This document shows positions 1 through 64,000 of a stretch of 64,000 bases of DNA, one piece after another. The stretch is taken from the NCBI GenBank assembly GCA_900208305.1, contig OAPG01000021.1, positions 455,522 to 519,521 of the forward strand, in the 5' to 3' direction. Positions within the stretch are counted from its first letter, which is position 1, and every line of letters starts with the position of its first letter. The notes beneath the pieces are model-generated. The model made no database searches. It saw nothing but the letters and a program-made list of their open reading frames with translations, and was not told the origin of the DNA. The position numbers and the translations under genes were made by a program. The DNA comes from Melanopsichium pennsylvanicum. Taxonomy: Eukaryota > Basidiomycota > Ustilaginomycetes > Ustilaginales.

Positions 1-792
1 TGTCTCAGTCTGCGAGAGTCTTACGTGATCCTGGCCTTGATCTCGTACGCACGGAAAGCTCGTATGTGCTGGCGCATTGCAGTTACAGCGTATTCCGTCG
101 TGATCGGACGACGAATTCGATATACGTATTCCCGCCTTAATGTCATGCATGTGTCAGCAGATGTGGACCAGCTGCCTTGTCTTACACAAGGTTGAAGCTT
201 GCAGAAAGCAAGATGAAGCAGAAGAGTTGAAGGCGTGCCCATCTTGGATCAAAGCGTCATGAGGTGAGAGATTCCAAAATCCACACCAGCACAAGACAAA
301 AAGGGCTGCAAGCTGTGTAGTGCCGAATTCGCGAAATCGGAATAATTTTTGCCTGTCTGGAGCCAGCCAGCTAAGCGTGGTTCAGTACTGTAAGTTTACG
401 GGTCTGTTCAGTAAATAAAATTACAGTAGAGTGAATTTAAATTACTGTACAGTAGAGTGTAGCTATGGGGTGAACGAGCCACGCACCGCACCAACGCAAC
501 GACGGAGAGTATAGGACCGCATCTCATTCCTTTGTGCATCATCCAAAGTAACACACTCTACCGCTAAGAGCCAGTTCAATTCGCGTGTCTGTATTGTATT
601 GTACTCACAAACCCCTCGTCACTCCTCCCCGATCCACATCTTATTCTCATCTCTCCCCTCACCTCTTCTCCAGCATTCACCTCGACCAACACTCTGCTGC
701 ATACAGTTCGGATTGCCTCTGATTTCCAATCAAACACATTACACGTATTTCCAGCACCATCACCTCGCGCACTTGCGTCTCTTACAGCCAAG
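1..792. other. intergenic, upstream of the ENT3-like gene
   Basis: No coding segment can be supported. Bases 384-455 are AT-rich and contain several copies of a palindromic ACTGTACAGT-like motif that recurs elsewhere in the window. Bases 600-790 are C/T-rich, as expected for a smut 5' leader, and run directly into the ATG at 793. Confidence 0.6.
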
Positions 793-2139
793 ATGGATTT
801 CGACGATATCGGCAGCAAGCTTGCCAATCTTACCATGTACGACGTCAAGTCGCTCTACCGTTCCGCCCGAAACTACGCGCTGAACGTCTCGGAAATCGAA
901 GCCAAAGTCGATGAAGCCACCAACGACGACCCTTGGGGTGCCAGTTCCACCCTCATGCAAGAGATCGCGCTGGCGACCAACAATTTCCAAGACTTTAACG
1001 AGATCATGCCCACCATCTACCGTCGCTTCATGGAGAAGGAAGCTCGTGAGTGGCGTCAGATCTACAAGGCCTTGCAGCTCCTCGAGTATCTGGTCAAGCA
1101 CGGATCGGAGCGAGTGGTTGATGATGCTCGTTCCCACCTGGCTACCATCAAGATTCTGCGTAACTTCCACTATATTGATGAGAAGGGCAAGGATCAGGGT
1201 ATCAACGTACGTAATCGTGCCAAGGAGCTCGCTGATCTCTTATCGGATGTAGACAGGATCAGACAGGAGAGGAGAAAGGCTCGTAGTAACAAGTCCAAGT
1301 ACACTGGTGGAGGCAATGGCGAGTTTGTGCCCGGCAGCGGTACCCGTTACGGTGGATTCGGAAGCGACAGCTACTGGGCCGGTGGAGGAGCTGCTCCTGG
1401 CGCCGGCAGCTCGAGTAGTTTTGGTGGTGGTGGAGGTGCTGCAGCTCGTGAGAGCTTCGAGGAGTACGATGCAGGTGAATACGAAGAGACGCCTGCTGCG
1501 AGGCCGAGCTCGAGTACCACGCGTGCCGGTGGTTCGCGCTCCTCCCAGGCCGCGCCTCCTAAGAAGGAAGCACCCAAGGTGGCCGACCTGTTCAGCTTTG
1601 ACGATGATGATGAGCCTGCTGCACCTGCTCCTTCGGCTGTTGCTGCCCAGCCAGCTTCCGGACCTGCCGCTACAGTCAATGATGCGTTCGGAGACGACTT
1701 TGATGATTTCCAAGCTGCCCCCGCCTCTTCTGCCGCTGCAAAACCAGCTGCTGCCCCAGCGGCGAAATCTCAATCGGCTTCGTTCGATTTCTTCGACTCG
1801 GCACCAGCCATCCCATCAGCCCCGAAATCTACTGCCTCGAGTGGTGTGATGTCGCCTTCCCAGCCTTCGCAAGCATCCACACCCTCTGCTGGTACTGGCG
1901 CCGGTACTGGCGCTGCTGGTTCGCGTCCCGCCGCCTCCACCAACTCGTCGTTCAACTTTGACGATCTTTGGGCCGCCTCTTCTGGCAAGTCGAGCAACGC
2001 TGCTGGAAAGCAGAAGATGTCGATGGCAGAGATGGCCAAAACCAAAAGCTCGAACGCGTTGTTCGCTTCGTCCTCCTCCTCCTCGGCTCAGCCGGCTGCC
2101 CAGCAGAACAAGAAGGAGGACATCTTTGATCTGCTCTAG
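793..2139 (+). CDS. ENT3: ENTH-domain clathrin adaptor, epsin-like (Ent3 type)
   Basis: Single-exon protein of 448 residues. An ENTH domain fills roughly residues 15-150, including the conserved run around WRQIYKALQLLEYLVKHGSE and the following NFHYIDEKGKDQGINVR region typical of epsins and EpsinR/Ent3. In this family the ENTH fold binds phosphoinositides at trans-Golgi and endosomal membranes, and the tail recruits clathrin and AP-1/GGA adaptors. The tail (residues 170-448) is low complexity, rich in Gly, Ser, Ala and Pro. It carries acidic-aromatic motifs (DLFSFDDDD, DDFDDFQ, FDFFD, NFDDLW) that look like adaptor-ear ligands, and ends in DIFDLL, which could act as a clathrin-box-like end. 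I see no ubiquitin-interacting motif, which favours Ent3 over Ent1/2. The start is the first ATG after a pyrimidine-rich leader. Confidence 0.9.
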   Translation: MDFDDIGSKLANLTMYDVKSLYRSARNYALNVSEIEAKVDEATNDDPWGASSTLMQEIALATNNFQDFNEIMPTIYRRFMEKEAREWRQIYKALQLLEYLVKHGSERVVDDARSHLATIKILRNFHYIDEKGKDQGINVRNRAKELADLLSDVDRIRQERRKARSNKSKYTGGGNGEFVPGSGTRYGGFGSDSYWAGGGAAPGAGSSSSFGGGGGAAARESFEEYDAGEYEETPAARPSSSTTRAGGSRSSQAAPPKKEAPKVADLFSFDDDDEPAAPAPSAVAAQPASGPAATVNDAFGDDFDDFQAAPASSAAAKPAAAPAAKSQSASFDFFDSAPAIPSAPKSTASSGVMSPSQPSQASTPSAGTGAGTGAAGSRPAASTNSSFNFDDLWAASSGKSSNAAGKQKMSMAEMAKTKSSNALFASSSSSSAQPAAQQNKKEDIFDLL

Positions 2140-2435
2140 TGTCGCCAACTACCCAGCCCACATCATGTATACAGTATTTTTCTCGCATATTCGATAACCT
2201 TTAGATCTCGTCCTTGCATCTTGTTTGCTCTACCCGCACAAAGCGCTGTGATAGAGAGGTCAGTGCGCATGCGCTAAGTTAGTGTTGGCGACGCATCGTG
2301 CTTGCGCGTGGAAGAAAGCTGAGTCGGAACCCTTTTTCTAGCTTTCATGACCCGTCGGAGCGTTGGTGTAAAGCAGCCATCTCCATTCACCGTTCCCTTA
2401 GCTCACGATCATACGCTTCGGTTTTGGAGAGCGAG

Positions 2436-4903
2436 ATGGGCCGCAACCAGCGCAAGCTCGTCAAGACCACCCGTATCGTGGCGCGAGTGCTATCCCGAAC
2501 CTTCAGAATTCGGAGCGGATATGAAGTCGCCCATCTCCGCACTCGGATCCCGCCTTCCAAAACGTCGAGATTCAAGATTACCAGCACTACCGAGGCTGCG
2601 ATAGCATTGCGTGCCTTCCTCGGATCACGTTCCAATCAAGACAACGGCCGCGAAATTCGATTGCTTCCTGCTTCAAGCTCAGTCCTCGCAGGCTTGAAGA
2701 CGGGCGATATCATCGAGGCCTCCTGCGAGGAGCTCAAGAAGTTGGTTCTCATCTCGTCCGTCGGCCAGCGCTCCATCAGCGGCTTCGAGGTGGCACATAG
2801 ATCCGGCAGCATTCTGCACGATGTGACGCGAGACAACGAGGTCTTCGTGACCAACCGCAAATTCACACTTCTAAGCCGCACCTTCGTCACAGCCAAGGTC
2901 GATCCCGACAGCGTCAGAGTGCGATATGCTTGGGACGAGGGAAAGCCGGCTTTCGTCAGCCTCGAGGCGTGGGCTGCACAAGGGCCTTCAGCTCCGGAAG
3001 TAGATTTTCACGAAGGTGACTATGTCATGCTCGCCTCGAGAAATAAAGCTCTGCTCTACATTGTTCAGGTGCATCGGATTCGCAACCTCGATGTATACGT
3101 CCGAAGGCTGCATCGTCAAGCAACGGAGACCGATGCAGAGTTCAGACATGAACGTTTGCTCTTCCCCAACACCGAACTCACCCGCATCAGACGTTCGACA
3201 TTCAAGCCTGTCGCCAAATGTCATGTCTCGATCATCACCAACGCCGCTTCGTCTTGGTCGACAGACCCGACCGAGTTCTTTGTCACCGAGAGTATTGCCA
3301 GACACTTGCGCCCAGAGTGCTCACTGTGTAGCACGGCCTTTCGGGATGAACGCCGACAGCGACAGAATGCATCACCACTCAAGGCCATGGAACTCATGTG
3401 CGGCGCTGGCGGCCTGAGTCTCGGGCTCGACCTGTCTGGAGTTTGCGAGACCAAATACGCCTTCGACACAGATGCAAACGCGGTGGATACTTTCCGATCC
3501 CACCATCCGACCGCAAAGGTGTTCTGCGGTGATGCTGGTGAGGCGCTCCAACGCGCCATAGCTGGGCGCAAATCTCGCGAAGGAACACCATATCCTCAGC
3601 CAGGCCAAGTCGACATCATCTCTGCTGGCCCGCCTTGTCAAGGCTTCAGCAGGATGAATCGACACGCGCCTGAGGAGGCGCACAATGATCCAAGGAACCT
3701 ACTCGTCTGCACTGTGCTTGGCTGGGTCGACCATCTGCGACCAAAGTACATCGTGTTGGAGAATGTGGAGGGCTTTGCGAGCGCAAAACTGGGTGGGCAT
3801 AAGCAGGGCATGGTCAAGCTCGTCATGAAGTGTATGTTGGAAATGGGATATGGGGTGACATGTGGATTCGTACAATCGGGCGCGTTTGGAGGCCCCCAGT
3901 CAAGGAAGCGCTTTGTTTTGATTGCAGCTATGAAGGATCTCACGCTGCCGTCGCTGCCGCAGCCGACTCACCACTTTCTTGGAAGGGCCGCCTTTCGTTT
4001 CGCTTGGGAAGACGGCAACGACAGGTTGCACACTATCGGAGTGGTCCCAGCACCAGCTCTCTTGCCAGCCGTCACGGTGTCTGATGCCATCAACGACCTT
4101 CCTGTATTCGACTGGAAGGACCCGCACAAGATCTACGCAGGTCGAGACCGTATCGAGGACGAGCGCCACCTCGCAGGCATCCCGCAGCTCAATGTGGCAC
4201 GAGGAGAAGTAGTAGGCTTCTCAGCAAAGCGGTATCATTCTCAACCTCGAAACTCTTACCAAGAGCGGATGCGAGTGCTCGCTGGTCAAACCACGAGGAG
4301 TGTGACGCAGCATCAGACTTCGTCCAACTTTGATCCCAAGACGGTGGAGCAAGTGGTCAATGTTGCTATGAAGCCTGGCGCAAATTACGACTCTTGGAGC
4401 CATCCTAGCGTTTGCAAACCTAAGCTGTTGGATGAGCTTTCGGTGAGTTTACTCCCCCCCCCCACAACCATGTTGATTTTAGGATCACGGCTTCAAGTGA
4501 AAAAAGACGCTGATACTGGAGTTCAACTTCTTCCTCTTAGGTACAGCGTAAGCGCTTGCGTGATCGGTCGTATAAATTCGAACGGCTCGATGGGAAACGT
4601 TACTTCAAGGCTTTGATGACCTCGTTGAATGCTCAAGGTAGTGTGATTCATCCAACGCAACGAAGGGTGCTTACGGTGCGCGAGTGTGCTCGTGCTCAAG
4701 GGTTCCCTGACTGGGTCGAATTTCATACCGAACAGACGGATATCACGCTTGGGTCGGCATATCGACAGATCGGTAATGCTGTTCCCATCCCTCTCTCGAA
4801 CGCCATTGGAAGGTCGATCATGGTTGCTCGTATGCAAGACTCAAAGAAGTTGACACAACAGCAAGAATCGCCACAGCCGACCGCATCACTACCATCAACA
4901 TAA
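2436..4903 (+). CDS. DNA (cytosine-5) methyltransferase, DNMT1 type with BAH domain
   Basis: Two exons, 2436-4442 and 4541-4903. The 98-bp intron starts GTGAGT, ends CTTAG and is phase 0, giving about 789 residues. The reading frame is open upstream to 2298 without an ATG, so 2436 is the first ATG; an extra 5' exon cannot be excluded. Visible parts: a BAH-like domain near residues 195-290; methyltransferase motif I (MELMCGAGGLSLGLDLSG) from residue 318; catalytic motif IV GPPCQGFSRMNRH with Cys401; ENVEGF (motif VI) near 443; QSRKR (motif VIII) near 489; and motifs IX-X in exon 2 (RECARAQGFPDW, QIGNAVP). The enzyme would transfer a methyl group from S-adenosylmethionine to cytosine in DNA. 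No RFTS or CXXC domain is evident, so the protein is short for DNMT1. All catalytic motifs look intact. Confidence 0.9.
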
Positions 4904-5567
4904 TCATCGTCACAAGTGAAAATTGCTGAATACATTCACATCATCGACTAATTGAGGTATCAAATGTAGTTTAGGTAGTCATGGCTGAAGCTGGATTGCT
5001 CACCATGTTGAGAAAATGTAGAAAAGTTGTTTGCATACAGAACAAGACAATATTGTGGTAGCGTGTGACTGCGATTTCCTTTGAGAGCAAAGGTGTGCGA
5101 GTAAAATACCGACCGCCTTTTCGTAGCTCCTTTTCTTGTTGTTTTGTATGTAACTCCACTTTCTTCGGATCAGCCGTTGCGCGCACACACACGCTGACCC
5201 TCCTCACTTAGCTTTCGGCTTATTTCCGAATCGTTTTGTCCCACTCCCATCATCTGCTTCAAATCTTCTTTCACTTGCATCAATCCTCACGTCAAACGCC
5301 ACCATTTGCTATATGCGCTTGTGCACCAGCGTCTCTTCCTCGACCAACGAGCTGATCTGTGCTCGACAATCAGCTGCACTCTGTGCCTCTTCAACTCCAG
5401 CATCTGTGCTGCACTCGAGCCATCTCAGCCCATTTGAAACTTTTTTAGCTCCAGTGAAAAGCTTGTATTCATTTGAATCTCTCACCCACAGGCAGCATCA
5501 ATAGGAAAAACTCTCCTTGGACGCTAAAAGCGTCAAAGCAGTATAACACATCAAGCAGTAGCCCAAT
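4904..5567. other. intergenic, PAP1 promoter
   Basis: This is a gap between two plus-strand genes. Bases 5200-5560 are C/T-rich and look like a promoter and leader for the poly(A) polymerase gene. No additional gene is supported. Confidence 0.5.
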
Positions 5568-7716
5568 ATGCCCACATCAGCATCAACAGTCGAGCCAGCT
5601 CTCGGTGGTGGTCCGACCAGAAACCTCGGCGTCACTCCTCCTATCGCCACAAACGGTCCAACAGCCAGAGAGATCGAAGTCACCAAGACGCTCGTTGCTG
5701 AGCTCGAAAAGCAGCGCGTGTTTGAGTCGGATGATGAGAGTAAAGTTCGGTAAGTCCATCCCGTCCATCCCATCCGTGTCGCACTTTCTACCTCGGACCA
5801 CTTTTCACGCAAGCTGACCATCCGTCATTGTGTTTTTGTATGTTGGCCTCGTTAGCGAGGTGATCTTGGGCAAACTCGATGCGATGGTCAAGGATTTTGT
5901 GTATCGCGTATCAATATCCTACGGCATGTCCGAATCGCTCGCCCGGTCGGCTGGTGGCAAGATCTTTACCTTTGGTTCCTATCGTCTCGGTGTCCACGGT
6001 CCTGGATCTGATATCGACACACTTTGCGTCGTACCCAAACACGTACAACGTGAAGACTTTTTCTCCGTGTTCGAATCCATGCTCAAAGAACGGGAAGAGG
6101 TGACCGAAGTGGCCGGCGTACCCACCGCACACGTACCCTTGATCGCAGCCAAGTTTATGGGCGTCGATATCGATTTCACTTTTGCACGCCTTGCGTTGCC
6201 CAGGGTGGAGGACAGCTTGTCGTTGGAGGATGACAATCTGTTGAGGAATCTGGACGAGAGGGATGTGAGGAGTTTGGGTGGATCTCGAGTCACGGACGGC
6301 ATCTTGAGACTCGTGCCGAATATCCATGTGTTCCGAATGGCATTGAGGTGTATCAAGCTTTGGGCTCAGAGAAGGGCGATCTACTCGAACGTCATGGGTT
6401 TCCTCGGTGGTGTAGCTTGGGCTATGCTTACGGCCAGAATTTGCCAATTGTACCCGAACGAGGCGGCGGGTGCGATCGTCAGTCGGTTCTTTATCATTCT
6501 GTATCAGTGGAAGTGGCCTCAACCCGTGTTGCTTACCCAGATCGAGGATGGACCTTTGTCGGTGAGGGTATGGAATCCGAAGCTCTACCCATCCGATCGA
6601 TTGCATCGAATGCCCATCATTACCCCCGCTTACCCTGGTATGTGTGCAACGCACAACGTGTCACAATCGACCCAGATGGTCATGACGTCGGAATTCAAAC
6701 TTGCAGCCGAAGTCGTGGATCGCGTCATCATCGGCAAGACGGATTGGAGCGAATTGTTCACCAAACACAACTTTTTCTTCAAGTACAAGTACTATCTTCA
6801 AGTCATCGCATCGTCGGGCTCGGCAGATCTTCAACTGAAATGGCATGGTACCGTCGAAAGCAAGATACGACAATTGGTGATGAAGTTGGAACTCGTACCC
6901 ACCATCACGTGTGCACATCCGTTCATCAAGGGATTCGATCAGGTGAGTGAATGTTGGAATGACCATGAAGTGCGTCTTGTTGCCACTGGGGACATTCCGG
7001 AAGAAGTAGCTCAACGTACACAAAAGGTAGCGTCCCTTCCAGAAAGCGAGGAGGCCAAAGTTGCGGCTGAAGAGGAAGCAATCAAGATCACAGAAGGAAA
7101 AGCGGGGCATAGGATGATCTACACTACCACATTTTACATTGGATTGAGCATCGAACCGAAATTGGCGGGTGAAGGACATAGGAAGTTGGACATTAGTTAT
7201 CCCACCGCCGAATTTACGGGCAAAGTCAAGCAGTGGGAACAGTACGATGAGTCGAGTATGGGAATTGTTGTTCGGCATATTAAATGGACTCAGTTGCCAG
7301 GATATGTGTTTGAAGGTGGTGAGAATAGGGTGACTGCAGCAGCGAGTGCGGGTGGTAAAGTGAATGGTAAGAGGGTCAAGTCGGGTGGCAAAAAGAAGCA
7401 AAGTAATAATGGTAGTGATGGGAATGGTGATGCCACAGGTGGTATTGGTTTGGGAACAACGTCCTGTAATGGAGAAGAAACGTTCAAGGCAGTGAATAAT
7501 GGAGAGGATGCAGAAATGGCTTCACCTACAAAGAAACAGAGAACCATTGTAACTGGTGCAGGGTTAGGAATTCACAACAGTGCAACAGTAGGAGGGAATA
7601 CGACGCCAATGCTACCTTTGCAACCAACAACAGCATCCAAAGAATTGGAAAACTTTCAATTGGCAACGGGAAACAAACCTATCGCTGCTTCCACTCATGC
7701 TGCTGCCAATCAGTGA
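5568..7716 (+). CDS. PAP1: poly(A) polymerase
   Basis: Two exons, 5568-5749 and 5856-7716. The 106-bp intron has donor GTAAGT and acceptor TTAG and is phase 2, giving about 680 residues. The splice joins ...ESDDESKVR to EVILGKL, matching the family alignment. The nucleotidyltransferase core contains GGKIFTFGSYRLGVHGPGSD followed by the catalytic DID pair, with the third carboxylate in the VDIDFTFARL segment. The central domain (NLLRNLDERDVRSLGG, RRAIYSNVMGFLGGVAWAML) and the RNA-binding C-terminal domain are also recognisable. It adds poly(A) tails to mRNA in the nucleus as part of the cleavage and polyadenylation factor. The last ~130 residues are low complexity (Lys, Gly, Asn, Thr) and poorly conserved in the family. 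Nothing looks damaged. Confidence 0.95.
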
Positions 7717-8517
7717 TGATCTATCTTGCCTCTGATGATGTGATTAGACTTGCTTTTTCTTTCCCTTTTCAAGAAAAAAAAAAAAAGTTTGCAGGTTTCA
7801 AAAAAAAAAAAAAAAAATAAAAAAAAAAAAGCAAAAAAAAAAACAGCACTTGATTGTGGGTTTTTCCTTTCGGCTGGTGTGTGTTTGTTTGTTTGAGTAT
7901 ATTTACTGTGCTTGTTTGCTCTGTTTGCTTTGTGTTTTTTTCTTTTTTTTTTTGATGGATTTCAAACACAAGTTTAACGATCATTCAGATTGGTGTGGGT
8001 GGGTGGGGGGGGGGTTATGCAAGCAAGAACCTTGAAACTATAATTGTTCGACAAGGTGCGAATGTGTGTTTTGGAGGGAAAGATAAAAGGTCTGTGTGTG
8101 TGTGTTTGTATTTTTGATCTTTTTTTTTTTCTCTCTCTCTCTCTCTTTGGCAATGTCGCTTTCACCACACGGCAGTCATATACGACACGGTGCGCAGTGG
8201 GCAAGACACTGGGGAGAAAAAAAAAGTTTGGTACTACTACTAGCTACATCTGACGTCACATAAATGTGAGGGGGCGGGAGTGTGTGTCATTTTGTCGACT
8301 CGCCAAATTGGCGATTCGGGGTGTGTGCGTGTGTGTGCGTGTATTTGCGTGTGAGGGTGATGAGAGAAGGATGAAGTCCTTTGGTAGGAAAGGCCGTAAG
8401 AGATGCAAAAGAAACAGGTGTTTCGCCTTTTCATAGAACTTCAAAAAATGCCAACGTTTTGTGTGTGTGTATGTGTGTGAAGCGGGCGTCGAGATCGAAA
8501 GTATTTTGAGTATGGAT
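7717..8517. repeat. low-complexity spacer between convergent genes PAP1 and RPL17
   Basis: About 800 bp without a supportable gene. Bases 7770-7846 are almost pure A with a few interruptions. Bases 7992-8012 are G-rich, 8092-8146 contain GT and CT runs, and 8318-8350 and 8461-8478 contain further GT runs. The two flanking genes converge here, so both 3' ends and polyadenylation sites should lie in this spacer. Confidence 0.6.
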
Positions 8518-10442
8518 TTAGGCCTTGATAGAGCGAGCAGCAGCAACACGCTTCTGAGCGATCTGGCGCTTGTTCAACCTAACGGTCAAATCGGAAGAAT
8601 CAGCCTTGGGAACTTGAGCAGCAGGTTCGGAAAGCAAGATCTCGGCGTGGATGGGGTGACCCTCGTAAGGGTTGATACGACCGTGAGCACGGTACGTGCG
8701 ACGACGCGTCTTAGGTGCCTGCTGAATCACAATGTTGCGAATCACAAGCTCCTCAGTCTCCAATCCCTTTGCTTCGGCGTTGGCCTCTGCGTTCTTGAGC
8801 AAAGCAAGAAGGAACTTGACAGACTTGACGGGCCATCGACCTGTTTTTTGTTACGTTGAGGACAATGTGATGAACAGGATGGGAGAGAGGGAGAAGAGGG
8901 TCAATAACGACTCGTTTGAAAGTGTGGAACAAGTAAAATAGATGGCAAAGAGTGCTGGACCGAAGTCTTGTGCTTGCGTTTGCATTTGCCTGTGGCAAAG
9001 TCCTGTCGTAAATCCAAAGAGTCCGATCTGTGACTGCCCCAGCTGCCCTTTTGTCTTTGAAAAATTTGCCAAATCTGAACGAAGCTGCTGCATGCAAATA
9101 CCACTTCCCTTACAGCAAGAGTGCCGCGAAGTGCATTGCTTCGTTGCCATTATGCCCTTATCAAACTCCCTTCGAAATCCTTTTTTCCTGCGACTCGCCT
9201 CCCTCCTTTGCCTACGCCTTGTGCCCTTCCCTGGCTGCGCAACACACTTTCGCATGCCGTCAACCTTGATTCCTTGATCTTGCCTTTGACTGGATGCTCT
9301 GAATAGAGGTGCAAGGAGAAGAAAAAAAAACTTACCCTGAGTGGTCTTGAACTCCTTAGCCTGCTGGGTGCGGCCGACACCGCCGTTGAAGCGACGGAAA
9401 GGGATGCACTGCTTCTTCTCAACAACGTTGCCGAGGTAAGCGTAAGCCTTCTGAAGCTTCATGCCGTTGACGGCGGCGGCGGTCTCGCGCGTGTTCTTGA
9501 AGTGAACACGGAGGTACTGACCGCGCGACTTGGCGGTCTTCTCCACGAGCTTGGAGTCGTCGAAAGCGTATCGGACCTGTGTACGGTTGGTAGTTATGCA
9601 AGAAATACAGTCGAATGCATAGAAGGAGCAGAGATGGGAGATGTGAGTTTATAAAAATGAGGACCGGTTTGAAAAAGTTGGACGAACACAAAGTCCGGCA
9701 AGAAGTCATCCACAACGACCAGCGAGCGAGCAATCAATTTGGGTCGGGAAAGAAGAGAAACTATGCGTCGTTGGATTGGGCTGCAGTTTGACAATTGTTG
9801 TCCGATGGCGTTGAGATGGGTGTCCCTTGACGTCTGATGACTGCATTCGTCCAATCAATGGCATCAAGGTCGGTATGTACAACATGGCGCTACACGCGTG
9901 TAATGCTGCCTGGGAGTCTGCCATGCGAGTGTTTGGAGATGTCTTTGGTACTCTCATGATTCAAGGATGTTGAATCATCGAGTGCGTACGCCGCAGTTAC
10001 AGGTGATGGGTATGGAGTAGGCATCATTTGACCAAACTTCTGCTGGACGCATTTCTCTCGTGCCTACCCTCAAGGATGGTCTGCTTGTCGGTAGGGTATC
10101 CTCCGATTACTGTCGCCTTCAGACCAAAATGCTTCAAGACCACGCGTTCGTCTGGAATGTGGTCTTCTGTCAAGTTTACTGACTCTGATGTGCAGCAATC
10201 TCTTCGTCATAAAATAGCATGATTGTCTATATCAAGCTTTCCCATCTGCGGTGTCTGTTTCAAAGTCGGGCCGCATCTGCTGAATTGAAGGGAGCCACGT
10301 ATGAGTCGATACTTGTACGGATCTGCTGATGCTATTGCTATCAATATTGCTGATGATGCTGACGCTGTGCAGGTGATTTGTTGTTGGATCGCTATGTTGT
10401 CTGGTCGTCGTAGATGCACATTTGGCAATAGGTACATACCAT
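8518..10442 (-). CDS. RPL17: 60S ribosomal protein L17 (uL22)
   Basis: Three exons on the minus strand: 10442-10440 (only the ATG), 9576-9336 and 8840-8518, giving 188 residues, the usual length for eukaryotic L17. Intron 1 (10439-9577, about 863 nt) begins GTATGT directly after ATG and ends CACAG before the VRYAFDDSK codons. Intron 2 (9335-8841, 495 nt) begins GTAAGT and splits a Gly codon so that ...KTTQG reads into RWPVKSVKF. Family signatures include [26 protein letters not shown], [12 protein letters not shown] and [14 protein letters not shown]. It is a structural protein of the large ribosomal subunit lining the exit tunnel. Exon 1 is inferred: plus-strand CAT at 10440-10442 is the only candidate found with ATG followed by a good donor, and no other ATG lies in the ~100 bp upstream. 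Confidence 0.9.
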
Positions 10443-11229
10443 CTTGAATAGCGTATGGGGGAGGTGAGCCTTGAGGATGATGGTGAAGATGGCGAAGCGA
10501 GAGAGCAACTGACTTTGCCAGTCCGTTTGGCTTGCTAGGCTTGCTGGCTGGCTGGCTGTCCGTCCGTGTGAGTGTGGGTGAGACTGAATATAGTGAGTTG
10601 ACAGCGTGGAAATTCAATTTGAGATTTCTCCAGCCTTGACAACTACTGGACTGTAACTGCCCTTGCTTCTGAATTTGGTGGCACTCGCCGACTACAGTAC
10701 TTACAATAGCTATCTCAGCGACGCGAGGCCAAATTTGGAGCCTTGACAGGCACATGAAGGACCTGCTTGGTTTGAGTTTTCTAAATTACTCAGGTCGGTC
10801 TAAAATTTTGTATCCAAATCGAGTTTTTCAATTCGCTTCCCAAATTAATAATTTCTAATCATTTCGTGTTCCTCTTACTCTACAACCGAATGCATTCACT
10901 CAAGCACAAGAGAAAACTGTAAAAACGTCACGTGTATTAGCTCTCAAAACTGTAAACGCTGGCAAAGAACACATGCAAGGAAAATAATCTAACCTCTCAA
11001 TTGGTGACGATCTCACATTTCAAAAATCATGCTACCGCCCAAATCGGCCTTTGCACTTAAAGCGAGAAGAAAGAACAAGACGTTACAACAGGGCATCCAA
11101 TACAACAGGGCATCCAATTCAATCGTGGTGGGACAAGTAAATTACTGTGCTAGACATGTTTATAAATTAGATAGCACTCAAGAAGAATACGTGCTGTTTG
11201 AACACCAACAAGCTTGAACCCATGTGTGC
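10443..11229. other. intergenic, RPL17 promoter side
   Basis: The 10443-10560 stretch would be the RPL17 leader. From 10770 to 11220 the sequence is AT-rich, with no convincing reading frame and no family match for the small frames present. Confidence 0.5.
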
Positions 11230-12741
11230 TTAAGCCAGAAACTTGAGAACGGTCTGCAACCACGCCTCTGGATTATCACACATGGGCAAATGACCAGCTT
11301 TGGGGATGCTAACAAACTCGGCCTTTGCCCCCGCCTCGTTGAGCTTGTTGGCAAAACCTTGTAGCGTTTCAGGCAACTTTCCATCTGCTTCACCTGCAAG
11401 CAGCAAATGGGTTTGACCTCTTGTCGAACTCTGGCTCAAAGCTTCAACGATACCGTCTTTGACCAAGTCATAACTCTGCAAAGCTCGTGCACCGGCTTCG
11501 AAACCCTTGACATTGGTGGATATGACCATGTCTTGTGTGGTCGCACGACATTGTGCACTTGCTTGCGAACCGGGTCCGAACCATCTAGGAACGGTGGCAG
11601 CAGCGAGTTCGGCCATACCTTTGGATTTGGCTAGGGCGATGCGTTCGTCCCAAGCAGCTACGTTGGCAGCGGGTGTGCTTGGTTGCGTGTCGCAAGCCAC
11701 AAGTCGTTCATATCTGTGTGGATGACGCAGGGCGAAGGACAGAGCTGTGGCGCCGCCTTGCGAAACACCGATAACAGCAAAGGCCTTGTTTACCGCCAAA
11801 CTGTCGAGTAGGAATGCAACATCATCCGAAAGCTGTGCGATGGTGCAAGCTTGTGCGGGCACAGCAGAGCTACCGTGACCCCTCTGATCGTACGTAAGGA
11901 TGTTGAATCGAGACGAGAGGGCGGGGATGACCGCATCCCACATTGTCAAGTTGGTCATGAGCGAGTTGATGAGAACGATCCAAGGAGCGGTCATCCTGTG
12001 GAAATGAACACGCGTGCTCAGCAGCTGACCATCGGGTAGCTGGACCAGACCTCGACCTGCAGATGAGCTAGGCCCAGTGATAGGAAGTGTGAGACAAACT
12101 GGATCTTCAACATGCTCGCTACCCTTGGGTTTGGGAACGGGCAGGTTGGCGCGGTCATCAACGTCCACAGCAACGAGGAAGCGTGAGACCATGTTGTATA
12201 CAGCGACGGTGAGTGTTGTTTCAGCAATCTTTCGATTGACGAGCTCGTCATCCTCGAATCCATCGATCTTTCCTTTGTCACCCAGCGTTTTAACGTTGTC
12301 GGTGAAAGCCGACTTGAGCTGGGAAAAGGTGGAATCATCGACGCGAACTTTGGTAGTCATATCATCGGCGAGTGCAAGAGCGGCCTTTGCGAGTGGACTC
12401 AAGGACGACTGTGCTGAGAGGGGAGCATTTACATCGCGTACAGCTGCGAGTTGCGCAGTGGTGCAACCAGCTTGTTCGGCAACAGGTGCATGCTGGAACC
12501 ATTCAAAGTTGGCGGAATTGTGAGCAGCGACTCGTAGAATCATCATCTCTCGTACGTCATCAGGGATCGAATTGTTGGAGCGAACGGCTCCGAGCAGCGT
12601 GTTCCAGCCATTGGCAATGGGAGGTGCATTGAGCAAAGCGCCATCGAGCGGTGTGAGACCTCGAGCGCCTCGGCGTTCTCGAATGAGGTCGGCGATGGGA
12701 TCTGCGCCAGCAGCAGGGTATCTGTATGGAATTCGTGGCAT
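11230..12741 (-). CDS. carboxymuconolactone decarboxylase / 3-oxoadipate enol-lactonase fusion
   Basis: Single-exon protein of 503 residues, starting at ATG 12741 (the frame is open to 12786 but without another ATG). The N-terminal ~190 residues resemble the carboxymuconolactone decarboxylase/AhpD family (WNTLLGAVR, VREMMILRVAAHNSANFEW), although the CXXC pair of peroxidase-type members is not seen. The C-terminal ~280 residues are an alpha/beta hydrolase: YDQRGHGSS, nucleophile elbow GVSQGGATAL, and a terminal GHLPMCDNPE with the catalytic His. The order resembles a reversed bacterial PcaL (which is lactonase then decarboxylase). The likely role is two successive steps of the beta-ketoadipate pathway, to 3-oxoadipate. 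It is divergently placed from an intradiol dioxygenase, which supports an aromatic-catabolism role. The exact substrate is inference. Confidence 0.8.
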   Translation of the reverse strand: MPRIPYRYPAAGADPIADLIRERRGARGLTPLDGALLNAPPIANGWNTLLGAVRSNNSIPDDVREMMILRVAAHNSANFEWFQHAPVAEQAGCTTAQLAAVRDVNAPLSAQSSLSPLAKAALALADDMTTKVRVDDSTFSQLKSAFTDNVKTLGDKGKIDGFEDDELVNRKIAETTLTVAVYNMVSRFLVAVDVDDRANLPVPKPKGSEHVEDPVCLTLPITGPSSSAGRGLVQLPDGQLLSTRVHFHRMTAPWIVLINSLMTNLTMWDAVIPALSSRFNILTYDQRGHGSSAVPAQACTIAQLSDDVAFLLDSLAVNKAFAVIGVSQGGATALSFALRHPHRYERLVACDTQPSTPAANVAAWDERIALAKSKGMAELAAATVPRWFGPGSQASAQCRATTQDMVISTNVKGFEAGARALQSYDLVKDGIVEALSQSSTRGQTHLLLAGEADGKLPETLQGFANKLNEAGAKAEFVSIPKAGHLPMCDNPEAWLQTVLKFLA

Positions 12742-13430
12742 GATGTTGAGGCTTGAAAGAATTTGTTGGTGGAAGGTGATGGTCAAGGGCTAAACCTGAT
12801 GGAACGATCAAGAAATGTCAACACAATGTCCAAGATATGAACGAGATGCAACCCCGCAATTGGTAGCAGAACGAGACAGTCGGACAAACACGGTGCGATT
12901 CGAGGTGGAGGAAGAAGCTCGGGCCCTTCACATGTTTTTTTTGACTGCAGCAACAGGAGTAAGGACGAACAACCACGAATGAACGCCTTTTCGGATCTAG
13001 AATTATACTCGCCACAGACGCAGGAGAAACTTTCTTCCGCTTGAATTTTGGCTCGGTGAAATCGTTGGCACCCTTGATCCTATTAATAATAATTTACTCT
13101 ACTATTATTCTGACTGTCAAGACAAATTCTAGATAGTGCAAGTCTTTTTCGGTACCGGTTATATTCCTGTTCTGATACAGATTCGGTTCTAGACTTTCTA
13201 ATTGTTGAATATTTGCGTTCAACTTTTTACCGCTTTGTCGAATTTGTATTGATGTCCAAATGTCAAAAGTATAAATAATCTGATTCCGTGATATCCTTGA
13301 CCAGTCACCGCATCGCAATTTGCAAATAGCCGGATGAAAGATTCTCCAAAAATCCACTTTATCGGCTCTGTTAGCCAAAGCCACTTGAAAACCTATTCAA
13401 TTCGTCAGCAAACAGCCTCCAAATCTCTCC

Positions 13431-13479
<49 letters not shown>

Positions 13480-13714
13480 TTTTTTTTTGTGTCTCCGCTA
13501 TGAATCAACCCTGTGCATTGCTCCCCCGCTCGCCCCACTCAAATCAATTCACTGTACTCGTTTGTATATATCCTGTCAATTGACATTTGTCTGAGCCATT
13601 TTAAGCAAACCCATCCCCCTCTTTTTCGTCTTCGTCTGAACGCCCCCCTTCTTTTGATCCATCGTGGACACACTCCCGTGAAAAGAGTATACTTACCAAT
13701 ATTGATTGGGCAAC
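12742..13714. promoter_or_regulatory. shared divergent promoter region of the aromatic-catabolism pair
   Basis: About 970 bp separate the two divergent start codons. The middle (13080-13290) is AT-rich. Bases 13424-13475 are a CT microsatellite, followed by a T tract and a C/T-rich leader reaching the dioxygenase ATG. No gene is supported inside. A bidirectional regulatory role is inferred only from the geometry. Confidence 0.45.
13424..13475. repeat. CT microsatellite in dioxygenase leader
   Basis: Nearly uninterrupted CT dinucleotides with two T insertions, followed immediately by a short G-A-C and an 11-base T tract. It probably lies in the 5' leader or core promoter of the intradiol dioxygenase gene. 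Confidence 0.85.
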
Positions 13715-14875
13715 ATGAAGTTCAGCGCTCCCATTGCAGCCGTAGCAGCCGCCGCTTCGTTGGCAGTACTTCCTTCGGTCTCAGCACACGGTCCCGAAAC
13801 AAAGCAAGAAGTGGTCAAGTTCCTCGACCAACAACATGCAGCATACCACTGTGCTCCCGCCATCGCCGCCATGACCGCCGCACGAAAGAAGTCATGGGCA
13901 CAAAAGGTACTTGGAGGCGATTCGGTTGACAACAAGAACCTCTTCATCGACGGCTACTTTGACGATCTCGGCATCGATGCCGAGATTGCCAAAAAAGGTA
14001 TCAAGGCGCTCGAGGAAAAGGGAAAGCGCATCATGGCTTGTGATCCCGTCGTCGAGACCAAGATCCGTAACTCGACTTGTGTTCTCTCGCCCGAGACAAC
14101 TCAAGGCCCTTACTACCACACCGAGAACCATCCAATCCGTGCCAATATGGCCGAGTGGCAACTTGGTGTTCACTTTCAGATGGACGTTGGTGTGATTGAC
14201 ATTGATACTTGTGAACCCATCCCCAACATTCTCGTCGATCTCTGGCATGCAAACGCCACAGGTCACTACTCGGGTCACCCCGATCCAGCACCTCACCTCG
14301 TCAACGAACAACCCGCTGCAACCGGTATTCGAAAGGGTCTTCTCTCGGCCTACCCACGTACAGTACACACCGATCATTGGCTTCGAGGTGCTCTCCCAAC
14401 AGACAAGAACGGCGTTGCCCAGTTCACCAGCGTCTTCCCAGGCTATTACACTGGACGAGCTACGCATGTGCACGTCAAGATCCACAACGATTGGCAAGTG
14501 ATGCCCAACGGCACCTTCCGTTCGGGCAGGTTGATCCACACGGGTCAATTTTTCTTTGATGATGAACTCAACATGATGATGGACAAAGTTTGGCCCTACA
14601 GCACCAACCCCATTAGGGATTTGCCCGGTCGAGGTAGGACGAGGAACTGGGAGGATTCGTTGCAGATCTACCAGGCTTCTCACGACAATGGTTACTTCCC
14701 CACATTTGATGTGGAAAAGCTCGGTGGCGTTATGACTGATGGCCTGATTGGGTACATCACCGTAGGTGTCAACAGGTCGGTGGTGGTGGATGAGACTTGG
14801 GTTCCTACCACTGGTGGTGGTAAGACCAAACCTTGGGTACCCGAAAATGCTAACCCTGTTCACCAGGAGTTGTAA
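13715..14875 (+). CDS. secreted intradiol ring-cleavage dioxygenase
   Basis: Single exon, 386 residues from ATG 13715. A classic signal peptide (basic start, Ala-rich core, SVSA cleavage site near residue 24) implies secretion. The dioxygenase core shows TQGPYY, DLWHANATGHYSG, and FPGYYTGRATHVHVKIH, which supply the Tyr, Arg and two His residues that hold the catalytic Fe(III) in intradiol enzymes. The family opens catechol-type rings between the hydroxyl carbons to give muconates. Secreted fungal members are thought to act on lignin-derived or plant phenolics outside the cell. The neighbouring divergent gene could process lactone products, though a secreted first step and a cytosolic later step would need uptake between them. 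Substrate is not predictable from the sequence. Confidence 0.88.
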   Translation: MKFSAPIAAVAAAASLAVLPSVSAHGPETKQEVVKFLDQQHAAYHCAPAIAAMTAARKKSWAQKVLGGDSVDNKNLFIDGYFDDLGIDAEIAKKGIKALEEKGKRIMACDPVVETKIRNSTCVLSPETTQGPYYHTENHPIRANMAEWQLGVHFQMDVGVIDIDTCEPIPNILVDLWHANATGHYSGHPDPAPHLVNEQPAATGIRKGLLSAYPRTVHTDHWLRGALPTDKNGVAQFTSVFPGYYTGRATHVHVKIHNDWQVMPNGTFRSGRLIHTGQFFFDDELNMMMDKVWPYSTNPIRDLPGRGRTRNWEDSLQIYQASHDNGYFPTFDVEKLGGVMTDGLIGYITVGVNRSVVVDETWVPTTGGGKTKPWVPENANPVHQEL

Positions 14876-15904
14876 GAGCTGAGGAGTCAAAGGAAGCCAT
14901 TTTTGGTTGCACTTTTGTTGCTGCATCTATTTATAAGTCCAAAGGAAAAGGAAGTATGTTTCACACTAGAGGCGCGCTTAACCGCGATCAGATGTAATAC
15001 ATGCCAACTCATTGCTTTATCGCTCTTGATTCAGAACTCTGCCATTCAAAAGGGCATGCCATACTATTTGCGAATCGAATCTGTACAACATCAACATGAA
15101 TAAGAAGTCAGATCATGTGGATTCGTTTGGCTAAAAGCGATCGACCAAGGCAGAAAAAAAAAAAGAATAACCTTGTTTTGTTTGATTCTGTGCCAAGAAC
15201 AGCGCGGGAGAAGAGACCAAAAGCTAAACTCGAATACCAATTCAAAGTTTGTCAGGCACAGCAATAAAATGTGGGGTCGACGGGGGGTTTTTTTTTTTCT
15301 TTCTTTTTTTTTTTTTCGGTAGAATTGTACCGTAATTTACATTACTGTACAGCGAGAGCCTCCGATGAGCATGATGAGGCATGATGAGGCATGAGAGCGC
15401 CAAGAAAAAGGGACATTATGGCTGCATTCTACTGCTTCTTAACGTCAAGTCGCTACACCATAAAGTCACTTTTCAAGCCATAGAGCTTGGGCGTAGCATC
15501 ATGCCGCAAGAACTAGCCTTGGCAGGCTTGTCATGCGTTTCTACCAAATGTAATGTAATTGGTGCTTTCATTTTCCGACGCGCCCGCATATCGGACCCAA
15601 TTCCATTCTTGTTGAGACTCTTCAAGATGATGTGAGAGAATAATCTTGCATGACGGCGGCCATTGCTTTGTTCGCTCCTTGCACGCGCCCCACCATCTCA
15701 TCAAAAAAACACGGTTCAACTCTATCATCGCACGGTGGTCAAGGGTCCTTCACTGTTCATGTCGAAGCGCATGGCATACCTTGCAAGGGTTTCGACTCAC
15801 CTTCACAAGCCATACAACACCATCGACCCGGCGAGGTCACTTTGACCCGAACATACGCACGTTGACCTTGAGAGCACCAAGCTTGAAAGTATCAGCATGC
15901 AGCT
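14876..15904. other. intergenic, upstream of the arrestin-like gene
   Basis: Contains T/C tracts (15281-15320), a copy of the ACTGTACAG motif near 15340 and a short direct repeat of GCATGATGAG (15369-15392). No gene is supported. In-frame stops just upstream of 15905 mark the limit of the next coding region. Confidence 0.5.
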
Positions 15905-18675
15905 ATGGGTCGCATCGCACGGCCACCTATGCCTGTCAAAGCGGTGCCACTGAAAACGGTTCATACATATTTGAGCAACACTGGGAATGCTTCGCTCAAG
16001 TAAGTAGCCGACTTCGATAGCTTTGAGCACGATCAATGGCGGCTGATTTGCTCATGCTGACTCTCTTCGAATCTTTCTTTCATGCTGGTAGCATCTACTC
16101 ATACCCACAGCGCGTCCCCACCTTCATGGGTGGCAGCTACGAGCGTGGATGGGGGGCATTGGCAGGTCACGTCGATATCCATGTCACCGAAGCGTCAGGC
16201 GATCGTATCTCAGCAATCAAGCTCACGCTAACTGCTACACAATTCACCACCGTCCCCAAAACCGCTTCCATCGCTGCTCCATCAGCGCTCGATCGCTTGG
16301 CTATCGATCCGGAAGAGACCAAGACCACAGAGGTCACGCTTCTTCACATGGAACACATCCTCTTCCAGCCCATCAAGACAGATTCGGATCGCGATGCCAA
16401 TCTCCTATCCCAAGGCAATCATGTTTACCCATTTAGCATCGAGCTGCCTCTCGCTGGCAACAAAGACAAGAAGAACCCTCCATTGCTGCCACCCTCGTGC
16501 GTCATCGAGCCGCTCATCACCTGTCCCAACACTGCTCAGACGCGGCAGAACTCCTCCGGACTCTTCGGCCGATCTAAGAGCGGCAAAGACAATGCTCGTC
16601 CCGCATGGGCTACCGTCAAGTATCGGCTCAAGCTGACCGTCCAGAAGCCTGGTATCCTCAAGCGCAACCTTCGCAGCTATGCACCGTTTGTGTACCTGCC
16701 GTCGCCGCCTGCATCAGCGACGGCGCTCCTCCTGCAGAGACGAGCCATGGGTGCACAAATGGCAGCCATTGTCTTGCAGCGTCAAGGTGACGGATGCCAG
16801 CCTATCGAGACACCAGTCGAATGGCGCGCACGTCCTCTTTCGTTCCTCGTATCGCCCAACGGACCACAAAAGCTCGAGTTAGAAAAGAAGTCTGGGTTTT
16901 TATCGAATCTCTTTGGCGGACCCAAGAAGCAGGCAGTGGTAAATTGGCACGAAGCGTGGACCTTTTCAATGCCCTTGAGCGGACGCTCTTCTTTCCCTCT
17001 GCGGTCGGCAATCCCATTCATTGCACGCTGCACCACCAACAAGCCCATTGATCTGAGCGTCGGATCGCCGCTTGCCTTTAGACTATACCGCCGAGTACGC
17101 CTGTTGTCGGGCAGAAAGCAAAAGGCCGTTGCGATGCAGCAGCAACCCGTAGCCGAAGCAGCCCTTCGGTACGCTGTCGAGTCGAGCGGCGTCTTTCGCC
17201 TTAATGGCATCATCTCTTTACCGCCGAACTGCGTTCCCAACTTCGACCTGCCTAGCCTCTCGCTCGACTACTACATAGGTGTGGTACGCATATTGGATGG
17301 TGTTGTAGTACACAAAGAATTCGTGAACCTCGCATGTCCACCTCCTGTGGAACCAAAGGCGGCATACGGTGCATTCCCAAGCGGTGTCGCTTGGCGAAGC
17401 ACCCGAGAAGCCGCTTTGCAGCTTCCAGATTTGCCGTCATCATTCGACAAATCACTGCCTCTGGCACCTCGTAGCATCGCTTCCAGCTCCTCTTTCACCC
17501 CAGCACCTTCAACGCGCCAACGACCAAGCTTCAGCAGTATTGCCACCTCTAGCTCCTCGAGCGCACATGCGGCTAGTGGACGACCTTCTTTCGCACGTTC
17601 CACCAGATCGCACCGTAGCGACTCGACAGATTCAGCCTATGCTTCTGTCGCAAATTCGCTCAGCCATGCAAACACTGGCTCTGCCACAGCTTCTGTGCCG
17701 ATGGGTCTGGCTGGTATGGCGAATCCACCACCCGCATCGTCAGCCGGCTATGCTCAAATGTCGGGCAATTTAGATCCAGTCAGAGAACAGGGCAGGGGTG
17801 TTGTGGCAGCTCGAACAAGACCACCACCAACGTCGCCACCAAGGGAGACATCATCATCTTCGAGACGAGCTCCAAACAATGACAGTGATTTTGCAACCAA
17901 CAAGGATACCAGTGACACTGTGTCTGTTGCGAGTAGTCGTAGACGAACGAGATACTCGTCAAAAGGGGCAGTAGCCGTATCAGAGGCGGACTCGACTCGA
18001 TCTTCAGTGGAGCTCGATTACCGGCAGCAGGACACCGGTCGGTATGTGCATAGTCATGAGAAGGCGCCTCTACCACCGGATGCCGAGTCCGTGGTTCTCA
18101 AGTCTGGAGACTTGGAGGCGGGTAGCAGCACCGGCGCCGGACGGAGGGGTCTGTCTGTTGCAAATGCGAAAAATCTGCCTAGCATTCCATCCAAGACGTC
18201 TGCTTTGGCACGCGAGCAGGCAAATGCACTCGTTGGCGCTTCGTCCAGCTCTACCCATAGTGCCAATAGGTCTCGAGAGAAGGGTGGACGTGGGAGCAGC
18301 TCCAATTCTCCCAGCAGTCGTACCGAGATGCCAGCTAGTCAAAGCAGAAAAAGTCGTGGCACTGCTGCTGCTAACGCTGGTGGTACAGCGGGTCAAGCTC
18401 GACGCATCATGGTAGCTCCAGCAGCAGCACAACAAGCCTCTCCTCCTCCATCCGCAGCAGCGTCACAACGACTTTGTGAACCCGCATATGTGGCTCCACC
18501 ACCAGCGTCATCTATCTTGGCACCAGTCTCGCAGCAACCGCCGACCCAGGTGGTGGATCCATCAGCATTGCTTACCAACGAAGACCTCCTGTACGGCGAG
18601 GATATGGAACTCGATCTTCCACCAAGCTACTTTGAGGCAGTGTACGGAGGAGAAGATGATGAAGACGAGGGCTAA
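15905..18675 (+). CDS. arrestin-like trafficking adaptor (ART/alpha-arrestin type) with C-terminal PPxY
   Basis: Two exons, 15905-15999 and 16092-18675. The 92-bp intron has donor GTAAGT, branch GCTGACT and acceptor GGTAG in phase 2, giving about 892 residues. The alternative is a start at ATG 16036 inside this intron. The N-terminal arrestin fold is visible in AGHVDIHV...DRISAIKLTLTATQ and in GNHVYPFSIELP, and the second half in WATVKYRLKLTVQK. Residues ~480-860 are Ser/Pro/Ala-rich and probably disordered. The end carries LPPSYFEAVYG; PPSY (about residues 875-878) is a PPxY ligand for the WW domains of Rsp5/Nedd4 ubiquitin ligases. Known family members tether the ligase to plasma-membrane transporters to trigger endocytosis. 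The specific cargo cannot be inferred. Confidence 0.78.
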
Positions 18676-19421
18676 GTTCCCCCTCACCCCATTTGATTGA
18701 TTTCATTGGGTCTCCAGGGGCAATACACCTTTTTCAATTGAAATCAGTCGGAACCAATACCATGACCGGTGCCGGAGTTTTGGGGCATTTACCAAAACAG
18801 GTAAACCTTCGGAATGGAATCGTTCTTTACCGATAACTCCAACAATCAAGAACGTTTAAGTTTGTGTGAAAAAAAAAAAAAACCCCCCCGCCTCCGACAC
18901 ATCTGACCAAACTTCCACAAGTTCATGTGACTACAACTGATTTGTGTACTTCGATCCTCACCACAAAATTTGACTATCCACTTCCAAAACCCTTCAAACA
19001 CTGAAGCTAAACAGTCTTTACAACCATAACAGAGACCATCAACATTTCATTCGTGTTTAAGATTCACATGTCTAACCATCGTTTGGTCGAAAAAAAAAAA
19101 AGCGTGTAACACTTACATTAATATATACGCCAAGATTGTTCTATGTTTAAGTTACGCTCGGACAAAAAAAAAAAAGGGGCATGCTCTGCAATAGTTGGTC
19201 CATCACACGTGTCCCACCTTCGATAGGGACACAAGGGTCGAAGGGGCGGCGGTACTTTTACACATTTCAAAAACCGTCCCAAACAATGAAACAGCTTGCA
19301 CTAATTACAAAGGGAAGAAAATAATGTCCAAACAACCCTTATCTACGACCAGCAATGAAATGAGGGGGGGGGAAACAATCGCGCGCATATGAGCAAGCGA
19401 CGACCGTGCAAATTCAACCTT
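18676..19421. other. intergenic between convergent genes
   Basis: Bases downstream of the arrestin gene and downstream of GDH2 on the other strand. Short A-run/C-run tracts occur near 18869-18893, 19090-19101 and 19165-19176. No gene is supported; both 3' ends fall here. Confidence 0.55.
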
Positions 19422-22400
19422 TTACTGCTGACCTCCGGTGACTGGTTGAGCCAAGAGCGTTGAAATGTGCTTATAAAAGTCGACATGACTGGCGTTGGGT
19501 CCATTGGCGTAAACGAAGCTGGCAGCCACCTTGGCAGCGAAAGCCGAACGAGCATAAGCCTCTGGGATACGCTCAATGAGTTTGGCAAGACCCACCTTCT
19601 TGATGAGGGTTGGGGGGAAGACTTGGCATAGAACTGCGGAACGCAGCTGCTCGTTCGAGAAAAGGTCCGTAGCCTCGAGCTCTTCAGAGAGCTTGTTCAA
19701 CGTGGTACTGAGCTCGGTCGAAATGGTGGATCGGGGTTTACCGGTCTCAATGTTCTCGCGCCAGATGGCCTCGAACTCGGCACGAGCGTTGCGCCCAATG
19801 ATGGTCTGAATGTCACGAACATACGAGAGGTAGAAATTGGTGGGCTTGCTGTCCTTGAACAGCATCGACTCGACGTACTCGGCATCTTCGAGCGAGAGAC
19901 CACAGAGAACCTCGAGCGACGAAGAGGTGACACCACCCTTGTTGGCAGAGGCATCGGGGTAGAGGATGACACCACGCTTCTCGAGCTCAAGACGAGCTTG
20001 CCTTGTGATGAAAAGGTTGGCGCCTTCGACAATATACTTGAAGTGGGGCTTGCCATCCGAATCAAAGAGCTGGGAGACGTTCGAAATGTTGATGGCCTCA
20101 GGACGACCACCGCAAGGAACGAAGAGGTCGGCCTTGAATCGGAGATGAGCCGTGTTTCGGAAAGCAACACCGTCAGGAACGATCTCACCGGTGGGGAGCT
20201 TGACGTCGTTCTGCTCGACCAAGACGCGGTAACCATTTGAGCTGAGCTTGGAACCATCGAACTCGGAGATCATCTTGCGAGCCTTGGCAAGGCGGACGAG
20301 CTCCTGCCTGTTGAGACCCGCAGGATCGTGGATAACACCGCTTCCGTCGATGATGGCAACAGTCTTGTCAACCGAAAGGAGGATCTCGTTGGAACCAAGA
20401 TCGCCGTCAGGTCCACCAGTCTGAACCTTGGTGACCTCCTGCTCCTTGAGGCCGAGCATTCGGTAGATGCCGATTATGTATTGGCGGACCGAGAGCGACG
20501 TCATACCCCAGACATCGTGGGGCACACCACCAAGTGTGGCAGCAGTCTTACCGGTGGTGAACGACTTCCACCAAGGAGCACCGCGAGCGCGAGCGTGCTC
20601 GGCGGCAAAGTCCATGAGGTCGGCGGTACCCTCATCGGGGCCGAGGAAGAGGATCTCCTCCTTGCCAAGAAGATCGACAATCTCCTCCTTGACTCCGGGC
20701 GTCTGACCCTTGATGAGCAAGTCGAGGATGGCATCGACGTACTTCTCAAAGGCGAGCTTAGGGTTGGCATCGAGGGTGGGGAGGATGGTACCCTTGGCAC
20801 CACCTTCTGGAATCTCTTTGTTCTTGAGGTGCTGTGTGGAAGCAAGAGCGTAGTTCTCGTCAAAGAGGGTACGCTGGTTGATCGAGTAGTTCTCGCGGTT
20901 CCTGGATCGAACGATACGGATACCACCACGGGCGACATCTCGGAAGCGAACGTGGAAGCCACGGAACTCGGCACCAACAACGAAAATGATACCGTAGGGC
21001 TTGACGGGGTACTCGACCTCGGGCAAAAAGCCGGGATCCAGACGGAAGGACAAGGCGACCTTGGTCGGGGTATAGAAGTTGGTCTTGAGGACAGCCTTGT
21101 TGAAGAAGAGGAATGCTTCGAGGACCTGTCGCTCGTGCGAGTTGGTGGCAGCCTTGCGGATGCGATCGTACATCTGGTTGTCGTCCAACACCTCTTCCTT
21201 AACGAGACGCTGGTAGGAAAGGGTGGGGACAAGCTCTTGGTCATCAGCACCGCCGGGGTAGTGGATGTTGGCAAAGTGAACGTAGAGGAGTCGAATCAGA
21301 GTTGGGTGGTTCTCAATGACCTCCTGGATGGACTGTCGGGTGAAGGTCTCCTCACGGAAACGGAGCTTGATTTCGTTCAAAATGGCAGCCTGCTGCGAGT
21401 CGTTCTCGTTTAGGACATTTCGCAGCGACTGGTAGGCCTGACCGAGACGGTTGCAGAAGTGCTGAGCAAAGAGCCAGCCGACGTAAGCGTAGGTGGCTTC
21501 TTGGACGGCGTGAGTGTTCTCAGCGAGAGCAGGCTGGAAGAACGGGTTATCGGGAAGGACGTAGATGAGGGAAGCCTCCTTCATGACCTGGTGGATCGAG
21601 TGCTCAATGGGAGGGCTGTTGGAAGCGGGGAGAGGGTTGAGGTAGATCGAGATGATGGTGACGTTGTTGGAGAATTGCTCCACGTACTTGCGGGAAGAGA
21701 AGAGACTGTAGAAGTGATAGAGATCCGAAAGTGCGCTGAAGAAGCTGTTTGTGGTGCCCATTCGATAGCCAATGACGATCCTGCGCTCTCGGCTGCCCTC
21801 GACTTCGAACATTTCAATAACAGGGCCCTGTCGGCGGAGGACTTGGTCCATGATGCTCTGGTAGATGTCGAGTGTGTTGTCACTGGCCTTGGTGAGGAAA
21901 GTCTTGTCCGAAACGGCACGAATATCAGCATAATTGGGAGAATCAGGGGCAGGTCGAGGCTCGACAAAGTTGCACTTTGCCAAAAAGTAGCATCGGAGCT
22001 GTTGTTGCGACTGAGCGGAGACAGAACCGGCAGAACGGTAGGTCTCGAGACGGTACGCCTTGTCGACGGACGACTTGTCGAGGTAGTTTGCGTCGATGCG
22101 TCGCTCCCAATGAGGACCCTCGATCTGGGATTTACCGGCCTGGGATGAGTGGATGAAGACGGCGCCGTTTTCCGACTCCTTGTCAAGGTCGATGTCGAGG
22201 CTGTTGGAGTGCTTGGTGTAGGCCATGATCTTGGCACCGTAAAGAGCGAGAATGTGATCGGCGATGGTCTCTACGCTCTCGAGGGCGAAATAGGTGTCAT
22301 CGATTCCGAGGTTTCTGTTTGTAGCAAGCAAAAGGCGGTGTGATACGATGAGCCAATGTCAGCAAATCTGAGCAGCTGGGGAACAAGAGTGCAAAATGCT

Positions 22401-22700
22401 GGTTAGAGCGGTTAGCAGCGAAACTTACCCGTAGAACCAGTCGACCTCTGCGGTGACGAGTTCAGGAGAGATGAAACCCTTGCTGGAAAGGAGGTTCTTA
22501 ACCTGTGCAGCCTGGTCAGCCTTGCCCTCGAAGACGGTATCGGTGTAGCCGGCGTGGTTGGCAATGACATGGTCGATAGGGGTGTGCGAGCCGCTCCTGG
22601 GCGCCGAGTTGGTAACGCTGAGGAGGGCCGACTTGACGTTCGAGACATCGTCCAGAGACGATGCCTGTGTATGTATGGATTGGTGTACCGAAGGAGCCAT
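19422..22700 (-). CDS. GDH2: NAD-specific glutamate dehydrogenase (large type)
   Basis: Two exons on the minus strand, 22700-22429 and 22314-19422. The 114-bp intron has donor GTAAGT and acceptor CAG and splits a Gly codon, giving 1054 residues, the normal size for fungal NAD-GDH. Recognisable blocks include YGIIFVVGAEFRGFHVRFRD, VARGGIRIVRSRNRENYSIN, the Lys-containing EGGAKGTI segment of the glutamate site, LGPDEGTADLMDFAAEHARA and KTGGPDGDLGSNE-like text (here VQTGGPDGDLGSNE) of the nucleotide-binding part. It converts glutamate and NAD to 2-oxoglutarate, ammonium and NADH for catabolism of glutamate. A 361-codon open frame on the opposite strand (20328-21413) is a shadow caused by codon bias. 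Confidence 0.95.
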
Positions 22701-24059
22701 TGTGCGAGAATTGAGTTGTGTATGGGACCTCGAGAGGAGGCGAGATCAAAGAGCTATGGTCAAAGCAGGGAGAAGGGTCGAGCTGAGTCGTAGTTCAATG
22801 TTTGGATAAAGTAAGAGAAGCACAGAGAAGGAACGCTCCAAAGCGTGATAAGAGAGAGGGTGGATACGTATGTGTGGAAGCAAGTATGAAAGCACTTGTA
22901 GGAGGAGCCGATGTTATATAGATTGCAAAAGCATGAAGGTTGAGCAAGTGAGGAAAGTCAATGAGCTGACTGACACGGTATGGTAAATAACTTTACTGTG
23001 CAGTACAGTTATGTGCGCCGTTGGACTGAAATGTGACTCTAATCATGTGTGGAGCGAACGGATTTCGAGCACCACGATGGCAACAACACGAAAGAAAACA
23101 ATACTAAAAAGGACACAGTACATTACGACGCCAGCTAGCTACACAATGTCTACTGCTTCTAGCGCTTGACGAGGGACGGATGCGCCGGTCAGGGTTAGGG
23201 TTGGGGTGAGCTGTCAAAGGTGTTGCGTTGCATTCGCTCCAGAAGCTTGACAAGGATAGGCTCTGCCGTCTCTCGCCAACCGACTACCTAATCTGTTCGC
23301 CATAACCACACAGCAACACCAGCAACACAAAGTGCAGTAGCAGCAGCAGCATCATCATCTGACAGGGTTTTCGCACGCCGACCGGTGCTCCCGAATCAAA
23401 GTCCAACACATGCCCTCCACCCACAAAACCTTTTTTAACCTTTTAAATTAAAAAAATAAATAAATAAAAAATTCCTTGAGCTAGTTCTTTTGTCTATCCG
23501 GACAGCTTCCCGGACTGACAAGGGTGTGTTCCCCTCGTGACCGAATGTCGTGCAAATCCACCTGTGCTTCGAATTTGTCTTTGGACCCCAAAGTTTCTCG
23601 AGCTGCATATGAAGCTTCTGCTACACCTTGAGAGTCTTTTAGAATGTACAGCTAATCTGTGTATAAGTAAGGAGGACCATGTCCCGGAGGGTGGTGGTAG
23701 TGTTTGAGCTTCTATAGGAAAGAATGGCTAGACATTTGCTAAAGCACGTTTGAGCCTTTTCGCGTCAGGGGCTGTGTGTGTCGATGCCGATTGCATGGGC
23801 TCAAGCCAGGTCAAATGTGTGACTTGGCCATTCCGCCGCAAACCCGACGCACCCTCTTTCGGTAGTGAACACGAGACCCCACAGATGCAACCACGTCCCT
23901 CTGCAATTTCGCCTGGGTTCTTCTGGTTTGGTCTGATGGCGCCCAAAAAATAAACGTGTAATTAAAATGAGCTGCCCTCAACATGCTGCCAAAATGTTGG
24001 AAACCCTTTCTCCTTACGTTGTTAGCCTTTGTTAGCTCATATGACATTTTCCGCGCTTG

Positions 24060-24097
<38 letters not shown>

Positions 24098-27000
24098 CTC
24101 TCTCGCGTTTAGGTTGGCAGCTTGGACCCTTTTGAGCTTCATGGACCGTTAAATGCGAAATCTCCATCTCAACACAATGCTCAGCATCCCAATGGACGTG
24201 GGTACGCCCGATATCTTTTATCATCACACAGTCTGTGAGGGCAGGAGGGATACAGAATAGCCAATCTGGTCCTCAGTCCATCGAGGCGGCGCTGACTCTC
24301 ACTCAAAGGCGTCGTCAGGGAAATTCTTACCCTGATTCGAGTCAGACCCAAATTCCTATTTGAAGTGTATTTTTTATTCATTTTCGCAGTTGAGCTCCGT
24401 GATGTTCGAGTCTCATACTTCTGGTGGGGAGAAAGGGGGAGAAAAGAAGAAATTCGGGTGCATGAAGGCACGAAGAGCAAGACTGGTGACGACGAATGGC
24501 AAGCTTGTCGGACGGCGACAAGAGCATTGTTGATCGTTTGCCAAGGTTGCAGTGTCATGTGTTCAAGCACGTCAGTTTTCATCTTGTCGCAATACGCTCC
24601 GATGCTTTTCATTGGTCGACGTGTCATGCTTGGAGCGAATTGGTGTCAAAAGGCGCGCCCCTCTCTTTCGTCATTCAAACACGAACCACTCTGTCAGCCC
24701 CTCAACCACACTGATTCATCTGCCGAGCGATTCAGACGTGGCACGACTTTAACAAACCTTTACTCATCGCACTTTGTAATCACAAGAAGAAGATCTCTCC
24801 TCATCATTGGTACGAAACATTAATTTGGAAGTTGTGCAGCGAAAGGTTGAGCTGGCATTGATGTGCGAATTCAGCGAGGTCTCGTGACGGCAGGTGTTTG
24901 GGCTCACTTATGTATAGAACTTGACCGACCGTTACGCCTGTATGCACTGGCTTTTTGCTCGAAAAAAATATCCAGGCACGTCGAGAAATTCGAAATGATC
25001 GACATAAAAATCCTATATAACAGGGTTGAGTGTCCCGAACTTGGCACGTCAGCTCTTAAAAATAGCGTTGCGAATCGAACCACCGGCAGGGGTTGCAGGG
25101 GCTGCAGAAGCCTTGCCCGATCTTGCTAGAGCGTTCTAGCACAACCGACCCATTCCATAAATTGACCCATCGAATGCAATGTACTTGCTCCATTCTCTTC
25201 TGATGCCAAGCAAGCCTTTCAGCTCCTCGAATACTTGTGTAGAGCAACATACAGTACAGCATAAATCCGCCAAGCAGGCACGCCCATCGGAGAATTTTGT
25301 GTCGTGAATCAGAATATTTGACCTACAGTGATGTCCAGCGGATTGCTCGATTCCTTTCCATTAAGCCGCCATCATGTGAGCTGTTCTGCGCTAACTCTAG
25401 CGGTCCAGCAATCTCTCCAAAAAGGATAATCTGAGGGACCAACTCTTTTAGTGAAGGAAACCATGGCGGGTAGATACAGAACTTTGGACAAATGCTAGCG
25501 GACATCACGACAGTATGAGACATGCGACATGGATCGGCAACCACTTCTTCTTGCTCGGAAAGAAGTTTGCAGCAAGCAAGTTTTGTGTCGGAGTGCGCTC
25601 CAGATGCAATCGACATTTATTTCTCCGCTCGTCTGGGGTACTCCACGCTCTGTCTCGTACCAAAAGTCCTCTTTCCCCCACTTTCTCATCAAAGAGGGGA
25701 TTGGAGTGGTCTGAGAACATCATGTGACCGCAAAATTAGCTTGCTCGCCGGATTTCAAACAAATGAGAACAATTAATTCTCGTTATGATGCTTCTTGCTA
25801 ATTTGCCGCGGAAACCTATGCTGAGACTGCAAATGTTTTGTTAGACAATAATTTGCTGGCCGATAGCAACGAGTCATGCGCTTTCAGACTTTGATACACC
25901 CGTCAGAGAAATGATCACTACATGTGACAAGACATGAAAGGGTTGAGACTGATTCTGTGATTGGCAGCAAAGCACATCATACAACTTCATGCAACCAGGA
26001 GGTCAAATGACCAAGGACGTACTGGCTGATTGACCTCTTCATCCAAAGTCGTCATACCACCAGTCGTCAAGCATTGCTTCGTGATGAGTGCTCCAATGAC
26101 ACGCGAACGTTCAGCATCGTGCCCATGATCCAAATACTGGACCGTTTCTCGTCCTATCTTGTTCAACCTTTCTTGATGTCCCACATCTCAATAACTCCCC
26201 TCGAAACCACCATGCTGATTCACGGACAGCGAGGTACGTTTGGAACCAAATTGACATTCACTGCGTTGCTGTTTGCAGTCGGCGCACACGTCGAGCCAGA
26301 GAGATTGAGTGTGCAACCTGTCGAAGCTTGTGCATCAAGCGGTATCAGTTTGGGGTGACAAGGTATCAGAGACAGAATGTGCTGTCTGCCACACAAAATG
26401 CTGCCCTTATTGATTTAATATTTTGAGGATCTGTTGTGGCAATTTTTTTTGGCCGCGAGCAAATGCAAAACCTGTAGCTAAGCTTGACGCCCATCATCTC
26501 AACGGACGCGCACTCCAATTAAAATTATCGCAAGATAAATTCTAACGTCTACCTCAGCGCACAGATCTGGAAACAGCTCATTACCAAGGAAGCGCGCGTC
26601 CAAGTTACTTAAGCAAAGGTTGACATCAACAGCACACCAACAAAGGGACGGCTCTGGCCAATCACAAATAAAAGTTCGCGGTTGCAACTTTTGTGTGAGC
26701 CATCAACCACTTTCAAGCCACGGTGGGTGCATAAAGTATATGACGGTAGGACCGCCCGCCACATCGCATGGCATTCAAGCTCAATCACGTTGCCGACCAT
26801 AAGATCTTCCTTCCCTTCGTCCGGCAAATCCTACTTTTGACGACAGCCTCATTTCTCTCGTCATTGAGCAAGTTCAGCCATATCAGCGTCATTGCCATTC
26901 AAGCTGATTCCGCCATTTCTCTCGCAAGTCTCATCCCATGTCGCCAGCGTCCGTGCCTTGATATCAGCGACACTAGCTACAGCGTCAGCAGTGTCATTAC

Positions 27001-27410
27001 CAGGCCTTCTGAGCAAGTTGCGCCACGCCTTTTTTTGCATCTCTTCTGTTCTCAATCCCATTTTCTTTCATCGGCTGTGTCTCAAGAGATTGTCCAACCC
27101 AGACAAGGCAGTCACAAGATTTGAAGGATTGCAGGAGCTTGGTCTTGCCATACTCTTCCTTCTCTCAAGCAAGTAGCTGCCCAATCACCATCTTGCTCCG
27201 GGCGCATTGAGTTGCTTCCAACTTTGCTGAATACCACCTGCACCTGTCAGGCAAATGCATTTGTAGCTTGCAGTGCAACTGCGAACGTGCAGACAAACAA
27301 AACCATGTCTCATCAAGCGATCATCGCTCCAACTGCCAACACTTGAGCCGACACTAGCTTCTTGAGTCATGCTGCTGCTTCCTCAACATATGCTACTATC
27401 CAAAATTGAG
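22701..27410. other. 4.7-kb gene-poor interval
   Basis: I find no gene I can defend. The first ~300 bp are the GDH2 promoter side. Bases 23192-23205 contain two telomere-like repeats. Bases 24062-24097 are a pure T tract. Weak coding-like fragments occur on the minus strand at 25323-25616 and 25987-26184, which may be eroded remnants, but I cannot name a family. The right end abuts a pseudogene, so decay may extend leftward from it. Confidence 0.5.
24062..24097. repeat. 36-base T tract
   Basis: Uninterrupted T run followed by a short CT run. It is the longest homopolymer in the window and a plausible site of length error in the assembly. Confidence 0.95.
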
Positions 27411-30283
27411 ATGACCAGAACAACAAAAAGCGCAGCTATTGTAAAAAAACAGACATGTCGGAGGAATAAAGTGCGTTGCGACGGTTTTCGCCATGCAAAT
27501 CATGGCTGCTCGAACTGGTAAGCACATTCCCACTTTCTCTTGTCTACCCCTTTATTGTTCAGAGCTCACTTCTGCAGCTCCTTGTGCCTGCCCTTATTGC
27601 GCATCCATGTCCCGCAGTACAGCTTTTGGCTACAACTGCACCTGGGACAACCCTGTCCGCAAATGTGCATCGTCGCTCAAACACGTCAAGGCCCTCAAAG
27701 CTCGTATCACAAAGCTGGAAAAGCTCATTGCCCGCCTTGCACCTGGGACTGACTTCACAGATCTCCTTGGAAAGCCAGTCACTCCAATGGACGATGAAGA
27801 GATCAAGACGGAGACTAAAAGCGCTTCTGCGCCAGAGTTCTTTTCAAGCAGGTCCAATGTTCCCCAATCCTCTTACACCTCTCTCTGTGGAGCCGGAAAC
27901 ATGGCCGCACCAAACGATGCGCCCCTATCTTCGGAAGCCTCCCCGTCCTGCATAGAAGTTGCTGCGGACAGACGTCATCTCCATCAAACAAGTTCTGATG
28001 TCGAAGACGCTGAGGACAACATCTTGTTTATCGAAAGCGAATTGATGGCAGCAACTTTGGACTCAAGGATCGTCGACGCTTCAACTCTGGCTTATCATGC
28101 GTATGATGCTCGTTGACCGGGCTTCATCGCTGCTGATGGCTGCGATTCAAACGAGGGCACGCAGGCTGGGTGGATGCATAAGTACATCAGCAGGGCAAGC
28201 ACACTGCACGCACTGCAGCACACCATGAGGATGAGTAGTAGGACCTTCGACGAGCTTGGTGCCAACCCCAAGCAAGTACGTCCACAGTACTGGACCAACC
28301 CATCCAAGTTCCCTGACACTACGTGCTGGCCGACACGTTGTGCGACCAAGTGGCCTGCGCCCAATCTTGCCGACAAGCTCCTCGACGCCTACTTTGGACG
28401 CATGAATTGCGATCTACCCACCGTGAATGAGTTGCAATTCCGGCAAGATTACGCTCTTCTGTCTCTGAAAAGCAACGATATCGATTGGCTTGCGCTGGCC
28501 TACTGCATTTTTATGGTAGGCAGTCTCTACGTGTCCGATGAAAGGGCCAGAGCAAATCCCAAAGACAAGCACTTGGGTGGCATGCAGTGGTGGCAAGCTG
28601 CCAGAGACCTCATATTTGGCAGCGGACGCGTCCAGAAGCCACTGATTTGAATACAATGCCTGCTCCTCTCGACAATCTTTCAACTCACCCGTCCATTCTC
28701 TTTGTCTGCGGCCTGGTGTTACCTTGGCAGTGCTATCCAGCTTTTGCAAGACGTTGGAGGATACCAAAGGCAGACAACAAAGCGCCTTGCTTTGTCCATG
28801 ATCGAGACAGAGACGTTCAAGCATGTTTTTCTGGATTGCATACAGCTTGGATCGCGACCTTGCTTTGTCCCTTGCAAGACCTCTCATGCTTCAACACAAA
28901 GAGCTGGACGTAGAAATTCCTCTTCAAGTGGACAACGAGAACCTTCTGAACTCTGCGGAGGGATGCTATCATCCATTGGTTGACAAGCCAGCGCTCATCA
29001 GCAGCTTTCTCTGCTTGCTGCAACTAGACAAAATCATCGGACATACTATGAAGACGGTTCATGCGCTGCAAAACGCAAAGATTTGCTTCGGCATGACTTC
29101 AACCAAATGGGACAAAAAGCACGTGGAGGAGATTGACTTGGCTCCCGACAAATGGCTACACTCCGTTCCATCACATTTGATGTATAACCCGGACGAGCCT
29201 GATGACAAATGGCTGTTGCAGTCATCGCTTCTCTACTGCAAGTACTTTGACTGTCAGTTTTGGCGCATTGCGCTTTCATTCCTGCAAGTGGGAGCAATGG
29301 AAAGCACTCGGCCTTCCATTTTCCAACCCTCGCCATCTGCACAAACGCAGCGCGCAGCTTCATTCACATTGTCCAGGTCATCAAAGAGCGAAATCTGCAC
29401 AACAAGCTTGGTGTGCTTGGCGTAAAGTCCTTGGTCTGCGCCTGCAACATTCTACTCATAGTGGCCTGGGGAATAAAGTGCTACAAGGGTAAGATTGCAA
29501 GCTCTGCTGTCAACGATCTGCGCAGCTCGATTGATGTGCTATGGTGCATGGAAGGTCATTGGCATTTCTCTGGCCAGGCCGTGGATATATACGGATCCAT
29601 AAACCACAGCTATGACCGTCAACATGCCTCAAATCGGCATCTCGCATGCACAGGACAAGAAACGGTTGCACTACAACTTAGAGGCGGACAAGATCAACCG
29701 CAAAGGCCACTCAATGCAGAAGGCTCCCTTCCTTTTGCCAATGAAATCTCACAGCAGCACCATGCCCCTGCAATCAGGCGCAGACAACGATCGCATTGAA
29801 GCCGGGTCTCAACGTGGCTGCCTAGCATCATTCGCTGATGCAACCCCTTGCTTTGAAGCTGCTCCCCCGGGAGCCACATCAGTCAACTTACGTACTGAAA
29901 GCATGGCGCCAAACAAACGCCCCAACGCCGTGTCACACAGATTGTCTGCAGCCACGTCATCCTGTATGATGGGCAATTTCCAAGCGGAACCGGGAGAGTT
30001 GGACGGAATGATGGGAAGTTTTGCAATTAGCGGGCAGCTGAACCGGAAGGACGCCGGCTCAGTGGACCGCTTGAAGGATTTCATCATGTCCGACGATCTT
30101 GGGCTCAACACCTCCCAACCGTGGCGCCAAGCAGGTTTCGCAGATACTGTACAACCCATCTGTCAAAATGGGCTAGAAGCCGATGGAGCTGACGCTTTAA
30201 TTGGCCCGTTCCAGCTCTCTCATGGACAAAGTTTTGGGGACTTGGATGAAGAGCTACTTGACTGGTTGCAGAGGGCAAATTGA
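27411..30283 (+). pseudogene. Zn2Cys6 transcription factor, broken
   Basis: Remnant of a fungal zinc-cluster regulator. Exon 1 (27411-27517) and exon 2 (from 27618) join in phase 2 to give cysteines 2-6 of the cluster with correct spacing (CRRNKVRC, then C-SN-C, then six residues and C followed by TWDNPVRK), but the first cysteine is not found at CX2C distance. A coiled dimerisation helix follows (KHVKALKARITKLEKLIARL), then the fungal-specific transcription-factor middle domain (WLALAYCIFMVGSLYVSDE, YLGSAIQLLQDVGGY). The frame is broken by TGA at 28114-28116 and 28648-28650 and by frameshifts near 28825 (extra T in a T run), near 29250 and near 29610. Homology-like text continues across every break, so this is one gene, not several. 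Both stops read as single C-to-T changes of CGA. Assembly indels could explain some frameshifts but not the stops. Confidence 0.82.
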
Positions 30284-30490
30284 ATCACATAATGGTTCTA
30301 ATTCACACCGATTTTGCAGGCTATCTGGTCTTGGAGCGTAGTGTGACCGTGTGATGCAACGTTGGAGCAATGTCCACCAGATGCTCTCCTGCTCGTTGTG
30401 GAAAGGGCAAAATTGGCAGCCTTTCCTTGCATGCAAACTTTGGGCCGAGTCGTTGTCTCAGCGGGTGAACGAGGTGCCTTTCTTGAAAGC

Positions 30491-31311
30491 TCACTGCCAA
30501 GGTAGGGCAGACACACAGATTTTGCCATCCAGAAGTTGACAAAGCTGGGTGTTGGAGAAAACCAAGGCATTGGCTTGGGTCTTGTTTGCATTGTTGGAGA
30601 GAACCAAGTCGAGCGTACTTTTGGCCAGAGCCTTGGTCGAGATCACTGAAAAGGGGAGAATGTAATTCAACAGCTTGTACAGCGGCTGCACTAGATATTG
30701 GTCTTGAAACGTGAGCTTCCAATTTGCCAGCCAGGGACCAGTGTTGAAGATACCACCTGGTCAAACAAGGATGGGCAGCAAAGGGCGCGAGCTAGTGCCG
30801 GTGGAGGTGGCAAGCTTGATGAGACCTTTTCCGTCCTTCCCTTCTCTCGCTGGTACAGAAGCCACTTGTTGTCCGACCTTGCATCTATAGCCAATAGGTA
30901 TGCAGAAGAGAGCCTCGAAGAGCAATCTTTGGTGGACTCGGTCAAGCGTTTGGCAAAAGCCAGAGGCCAGTCGTGGGTCATCGTTCTGTATTCTTTCGGT
31001 AGTAGATTTGCAGTGGTGCTGACACCCAGGGCCCAAATGCAGGCTGTTGCAGTGCCAACTTCCTTAACAAGTGCATCCAAGTAGATGGAGAAATCTTCAT
31101 GAATGATGGTATGCACCTTTTTGTGTGATCGGTGCACTGATGGCTTGCGCGTCAAAACGTTGATTTGGGTTACTTCAGGCCTCCTTGTGGCTTCTTGGAG
31201 TATCCTCGAGCCCGCCAGGCCTGTCGCACCTACCACTATGATGTGCATGTTGCCGAACTTTGTTTCCACGACGGGTTGGCCGGGAATCTGTGTGGTTGTT
31301 TTTTCGTGCAT
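30491..31311 (-). pseudogene. NAD(P)-binding (atypical SDR / NmrA-like) protein, broken
   Basis: Minus strand. The dinucleotide fold begins MHIIVVGATGLAGSRILQEA with ATG at 31248 (an upstream in-frame ATG lies at 31311). The frame is readable to about 30835, where it shifts by one base inside the LYQREKGRTEK region. It then continues in the new frame, hits TGA at 30763-30761, and continues again as PGGIFNTGPWLANWK and VQPLYKLLNYILPFSVIS to the stop at 30491. Arg before PGG is usual in this type of protein, so the TGA is most simply CGA changed to TGA. One frameshift and one stop make function unlikely. It lies between a broken regulator and an intact dehydrogenase, suggesting a former cluster. 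Confidence 0.75.
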
Positions 31312-31950
31312 GTTCCCATACTCGCATTTCCCCGAAGGAATGTTCGCGGGACTGTTTCCTGCGAGGAGGAATTCCCTTGGATCATTGCCGTTGCTTGTCT
31401 CCGCTTGAATGTGCCTTTCGGGAGATGACGCTCGCTATCCATACCAACTTTGATTTTCAGCTGCGGGCGGCACTTCATGGATGTTAAGAATCGCCCACGC
31501 CTTGCAGCGTCGATACCTTTGTGCGTGCCGCCGAGATGCAGCAGCACCGTCCACACCAGTTGGAAAGGCTTCCAGCACGTCAACCGGGCTCGAGCTCCAG
31601 TCTTCCACAGCCTTCCTTTGCACTCCTCCTCTCAGTCGACCTAGGCAGAGGGTGTGGCATGCCTCCATCTCCACTTCGGCCATCGCAATCTTGGCGCAAG
31701 CCTCGGCAGACGGAGAATTCTGTGACTCTGTCGTGCTGTGCCAGGTTGCCATCACACGGTTCGGGCAAGCATTTTGCGATCAGATAAAGCATGCGCGTCC
31801 CCGTCCGCTGACTCACATAGGCAATTACGCCACAGTCTGAACCAGCACTCGCATTCTATATATATGTGAGTACATCCAAGTTTAAGAATCTCCCCTGAAG
31901 CATATCTCCCAAGGATCTGTAGCCGATCAGACCAACAAAGCGAAGTCAGA
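31312..31950. other. intergenic, promoter of the SDR gene
   Basis: Separates the broken NAD(P)-binding gene from the intact dehydrogenase, divergently. Only unconvincing short frames are present. A TATATATA-like stretch at about 31857-31864 lies roughly 90 bp before the next start codon. Confidence 0.45.
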
Positions 31951-32787
31951 ATGCCAGCGGTTTGGTTTATCACAGGATCTTCTCGTGGCCTCGGCAGGGC
32001 CCTCGTCACCTATGCCCTCGAATCCGGAGACAAGGTTGTGGCTACAGCTCGTAAAGAAAGCGCCCTAAAATCCTTCAGCGATGCCTACGGTCCGGATCGT
32101 TTCCTGGCCCTGGAACTCGATGTGACTGACTTCACAGCTACCATCGGAGTGGCCAAGCGAGCATTCTCGCACTTTGGCGGTGTCGACATCATCGTCAACA
32201 ACGCCGGGTATGCCGATGTGGGGTCTATCGAGGACACACCCATCGATCAGTTCAGGGATCAGGCCGAGACCAATCTGTATGGTGTCGTGAACGTCAGCAA
32301 GGCTTTCACGCCCATGCTCCGCGAACGCGGTCGGGGTCATATCTTCCAGATCTCCTCCATTGGAGGTCGCGTCGGTAGTCCTGGTCTGGCTGCCTACCAG
32401 TGTTCTAAATGGGCTGTTGGTGGCTTCTCAGCGTGCCTGTCCGCTGAGTTGGCTCCCTTCAACATTAAAGTCACCGTGCTCGAGCCAGGCGCAATGGACA
32501 CGGAGTGGGCGGGCTCGTCGATGCAAGTTGTCCCCACGACCGAAGCCTACCAAAGCACCGTTGGTCAGTTTGCTAAAATGCTCAAGGCCGGCTTTACAAA
32601 CGCAACGGACCCAAAGAGGGTCGGACCGATCATTCGAAAGCTGTACGAGTCGGAAGAGCCCCCTGCCAAGATGCTCGTCGGTCCTGACGCCTACGGCTAT
32701 GGCACTTACATCCTTCAGGAACAGCTCAAGTCTGATGAAAAGTGGAAGGATCTTAGCGAGTCCTCGGTCGCTCCTGCTTCGACCTAA
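31951..32787 (+). CDS. short-chain dehydrogenase/reductase
   Basis: Intact single exon of 278 residues. The classical SDR elements are present: cofactor motif TGSSRGLGR (residues 8-16), NNAG (83-86), catalytic Ser near 135-136, and YxxxK at Tyr149/Lys153. An Arg after the Gly motif and the TARK segment after strand 2 suggest NADP preference. The enzyme would oxidise or reduce an alcohol/carbonyl in the cytosol; the substrate cannot be read from the sequence. It is the only undamaged member of the 27.4-32.8 kb group, so it may be retained for its own function or be on the way to loss. Confidence 0.88.
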   Translation: MPAVWFITGSSRGLGRALVTYALESGDKVVATARKESALKSFSDAYGPDRFLALELDVTDFTATIGVAKRAFSHFGGVDIIVNNAGYADVGSIEDTPIDQFRDQAETNLYGVVNVSKAFTPMLRERGRGHIFQISSIGGRVGSPGLAAYQCSKWAVGGFSACLSAELAPFNIKVTVLEPGAMDTEWAGSSMQVVPTTEAYQSTVGQFAKMLKAGFTNATDPKRVGPIIRKLYESEEPPAKMLVGPDAYGYGTYILQEQLKSDEKWKDLSESSVAPAST

Positions 32788-34298
32788 TGCTTCTATCACA
32801 TTCAGCAGTTTCTCTTTAAGCCTTCAACTCACTTTTCCGAGCATTTATGTATTTCGCGTTACTGACGCGCTCACGCCTTGCAAAACAGCATCGAAGCGAA
32901 TCTGTGCCAAAAATCCGTCTCTGATGCGGATAGTGCTGACAGCCTGCCTCGGATGGCGAGGTGATGACGTTGAGCTTTTACAAAATCCACGTTGCTGGAC
33001 TGAGGCTCTGGTAGCAAGATGAAGGCACGAAAGTGGTACAGACGGTCTTTCTGGCAGCATCTTCTTGCGGTCGAGTGACGAAATGGAGGATCTTAACATT
33101 CTGCCAGCTAATCCCGATTACTAACCCCCAATATGCCGATTGCATCTCGGCGACTTGCTGTCGCTTTTAAAATAAAAATCATCGCTGTGCAGCCTTGGTC
33201 GCCGCTCTCGGACGCTTTTTTGTGCACCTCGGCTGTGACACCCCGCGTTGCCAAATAAAGAAACTCGCTTCGTGCCTACTCGTTCCTCCCCTCATAGCCT
33301 GAAGTGAGCTACAGGTGTGAAGCTGTTGTTCCCGTCATGCTGGCACCCAGTCGTGCTCATGCTCGTCTCTCTCTCTCACTGCAGACTAGAAAGAGACATG
33401 TCGAGCTACATACAATAAGACCAAGTTTAGGGAGAATGTGATGAGCTGCAACAGCGCAGCCCCATGTGGCATCAAGGTGACGTGGTCCGATGCGACATCA
33501 ACGCAACTTGAATGTAGAGTCACAGTACAGTAAATTCGCGAATATGCAATGGCAATCCGCCAGCCGCGCTCAACGCCGTTGGGTATGCGAGCGATCCTGA
33601 GCTATTTGTGTGCGCCCAAGGAATCTCAGCATGCACCCTGGACTGATTAACGCGGAGACATATATCCTGTTCGAGGTCCACTAAATCAAACTTCATTAAG
33701 CGAAATCAGGTCTTGAGAGCGTGCAGTCTGCACTCATAGAAGCGATATCCTTGCCTCGACACGCTTGCAATATACGCCCAGGACTAAACCGAACAACAGT
33801 GGACGACGCCTTTCCCAACCTCGCTCGCTACTGTACATAACTCTACTATATTAGTCGAGAGATAGTCGAGAGAAGACGGTTCAGTGCCCTGCTTCTGTAG
33901 CTGAATTCCGCTAGCGGCTTTCACCATTCCCCACCTGCTCTAGCATTGTAATGTAATTTACTGATACCGTATACCTGAGCACGTACTGGTTGGTCCAGAT
34001 TCTGGGGCATCGTAAACCATCTTTTCCTCATTCTTTCACCATTCCGACCGTGTTGATCCCCTCAATCACATCAGCCTTGCCACGATTCTGTCACTCTCTT
34101 CCAGACCATCACTCGCTCGTCAATCTATTTGCACAGCGCGTATTGTCACACCACAACCCACTCAGTTTCTGGCTCCTTTTTTGACTGCTGGTCAATCAAA
34201 CACCCGTTGTACACACATACTGACTCTCATCACCTCAACATAAGTCCACGCACAATCACTCTCGCCTCACTTCAATCAATCAATCATCCACTCTCACC
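32788..34298. other. intergenic 1.5 kb
   Basis: No supportable gene. Contains copies of the ACTGTA/TACAGT motif near 33525 and 33830 and a C/T-rich stretch (34010-34290) that looks like the leader of the next gene. Confidence 0.5.
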
Positions 34299-34787
34299 AT
34301 GCAGCAAGAGCAACAGCCGCCTCGCAAAATGATCAAGTATGTCAAACGACAGGTCAGCCCAGCAGCATTCTCCGGCGTGACCGATCAGATCTCAAACCTT
34401 GGCCAAAGTGCAGGAATCAAGGCTGCCAATGCAACATCGGGGCTCAACAAGACGCAACTCTCAGTCCTAATCGTCTTGGTCATCATAGCATTTGTGTTGT
34501 TTGTCGCGGGTGCATTTTGGGTTTGCTCGTATTCACGACGAAGGAAACGTGACAGAGAGATGAGGGAAAAGTCGGAGAGGTTTCAGTGTCTGCCATCGTC
34601 GAGCACGGTGGAAGCGGGTAGTGCACAGAGGTATTCAAGGCAAGGGGAGTATTATAGCGAGGGATGGGGTGAAAGTAGGGTTGCACTGAATTCTAGCTTT
34701 GTCGTAGCTACGAACGAGAGGTACGGGTGGAGCATCCAATGTCAACCGCAGATGCCCAGCACTCGGAATCAGTCACAACGCTATTGA
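34299..34787 (+). CDS. small single-pass membrane protein, unknown function
   Basis: Predicted 162 residues from the ATG at 34299, preceded by a C/T-rich leader. One strong hydrophobic segment (about residues 54-76, LSVLIVLVIIAFVLFVAGAF) is followed directly by a basic RRRKRDREMREK stretch. Together these predict one membrane span with a cytoplasmic C-terminal tail. The N-terminal ~50 residues have no clear signal peptide. I do not recognise a family. The tail is rich in Ser, Gln and Arg, with Tyr residues that could be sorting signals. A missed downstream exon is possible. Confidence 0.55.
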   Translation: MQQEQQPPRKMIKYVKRQVSPAAFSGVTDQISNLGQSAGIKAANATSGLNKTQLSVLIVLVIIAFVLFVAGAFWVCSYSRRRKRDREMREKSERFQCLPSSSTVEAGSAQRYSRQGEYYSEGWGESRVALNSSFVVATNERYGWSIQCQPQMPSTRNQSQRY

Positions 34788-36127
34788 GTTGAATCTCGCG
34801 AGACTCACAGCACCGATACTCAAACTAGACGCAATGCGCAGGATTGAAATATTTCAGGATCCAATGATCGGTCGACGCACCGAAGTTCAACGTCTCGGTC
34901 CGCATAACAAGGTATCGCAGTCGTAGAGTACCGCAAGCGTCGTCCGTCAGGACATTCCGAAACTATCTGATTCGATATTATTTCGAGATTCAAGATAGAC
35001 AGCGCAGCCAGTAACGCTGAGACTTGCACAAGAGCTTGTCATTCCGGAGCAAGACTGCCAGCAAGACTGCCAGCAAGACTGCCAGCAAGCTGAGCTTGCC
35101 CGTAAACCTGGGCACGCTAGCCTGAATTCATGCGAACATCTTCGTTTTCTCCTACCAGAAGCCCCTTCAGAGCTCTTCTCGTTGATTCTGCTTGCGAGCT
35201 TAGACATGATTGACAAACTCTGGGTCCAGCAGCTCCAATTTGTTCAAAGTACGCATCTGCAATATAGTCACTGTTCTCTTGTCTGAGATGACCCCAAGGA
35301 TAGAGATTGAACATCACCCTCGTGTGTCTGAAGCAGTGCAGGCTTAGCCCAACGCAGCCCGTCCGGTCGTGTTACTGTGTCTCACGCACGGTTTGCAGCA
35401 GCGCACAGCTCGGTATCCGATTTCAGTTCATGTGACGAAAACTGTGAGCCAATGCAGCTCTCGGCGTACGGAATGCTGGCAGCACAATGACACCATAAGA
35501 CAAAAGCGCAATGGCTACTGATGAGCCCTGCAAGCCGTTCAGGTCAAGCTGGAATCATCGAAGACGCTCAACCACTGTTTCTCAAGTGGGCCTGTGAGGT
35601 GCTGGAGGCCTGAGCGGCATATCGGCTCGCGTCAAGCCGATCCATCGCGATAGACACTGGGACCCAAGCCTCACCTGCGTGTGTCATAATTCGTTTCCAC
35701 ACGGTAGGATGCACAAAAGAAAAGTTAGTTAGCTCGCTCTCTTGTATCTTCAAAATATAACATTAACCACTGTCTATACTTACCATCCGTACCATGTTCG
35801 AGGAACAACATTGCGTCCTACCAACGTGGATGCGAGTGTGCTACCGCGGCGGAACACGAGCACCAATCAGATCAACATTGCCTCTGTTGGTTGCATCACC
35901 AGCATGATCGCTGGCCATGCGCCCTAGAGGACAAGCATCGCTCCGGCTCGCCCTCGGCGCTGAACAGATTTGAGGCAGTGATGCTAAGTCACCTGCACAG
36001 TGAAAGTCAAATTGGTCAAAAAACTTAACAGCGCGATTAGAATTTGCCGCGACAAGGCAGAAGAGCGTCATGGCTTCATATGCCTTGAAGCGCCATCAGG
36101 AAGCCAGTGTAGAGTCGACGGATGCCT
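34788..36127. other. intergenic 1.3 kb
   Basis: Nothing convincing except a 12-bp tandem repeat at 35051-35086. Short frames on both strands have no recognisable motif. Confidence 0.45.
35051..35086. repeat. 12-bp tandem repeat, three copies
   Basis: Three exact copies of AAGACTGCCAGC followed by a partial fourth. It is not inside a supportable gene. Confidence 0.9.
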
Positions 36128-36586
36128 TCATGGCCGAGGCGGGCAACCGCAGTGGCGCAATCCTCGAAGTAAAAAGGCAAGCTCAACGACTTTTTCGAAA
36201 TCATTGTCGGCCCAGGCCTCTTCTAGTGTTGCTATAGGTTCACAGGGAGGGATGGCAGTCAAGCTGCTGTCGACTGCGGCCTGTACGGCTTCTGGGAAGT
36301 TCTGCACATCGTTTCGAGAGGTATTCATTATTCTGCGATGATCTGAGAGCTTCTTCAATAGCGTTTTTTCGGCGAGACAACAAGTGAGCAAATCGGCCAT
36401 CAGCTCACTCTGGAGCTGACAGTGCTTGTATTCACGATTGTATGCTTCCTTGTCCCTGATCTGGTGGTGATAAGGGGTTACAAGCCGCTTCCTTCTCTTC
36501 TGTACAATCCTCCGGCCGTCGTGAGGTGGCGGACCATGCTTGAGACGTCGCTGAGGTCCCCTTCGCCCTTGCTGCGGTTGATGAGG
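36128..36586 (-). other. open frame, possible gene remnant
   Basis: An open frame of about 150 codons on the minus strand without a credible start (the only in-frame Met near a gene-like position is at 36400). The translation looks protein-like: a basic stretch (RRIVQKRRKRL) followed by an amphipathic helical run (DKEAYNREYKHCQLQSEL, then EKTLLKKLSDHRRI). No family recognised. Could be an exon of an unannotated gene or an eroded fragment. Confidence 0.25.
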
Positions 36587-37180
36587 TCAGGCAAACACGG
36601 TACTGACTGATACTCTCGATCCGCCGTCTCTGAGCTTCAAGACCTCTCTTTCGGAGACCTTGCGCTGCCATAACTTTAATAGACGCTGAAAGATCGCGAG
36701 ACCGAGATACAAATGACAGCAAGAAGAGGAGGCTTCGCCAATGAAGTCAGATCCAGTACAGTATGTGGAAGGCTCGGTCAAGATTTGGTTGCGTATACAT
36801 GCACGTTCACCGAACAAGGGAAAAAGAAAAAAAGTCTGAGTCGATACGTATCACAGACCCACGCGATTCTGCTCGGACTTTCAGGCTCGCTGCGCTGTCG
36901 GCTTTCACGACTGTCTGCATTTGGGCCGTGTCCCGAACGCTAAGCCAGCCGAACGGACGGAACGCTTTGGCAGAGCCTGTCAGAGTTAGGAGGATGACTA
37001 CTCTACTGCGATCAAGAGGCCAAAACAGCAACGTGTAGTATTAGGAGCTCGCAACAATACGGCTCTTTTGCGGAAATTTTAGAAATGGAGCCGGCTGAAA
37101 GGTTTTCATGAATGCGCGGCTATCTTGGGTGTTGTTACAGGGAAACCTTGTTGTTGAATGCGATAAGGGCTCTTCGGTAT
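36587..37180. other. intergenic, downstream of PUP2
   Basis: No gene supported. The 3' end of the minus-strand proteasome gene should lie here. Confidence 0.45.
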
Positions 37181-38074
37181 CTACATTTCAGCGATCAATG
37201 CTTGAAGCTGATCCTCCTTCATGATGGCAAATTGCCCCGACTGACGGCCATCCTTGGCGGTCCTTGGTGTGACGGTAGCGAGTTCGACGTTGTTCTGGTC
37301 CAACTTCTCCTCCATGACCTGCTTCAGTACGCGCAAACAGAGGATCTCTGCTTCCTTCAATGTCATGTCCTTCTTGTACTTGTCTTGCAACTCGGACTGT
37401 GCGCCTTCGGAGCCGCTACCGATGGCCTTGGCGTCGTACCTCACAAACGTTCCAGATGGGTCAGCATGAAAGAGCTGCGGCCCTTTTTCGTCGATGCCCG
37501 CGATCAGAAGCGCAACACCGAAAGGTCTTGACATCATAGCCTCATCGCCTACTGTGGATTCTCCGAAGCGAAGCGCAAGATCGCAGACCGCCTGGGTGAC
37601 CGATTCGACCTTGATCTCTTCATCGTATGTAAATGCATGGTTCTGGGAAGTGACACGAGCATGCTCGATCATGGTCCTCGCATCGGCAGTGAGACCACTC
37701 ATCGCTGCGCCGAGGTGCTGATCCACCTCCATGATCTTCTCGATGGACGACGACTCGAGCAGCTTGGACTGTACTCGCTTTTCCACTCCAAGCACCACAC
37801 CTTCCGTGGTTGCGATACCGACGGTTGCTGAACCTAGCTTGATGGCTTCCAAAGCGTATTCGACCTGGAAGAGACGGCCCTCGGGCGAGAAGGTGTTAAC
37901 ACCACGGTCTGTGAGCGGGACGACGAGGCAAGGAAAGCAGTCAGCAAGGGGTCGGTGGAAACTCAGTCCAGCTGCTCACAGACTTGACTGAACAGCATCG
38001 ACTGAAAAAAAAAAACAAATAACATCATATCTGGTGGTCTGTTACTTACCATATTCGGACCTCGTCAAGAACAT
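37181..38074 (-). CDS. PUP2: 20S proteasome subunit alpha5
   Basis: Two exons on the minus strand: 38074-38050 and 37908-37181. The 141-bp intron has donor GTAAGT and acceptor CACAG and splits the Asp codon, giving 250 residues. The joined start [20 protein letters not shown] is the alpha-subunit N-terminal signature with the alpha5-specific [20 protein letters not shown] block. Later blocks ([53 protein letters not shown]) agree with alpha5 (PSMA5/Pup2). It forms part of the outer heptameric ring gating the proteolytic chamber; alpha subunits are not catalytic. Intact. Confidence 0.95.
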
Positions 38075-38834
38075 TGTGGGCTGTGATTACGTGGTGATGG
38101 CTCAAATACCGGAGCGACTGCTTTTCAGGATATTTGTCTAGGGCCGAGCGCAAAATTTGCTGTAGCTGTTTAAGTACTGTAGATGCTCTGGCTATTGTAG
38201 AGTTGCAGACGCCAAGGATTAAGGTCGATGGTGTTGTTGATGGTATGTGCGAACTTGAAATCGAAAATGCAAGAAAGCTTCCTCGACGGTGTGGAGCTTT
38301 AGCCCTTGAGAAAGTAGGCCCAAGTGTTGGGTGGCCCCGACACGCGTTGCTAACATGCAATTTGGAATTTATTGAGACTGCCTACGAGTCCCTTAGAAAA
38401 TTCGATCACTGTGCATCTCGAAAGGTGTACTGGAAGCTGCATAATTTACCGATATACGCTGCCTTCGTCCAGCGCGCTCTCAATTTCAGAGTCTCAAGAA
38501 GCGATGGTTTATTTCATCAAGTGAGATCGATGATGAACAGGTCATCTGAGGTCTGGAAAAGGCTCAAAGCCACATCGCATGTTGTAGTAGGTCAGGCACA
38601 TTCATCCACGGTTGTACAATAGACGCCTCACATAGCTCAAACGCATGGGACTCAGAAGAATAGCTGTTAAGCTAATGTGAGTTTGAATAAGAAATTGTTT
38701 GAACAATGCAAGTGAAAACAAGATGGAAACGGTCCAATGACGGGTTCCGGGTCCACGTAGATGCGGAAAGGGAAAGAGCTAGAATGCGTGTGGTTCCAAA
38801 GACAGCATATGCAAAGACAATAGCTGCTTGCCAT
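38075..38834. other. intergenic, PUP2 promoter side
   Basis: No supportable gene. A TTAAGTACTGTAG copy of the recurrent palindromic motif lies near 38170. Confidence 0.45.
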
Positions 38835-40538
38835 TCACCACTTTCGGTCAACAAGCATTCTTCGCGATTCGGAGCTCAAGTAGCTCTGAGCATCCCACGA
38901 AATGTCAACATCCTTGACGTGATCCGCAGTAAAAATGATGGGAAGAGCGGTGAAGACGATGAAGAGAAGACCAAGCGAGCCTGCCAGCAGGCCGATAGCC
39001 ACCTTTTCGTGGGCTGGTGTGGCAAACGCCTTGTGGCCCTTGACTTTGGTGCTGTTCTTCTTGTCACCAGGATTCGTGGTGTTGGTGACATCCGGGTTGC
39101 GAACCGTGAGGCCATCGTAGAAGAGGCGCTGAATGGACATATTGGTCGAATACATGGCGTAATCCTGATGCGAAACGTTGGCAATGTAGTCAAGCGTGTG
39201 TTTGGGTGGGAACTTGCCCTGAAGGTAGAAGGCACTGGTGTTCTGGTACTGCAGAACGAACTGAGACCCTCTATCCAAATGATTGCCTCCCTGCCATCGC
39301 GCAGGACAGTGAGTGTCACCAGCGCCGAGATCGAGCAGAGCCAAGGCGTAAGAGATTTGGCGGTTGAGGAAGCGGTCAAGAACGTAAGTCTTGTTGGCCA
39401 CGACATCCTTTCGTGCATATGAAGTGATCTTGCTCTGGTTGCCGTTGAGACCATACGGCCAAGTGTCCCACGCATCATTGGGCTGGCATGAGTCGTTGAC
39501 GTTCATGTAAGGACGCGAGTCGATGAGCCATGCCCATGAACCTGGGTTGCCGATCCAGAAGCGCATATTATCATCATACGCCTTGGTCTTCTTCATGAGA
39601 GCATATCGCTGAGCGGCCTGTCCTCCCATCGAGTGACCAGCGACGACTACCTGGTTGAGGTTGGGATATGTATTCTTGTTGAAGAGCTCGTCGATAACCT
39701 GGTCGACTGCGGCATAGCTGGTGACGGCATGCTTCATGGGCGGGTTTCTTGATGGTGCGCCGCGCTGCCAGCTGGAGCCATGGAAAACAATCTCGTTGGA
39801 GTGAGCCGCACCAGCGGCAAGATCCATCTGGTTCATCATGGCGGGCGCGACGATGACGAAAGAATCGTTTGTAGCGCTTTGCTGAGCAAAGTTGGACGAG
39901 ACGGCGACACTTCTGGCGTTCATCATGAGGTTGGCATACTTCCAAATGTCGCGTGGCTTACCAGGCCATACGACTATAGCACGTAGCACTTTGGATGGGT
40001 CGGCATTGTTGGTAATATAAAAGGGCAGAACGCCGGATTCATTTTTGAACACGTTGTGGACTGCAAAAGTACGATTCAGGGTGAAGCCAGGGATGTCAGG
40101 AAGCTCTTGCCAACCGCCTTCGTCAGAACCATTGGTGGCGGCGTTGGGGGTAAAGTAGACGGCGCTGTTCCATGCGAAATTATAATAGCCATCACCCTGC
40201 AAAAGGTTGCCTGTTGTGTCAGTGGTACCTGCGGCGTTGTTGGAAACGTTGGGGAGAAGCTCCGCTTGTACAGCTGCCTGGATAGGGTCTGTGGCTGAGA
40301 GGCTGACAATTGAGTTCTGTGCGTCGGCGGACTGTCGACGAACAAGGGAGTGAGGGATATCTGCAAAGTTGTCAGCGAAGAGGGGCAGGGCATCGTGTAC
40401 CGAAGGGTCTCTGCCCTGAAGGTCGAGATCGAAGCGATTTAGACGCGGGCTTGAAGCTGTGGCTTGCCGAGTAACTAGCGCGAGTGCCAGCAAAGTTAAT
40501 GCGCCAGCTTTCGCCTTTGCTACGAGAGAAACAGGCAT
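38835..40538 (-). CDS. secretory-pathway alpha/beta-hydrolase with C-terminal membrane anchor
   Basis: Single exon, 567 residues from ATG 40538 (the frame is open further upstream but without ATG). It starts with a signal sequence (MPVSLVAKAKAGALTLLALA). The middle has a hydrolase nucleophile elbow VAGHSMGGQAAQRY, and more than ten N-glycosylation sequons are visible, consistent with passage through the secretory pathway. A hydrophobic helix (IGLLAGSLGLLFIVFTALPI) lies about 45 residues from the end, followed by a short charged tail. A membrane-anchored extracellular or vacuolar esterase/lipase-like protein is the simplest reading. The acid and His of the triad cannot be assigned with certainty, and the substrate is unknown. 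Confidence 0.72.
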   Translation of the reverse strand: MPVSLVAKAKAGALTLLALALVTRQATASSPRLNRFDLDLQGRDPSVHDALPLFADNFADIPHSLVRRQSADAQNSIVSLSATDPIQAAVQAELLPNVSNNAAGTTDTTGNLLQGDGYYNFAWNSAVYFTPNAATNGSDEGGWQELPDIPGFTLNRTFAVHNVFKNESGVLPFYITNNADPSKVLRAIVVWPGKPRDIWKYANLMMNARSVAVSSNFAQQSATNDSFVIVAPAMMNQMDLAAGAAHSNEIVFHGSSWQRGAPSRNPPMKHAVTSYAAVDQVIDELFNKNTYPNLNQVVVAGHSMGGQAAQRYALMKKTKAYDDNMRFWIGNPGSWAWLIDSRPYMNVNDSCQPNDAWDTWPYGLNGNQSKITSYARKDVVANKTYVLDRFLNRQISYALALLDLGAGDTHCPARWQGGNHLDRGSQFVLQYQNTSAFYLQGKFPPKHTLDYIANVSHQDYAMYSTNMSIQRLFYDGLTVRNPDVTNTTNPGDKKNSTKVKGHKAFATPAHEKVAIGLLAGSLGLLFIVFTALPIIFTADHVKDVDISWDAQSYLSSESRRMLVDRKW

Positions 40539-41558
40539 CGTGAAGCAAAGAGTCACGGCTTGAAAAGAAGGCACGGTTGACTGAGCGTTGAGAGGGGTGC
40601 AGAGTGAACCACTATTGATGTTGTGTCGTGTCAGTTCGAATATTGACAATAACTTGAACTTAAGGAACGCCGGCCACAGAAAGAATGAGACGCCGATCAG
40701 CGATGAAGAGGCTCCAAAAATATGGAAAGGAATGGGAAAATGTGGGATGTCGTCGACGGTACTAATGCTCCAGCCGTGTACGATGAAGGCGTTGGTAGAG
40801 ATATGGAAGGCTGTGTTGGATTGGTGGAAGCTACTGGATTACTTGTTCTTGAGTTCCTGTCGCCCAGGTGTGAGTGAGACGCGCGGAGTGCGAACAAACG
40901 AGCGAGACGGCGGAAGATGGGGTCGAATGATGAATGTTTATGACAATTCCAGGTAAAAGGGAGGAGATGGATGGTGTGAGAGTAAATAGAGATGTAGTTT
41001 TAGAGACGGATTGACATTTGACTGGAATTTTGCAAATGCACTTTTGGGGTCTGGATAGCCCGGCATGAGACACGAGGTCAAGAGACAAGACAGGAGGCGG
41101 CAGTACTGTAGTGAACCAACGTGGTTGCTGCTGCCAGCTGAGTTTGCAAAAGACATCTTTAATGGCGCGAAGCACTTTGGCCCTGTCCCTCTGTCTCACT
41201 TGAACAGAAATCGACGCTGCTCGGCACAGAAAAATGTGTTTGAATCGCGTCAATCATCCCTGCGCCATGCGGTTGTGCTGTCGGATCAGTGTTGGCTGGG
41301 CTCCTCGGAATTCAGGCCCTCAGAAATTCCCTGTAATTGGATCGCTTGTCGCACGCGCCTCTGTAATTCAATAATCAATCATCAAGCCACATATGGTAGC
41401 TTCTGTAACCCTAACTTTGGACACATATGGACAGTACAACAATCAAACATCAGGATGCATGCTAACTCTGGACAAAATTGGGCACCGCTTACAGGTGTGG
41501 CAGGTTCAATGCATGGCCCTTGGCAGCCAACAGAGCTGATGCAGGATGATATGGTCAA
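40539..41558. other. intergenic, left flank of retrotransposon E1
   Basis: No gene supported. The last ~180 bp (41380-41558) have a base texture unlike the preceding spacer and may belong to an older sequence that continues at 49195-49397 and after 58290, having been split by the two retrotransposons. Confidence 0.4.
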
Positions 41559-41988
41559 TGTTAAGGCTGTAGGGTCTAGATACCGCGGGCGGCTACAGCC
41601 GGGATGGAGGCTACGGGTACGGAGAGGTCGTAGGCGGGGCGACACAGGCGGTCGGGGGTCAGAGCACACTACTGCGTTGCTATAGAGCTAACTAAGTAAT
41701 ACATGCGACAAGGTCCGGAGGCAACCTCATGTCAGGCGGGGGCGGGGTGGTAAGGTACAGGAACTATCGGTCACTTCCCACCGCGGCGTTGCAATGTTAG
41801 GTTGCCAACGGTCGTATCCTACGTACGGAGGGGCCAGCCGCGGTTGGGCGGTAGGAGGGTCGTGTCAGGCCGACCGCTCCGCTGCGAGGGGTCCGGAGAG
41901 GGTCGGTCGGGGCCTGATCACGACGATCGCTCAATCGGGAGGGGGGCCGAGCACCCCCTCTTTGGACTCCGGTTGGTAGGCACTAACA
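41559..41988 (-). repeat. E1 3' LTR
   Basis: 430 bp, TGTTA...TAACA. It pairs with 48765-49194 with no length difference. Being at the pol-distal side of a minus-strand element, this is the 3' LTR. Confidence 0.95.
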
Positions 41989-41999
41989 TTACCCCCCGG
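41989..41999 (-). other. E1 polypurine tract
   Basis: On the minus strand this reads CCGGGGGGTAA immediately before the 3' LTR, the position expected for the plus-strand DNA primer in reverse transcription. Confidence 0.7.
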
Positions 42000-42220
42000 T
42001 TCAGGCCGACTGGTCCCCAGGCGGCTGATAGGACAGGAGGGCGAGGGGGGTCGTACTCCCTCAACCTTAATCTGCGCCAGGGGCGCCTCTCTGTACAAGT
42101 TGCGACGCTCGTCTCGGCAATTTAATCGCGGATGCGCAGCAATGAGGCAATACCACCCACAATGCCTTGGACCGGCGGAATTGACTGTGCGCCATTGCTC
42201 GTGCGTAGCTATCAAGGAGG

Positions 42221-42227
42221 GATATAA
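42221..42227 (+). promoter_or_regulatory. TATA-like box of the E1 antisense gene
   Basis: GATATAAGGA on the plus strand, about 70 bp before the first ATG (42296) of the antisense gene and followed by a C/T-rich leader. Function inferred from position only. Confidence 0.45.
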
Positions 42228-42295
42228 GGATGGGGTTCGACGGGTCTTCCTTCTCGATTTCCCCCATTCTTCCCCATTCTCTTTTTTTTTTCGCA

Positions 42296-43746
42296 ATGTC
42301 GTCGCCACCAGCAGACGCTTCCTTGGATTGTCTTTTTTTTGCAATGTCGTCGTCACCAGTAGACGCTTCCTTCCCCGGCCGACAACCCGTCGGCCGGTGT
42401 CAGTACCGTTCCCCCTCCATCGCCTACGTCCGCGACGGCGGCAGCGTCGGCAACAGCAGCAGCAGCAACAACAACAACAGCACCAACAACAACAACAACG
42501 TTACCCGCTTCCGGAGGTGAGTTGATTGTGGTTCCCTCGTGATTCGGTTGCGGATGGGGGGCCCAGAGGGCCTGACAACCACCGGTCGGTGCCGTGGAAT
42601 GGGTTACTGACGTTTGTTCCCTCCCCCTTGTTTCGATTACAACAGATCGGCCGTCGGAGACCTCCGCTGGTCCCATCCGGGGGGTGCGCCGTTCTCCGCG
42701 TGCTCACCTTTCCCGGGGGGCCAACTCGGGCCGTCGCGAGCGCGCCGTGCGTCAACAGTCTGCCGATCCGTCGGCCATTCCTTCCTCTGCATCGACCAAC
42801 ACTTCCCTCGTCCTGGCGCCCCGGAATTCGATGCCGTGGTCGCGTCCTTCGGTTCCCATCGAGATCACTCCGGAACTCGTTGGTGATGGTAAGTATTTGT
42901 TCCATTGTTGTGTTGATTGGGATCGCTACTGACGTTTGTGTTTCCGTGGCCAATACGACAGACCTTGCCCTGCTATGGGCCGAGACGTGGGGCGATTGCT
43001 ACGGCTGCGTATGCGCCGGCGTTGCCTGTGAGCGGGCGGGAGGCGATCTCCGCTGCCGTCGGTGTCAGGGGCAGCACGGGCAACCCTGCGACGCGGATAT
43101 GCGCGGTAAGTATTTCCATCGGGCGTCTGTTGCGATGTCCTGGGTGGTCGGCTGACTCTTGTTCCTCCTTTTGTTTTCCTCGACAGTCCCACCACTTGGC
43201 GGCGCCCAAGGTCCCCTCCAAATGAGGGTTTACGCATGCTTGCTTGAGAGGTGGAGGTCCGGAGGGGTTGGTCGGCGTCGCCGCCCCCACCCCAACGTCA
43301 GGTTGTCGCTGAGGACACTTGGCAAGATCCCGGAGGAGGAGGAGGAACTGAGGGAGGAGGTGGCTCGGGTGGGCGCGGTGGGTCGGGAGCGGGAGGCGGC
43401 TCGCAAGCGAGCTAGGTCTCGCCCCGACCGTCCAGCCGAGGCTGCCCGAGAGCGGCGTCGCACTTGGGCGCGGGCCCAAGGCTAGCCGGGGGAGTCCGCT
43501 ACGGGCCTGGGGGACCTGGGTGCGGCCGTAAGGCGTGCCGAGTCCCTCTTCCACGGGGTGCAGGAGGGGACTGAGTTATTTCAACAGGGGCTGGCCGACG
43601 TGGCTGCGCTGTTGCTGACAGAGTCGCTGAGGACCGGCGGCGAGCGAGAGCTCCGCCGGATCAGCGAGATCCAGCAACTGTCGCAGAACACGCGACAGCA
43701 GGTGGACGTGGTCTGGGCGTGGTTGGAGGGCTTCCTGAGGGACTAG
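42296..43746 (+). pseudogene. E1 antisense accessory gene, spliced, zinc-cluster-like protein
   Basis: Plus strand, opposite to gag-pol, between pol and the 3' LTR. Four exons can be traced with consistent phase: exon 1 ending 42516 (donor GTGAGT), exon 2 42646-42888, exon 3 42962-43105, exon 4 from 43187. All later donors are GTAAGT, and each intron has a CTGAC branch site before a pyrimidine-rich acceptor. The protein has a Thr/Ala/Pro-rich start, a basic VRRSPRAHLSRG segment, then six Cys in exon 3 spaced CX2CX6CX8CX2CX7C (CYGC to QPC), and a Glu/Arg-rich coiled-coil-like tail. This copy is damaged: the two ATGs (42296, 42344) are out of frame with exon 1's good frame, and TAG at 43483-43485 precedes a same-frame continuation to 43746. 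No function is known to me. A DNA- or RNA-binding role is a guess from the Cys pattern. Confidence 0.68.
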
Positions 43747-43929
43747 CCCCGGGGCCCCTCCTCGAATGCACTTGTTTTCTTTTCTGTCGCTTGCGTGTGT
43801 GTGTGTCCGTGTGTGGGAGTGGGGGTGAGGGGAGCCCGACCGGGTCTCCTACCCCAGAGGTCGGGGACCGGAGGGGTTTTGGCTCCGGCGGGGGGGTCTC
43901 CCGACGGCGACCGTCGCTCGTATCCGTGC

Positions 43930-46900
43930 CTAACGCCGGGTAGGGGCCGGCTTGGTCGGGTTTGCGGCGTGGTACGCAGCGACCAGATCCGGGGCGCGGT
44001 CCACGTCTTCCGCCGGGACCCAGCTTGGGGGGTACCCTACCCAGGAGACCTTGTACTGTAGGCGTCCGGCGCGGCGGCGGGAGTCCAATACGCCCTCGAC
44101 TTCGAAATCGGCGTAGTCGTCCTCCAGAGTAGTCGGTTGGGGGGCGTCGCTGGACTCCCTGACTCCGTCGGGGTATGGCTCCAGCATCTGTACGTGAAAG
44201 ACGGGATGGACCTTCCACGACGGAGGCAGGAGGAGTCGGTAGGCTCGGTCGCTAATCACCTCGTTGACTTTGAACGGGCCGGCGAGGGGGTTGGAGAGCT
44301 TGTGGGAGGGTCGGTCGCTGCGGAGGTGCTTGGTACGGAGGAGCACCAGGTCCCCCCGGCGGAACGAGACGTCGCTCCTGCGACAGTTAAACCACTTCGC
44401 GACGGCAAGGTTGGCTTTGGCGATGGCGTCCTGGCACACCCGCACTTTATCCGCCGACGGAACGTTGGAGGTGGCCGGGGGGATGGAGGGGTGTGCCCGA
44501 GGTGCAAATGTGAAGCAAGCTATAGCCGGGGCGATGGTTGTGGTCGCCGACGGTCTTTGGTTCAGCGCGAGCTGGGCTGTCGGCAGGAGGGTTGCCGAGT
44601 CGCTGTGGTCGTAGGCCGTATAGAAGCGGAGGAACAACTCCAGCGTCTGGTTGGCTCGCTCGGTCTGGCCATTTGTTTGAGGGTGGTAGGCCGACGAGTA
44701 AGACCCTTTAATCCGGAGGGCCCGGAGGAGTTCCGTCCAAACGGAAGCTACAAACGTGGTTCCTCGGTCAGATACAATGGTGTCCGGGAGGCCAAAGTAT
44801 GAAAAGACGTAGCGGTGGAGCTGGTACGCCAAAGTCTCCGCCGTATCGGTTTTGTTTGCAGGAATGAAGACCACAAACTTGGTGAGGCGGTCGACGACTA
44901 CGAGAATGGAGTTGTAGGTGGTGCCGTTGGCAAGGGAGGGCGGGAGGTCAGTGATGTGGTCCATGGTAATAGTGGACCACGGCCGATCGGGAGGGACCGA
45001 CGGGAGAAGGTAGCCGTGGGGTTTGTGACGGGGGTGTTTTGCCCTTCGGCAGGCCGCGCAAGAGGCGACATAGCTGTCGGTGTCCTGCGCCATGGTTGGC
45101 CAGTAAAAACGTTGACGCATGAGATGGAGGGTCGTCTTGCGGCCAGGATGTCCCGCCGTAGGGTGGTCGTGCAGTAGGTGGAGTGCCTTGTCCCGTAATT
45201 GGGGTGGCAGGTAGACGTGACCCTCTGTGGTGTACGGGACACCATCGCGGACGGCAACGTTTGGGGGGAGGTTGGCCGCTTTCTGGAGGGTTTCGATCCA
45301 CTCCGTAGGCAGGGGGTCCGAGGAGTGTACGCCGGCTGCCCTTGCAAACAAGTTTGCAGGGAGGAGAGTGGCTTGGTTGGCGGGGTCTGGGCGCAACGGT
45401 CCGTCGGGGAACAAGTCGTGCCGGCGACTCAGAGCGTCGGGGCGGACGGCCTCCTTACCCGGATGGTAGTGAAGGACGAAGTCGAACTCAGCCAGGTCGG
45501 CTTGCCAGCGGGCTTGGCGACGGTTGAGTTGTCGCTTCGTCTGAAAATACTGGAGCGCCTGGTGGTCGGTGTAAATGAGGAACGGTCGGGTGAGGCCATG
45601 GAGGTAGTGTCTCCAAGCGCCGCAGGCGTCTACGATAGCCAGGAGTTCCTTGTCGTGGATTTCGTAGTTACGCTCCGCCGGGATCATCTTTTGCGACCAG
45701 TATGCCACAGGATGGAGGGTATGCAAGCGGCTGTTGGGCTCGGCGCTCGCGTCGGCGCCCGGCTGTGGGTGCCACTGCGACAGCACGGCGGCTATCACAG
45801 CATCGCTCGCGTCTGTTTTGACGACGGTGTAGAGCGTTGGAGAGAAGTGCCGGAGGATAGGGGCAGAGGTGAACGCTTCTTTCAGCCGGTTGAAGGCTGC
45901 CGTTGCTTCCGGGGGCAGATCTACCTTTCCGGAGGCTCCTCCTTTCAGGAGGTTGGTGAGGGGGGCCGCTACACGAGAATAGTGGCGGATGAAGCGACGG
46001 TAGAAGTTGGCGAATCCGAGGAAGACTTGGATCTGTCGGATTGACTGTGGTGGCGGCCACTCCAAGACTGTACTGACCTTGGTCGGGTCCATGGAGAGGC
46101 CGTCGGGACTGACGAGGTAGCCGAGGAACTCGACGGAGTCGGTGTGGAATTCGCATTTGTCCGGAGCGCAATACAGCTGATGCTTCCGTAATCGATCCAA
46201 CACTTGGCAGACGTGGTGGTGGTGGTCGGCCTCGTTGTCGGAGAAGACTAGGATGTCGTCCAGATATACGATGACGGACACGTCTAAGAGATCCGACAGC
46301 ACGTGGTTCATGAGCCGTTGGAAGGTCGCCGGAGCGTTGCAGAGGCCAAACGGCATGACGAGGTATTCGTAGCTGCCGTAGCGCGTGCGGAATGCGGTCT
46401 TCCATTCGTGGCCGGGGGCGATCCGGAGGAGGTTGTAGGCACCCTTCAGGTCGAATTTAGTGAAGATCTTGGCCGTCGCCAGCCGATCAAGGTGTTCGGA
46501 GATGAGGGGGATTGGGTAGCGATCCTTGACGGTGATGGCGTTGAGGGCGCGGTAGTCCACACACGGCCGGAGGCGACCGTCCTTCTTTGGTACAAAAAGG
46601 AGGGGCGCGGCAGCTTGGCTACTCGACGGTCGGATGAAGCCAATGGCCTGCATCTTCCGGAGGTAGTTCCGGAGCTCCTCTTGTTCGCGGTGCAACAGGG
46701 AGTAGAGTGCGCCGTAGGGAGGGGTTTTGCCAGCCTCCAGGTTGATCTCGTGGTCGTGTGGGCGGTGGGGAGGCAATTGGTCGGCCCTCTCGGCGTCGAA
46801 GACGTTGGCGTACTTGCGGTACTCTGGCAGTAGGACGGCAAGGTCGGTCGCGGAAGCTCGGAGGGGCAGTAGCTCCTCTTCCGGTTCTGGGAGGACCAGC

Positions 46901-47493
46901 AGGTCCTCCTCGGTGGAGACCAGCTGTTGCCGGCCGACCAAGTTGTGGAGTTCGTTCTTTTTGATTTTGGGGTTGGAGGGCACCGTGACGGTGTGGGGGA
47001 CCCGGAGGTCCCACGTACGGAGGGTATAGTTTGGCTCCGGCCTGGCGGCCTCGATCCAATCCATCCCCAACAGCACGTCGTGGGAGGTCATGGGGGTGAT
47101 GAAGAGTTGGTGGCGTGAGGTGATGCAGTGGTTGTTGATGATGATATCCACCGCCGCGTGGCGACTGATGGCGGCCGACATGCCCTGGAGGAATGTGGCG
47201 TGGACGGATTTACGGAGGGAGTGGGTAGGAATGTTGGCCGTTGCGACCATTTCGGGAGTAATGAAAGAGGCGGTGGCGCCGGTATCGAGCAAGGCAAGGC
47301 CTTGCGTGTCGCCGACGCTTACCAAGCATTTGTAGGTTGGTAAGGTAGGGTGTCGATGGATCCGGAGAACGGATCCCTCTTGCTCCACAACGGGAGTGTC
47401 GGTCCGGTGGGCTGCCCAGAATGCTGCGGCGAGCACCCGGAGCTGGCTTAGGTTGTCGATGGGTTCGGACCGAAGGAACCCATCGACCCTTAG
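43930..47493 (-). CDS. pol: E1 pol polyprotein
   Basis: Minus-strand frame open from the gag end to 43930, about 1180 codons, in the -1 frame relative to gag. Numbering from 47436: aspartic protease motif LLDTGATASF near residue 50; RT with VPKKDGRLRPCVDYRALN and the active-site YLDD near 391; RNase H (KTDASDAVIA, YTDHQALQYF); integrase zinc-binding H-H-C-C (about 755-800), then catalytic Asp in TMDHI (826), Asp in VSDRG (885) and Glu in HPQTNGQTERANQ (917). A C-terminal chromodomain (about 1105-1160) contains YKVSWVGYPPSWVPAEDV. No internal stop was seen, so this looks like a potentially active enzyme set. There is no ATG at the start of the pol frame, so expression must follow gag by frameshifting. 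Confidence 0.93.
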   Translation of the reverse strand, partial: LRVDGFLRSEPIDNLSQLRVLAAAFWAAHRTDTPVVEQEGSVLRIHRHPTLPTYKCLVSVGDTQGLALLDTGATASFITPEMVATANIPTHSLRKSVHATFLQGMSAAISRHAAVDIIINNHCITSRHQLFITPMTSHDVLLGMDWIEAARPEPNYTLRTWDLRVPHTVTVPSNPKIKKNELHNLVGRQQLVSTEEDLLVLPEPEEELLPLRASATDLAVLLPEYRKYANVFDAERADQLPPHRPHDHEINLEAGKTPPYGALYSLLHREQEELRNYLRKMQAIGFIRPSSSQAAAPLLFVPKKDGRLRPCVDYRALNAITVKDRYPIPLISEHLDRLATAKIFTKFDLKGAYNLLRIAPGHEWKTAFRTRYGSYEYLVMPFGLCNAPATFQRLMNHVLSDLLDVSVIVYLDDILVFSDNEADHHHHVCQVLDRLRKHQLYCAPDKCEFHTDSVEFLGYLVSPDGLSMDPTKVSTVLEWPPPQSIRQIQVFLGFANFYRRFIRHYSRVAAPLTNLLKGGASGKVDLPPEATAAFNRLKEAFTSAPILRHFSPTLYTVVKTDASDAVIAAVLSQWHPQPGADASAEPNSRLHTLHPVAYWSQKMIPAERNYEIHDKELLAIVDACGAWRHYLHGLTRPFLIYTDHQALQYFQTKRQLNRRQARWQADLAEFDFVLHYHPGKEAVRPDALSRRHDLFPDGPLRPDPANQATLLPANLFARAAGVHSSDPLPTEWIETLQKAANLPPNVAVRDGVPYTTEGHVYLPPQLRDKALHLLHDHPTAGHPGRKTTLHLMRQRFYWPTMAQDTDSYVASCAACRRAKHPRHKPHGYLLPSVPPDRPWSTITMDHITDLPPSLANGTTYNSILVVVDRLTKFVVFIPANKTDTAETLAYQLHRYVFSYFGLPDTIVSDRGTTFVASVWTELLRALRIKGSYSSAYHPQTNGQTERANQTLELFLRFYTAYDHSDSATLLPTAQLALNQRPSATTTIAPAIACFTFAPRAHPSIPPATSNVPSADKVRVCQDAIAKANLAVAKWFNCRRSDVSFRRGDLVLLRTKHLRSDRPSHKLSNPLAGPFKVNEVISDRAYRLLLPPSWKVHPVFHVQMLEPYPDGVRESSDAPQPTTLEDDYADFEVEGVLDSRRRAGRLQYKVSWVGYPPSWVPAEDVDRAPDLVAAYHAANPTKPAPTRR

Positions 47494-48725
47494 TTTCCCT
47501 CTGGGGGATCCTCCGAATCCGATAGGTCACTGTCGGGGTTGGAGGCTGACCCGTCATCCATGGGGTTGACGAGTATAGTCCCGGAATCGTTGTCGAATGA
47601 AATGGCATGTGCCCGGAGAGTTTGTGTTTGGGGCGCCTTCGGGCAGTCACGGGCCAAATGGTCGCTGCCACCGCAGCCGAAGCACTGCCCGTTGGTCCGT
47701 CGGTGCTGGCGGAGGCGTTCCGCCGCATCACGCGTAGGGTCCTTGGCCGGTAGTGGAGGTCGTTCCATTTTGCGGGGTCCCTCCGGGGGCTCTCGTTTGG
47801 CCGTCACGGCTGGGAGGGGCGGTCGGTGTCGCAGCTGTGACTCCGCGGGTCTTGTCGTGGCCTCCTGTATCACCTGCATCCGGCGCTCCGTGACAATGGC
47901 GGCGTTGATGAAGTTACGGATGTCGGTCATCGGCACATGGGTGAGCTTTTCCCGTAGGCGCGGCCGGAGGCTTTGTTCAAACAGCATCAACACCTGCTGC
48001 TGGTCGGTCAGGTGCGATTTGGCCGTCAGCGACATGAACTCCGCCGCGTGCTCCAATACTGATCCCTTCTGGCGGAGGGCATTCAGTTGGAGGTGTGCGG
48101 TGTAGCTGGGGTCGGGATCGCCATGGACGCAACGGAGGTCGGCGCAGAAGGCCCTCCAGGAGCTCATCCAGGGCGGATCCTCCCCCTCCTGTTGTCGCAC
48201 ATTGCGAATGCGGGTTCGTGGTTTGCCCGTCATGTTGCCGATGGCAAACGTGATGCGACGGGCATCCGTCGGGAACTTGGAGGGATTAGCCTCGAAGTTG
48301 AGTTCGCATTGATCCAAGAAGTCCTCCAGTTTGTCTTGGCTGCCGTCCCATTCCGGAGCCTGGAGTCGAATCTCTGGCTCGCGGGGCGCGGCCTCCACGT
48401 AGACGGGGGCTACGGTTGGCGGGGGGACCTGGGCAGCGGTTGCTCCTTGGTAGTGCTGAGAAGACTCCGGTCTAGGTTGATCCTCCCTGGGGAAGAAGGC
48501 GGCCTCTAGCAGAGCGGTAATGTGCCGCTGTTGTTCAGAGGTTTCACGCAGAAGCGCCAGGATATCCACTTGCCCTTGGACCAAGGTGGTCAGGGCGGCG
48601 GGCGGTTTGCCCGAGGGTGCAACAACGCTGGCGGGCTTGTCTCCGCTGGGGGAGATGGTGGGAGCGTCTCCCTCCGCTTGGGGGGAGGCGTCCGTTTGGT
48701 TTCGTCGGTTGGAGCGTGTACTCAT
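47490..48725 (-). CDS. gag: E1 gag
   Basis: 411 residues, from ATG 48725, about 40 bp inside the 5' LTR boundary. Contains a capsid-like helical region in the middle (WDGSQDKLEDFLDQCELNFE, then a retroviral gag-like stretch) and a CCHC zinc knuckle CFGCGGSDHLARDC near the C-terminus for nucleic-acid binding. The last codons GGA AAC followed by TAA form part of a slippery heptamer. The frame extends upstream into the LTR without ATG, so 48725 is preferred. Confidence 0.9.
   Translation of the reverse strand: MSTRSNRRNQTDASPQAEGDAPTISPSGDKPASVVAPSGKPPAALTTLVQGQVDILALLRETSEQQRHITALLEAAFFPREDQPRPESSQHYQGATAAQVPPPTVAPVYVEAAPREPEIRLQAPEWDGSQDKLEDFLDQCELNFEANPSKFPTDARRITFAIGNMTGKPRTRIRNVRQQEGEDPPWMSSWRAFCADLRCVHGDPDPSYTAHLQLNALRQKGSVLEHAAEFMSLTAKSHLTDQQQVLMLFEQSLRPRLREKLTHVPMTDIRNFINAAIVTERRMQVIQEATTRPAESQLRHRPPLPAVTAKREPPEGPRKMERPPLPAKDPTRDAAERLRQHRRTNGQCFGCGGSDHLARDCPKAPQTQTLRAHAISFDNDSGTILVNPMDDGSASNPDSDLSDSEDPPEGN
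47493..47499 (-). promoter_or_regulatory. -1 ribosomal frameshift site between E1 gag and pol
   Basis: The minus strand reads G GGA AAC TAA in gag frame. GGGAAAC is a canonical X-XXY-YYZ heptamer, placed directly before the gag stop. Slipping back one base continues as CTA AGG GTC in the open pol frame, exactly as required. Confidence 0.7.
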
Positions 48726-48753
48726 CTTGGTTACAACGTCGTCCCGTGGGGAG

Positions 48754-48764
48754 GTCGCATGTAA
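48754..48764 (-). other. E1 primer-binding site, self-priming type
   Basis: The minus strand reads TTACATGCGAC right after the 5' LTR. Ten of its 11 bases are complementary to GTCGCATGTA inside the LTR (48906-48915 on the plus strand as TACATGCGAC). This resembles Tf1, in which the transcript's own 5' end primes reverse transcription. No tRNA 3' end match was sought by computation. Confidence 0.6.
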
Positions 48765-49194
48765 TGTTAAGGCTGTAGGGTCTAGATACCGCGGGCGGCT
48801 ACAGCCGGGATGGAGGCTACGGGTACGGAGAGGTCGTAGGCGGGGCGACACAGGCGGTCGGGGGTCAGAGCACACTACTGCGTTGCTATAGAGCTAACTA
48901 AGTAATACATGCGACGAGGTCCGGAGGCAACCTCATGTCAGGCGGGGGCGGGGTGGTAAGGTACAGGAACTATCGGTCACTTCCCACCGCGGCGTTACAA
49001 TGTTAGGTTGCCGACGGTCGTATCCTACGTACGGAGGGGCCAGCCGCGGTTGGGCGGTAGGAGGATTGTGTCAGGCCGACCGCTCCGCTGCGAGGGGTCC
49101 GGAGAGGGTCGGTCGGGGCCCAATCACGACGATTGCTCAATCGGGAGGGGGGCCGAGCACCCCCTCTTTGGACTCCGATTGGTAGGCACTAACA
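48765..49194 (-). repeat. E1 5' LTR
   Basis: 430 bp, TGTTA...TAACA, pol-proximal copy. The sequence complementary to the primer-binding site (48906-48915) may mark the transcript start. Confidence 0.95.
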
Positions 49195-49397
49195 TGATGG
49201 CTACAGTGCTGATTCTGTTGCCACAGTTGAGGTTCTGCCTACAGTTGAAGCACTGCAGTGTCAGCAGAGGTGCTGACAATTGTTGGTGGTGTTGAACTCC
49301 TTCAGATGAGGAGGTCACAGACACTGGGATGCTGCAATACCATATATTTGCAGTGGTTGAAAATTTACTAGATATAGAGACATTGGAAACAAGTTGT
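49195..49397. other. short segment between the two retrotransposons
   Basis: 203 bp of moderate GC, unlike either element, ending with GTTGT, which is the left target duplication of E2. Probably part of an older sequence split by both insertions. Confidence 0.5.
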
Positions 49398-49607
49398 TGT
49401 CACGGGAGTGGGTCCCAAGGAAGAGGTCTGCGCAGACCAGAGATGTTGAATCGGCTGAGATCCGGTGGGAGAGCATGTCTCGACGGATCTCAGGGAGATC
49501 TGGTGGATATTGGTGGGCTCATGGGATTTAAGGTTAGCGCAGAACCGAGAAGTTGAATCGGACAAAATCCGGTGAGAGAGCAGGTCTCAACGGATCTCAC
49601 GGAAATT

Positions 49608-49630
49608 CGGCGAGTGGCAGTGACTCGCCG
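49608..49630. repeat. hairpin micro-repeat in E2 LTR
   Basis: CGGCGAGT, 7-base loop, ACTCGCCG. A second hairpin, TGAGATCCG / CGGATCTCA, lies at 49456-49492. Both are repeated in the 3' LTR. Confidence 0.7.
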
Positions 49631-49853
49631 GATATCGAAGGTATCGATGGCAAGGGGAGCATCTGCGACGGCGGCGACCAACGCCAGCCGGAGCGACACG
49701 TGGGCCGACCGACGCCCAGGGGGCAACGGAGAGAGAGCACGCGGGCGTGCTCGGAAGCACCCTGCCGAAGGACTAGGGGCAGTCTTATCGTGCGGGGGTC
49801 CAAGCTCAACGCACGCAGGTTGCACAGTACCGATGGACCTTGCACACGATACA

Positions 49854-49865
49854 TATATATAAATA
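49854..49865 (+). promoter_or_regulatory. E2 LTR TATA box
   Basis: TATATATAAATA in the LTR, about 40 bp upstream of 49899-49908 (ATCCACTCTA), the LTR stretch complementary to the primer-binding site and thus the expected 5' end of the self-priming transcript. The spacing is suitable for a TATA-directed start. Confidence 0.7.
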
Positions 49866-50406
49866 CTCTTGTCCCCGCTATCGGATGAGCGGAAGCTCAT
49901 CCACTCTATCTTATATCTCAGTCACACATAGTTATCAGTACGTCGTACTTATCATACTCTTCACACGTCGCACATCGCAATACCATTCATTGCGATCCAT
50001 ATAGTCTGTGTCCCCGTCGGTGAACGGAGAACAACGTATAGACGTCGTCGGCACCACAATCGACGCTGTAGCACCTCAACTACAGGCGGAACCTCAACCG
50101 CGGGCCTGGCACCACAACCAGTCCCTCATAACTCCACCGGCAACGACGGCTGAGGTCTAACCCAGCCATCAGCAGTATCCCGTCGACGTCGTGACACTCG
50201 CGTCGACCGAGTACCCCGTCCGAGCTTGCCGCGTTACCTCTGTACGGAGTGTCACCAGCGGTCAGCCAATATCCGTCGAGAGATCGCCACTCGCGGGATT
50301 CTCTTCGATATCCGTTGAGGCCAAGCTTAACCGCCGGAATTCACTGGAATCCGGCGAGTCGCGCTTTCTCACGGGAATTCGGATCTCTGGCACGCGACCG
50401 CTGACA

Positions 50407-50417
50407 TTAGAGTGGAT
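50407..50417 (+). other. E2 primer-binding site, self-priming type
   Basis: TTAGAGTGGAT immediately follows the 5' LTR. Ten of its bases pair with ATCCACTCTA at 49899-49908. The mismatch position (11th base) is the same as in E1, supporting a common mechanism. Confidence 0.65.
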
Positions 50418-50446
50418 CGTACAAGCGACGCCCCAAGTTCACCAAG

Positions 50447-51817
50447 ATGGCCGACTCTGCACTACATGACAGACTCGACCGCCTCATCGCCCTCCTTGAG
50501 CAGCAGCAGGTAGACAATGCCGCACTCAAGGCTTGGCTCGACCAACAGGAGACTCCATCCCCTGGTCGACGAGCTAGGGAGCATGATCTAAGCTCCCCGA
50601 CCCGTCGAGCCTCGCAGCAGGCGGATGAGTCCTACCTCGGTGGTCTCGAGACACCCACTCCTGCGACTAGACCACACCCTCGGTCCGTCACCTTCGACAT
50701 TCTCGACCGACGAGTGTACACCGACCAAGAAAAGTACGCTACGCCTACTGGACCTCGGTATGCCAAACCGGTGACCCCGGGGGCATGGACCGGCACTGGC
50801 AGTGAACAGGACACTCAGCCCCACGCTGCCCTCAAGACTCCATTCCCCAAGCTCGACACTCGCGACATCAATATCTTCATTCTTGAGGCCGACGCTTGGT
50901 TCAAGGCTAATGGTGTGTACGACCATACTTCGATGATCCTACACACGGCAGCTCAGCTCGAGGGCACCGCTCGAGAGTGGTGGAAGGGTAAGCTCCGCGT
51001 CGACCGGCATCGTCAAGGGATGCTCTTCCATGATTGGAGCCACTTCACCACTCGACTCAGGGAGCTGTACAATCAGCGCAGCGACAGGGTCGATGCCTAC
51101 AACAAACTCCTAGCGTTGAGGCTTATTACCGACACACCAGGAGCAGCAACGCAACATGTCGAGCAATTCCAAGACCTGGCAGCTCAGTGCCACATGGAGG
51201 ACCCTGAGTTTGTCATCGACCTCTTCCAAGGGAGCCTTACTCGCTCACTTCAGGAAAAGTTCGAGAGTAACCCACCTGAAGACCAGTGGGCCTGGTACCG
51301 GGAGGTCGAGGACATTGATCGCCAGCGTATGCGGCATCAGCAGAATGCTGTCCGCTTCGCCTCAACCCCAGCAATCAGGACTGCTCATACCGAACCGGGC
51401 ATTCCCCAGAGAACTGGCTCTCGACCGTTGCCCCCTCATCTGGCACAGAAGCTGCCGGTACGGGAAGCACCACCGAGACCTCGCGACGACCAAAGGGTCG
51501 TCCCCGGCCCGACGACATTTAACAGCGACGCTTGTAGGGTCTGCGGCAAGACCGGGCATTGGCAGCGGAACTGTCCAGACGCCAAGCCAACGGTTTACCC
51601 GGCTAGACCATCAGGACCACAGATGCGAGCGCACGTGGTGTTGGAGTCGGAGAAACCACAGGACGGCTCACCAGAGGAAGGAGACGGAGCTGAAGACCAT
51701 CGCGAAGACGATGGCGGTCTTGAAGACCACTTTGACCCCAACCTCTTTGCCGACGATCACGACGCAGGCGAGCCCTACCACGAGGACGAGGGAAACAACC
51801 TTGGAGCGATGCAATGA
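50447..51817 (+). CDS. gag: E2 gag
   Basis: 456 residues from ATG 50447, 40 bp after the LTR. The capsid-like region spans about residues 140-290 (DINIFILEADAWFKANGV, REWWKGKLRVDRHR), the CCHC knuckle is CRVCGKTGHWQRNC near residue 365, and the tail is highly acidic. The stop TGA overlaps the first ATG of pol as ATGA. Intact. Confidence 0.9.
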   Translation: MADSALHDRLDRLIALLEQQQVDNAALKAWLDQQETPSPGRRAREHDLSSPTRRASQQADESYLGGLETPTPATRPHPRSVTFDILDRRVYTDQEKYATPTGPRYAKPVTPGAWTGTGSEQDTQPHAALKTPFPKLDTRDINIFILEADAWFKANGVYDHTSMILHTAAQLEGTAREWWKGKLRVDRHRQGMLFHDWSHFTTRLRELYNQRSDRVDAYNKLLALRLITDTPGAATQHVEQFQDLAAQCHMEDPEFVIDLFQGSLTRSLQEKFESNPPEDQWAWYREVEDIDRQRMRHQQNAVRFASTPAIRTAHTEPGIPQRTGSRPLPPHLAQKLPVREAPPRPRDDQRVVPGPTTFNSDACRVCGKTGHWQRNCPDAKPTVYPARPSGPQMRAHVVLESEKPQDGSPEEGDGAEDHREDDGGLEDHFDPNLFADDHDAGEPYHEDEGNNLGAMQ

Positions 51818-52273
51818 TGGCATGCATCGCTCTAAGACCGCCTTCGCCATCACCTTGTATATGTCAAGATTGTTCATTATGTTTCTCTGCAGCTTCCGGT
51901 GCCTCAGTACTCGAGCTAGCAGGTACGGTCAACCACCATCCTGCTAGCATTCTCGCCGACACCGGCGCTGCATTGTCTATAGTTTCAGCTCCGTTTGTTC
52001 GCAAGTACTCGATAACCACAAAACCCATAAAAAACAGAACCGTACACGGAGTGACCGGACATTCCCTCACGATCACGAGCGCTGCGGACGTCGACGTAGT
52101 CATAGGAGGACAACACCTAGGGATGCTCAAGGTCGCCGTCGCCGACGCCAGCGACTACGATTTCATCCTGGGGTACGATGAACTACGACGCCTACAGCCA
52201 AGGGTCCATTGGGATACTGGACAGCTCGATTTCGGAAAACCCAACGAGATCCGGTCAGACGCGGTCGTTCAAG

Positions 52274-52290
52274 GGATTTCACCGAAATCC
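52274..52290. repeat. hairpin micro-repeat inside E2 pol (protease-RT linker)
   Basis: GGATTTC, three bases, GAAATCC, followed by GCCGAG. The same unit recurs at 55732-55748 and, in diverged form, at 54002 and in the LTR. It lies at about pol residue 153, in the linker between protease and RT. Confidence 0.6.
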
Positions 52291-53978
52291 GCCGAGACCG
52301 GCCGATCTGCCGAATCTCGAGCAAACTTAGTAGTACATGGCTACGAGTTCGTCGACGCCAACGAGCTCGTTCAGGCGGCACTACGGGATGGCCCCATAGG
52401 GGTCATGCTAATCAGCGCTCCTCCGACGTCGCTCCCGTCGTTTGGCTTTGTTCCCACGGGAGGCGACAAAGGCATAGAGATGGAAACGACACTAGAAGAG
52501 CCTCCCACTGCCGTCGACATCCCAGCCCTGTACTACCCCCTCAAGGATGTATTCGACGAGATCGAAGCGGACAAGCTTCCCCCTCACACGAAGCACAACT
52601 TGCACATCGAGCTACTACCCAGTTCGACGCCACCTCAAGGTCCGCTATATCTCAAGGGCCCTAAGGAGATGGCCGAGCTGAGGAAGTACCTCGAAGAGAA
52701 TCTCGAGAAAGGATTCATTTGGCCCTCAAAGAGCCCGGCGCGATCACCCATCCTTTTCGTGCCTAAGAAGGACGGCGGCCTGCGACTCTGCGTAGACTAC
52801 CGCGGTCTCAACGAGGTCACGGTCAAGAACCGAGCTCCACTGCCCTTAATCAAGGAGCAGCTGTTCCTCTTACAAAAAGTGAAGATCTATACCAAGCTGG
52901 ACCTAAAGGCGGCATACAACTTGGTTAGGATCGCCGACGGGGACGAATGGAAAACCACGTTTGGAACTCAACTCGGACTGTATGAGTATCTGGTCATGCC
53001 ATTCGGATTGGCAAATGCGCCCGCGCACTTCCAATCGCTCATCAACACCATCTACCGCAACATCATTGGAGTATACGTGGTAGTATACCTTGACGACTTC
53101 CTGATCTTCAGCGATAACGAGAAGGAACACATCGAGCACGTCAGGACGGTGCTCAGTAGGCTCAAGGTATGGCGGTTATTCGCCAAACTCTCAAAGTGCG
53201 TGTTCCATACCGATACTGTTGAGTTCCTCGGCTACATCATCAAGCCGTCAGGTATCGAGATGGACCCCAACAAGATCAGGACTATCAAGGAATGGCCGAT
53301 GCCGGAGTCTATACACGACATCCAACGCTTCCTCGGGTTCGCCAACTTCTATCGCAGATTCATCTCTCACTTTGCACGTATAGCGAGACCGCTCACTTCC
53401 CTTGTTAAGCCCACAGAGCGATTCAAGAAGTTCAACCTCCCTGACGACGCTCGCGCTGCTTTCCACAAGCTGGTGGAAATGTTCACCACCGCTGGGGTTC
53501 TCAAACACTTCGATTACCATCATCCTACCCGGTTGGAAACGGACGCAAGCGACTTTGCCCTCGCTGGAGTACTCAAACAAGAGCACGACGGACGATGGCA
53601 CCCAATAGCATTCTACTCGCGTAAGATGGCATCGGCGGAGAAGAACTACAAGATCCATGACAAGGAACTCCTCGCTGTTGTCGTCTGTCTCAACCACTGG
53701 CGGCACATGCTTGCAGGACTACCTAGTCAGCTCATTATTCTCACTGATCACAAGGCGCTCAAATACTTTAAGTCGCAGCGGAAGATCACAGGTCGGCAGG
53801 CTCGATGGTCAGTGTTGCTCGCTGACTTCGACTTCGTACTCCAATACAGACCGGGAGATAAAGCGGGAGAGCCAGATGCGTTAACACGACAAAGTGATAT
53901 GCAACCGACCGCAGAAGAAGACCTACACAACGTCCGACAGCTGTTACCGGCACAAGTATTTGCCAAGGATTTCGAAAA

Positions 53979-54003
53979 CCGCCGAGTGGACTCAACTCGG
54001 CGG
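53979..54003. repeat. hairpin micro-repeat inside E2 pol (RNase H-integrase linker)
   Basis: A 9-bp perfect inverted repeat, CCGCCGAGT / ACTCGGCGG, with a 7-base loop. The LTR hairpin at 49608-49630 has nearly the same arms and the same loop size. It falls at about pol residue 722, between RNase H and integrase. Confidence 0.65.
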
Positions 54004-55731
54004 ATTTCACCAAAATTCCCCAAGAAAGAGCTACTCGCCGAATCTCAAATAAATATGCTAAAGCCAACGATGTCCGATATCACGGAGGGAGGGCTGGTCC
54101 AACTCGTAAAGACTTTCCAGCCGCTCGATGCCGAGCTCGCAGAGCTTCATCAGAAGCAACCTTTCAAAGTTAGACATGGCCTGTGGTATTGCGACGGTCG
54201 GCTAGTGGTGCCGCGAGTCACATTACCAGGTAAGAAAGGTCAACGCAACACTTGGAGTGCCGCCGAAGCAAAGGATCGCTCGCTCTCGGTGGAGCACCTG
54301 AGATACATGGTAATGTCCCAATGCCACGACGGCGCTACCGCTGGCCATGCAGGTCAAGACGCCACCCTCGAGCTCACAAGGCGGCATTATTGGTGGCCAA
54401 ATATGGCGGCATGGGTTGCTGACTATGTAGCAAGCTGCCCAGTGTGCGCTCGATATAAAGCACTGCGACACCGACCATATGGCCTTTTGCAGCCGCTGTC
54501 GACGCCGTCAAGACCCTGGAATTCCATCTCGATGGATTTCATTGAAGGGTTACCTAAATCGGAGGGGTATGACTCGATCTTTGTAGTGGTCGACCGGTTG
54601 ACCAAATATGCCATCTTAACCCCAACGTACAAGACAATAACGTCGGAGCAGACGGCAAAGATGCTCAAAGACCAAGTTATGTCCCGTTTTGGGGTACCGG
54701 AGCACATTGTCTCAGACCGCGGCCGACAATTCGTCTCGGCGGCATGGAAAGAGTTCACCGACAAGCTGGTCATCCACCACTCGCTCAGCACAGCCTACCA
54801 CCCACAGACGGACGGGCAAACGGAGCAAGTCAATCAAGTTGTCAAGCAGTACCTCCGTATGTACTGCAACTACGAGCAGGACAACTGGGTAACCTGGCTG
54901 CCGATGGCCGAGTTTGTTTACAACAACACGGTCCACAGCAGCATAGGGGTCTCGCCTTTCTTTGCTTGCTACGGGTGGAATCCAAAATCACACCCCGATC
55001 TCCCAGAACAAGTCGGTGTGCTCGACCCCAAGAGGAAAGAGTTTGCCACCCGAAGAAAAGAATTTACGGCGTATCTACAGGAGCAAATCAGGTACGCTCA
55101 AAGCCAAACCGTTGAGCAATATAACCGCAAACGAAAGGACATCGAGTTCAAAGTTGGAGACATGGTCTACGTCAACTGAAAGAACTGGAAGACAGCTCGA
55201 CCCAGTCCCAAACTCGACACAAGGTTAGCAGGCCCGTTCCCCATCCTTGAACGAATTGGCAGAAGAGCATACCGGCTCCAACTCCCAGCAAGTTTGCGCG
55301 TACACAACGTTTTCCATGTCTTGATGCTCGAGCCTCAAAGGGCGAGCTCACTCCCACAGCGCTCCACACTCGAAGTCACGCCGCCCCTACCGGACAACAC
55401 TCTAGAATTTGAGGTAGAGGCTATTGTGGGAAAGCGAAAACAGGGTAGGCAAGTGCAGTACAAAGTCCAATGGAGGGGCTACCCCGAGGAGGCAGCCTCG
55501 TGGGAACCGACAGACTGTCTCAACTGCCCAGACCTCATCCGGGAGTATGAGGAATCGGCGGGGGGACGGAGACACTAAGCTGAAGAGGATCTTGCGAGCC
55601 GCGATGCATGCCATCACAGGAGAGTAAGATGGCGAGAAGCTCGACAAGGACGAAGCTCGACAAGGACGATGTCGAGCGGCGAAGGTAGAAGGTTGCAGGA
55701 ATCGAGATCCGGACAATGACCCTGACTCAGG

Positions 55732-55748
55732 GGATTTCCACGAAATCC
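55732..55748. repeat. hairpin micro-repeat downstream of E2 pol
   Basis: GGATTTC, three bases, GAAATCC, followed by GCCAAG: the noncoding counterpart of the unit at 52274-52290. Confidence 0.6.
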
Positions 55749-56015
55749 GCCAAGTACTGCAGAATTCAACGGATCTCAGAGAAAAAATTAAAAAAAATCG
55801 CGGGGGTAACGAGAACCTAAAAGTCACGAAATTTGCCGAGGAATGCATGATCCAAAGGATCTCAGGCCTTAATGGGCGACGCGAGTTGACAAGTATATTT
55901 CTCAGAGTTGTCGCACCTGTTGCACATCGGAAGTCACACAATCAAGCTCACACTAGGTTCAATGGGTAACGAGGCACTGCCATTGCAACAAGTCGACACA
56001 GCCAGCGGGCACAGA

Positions 56016-57175
56016 CTACTCCGCCGACTCGGGGGCTGACGAAGGCCCAGGCACCGAAGAAGGCTCGAGAGCCTCGAATGGCGAGCGCATAGACCGCACT
56101 CGCCGCTGACGATTGAAGTACTCCTTGATCATCGTCAGCACCGGGACTCGCCGACTACGAGGCGAGGCAGACCAAATGATGCGCATTGCATACGCCCAGT
56201 GGGGGTCCGCCACACCATCCGAGTCACGGTCGATCCCACGTACCTCTCCCAATCCTCGACCTCCCGCTCCCGTGACGTGAGCTCGCTCGACGCCACGCTC
56301 GCCTCGATGCAGATGGCGAGTAGGAGCGTCGCCAGCGTATACCGTCGTTGGCAACGCCCTCACAGTTCGCACGCACTTCTTGTGGCCGCCAAGATGGCAG
56401 TGCACACAAGCGCGCGGAGTCCTGCCCTTGCCACCGGCAGAAAGTACGTCAGCAAAAGCCGACGCAAAACAACTGGGACAAAAAAAGGGGAGAACCACGG
56501 TCAGCAATGCGTATCGAATGGACAGCAAGTATCGAACGGAGAAGGGGGCAGTAGTACTTACGGTATACCAAGCTTCGCGCATCGGGCGCATTGCCAGCTC
56601 GGCCAAGGCATGCAGCCCTCGGTCAGTCAAAGGAGGACCAGACGATGCAGCTGACCGGCCGTCACGGAACCCTCCAATACCTCCCAAGTAGGGGGCCAGG
56701 CCTCGCACGCCACGAATACCAGCAACACCAGAGCAATAAAAGACTCCGCCCACAGCGCGATCTCAAGGTAGTTTGGCACACGAGGCCCAACGAGCAGAGC
56801 GACAGGGTCCTCCCCGGCCTTGCTAACCCTCCCCACAACTGACTCCTCCACCTCCATTGCCTCCAGCCGCTCCTCCTCCTCCCCCGTGGCATCGTTCCCC
56901 AGGAACAACGGTTCTAGTGGTCGCGGCGTCAACCGCAACGCAACGAGCTGCTCGGCAGCAACAATTTCGAGAGGCTGCTCGCCAGCAGCAGAGGACAACG
57001 TAGCTGTGGCCTCGAGGCCGACAGCCAAAGGGGTTGCCACTGCCCGAGCGGCAGGGTTTCGTTCACGAAGCCTGGCGCTACGGCGCACAGGCTCTTCTGC
57101 CCGGAGGGCAGGCATTTGTGTCGACGCTGGTCGCAATGACGCAGCGGAAGGGGCAGTGTTCGAGGTGCTCGACAT
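56016..57175 (-). pseudogene. E2 antisense accessory gene, spliced, zinc-cluster-like protein
   Basis: Minus strand, opposite to gag-pol, between pol and the 3' LTR. Exon 1 is 57175-56562 and exon 2 is 56472-56016. The 89-bp intron has donor GTAAGT, branch TGCTGACC and acceptor CCCAG in phase 2. The joined frame has 357 codons with a single TGA at 56629-56627. Features: Ser/Ala-rich start MSSTSNTAPSAAS; basic VRRSARLRERNP; an acidic run (GEEEERLEAMEVEE); a hydrophobic helix (FIALVLLVFVACEAW); then six Cys spaced CX2CX6CX20CX2CX7C, with the intron just before the third Cys; and a basic C-terminal half. Basic segment and Cys spacing match the E1 antisense gene. The TGA reads as CGA with C changed to T. 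An alternative frame with a stop-free shift was considered, but only this frame joins correctly across the intron. Confidence 0.7.
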
Positions 57176-57234
57176 TTTGACGGTTTGGGGAACGCTGTTG
57201 GTGGAAGAACAAGTTGGGGAAACACCCGCCGACC

Positions 57235-57242
57235 CTATTTAA
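57235..57242 (-). promoter_or_regulatory. TATA-like box of the E2 antisense gene
   Basis: The minus strand reads TTAAATAG about 60 bp before the ATG at 57175 and about 35 bp inside the 3' LTR boundary. Position resembles that of the E1 antisense gene. Confidence 0.45.
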
Positions 57243-57264
57243 GCCTCAACGGAGCTCGGCTCTC

Positions 57265-57277
57265 AAAGGGGGGGTAG
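57265..57277 (+). other. E2 polypurine tract
   Basis: AAAGGGGGGGTAG immediately before the 3' LTR, the expected primer for second-strand DNA synthesis. Confidence 0.8.
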
Positions 57278-58285
57278 TGTCACGGGAGTGGGTCCCAAGG
57301 AAGAGGTCTGCGCAGACCAGAGATGTTGAATTGGCTGAGATCCGGTGGGAGAGCATGTCTCGACGGATCTCAGGGAGATCTGGTGGATATTGGTGGGCTC
57401 ATGGGATTTAAGGTTAGCGCAGAACCGAGAAGTTGAATCGGACAAAATCCGGTGAGAGAGCAGGTCTCAACGGATCTCACGGAAATTTGGCGAGTGGCAG
57501 TGACTCGCCGGATATCGAAGGTATCGATGGCAAGGGGAGCATCTGCGACGGCGGCGACCAACGCCAGCCGGAGCGACACGTGGGCCGACCGACGCCCAGG
57601 GGGCAACGGAGAGAGAGCACGCGGGCGTGCTCGGAAGCACCCTGCCGAAGGACTAGGGGCAGTCTTATCGTGCGGGGGTCCAAGCTCAACGCACGCAGGT
57701 TGCACAGTACCGATGGACCTCGCACACGATACATATATATAAATACTCTTGTCCCCGCTATCGGATGAGCGGAAGCTCATCCACTCTATCTTATATCTCA
57801 GTCACACATAGTTATCAGTACGTCGTACTTATCATACTCTTCACACGTCGCACATCGCAATACCATTCATTGCGATCCATATAGTCTGTGTCCCCGTCGG
57901 TGAACAGAGAACAACATATAGACGTCGTCGACACCCCAATCGACGCTGTAGCACTACAACTACAGGCGGAACCTCAACCGCGGGCCTGGCACCACAACCA
58001 GTCCCTCATATCCCCACCAGCAACGACGGCTGAGGTCTAACCAGCCACCAGCAGTATCCCATCGACGTCGTGACACTCGCGTCGACCGAGTACCCCGTCC
58101 GAGCTTGCCGCGTTACCTCTGTACGGAGTGTCACCAGCGGTCAGCCAATATCCGTCGAGAGATCGCCACTCGCGGGATTCTCTTCGATATCCGTTGAGGC
58201 CAAGCTTAACTGCCGGAACTCACTGAAATCCGGCGAGTCGCGTTTTCTCACGGGAATTCGGATCTCTGGCACGCAACCGCTGACA
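57278..58285 (+). repeat. E2 3' LTR
   Basis: 1008 bp, flanked on the right by the GTTGT duplication. One base shorter than the 5' LTR because of a single C missing in a CCC run near 58042. Confidence 0.95.
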
Positions 58286-58290
58286 GTTGT

Positions 58291-59681
58291 AAGGTAACAA
58301 CTAAGAGTATGAATAGAAGAGTGGATGAGTCCAGCTCCTCCACAACTGAAACAATTACCTCTTTTTATACTGTGGCTATCCTGTTCATTTTCTCCATACT
58401 AGTTCCTCCTAAGACACTGTATACAAGCCTGGGCCTTGCGCTTGCCAGTACTGACTCTCTGAGTCAGTGACTGACAGGAATTGGGCTTCATATGTGTGAA
58501 CTATCTGACTAGGACTTCCATACCAGCTGGAAGCCTAACATACCATACCAAGACCCTTGGTAGTCCACATTTCTCATCTATGGTGTTTGGCAGATTCCCA
58601 ACCAAATTTGGCTAGAGCTCCCTACCTCATTGAAAGTCAAATGTCAAACCAAAACCTGCAAAAACTAAGGGTTTCATCAGCTTGGACTTTTGCGCCCTGT
58701 AAAACCAATTTTCTCAACACAAACACCCTCGTTTTCTTGGAATCAACTTTCTGAGACTCTCTCACCAAGGTGACTTGTTGCCAACCCATCTGGGTGGATT
58801 TTGTATGGAGCTATCTGTCAGGGATTGTGAATTGGGGAACTCAACCAAGACAGAGTGGGTGGTAAAATCACTACAACAACTAGAGCTGCAGCTGGTGTAC
58901 CAAATTCATGCAACACTGAACTATAAGTAAGATATTCCCAATGTGCATTGGACTCAGAGAATGTCTGCAACATGCCTTGGTGGTGCCTCTGGTGACACTA
59001 TCCACCCATATGGTAGTCTGAGGCACACACAATGTGCATGAGATATGCATGGTCTTTGAATCACTGCATAAGTAAGCTCAAAAGGACCCAGACAATGGCA
59101 GACCAAAAATTGCCTAATTTTGACTTGTATGTTGGCTGCCCATCTGTTGCCTCAGCCCAAAACAAATTGGAACCCCTGCAGCACCTGATCAGTGTCTTTT
59201 GTGCTGGCTGTTAGGAGCAACAGCCAGGGTGCAACATGTCCATTTGAGAGGGCAGACCTGGCTACTGCCAGCCAGTACCAGACTATGGCCTAGGGCTAGG
59301 GGCACTTTGCTTGTGTCTGTAGCTCTAGAATAATTTAAATAAAGCACAGTTTTGAAAAGGTCATCTTCAGGCCGGACCCTTGCTTGCTTGACAAGTCCGA
59401 CCGCTCGAGTGCCCCTTCGGTTTGACTACCACTCTGTTACAATTATTCTGCAAGGAGAAATGCTAAATTACCCTCTCTCATTCCTTTCCAACAGACAAAC
59501 AGCATTCTCCCAATCACCATTGTGCTATCCCACCCTGTAGATTACGATGTCTTATTGCAACGCCATGATTCAGCTCTTGTAGCCTTAGCTTTCATTGTGT
59601 TCAAATCACCACCATCATCAGCTCAGCTCAGCGGCTCGTCCGATCCAGTCTGGTCTAGTTTCCTCTGAGCACTCCAGCATC
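58291..59681. other. degenerate sequence right of E2, and FAD oxidase promoter
   Basis: AT-richer than the elements, with no intact frame. The texture (short frames broken by many stops, CA/TG-rich) resembles an old, eroded mobile element, but I cannot name it. Bases 59442-59681 would be the promoter and leader of the oxidase gene. Confidence 0.4.
59209..59441. repeat. possible solo or terminal LTR of an old element
   Basis: 233 bp starting TGTTAGGAG and ending TCTGTTACA, so with TGT...ACA ends, and holding an AATAAAG signal near 59338. No target duplication and no partner copy in the window. Confidence 0.3.
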
Positions 59682-61430
59682 ATGTGGCACTTTGCTTTGA
59701 CGTTGGCTTCACTGCTTGGGATAGCAATAGCTATCGACCTTCAACACACCAATGCAACCCTTCATCAACCCCGTGCGGCTGCCAGGACACGCTTGCAAAG
59801 CTGCCTCATGCAAGCTGGCATCGAAATTGTCGCCGCCGACATCAGCACTGCAGATCTCTACTTTCAAGCATCAGCTTCCGACAACGTCATATTCCACTAC
59901 AACCCAGCCCTCATCGCTTATCCTCAAACGCCTGATCACGTCAAAACTGCTGTGCTCTGCACTTCCGAATACTCGGACTCACCCATCGCTGCCAGAAGTG
60001 GCGGTCATTCCTTCGCCGGCTACGGCAGTGGTGGCATGGACGGTTCCATCGTCATCGACCTGGCTCGTATTAACTCGGTCGTCTCACACCCTGCCAAAGG
60101 CACGGTCGAAGTGGGTCCAGGTGCTCTTCTTGGTGATGTAGTCAAGGGTCTTTGGCATCAAGGCAATGCTCATCGCGCCATGTCCACAGGTACATGCCCA
60201 GCTGTTGGTGTAGGTGGTCTTAGTCTCTGTGGCGGCTTTGGTCCCATGTCTAGGAAGTGGGGCCTCACCGCCGACAACATCCTCGAAGCTGATCTCGTCC
60301 TGGCCAACGGAACAATCGTCACCGTATCAGAAAATCAACACAGCGATCTGTTCTGGGCACTCAGAGGCAGCGGCTCCTTTTTCGGCATCGCCACCCGCTT
60401 CGTTTTCCAGACTCATGATGCAAGTTCACCCGTCGTCTCCTTCGAATACCGCTGGACACCCTCCCTAGATACTGTCGACAAAACTCTCTCCGTCATGTCT
60501 GCTGTGCAAGCTTTTTCTATGGACCATGACCTCACCAACGAAATCGGCCTCCATATCCAGCTGCGCAAGCCATCGAAAAAAGATCCTCAACCCAACGAGA
60601 ATCGTCCCATCTCCATCGAGGTCAAAGGCATCTTTCTTGGTGCAGTCGATGACTGGAACAAGCTGCAAGAGCAGCTCATCAAACAGCTCGTCTCTCTTTC
60701 CGCGCCCTCGCCAGACCTCGAAAACATCAAACTTCGCTCCTACCTTGAGCTCATGGAGGATTGGGATGAATTCAGCAGGGGCGAACGCAAACTCGACACG
60801 GAAGCCATACACAAACAGCACAACAACTTTGTCACAAAGTCTTCTCTCACATTGAATCGCAAGAAAGGCTTCGAAACGGAAGCTTTGCGTCCACTCTTCC
60901 AACATATTTGGGACACCAGCCTGACCCAAGGTCAAGACGTAGAGCTTGGAGATGGCAAGCACGCCTTCTGGGCTTGGAACATCTACTTTGAGCTCTTTGG
61001 CGGGGGTAGTCCGGCCTATTCACAGCCAAAAGCAAAGGAGCTTAGCAGCTTCCCGCACCGCGATGGTCTGTGGCTCATCCAGATTGCTGTCGGTACCATG
61101 GCTCACATGCAGCTCTCTCATTCCGGTCATGTGTATGCGCGAGAGCTTGATGCGCATGTCAATCACGCTATCGAAGCTTCAGGGATTCGCAGAGGCGGTT
61201 ACTCTTGCTACATCGACTCTGAACTGGAAGGGGATGAATGGAAGCAGCTCTACTACGGATCATCCATCCCACGTCTCGAGGATATTAAGATGCAAGTCGA
61301 TCCCTCGAACCTCTTCCGCAACCCTCAGACGCTGGGGAGTCGAGAACACATCGAAGCAAGGCGTAAAGCAAGTCAGCACCGCAGTCTGTTGGAACCCGCC
61401 TTTCCGTCTCATCGACGGTCCCGATTGTGA
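59682..61430 (+). CDS. secreted FAD-linked oxidoreductase, berberine-bridge-enzyme type
   Basis: Single exon, 582 residues from ATG 59682 (the frame opens earlier without ATG). A signal peptide (MWHFALTLASLLGIAIA) predicts secretion. The FAD-binding PCMH fold has RSGGHSFAGYG with His109 and GTCPAVGVGGLSLCGGFG with Cys172, the two residues that bind FAD covalently in bicovalent family members such as glucooligosaccharide oxidases. The C-terminal BBE segment is visible in the final Asn-rich DPSNLFRNPQT. It would oxidise a sugar or alcohol with O2, yielding peroxide; many fungal secreted members act on plant oligosaccharides. Substrate not predictable. Intact. Confidence 0.88.
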   Translation: MWHFALTLASLLGIAIAIDLQHTNATLHQPRAAARTRLQSCLMQAGIEIVAADISTADLYFQASASDNVIFHYNPALIAYPQTPDHVKTAVLCTSEYSDSPIAARSGGHSFAGYGSGGMDGSIVIDLARINSVVSHPAKGTVEVGPGALLGDVVKGLWHQGNAHRAMSTGTCPAVGVGGLSLCGGFGPMSRKWGLTADNILEADLVLANGTIVTVSENQHSDLFWALRGSGSFFGIATRFVFQTHDASSPVVSFEYRWTPSLDTVDKTLSVMSAVQAFSMDHDLTNEIGLHIQLRKPSKKDPQPNENRPISIEVKGIFLGAVDDWNKLQEQLIKQLVSLSAPSPDLENIKLRSYLELMEDWDEFSRGERKLDTEAIHKQHNNFVTKSSLTLNRKKGFETEALRPLFQHIWDTSLTQGQDVELGDGKHAFWAWNIYFELFGGGSPAYSQPKAKELSSFPHRDGLWLIQIAVGTMAHMQLSHSGHVYARELDAHVNHAIEASGIRRGGYSCYIDSELEGDEWKQLYYGSSIPRLEDIKMQVDPSNLFRNPQTLGSREHIEARRKASQHRSLLEPAFPSHRRSRL

Positions 61431-61668
61431 ATTGCTTGAACAGCATTTCTTGCCATGATTCAATCGGGGCCTCGCCTCTGATCCGCTTTTGAGACTGACA
61501 CCCCGTCATTTCTGTGTTTGTATTAGTACACTTTGATTCCACATGAGAAGGTTCACCCCATTTCACCGCCCACTTCATTGATGGTAATCGAGACATCAGC
61601 ATAAGTAAACAAGCTGCTTTGGACTACGCAAGTGATTTCTAGCCATTCTGACGCATCGATGACCGAGA

Positions 61669-63011
61669 TCAGGGCGGTGAACCATTCCTGCAAGAGGCGG
61701 ACGTTGCAAGCGACAGAGCACCTTGTCAGATCAAGCACCATGGGGTCGATGTAGAGCACGAAGCGAATCGCATAGCCTGGCAATTATTGACATACCTGAT
61801 CAGCATTCGGATGTTGTTGAGAAATATGAGAACTTGGTCGTCGAAAGACGTCCATTCTTGTCCGCTAGGTCCTGACCCGTTACTGGTGAGGTTTGTTTTC
61901 GCCTGTGCAGCGGCCTGCAAGAGCTGTGCGCAATCTCGAATTTCGATCTCGAGCTCGTGAATCGGCTCTTGCGGCTGTGTAAAGGGAAATTTTACAGAGT
62001 GGAAAACTTCAGGCTGAGTCAAAGGGACACGATGGGAACGGACAGAGCTGTTGGAGGCAGTACGGCTTACCTTCTCAGGAACAGTGACTTGGGTAAGATC
62101 GACGATGAAGTTTTGATGTGCGTAAGAAAGACGATTCTTTTCGCGAATTGAGACGTGGTCCGACGTCGGCTCTTCCGCTATTGTGGGGCAAGACAGAATT
62201 GGAATCAGCTTGTTAGTAGCTGCTTCTAATGCCAAGCTTGTCCCACGACGATTACGTAGCAAGGATGAAAGGAAGCATGCAAAGGTCGGAACACTCACTA
62301 GGATTCTCGGCATTGATACTGATGCGGTAGTCGAACAGACGATTGGGACAATGAATGTTGAGGTCGGCTATTCTTTGTTTTTGAACGACTCCGTCTTGCT
62401 TGATAACGAGCGTTTCGGCGTCCCTCGTGACTCGGACCTTTCCAGTTGGAGCGGGGTGAAAGTAGTCGATCTCTTTCCTTCTCTGGTAGCTGACTTTGGC
62501 ACCGGTATATGAGGCTTCGCCAGACTTTGAGACAAGCGAGTTCAAAATGCGGTTGTAATGCGCATGTTGAGACTGCGGCATGCATTCATTTTCATAGTTT
62601 GCACAGCACAAGGAGCAGGACGTCAGTATTTGCAAACGCTAAGGTGGCATTAATATGGTCTTTGACGAGGGACTCACCACTGTCATACGGCTATCAAATC
62701 GGGCTCGACCCAGGTCTACAATGGTCTCATTTCTTACTGGCAACTGTATCCTCTCTCCTGTCTCCTTGTCGATGATCTGTCCGATCTTTCCCTCGATCTG
62801 AATCAAGGTGAGGCCGTAAGCAAGAGCGTGGTGGTCAGTGTCAGGCATATCCTGTGATATCCTTGGTCAGACACAGAAGGAAACCCACCTCTAGATTTGG
62901 TCGACCCTTTCCATTTGCATACATCCAGTCTCCCACCGTTGTGACAAAATCATCGAGCGGATCCACGGCGAAGATCGAACGCTCGGGAGCAAGTTGTTGT
63001 GGTGACGACAT
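61669..63011 (-). CDS. CET1: mRNA-capping enzyme RNA 5'-triphosphatase (beta subunit)
   Basis: Six exons on the minus strand: 63011-62889, 62851-62678, 62572-62299, 62177-62071, 61974-61796 and 61687-61669, totalling 876 nt (291 residues) with all phases consistent. Tunnel-enzyme signatures are present: the metal-binding Glu strand LIQIEGKIGQI; RNETIVDLGRARFDSRMTV; SYQRRKEIDYF; GKVRVTRD; KQRIADLNIHCPNRLFDYRI; and a final ELEIEI strand. These fit the Cet1/Ctl1 class of metal-dependent triphosphatases that remove the gamma phosphate of nascent mRNA before guanylyl transfer. Intron 1 is only 37 nt (GTGGGT...CACAG with CTGAC branch), but it is needed to keep frame. The last exon adds only a few residues and is the least certain. 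Confidence 0.88.
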
Positions 63012-63499
63012 GGTCAATGCACGTTCAGCAGGGTACGATGTGGTAGGGCAGATGCGGGGTTATCGAGAAGCTGAGAGTAATGCGCTTGACTCTGAAGCGC
63101 AGTTAGTAAACTGTGCGCGTTCGCAATCCTCAAACGATGGGAAGTAGGCTGAACAAGGGCGGTCAGGGAAGGAGCAGTAAAAGATGGTGGTGGTTCAAGA
63201 TAGGGTCCAGTGTAAAAAAAGACCTAACTCATTTCCTAAGCCAGAATCCAAAAACACTTTTTTTGACCTCAATTTTAACGATCTAATTTGTTTTCCTTCC
63301 GCTGCCCAACCCTCACCCTGGTTCGTCATCAACAACAACGCCTTGCTGATCAGCCAACAGCACGCACTAGGTCGGAAGAACACAGCATATCTCACGACCT
63401 TTCATGCATCTGTGACTTATCGGCGAAACTGAATGACTGCGACCCAGCTGATTCCTGTCACGGACTAGGTGTGGTGACGGTCCTGGACCAGCTCACGAG
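63012..63499. promoter_or_regulatory. divergent promoter region of CET1 and the truncated RecQ gene
   Basis: About 490 bp between two divergent start codons. No gene is supported inside it. AT-rich near 63210-63290. Confidence 0.45.
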
Positions 63500-63847
63500 A
63501 TGAGGCACGACTACAGTTGCCACAGCGACTTCGAGGTGATTTCTTCTGACAGTAATGGCGTTTATAGCAACGGTGGTGGATCTTCTGAGAACAACAAAGA
63601 GATCATCTACGACGAAAAAGTGGCCTCAAAACTCGAGGAGCTTGACGCCGAAGTCGACTCGGTTCAAAAGCAGATAGCGGAGCTGCAAAAGCTCAAAGAC
63701 TCGCTTCTGCGCGAGCGATGCAGAATCTACACGGACTACCTCGAGACAGTGCAAGGCGATAGTTCCGGCTCCAAACGCAAGCTAGGTGTTGATTACACGA
63801 ATACGACCTTCTCATGGAGTGACAACATCCGCCTGGTCGCTATGTCG
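63500..63847 (+). pseudogene. RecQ-type DNA helicase, N-terminal fragment cut by the telomere
   Basis: From ATG 63500 the frame is open into the telomere repeats with no stop. About 115 native residues remain: an acidic Ser-rich start, a coiled coil (EELDAEVDSVQKQIAELQKL, continuing KDSLLRERC), and a TFSWSDNIRLV segment. In RECQ1-type helicases a similar coiled coil and an F-x-W-S motif come just before the helicase core. Here the core (Walker A, DEAH and later motifs) is entirely missing, because TTAGGG repeats start at 63847/63848 in mid-codon series and are translated as Val-Arg repeats. The simplest reading is a chromosome break healed by new telomere addition. Upstream exons are not excluded. 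A transcript, if made, would yield no helicase. Confidence 0.7.
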
Positions 63848-64000
63848 GTTAGGGTTAGGGTTAGGGTTAGGGTTAGGGTTAGGGTTAGGGTTAGGGTTAG
63901 GGTTAGGGTTAGGGTTAGGGTTAGGGTTAGGGTTAGGGTTAGGGTTAGGGTTAGGGTTAGGGTTAGGGTTAGGTTAGGGTTAGGGTTAGGGTTAGGGTTA
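63847..64000 (+). repeat. telomere, TTAGGG repeats
   Basis: About 25 tandem TTAGGG units running to the window end, with one 5-base TTAGG variant near 63970-63975. The G-rich strand is the plus strand, so the chromosome end lies to the right. No subtelomeric satellite separates it from the gene. Confidence 0.98.

Follow-up and report, generated by a model that had tools for sequence, protein, structure and literature searches.

The 64,000-nucleotide stretch of Melanopsichium pennsylvanicum DNA analysed here (the window) carries two chromoviruses, E1 on the minus strand and E2 on the plus strand, each with Pfam matches to gag, protease, reverse transcriptase (RT), RNase H, integrase and Chromo domain (the E2 chromodomain, sitting in a piece beyond an early stop in pol, was scanned apart). 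The LTRs of E1 align with 424 matches, 10 mismatches and 3 gaps over the aligned stretch, those of E2 (3' against 5') with 989 matches, 19 mismatches and 1 gap, and a 5-bp target duplication, GTTGT, flanks E2 on both sides. As originally predicted, an intron-containing gene lies between pol and the 3' LTR of both elements, on the opposite strand, and its exons could be mapped with canonical splice sites:

41559..41988, minus strand: E1 3' LTR, direct repeat with 48765-49194
42221..42228, plus strand: TATA-like box (GATATAAG) of the E1 antisense gene
42296..42516, plus strand: E1 antisense exon 1, Ser/Ala/Thr-rich, an ATG-started open frame in the 19 other copies examined
42517-42645 and 42889-42961, plus strand: E1 antisense introns around exon 2, GT..AG with CTGAC
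42646..42888, plus strand: E1 antisense exon 2, basic VRRSPR segment
42962..43105, plus strand: E1 antisense exon 3, cysteine cluster, 144 nt, phase 1 on both sides
43187..43746, plus strand: E1 antisense exon 4, charged C-terminus, family stop at 43744-43746
43930..47436, minus strand: E1 pol (protease, RT, RNase H, integrase, chromodomain; Pfam)
47490..48725, minus strand: E1 gag with zinc knuckle (Pfam)
48765..49194, minus strand: E1 5' LTR, direct repeat, edges read
49398..50406, plus strand: E2 5' LTR, direct repeat
50447..51817, plus strand: E2 gag (Pfam)
51814..55572, plus strand: E2 pol (Pfam), stopped early at 55179 in the window copy, with the chromodomain in the leftover piece 55180-55572
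56016..56472, minus strand: E2 antisense exon 2, encoding the last four of the six cysteines and the C-terminal part, with a homologous stretch in Ustilago proteins and in E3 (a third family, see below)
56473..56561, minus strand: E2 antisense intron, 89 nt, GTAAGT..CAG, CTGAC with its A 29 nt from the end
56562..57175, minus strand: E2 antisense exon 1, encoding the VRRSAR segment and the first two cysteines; the window copy has one in-frame stop (56629-56627)
57236..57242, minus strand: TATA-like box (TTAAATA) of the E2 antisense gene, between polypurine tract and ATG
57278..58285, plus strand: E2 3' LTR, direct repeat

The window copies of both antisense genes are damaged. That of E2 has the in-frame stop in exon 1; in that of E1, exon 1 has lost a few nucleotides, which shifts the frame, and exon 4 is cut short by a premature stop (43483-43485) that one of the 19 other copies, L017, has as well. 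Intact copies are found elsewhere in the genome. E1 exon 3 has 44 genome matches, five of them short fragments. Genome-wide, the gene lies antisense to and downstream of RT (within 6 kb) for 34 of 39 E1 matches and 34 of 37 E2 matches, and it accompanies every element with a full-length pol frame of these two types (14/14 E1-type, 14/14 E2-type). The TATA-like boxes expected near the inner edge of the 3' LTR were confirmed, each being identical across copies (20/20 E1 copies examined, 19/19 alignable E2 copies). GT..AG is retained at the E1 introns in 19/20, 20/20 and 20/20 copies and at the E2 intron in 19/19, with a CTRAY branch motif in 18 of these 19; all four introns in the window, as well as that of E3, carry CTGAC with the A 27-36 nt from the 3' end.

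At the coding level, purifying selection acts on the E2 gene: pN/pS across 19 copies is 0.30 in frame but 0.97 and 1.44 when the frame is shifted, with 143 nonsynonymous variants observed vs. 197.6 expected under a mutation-class null (0 of 5000 draws that low). Indels in its exons are all multiples of three, and the gene is free of stops in 13 of the 19 alignable copies, the remaining six carrying stops. Constraint on the E1 gene is weak (pN/pS 0.59 vs. 0.37 for E1 gag and 0.39 for pol) and not significant against the null (P = 0.12); the proposed check for selection across copies gives a clear result for E2 and a weak one for E1. Nonsense variants were not rarer than expected in either gene (E2: 6 vs. 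9.0, P = 0.17; E1: 1 vs. 2.5, P = 0.25).

The third family, E3, carries an antisense gene homologous to that of E2 (35% protein identity), and the intron has the same position and phase in both, at a junction between IP and CF. It is antisense and downstream of RT (within 6 kb) in 5 of 7 matches, and the region upstream of it showed no clear TATA-like box. Searching other smuts for the two proteins, as had been suggested, was fruitful for the E2 type, which has annotated homologues in Ustilago hordei, U. nuda, U. tritici and Ustilago sp. UG-2017a (E-values 5e-56 to 6e-14, the clusters holding as many as 75 members, among the best 8000 candidates scored), but the E1 type was found in M. pennsylvanicum only (protein searches, one of which scored the best 8000 candidates). 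The Ustilago proteins are 34-42% identical to that of E2 in alignments that run through the splice junction, and three protein models (two from Ustilago, one from an ENA record) stop exactly at the E2/E3 junction, the Ustilago junction being placed from protein models only. Judged by this similarity, the E2, E3 and Ustilago genes form one homologous family, with intron position and phase common to E2 and E3, and E2 and E3, and probably Ustilago elements too, share the gene by descent.

Taken together, the copy counts, the conservation of splice and branch sites, the frame-specific constraint in E2, the E3 homologue and the smut homologues argue that these are element-borne coding genes rather than chance frames. 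Conceivably, the antisense RNA could instead be the working product, base-pairing to genomic RNA at its 3' end and either feeding RNA silencing or blocking sense transcription, with the frame incidental. The gene is indeed convergent with pol, and antisense RNA is discussed as a possible regulator of plant elements in passages of PMC7264820, but the constraint and in-frame indels of E2, the common intron phase and the protein similarity between E2 and Ustilago call for a selected protein. We thus regard an RNA-only explanation as distinctly unlikely, although an RNA role alongside the protein could exist.

Copies lacking the frame, which had been named as evidence against a conserved component, were found in E3 but not among full-pol E1 and E2 elements. 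The gene was undetected in 9 of 10 full-pol E3 copies (absence confirmed in the five that were read), and in the sole full-pol copy with the gene (L021) a premature stop interrupts it; the gene is therefore dispensable in cis in E3. Five gene-less copies have one gene deletion in common, and three gene-bearing copies have in common a pol deletion, apparently a single one, with loss of integrase. The undetected gene in E3, the non-significant constraint on E1 within a recent burst and the finding of the E1 gene in M. pennsylvanicum only (in protein searches, one of which scored the best 8000 candidates) would all suit a captured host gene riding as a passenger, recent through transposition bursts and without function for the element. 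Against this stand the constraint on E2, the persistence of gene and intron position in E2 and E3, and the relatives in four other named smuts, and we consider such passenger carriage very unlikely. In searches made for other purposes, no host paralogue outside elements turned up.

Once spliced, the cysteines of E2 are spaced CX2CX6C-20-CX2CX7C and those of E1 CX2CX6C-8-CX2CX7C; these are the predicted spacings and loops, but E1 has one extra Cys inside the first half, seven in total rather than six. All exon 3 cysteines are retained in the 20 E1 copies read, as expected of a conserved cluster. Scanning the window's six frames for this spacing (loop 5-24), in open segments of 40 residues or more (82,462 residues), gave a single unspliced match, that of E1. 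The fungal Zn2Cys6 cluster (PF00172) has the consensus CX2CX6CX5-12CX2CX6-8C, and the likeness lies in six Cys arranged as two CX2CX6-7C halves and, for E1, in the loop of 8 and a charged C-terminal region after the cluster. Differences are the seventh Cys of E1 and its lack of a basic residue between Cys 2 and Cys 3, and the loops of 20 in E2 and 18 in E3 and Ustilago, which fall outside the consensus. Zn2Cys6 identity is not supported: against the curated Pfam cut-off of PF00172 (21 bits), E1 gave no match and E2 at best 13.9 bits on a cut-out piece, and hence the predicted fit of E1 stands for spacing but not for family membership. The cluster probably binds metal. DNA binding is a guess, because the antisense proteins matched no Pfam family above cut-off, searches turned up no solved relative, and the AlphaFold model is of low quality (mean pLDDT 44.3).

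The E1 and E2 proteins have no detectable homology to each other (hhalign profile-profile probability 0.6%), and their exon-intron layouts differ. E1 homologues came from M. pennsylvanicum only in the protein searches, and we find no support for treating the two genes as one component; the original prediction of an acquired, conserved component holds insofar as the genes are spliced, coding, element-borne and kept in many copies, but not as to a single shared one. By sequence comparison, one slot thus houses two different genes, that of E1 being without detectable relation to the E2/E3 gene.

Genes of this type are already known. HBZ of HTLV-1, a spliced nuclear regulator and bZIP protein, is likewise encoded antisense, the smut proteins differing in that they have no bZIP match. 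Sections of PMC11963269 describe HBZ as antisense and nuclear, and PMC7264820, in part, places an HTLV antisense promoter within the 3' LTR. In plants, the aORF-3R genes (Grande GENE23, RIRE2, Retand TRP28) are antisense, between pol and the 3' LTR and in most copies, GENE23 having its own promoter and a nuclear product and TRP28 predicted DNA binding (portions of PMC7264820 and PMC11963269); by the same measure, the smut gene is present in 14/14 E1, 14/14 E2 and 1/10 E3 full-pol copies. The plant proteins are unlike the smut ones, Retand belongs to a non-chromovirus lineage, and the word "intron" is absent from the main text of PMC11963269. The belief that no such fungal Ty3/gypsy component had been described was wrong in kind, since an antisense gene, brtn, is reported in Boty of Botrytis (excerpt of PMC7264820; Zhao et al., 2011, for Boty-like Ty3/gypsy elements of Botrytis cinerea, as cited in parts of PMC8365987 and PMC4227169). 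Boty is similarly a fungal element with gag-pol and chromodomain (PMC4227169, in part) and an additional antisense gene; it differs in its ascomycete host, and no Botrytis protein was among the matches to either smut gene family (some searches scoring the best 8000 candidates).

On balance, and with little more than even confidence, we think that the product of the gene is most likely an accessory regulator that acts in trans, probably in the nucleus, and is made from an antisense promoter of the gene's own. Each of these chromovirus families carries, or formerly carried, an accessory gene antisense between pol and the 3' LTR, with the splice signals of a normal fungal gene and an end that lies tail-to-tail with pol. 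Transcription would start from a promoter close to the inner edge of the 3' LTR, which in E1 and E2 is of the TATA type. The introns survive retrotransposition because the genomic RNA is read from the other strand. The protein, which has a basic N-terminal motif besides the cysteine cluster, may then bind DNA or chromatin at element copies, in the nucleus and in trans, and tune or de-repress their transcription, a nuclear control as known for HBZ of HTLV-1 and suggested for the plant-element antisense proteins. Such trans action would explain how gene-less E3 and integrase-less, gene-bearing E3 both multiplied. The same multiplication is what an anti-silencing factor would allow, if the protein bound element copies and stripped repressive marks in trans to the profit of gene-less ones; when distinct E1 variants are scored against a single copy (L004), CpG transitions make up 61 of the 102, which suggests methylated copies. 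The data do not separate silencing relief from other transcriptional control or passenger carriage, and we rate this narrower role as unlikely.

Returning to the accessory regulator, E1 exon 3 is symmetric (48 codons) and skipped by four public gene models, and thus alternative splicing could switch the cluster on or off. It is tempting to speculate, as a rather improbable joint reading, that smut chromoviruses filled the slot at least twice independently with a spliced antisense cysteine-cluster nuclear regulator, an HBZ-like layer outside retroviruses, that regulator and integrase of E3 split onto separate, mutually dependent lineages, and that skipping of E1 exon 3 could act as such a switch.

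Antisense genes by the 3' LTR were known from plant elements, Botrytis Boty and HTLV; the smut case offers a spliced gene, clearly selected in E2, with relatives in several smuts and tens of copies in a small genome. The gene-less and integrase-less E3 sublineages are natural, ready-made comparisons, and transformation protocols are published for related Ustilago smuts (U. bromivora, PMC5106213); regulation of retrotransposition by antisense proteins therefore becomes testable. Finally, finding two unrelated genes in one slot may be a sign that the slot as such is favourable to genes of this kind.

The window is part of contig C21 of the 21.1-Mb Melanopsichium pennsylvanicum genome, and its two chromoviruses, each with an antisense gene between pol and the 3' LTR, are Ty3/gypsy elements:

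41559-49194, minus strand: E1, with gag, protease, RT, RNase H, integrase and chromodomain
49398-58285, plus strand: E2, with gag, protease, RT, RNase H, integrase and chromodomain, flanked by a 5-bp GTTGT duplication

Their pol proteins share 39% identity across 1101 aligned positions. The E2 pol frame ends at 55179 (1121 aa, vs. a 1280-aa frame in 14 other copies), upstream of the chromodomain, so that the window copy of E2 is damaged on both strands. Unlike those of E2, the sequences bordering E1 (41554-41558 and 49195-49199) do not match as a target site duplication, for which recombination between elements may be the cause.

The E1 antisense gene (plus strand) consists of four exons separated by introns of 129, 73 and 81 nt, and its product matches annotated M. 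pennsylvanicum proteins (e.g., MEPE_05065, at 77% identity across the entire query). Of the 39 copies that include the Cys exon, we compared 20 (the window copy and L002-L020 from elsewhere in the genome), with 5 short fragments among the 44 matches left out of the position count. As originally predicted, the six-Cys cluster is conserved among copies: all 20 retain every Cys of exon 3, as well as an identical TATA-like box. A frame of 371-390 aa is open in 18 of them, being broken by a premature stop in L017 and by a frameshift and a stop in the window copy; the length changes among these 18 are all in frame (e.g., a 16-codon duplication and a 3-codon indel), and in one (L009) the GT of intron 1 is gone, leaving 17 copies with both frame and splice sites. 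Four of the eight public E1-type protein models (P0001-P0004) pass directly from exon 2 to exon 4, without the 144-nt Cys exon (window 42962-43105, phase 1 at both ends); either these models are mispredicted or the exon is a genuine cassette.

The E2 antisense gene (minus strand) has two exons, totaling 357 codons including the stop, and a single 89-nt intron immediately ahead of Cys 3. From 37 matches, 21 copies were read and 19 could be fully aligned (L037 and L040 were removed from the counts, their 5' halves being unalignable). The gene is stop-free in 13 of these 19 copies, while the codons for all six Cys are retained in every one, in line with the original prediction; the TATA-like box is likewise invariant (19/19), though the leader varies.

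A genome search with the C-terminal part of the E2 protein (one short E2 fragment among 45 was left out of the position count) also revealed a third family, E3, through seven matches at 35-39% identity. Its representative L021 includes gag, a 1291-aa pol frame that contains a chromodomain and shares 68% identity with E2 pol, and an antisense gene in the same slot as in E2, whose 71-nt intron has the same position and phase and whose cluster is spaced CX2CX6C-18-CX2CX7C. We read five of the seven gene copies: two are intact (L022, L025), one contains a stop (L021), one is missing a Cys (L024), and an internal deletion in L023 takes out Cys 1-3; no clear TATA-like box was found upstream of the E3 gene. 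Separately, the 3' LTR of L021 contains a tandem array (7721-7871; 2.8 copies of a 53-bp unit).

All five introns (three in E1, one each in E2 and E3) are GT..AG introns with a CTGAC motif whose branch A lies 27-36 nt before the 3' end. Each E1 intron retains a CTRAY branch motif in all 20 copies, and the E2 intron does so in 18 of 19. Among the sequence data, we consider this conservation of introns and branch motifs the strongest argument for probable transcription and splicing of the antisense strand.

To evaluate selection, a comparison across copies had been proposed, which we ran as pN/pS, and which gave a clear constraint for E2 and a weak signal for E1. With copies compared in pairs or against one chosen reference, without a tree and although copies are not independent, pN/pS in E2 was 0.30 for the gene frame vs. 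0.97 and 1.44 for the two shifted frames. Nonsynonymous variants numbered 143 vs. 197.6 expected, with none of 5000 draws as low under a null model preserving mutation classes (CpG transitions included), and nonsense variants were not unusual (6 vs. 9.0 expected, P = 0.17). One sense-strand frame across the E2 gene region also had a low ratio (0.43), as expected because third positions face each other, and no sense frame spans the gene (the longest listed are 151 and 140 aa). For E1, the ratio was 0.59 in the gene vs. 0.39 in pol (11 copies) and 0.37 in gag (14 copies), the latter two from copies matching as one long piece only, and nonsynonymous variants were close to expectation (63 vs. 68.6, P = 0.12). 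The sense-strand frame equivalent to the low one in E2 reached 0.61, so that pN/pS by itself does not pick out the E1 gene frame; the E1 selection signal is thus weak, and the copies are too alike to say more. Overall, copy number, splice conservation and the E2 constraint uphold the view that the antisense frame is not due to chance. Among E1 copies (exons 2-4 of the window copy and L002-L020, scored against L004), CpG transitions make up 61 of 102 distinct variants, which suggests that cytosine methylation or a RIP-like process may act on the elements.

Beyond M. pennsylvanicum, the proposed search for such proteins in other smuts found homologues of the E2 type. A profile of E2 and E3 recovered at least 37 proteins at E <= 0.1 (best 8000 candidates scored) from Ustilago sp. 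UG-2017a, U. nuda, U. hordei and U. tritici, as well as M. pennsylvanicum proteins and one ENA record. Homologue clusters included up to 75 members, which would fit a repeated element. E2 and Ustilago proteins share a block around the cluster (LTEGCMPWPSWQCxxCxxLG..CFxSAF...ACxHCxLxxxxxC), recognizable also in E3, and all six Cys are found in 11 of the 12 aligned proteins spanning the whole cluster; the other (P0042) lacks the last Cys within a stretch that looks mis-spliced. Three models (P0043 and P0045 from Ustilago, P0044 from the ENA record) stop precisely at the intron junction. In P0036 (Ustilago sp. UG-2017a, 571 aa, in a 15-member cluster), an E2-type C-terminal half is joined to an unrelated N-terminal part of ~250 aa for which no Pfam match was found; this fusion may be an artefact of the gene model or, alternatively, a host gene having taken up the element gene. 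Protein searches, one with the best 8000 candidates scored, found no E1-type protein outside M. pennsylvanicum, and no relative turned up when viral contigs were scanned with the E2/E3/Ustilago alignment. The proposal that the E1 and E2 genes form a single shared component did not hold, as comparing the E1 profile (excluding L012, L017, L020 and the window copy) to that of E2/E3/Ustilago gave a probability of 0.6%.

Membership of the Zn2Cys6 family, suggested originally by the E1 spacing, was rejected because of the Pfam results and, in the case of E2/E3/Ustilago, also because of the loop length. None of the scanned antisense proteins matched Pfam above cut-off (the best Zn_clus score, from a cut-out piece, was 13.9 bits vs. 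a cut-off of 21), a search of solved structures found no relative, and the AlphaFold model of one Ustilago member was poor: mean pLDDT was 44.3, and ten-residue blocks reached 64-81 only within residues 121-150 and 181-240, both N-terminal to the cluster; we thus do not name these Zn2Cys6 proteins. The E1 cluster (CX2CX6C-8-CX2CX7C) has a seventh Cys inside its first half and no basic residue between Cys 2 and Cys 3.

Among elements with full-length pol, the antisense gene is found in 14 of 14 E1-type, 14 of 14 E2-type and 1 of 10 E3-type copies. Related copies lacking the frame were to count against the original prediction; among full-pol elements, copies without a detected gene occur in E3 (nine of ten). 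In the five of these nine that we read, the whole gene is missing, from near the ATG to past the stop, with one common junction (exact 17-nt repeats at this deletion were considered and rejected, the junctions having just a few bases in common). Conversely, three gene-bearing E3 copies have seemingly one common pol deletion of ~1.8 kb, 3' of RT. Since full-pol copies exist without the gene and pol-deleted copies with it, the E3 gene is dispensable in cis. These patterns would be allowed by a trans-acting product, though E3 may instead carry the antisense gene as a passenger. In one locus (L048, G000:C8:497700-499500), a gene-less E3-type element is seemingly nested inside an E1 copy's antisense gene.

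The original prediction that no fungal component of this kind had been described does not stand, as such genes are already known, including from one fungal element (brtn of Botrytis Boty). The available portions of PMC3248453 and PMC9603552 do not mention one in fungal or smut LTR elements, and none was found for smut or other basidiomycete elements in the open-access literature, covered mostly through titles and abstract openings. As far as the surveyed literature shows, what is new here is the spliced, Cys-cluster version in smut elements, the intron position common to element families and other smuts (the latter from protein models), the occupation of one pol-3' LTR slot by two unrelated genes, and natural sublineages in which gene and integrase are separated. 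In sources on antisense element genes (PMC11963269; see also PMC8365987, PMC4227169), Grande GENE23 is described as having a nuclear product and its own promoter, Retand TRP28 as predicted to bind DNA, and HBZ of HTLV-1 as nuclear. Because of these reported properties, and by analogy, the smut antisense protein would most likely be a nuclear trans-acting regulator.
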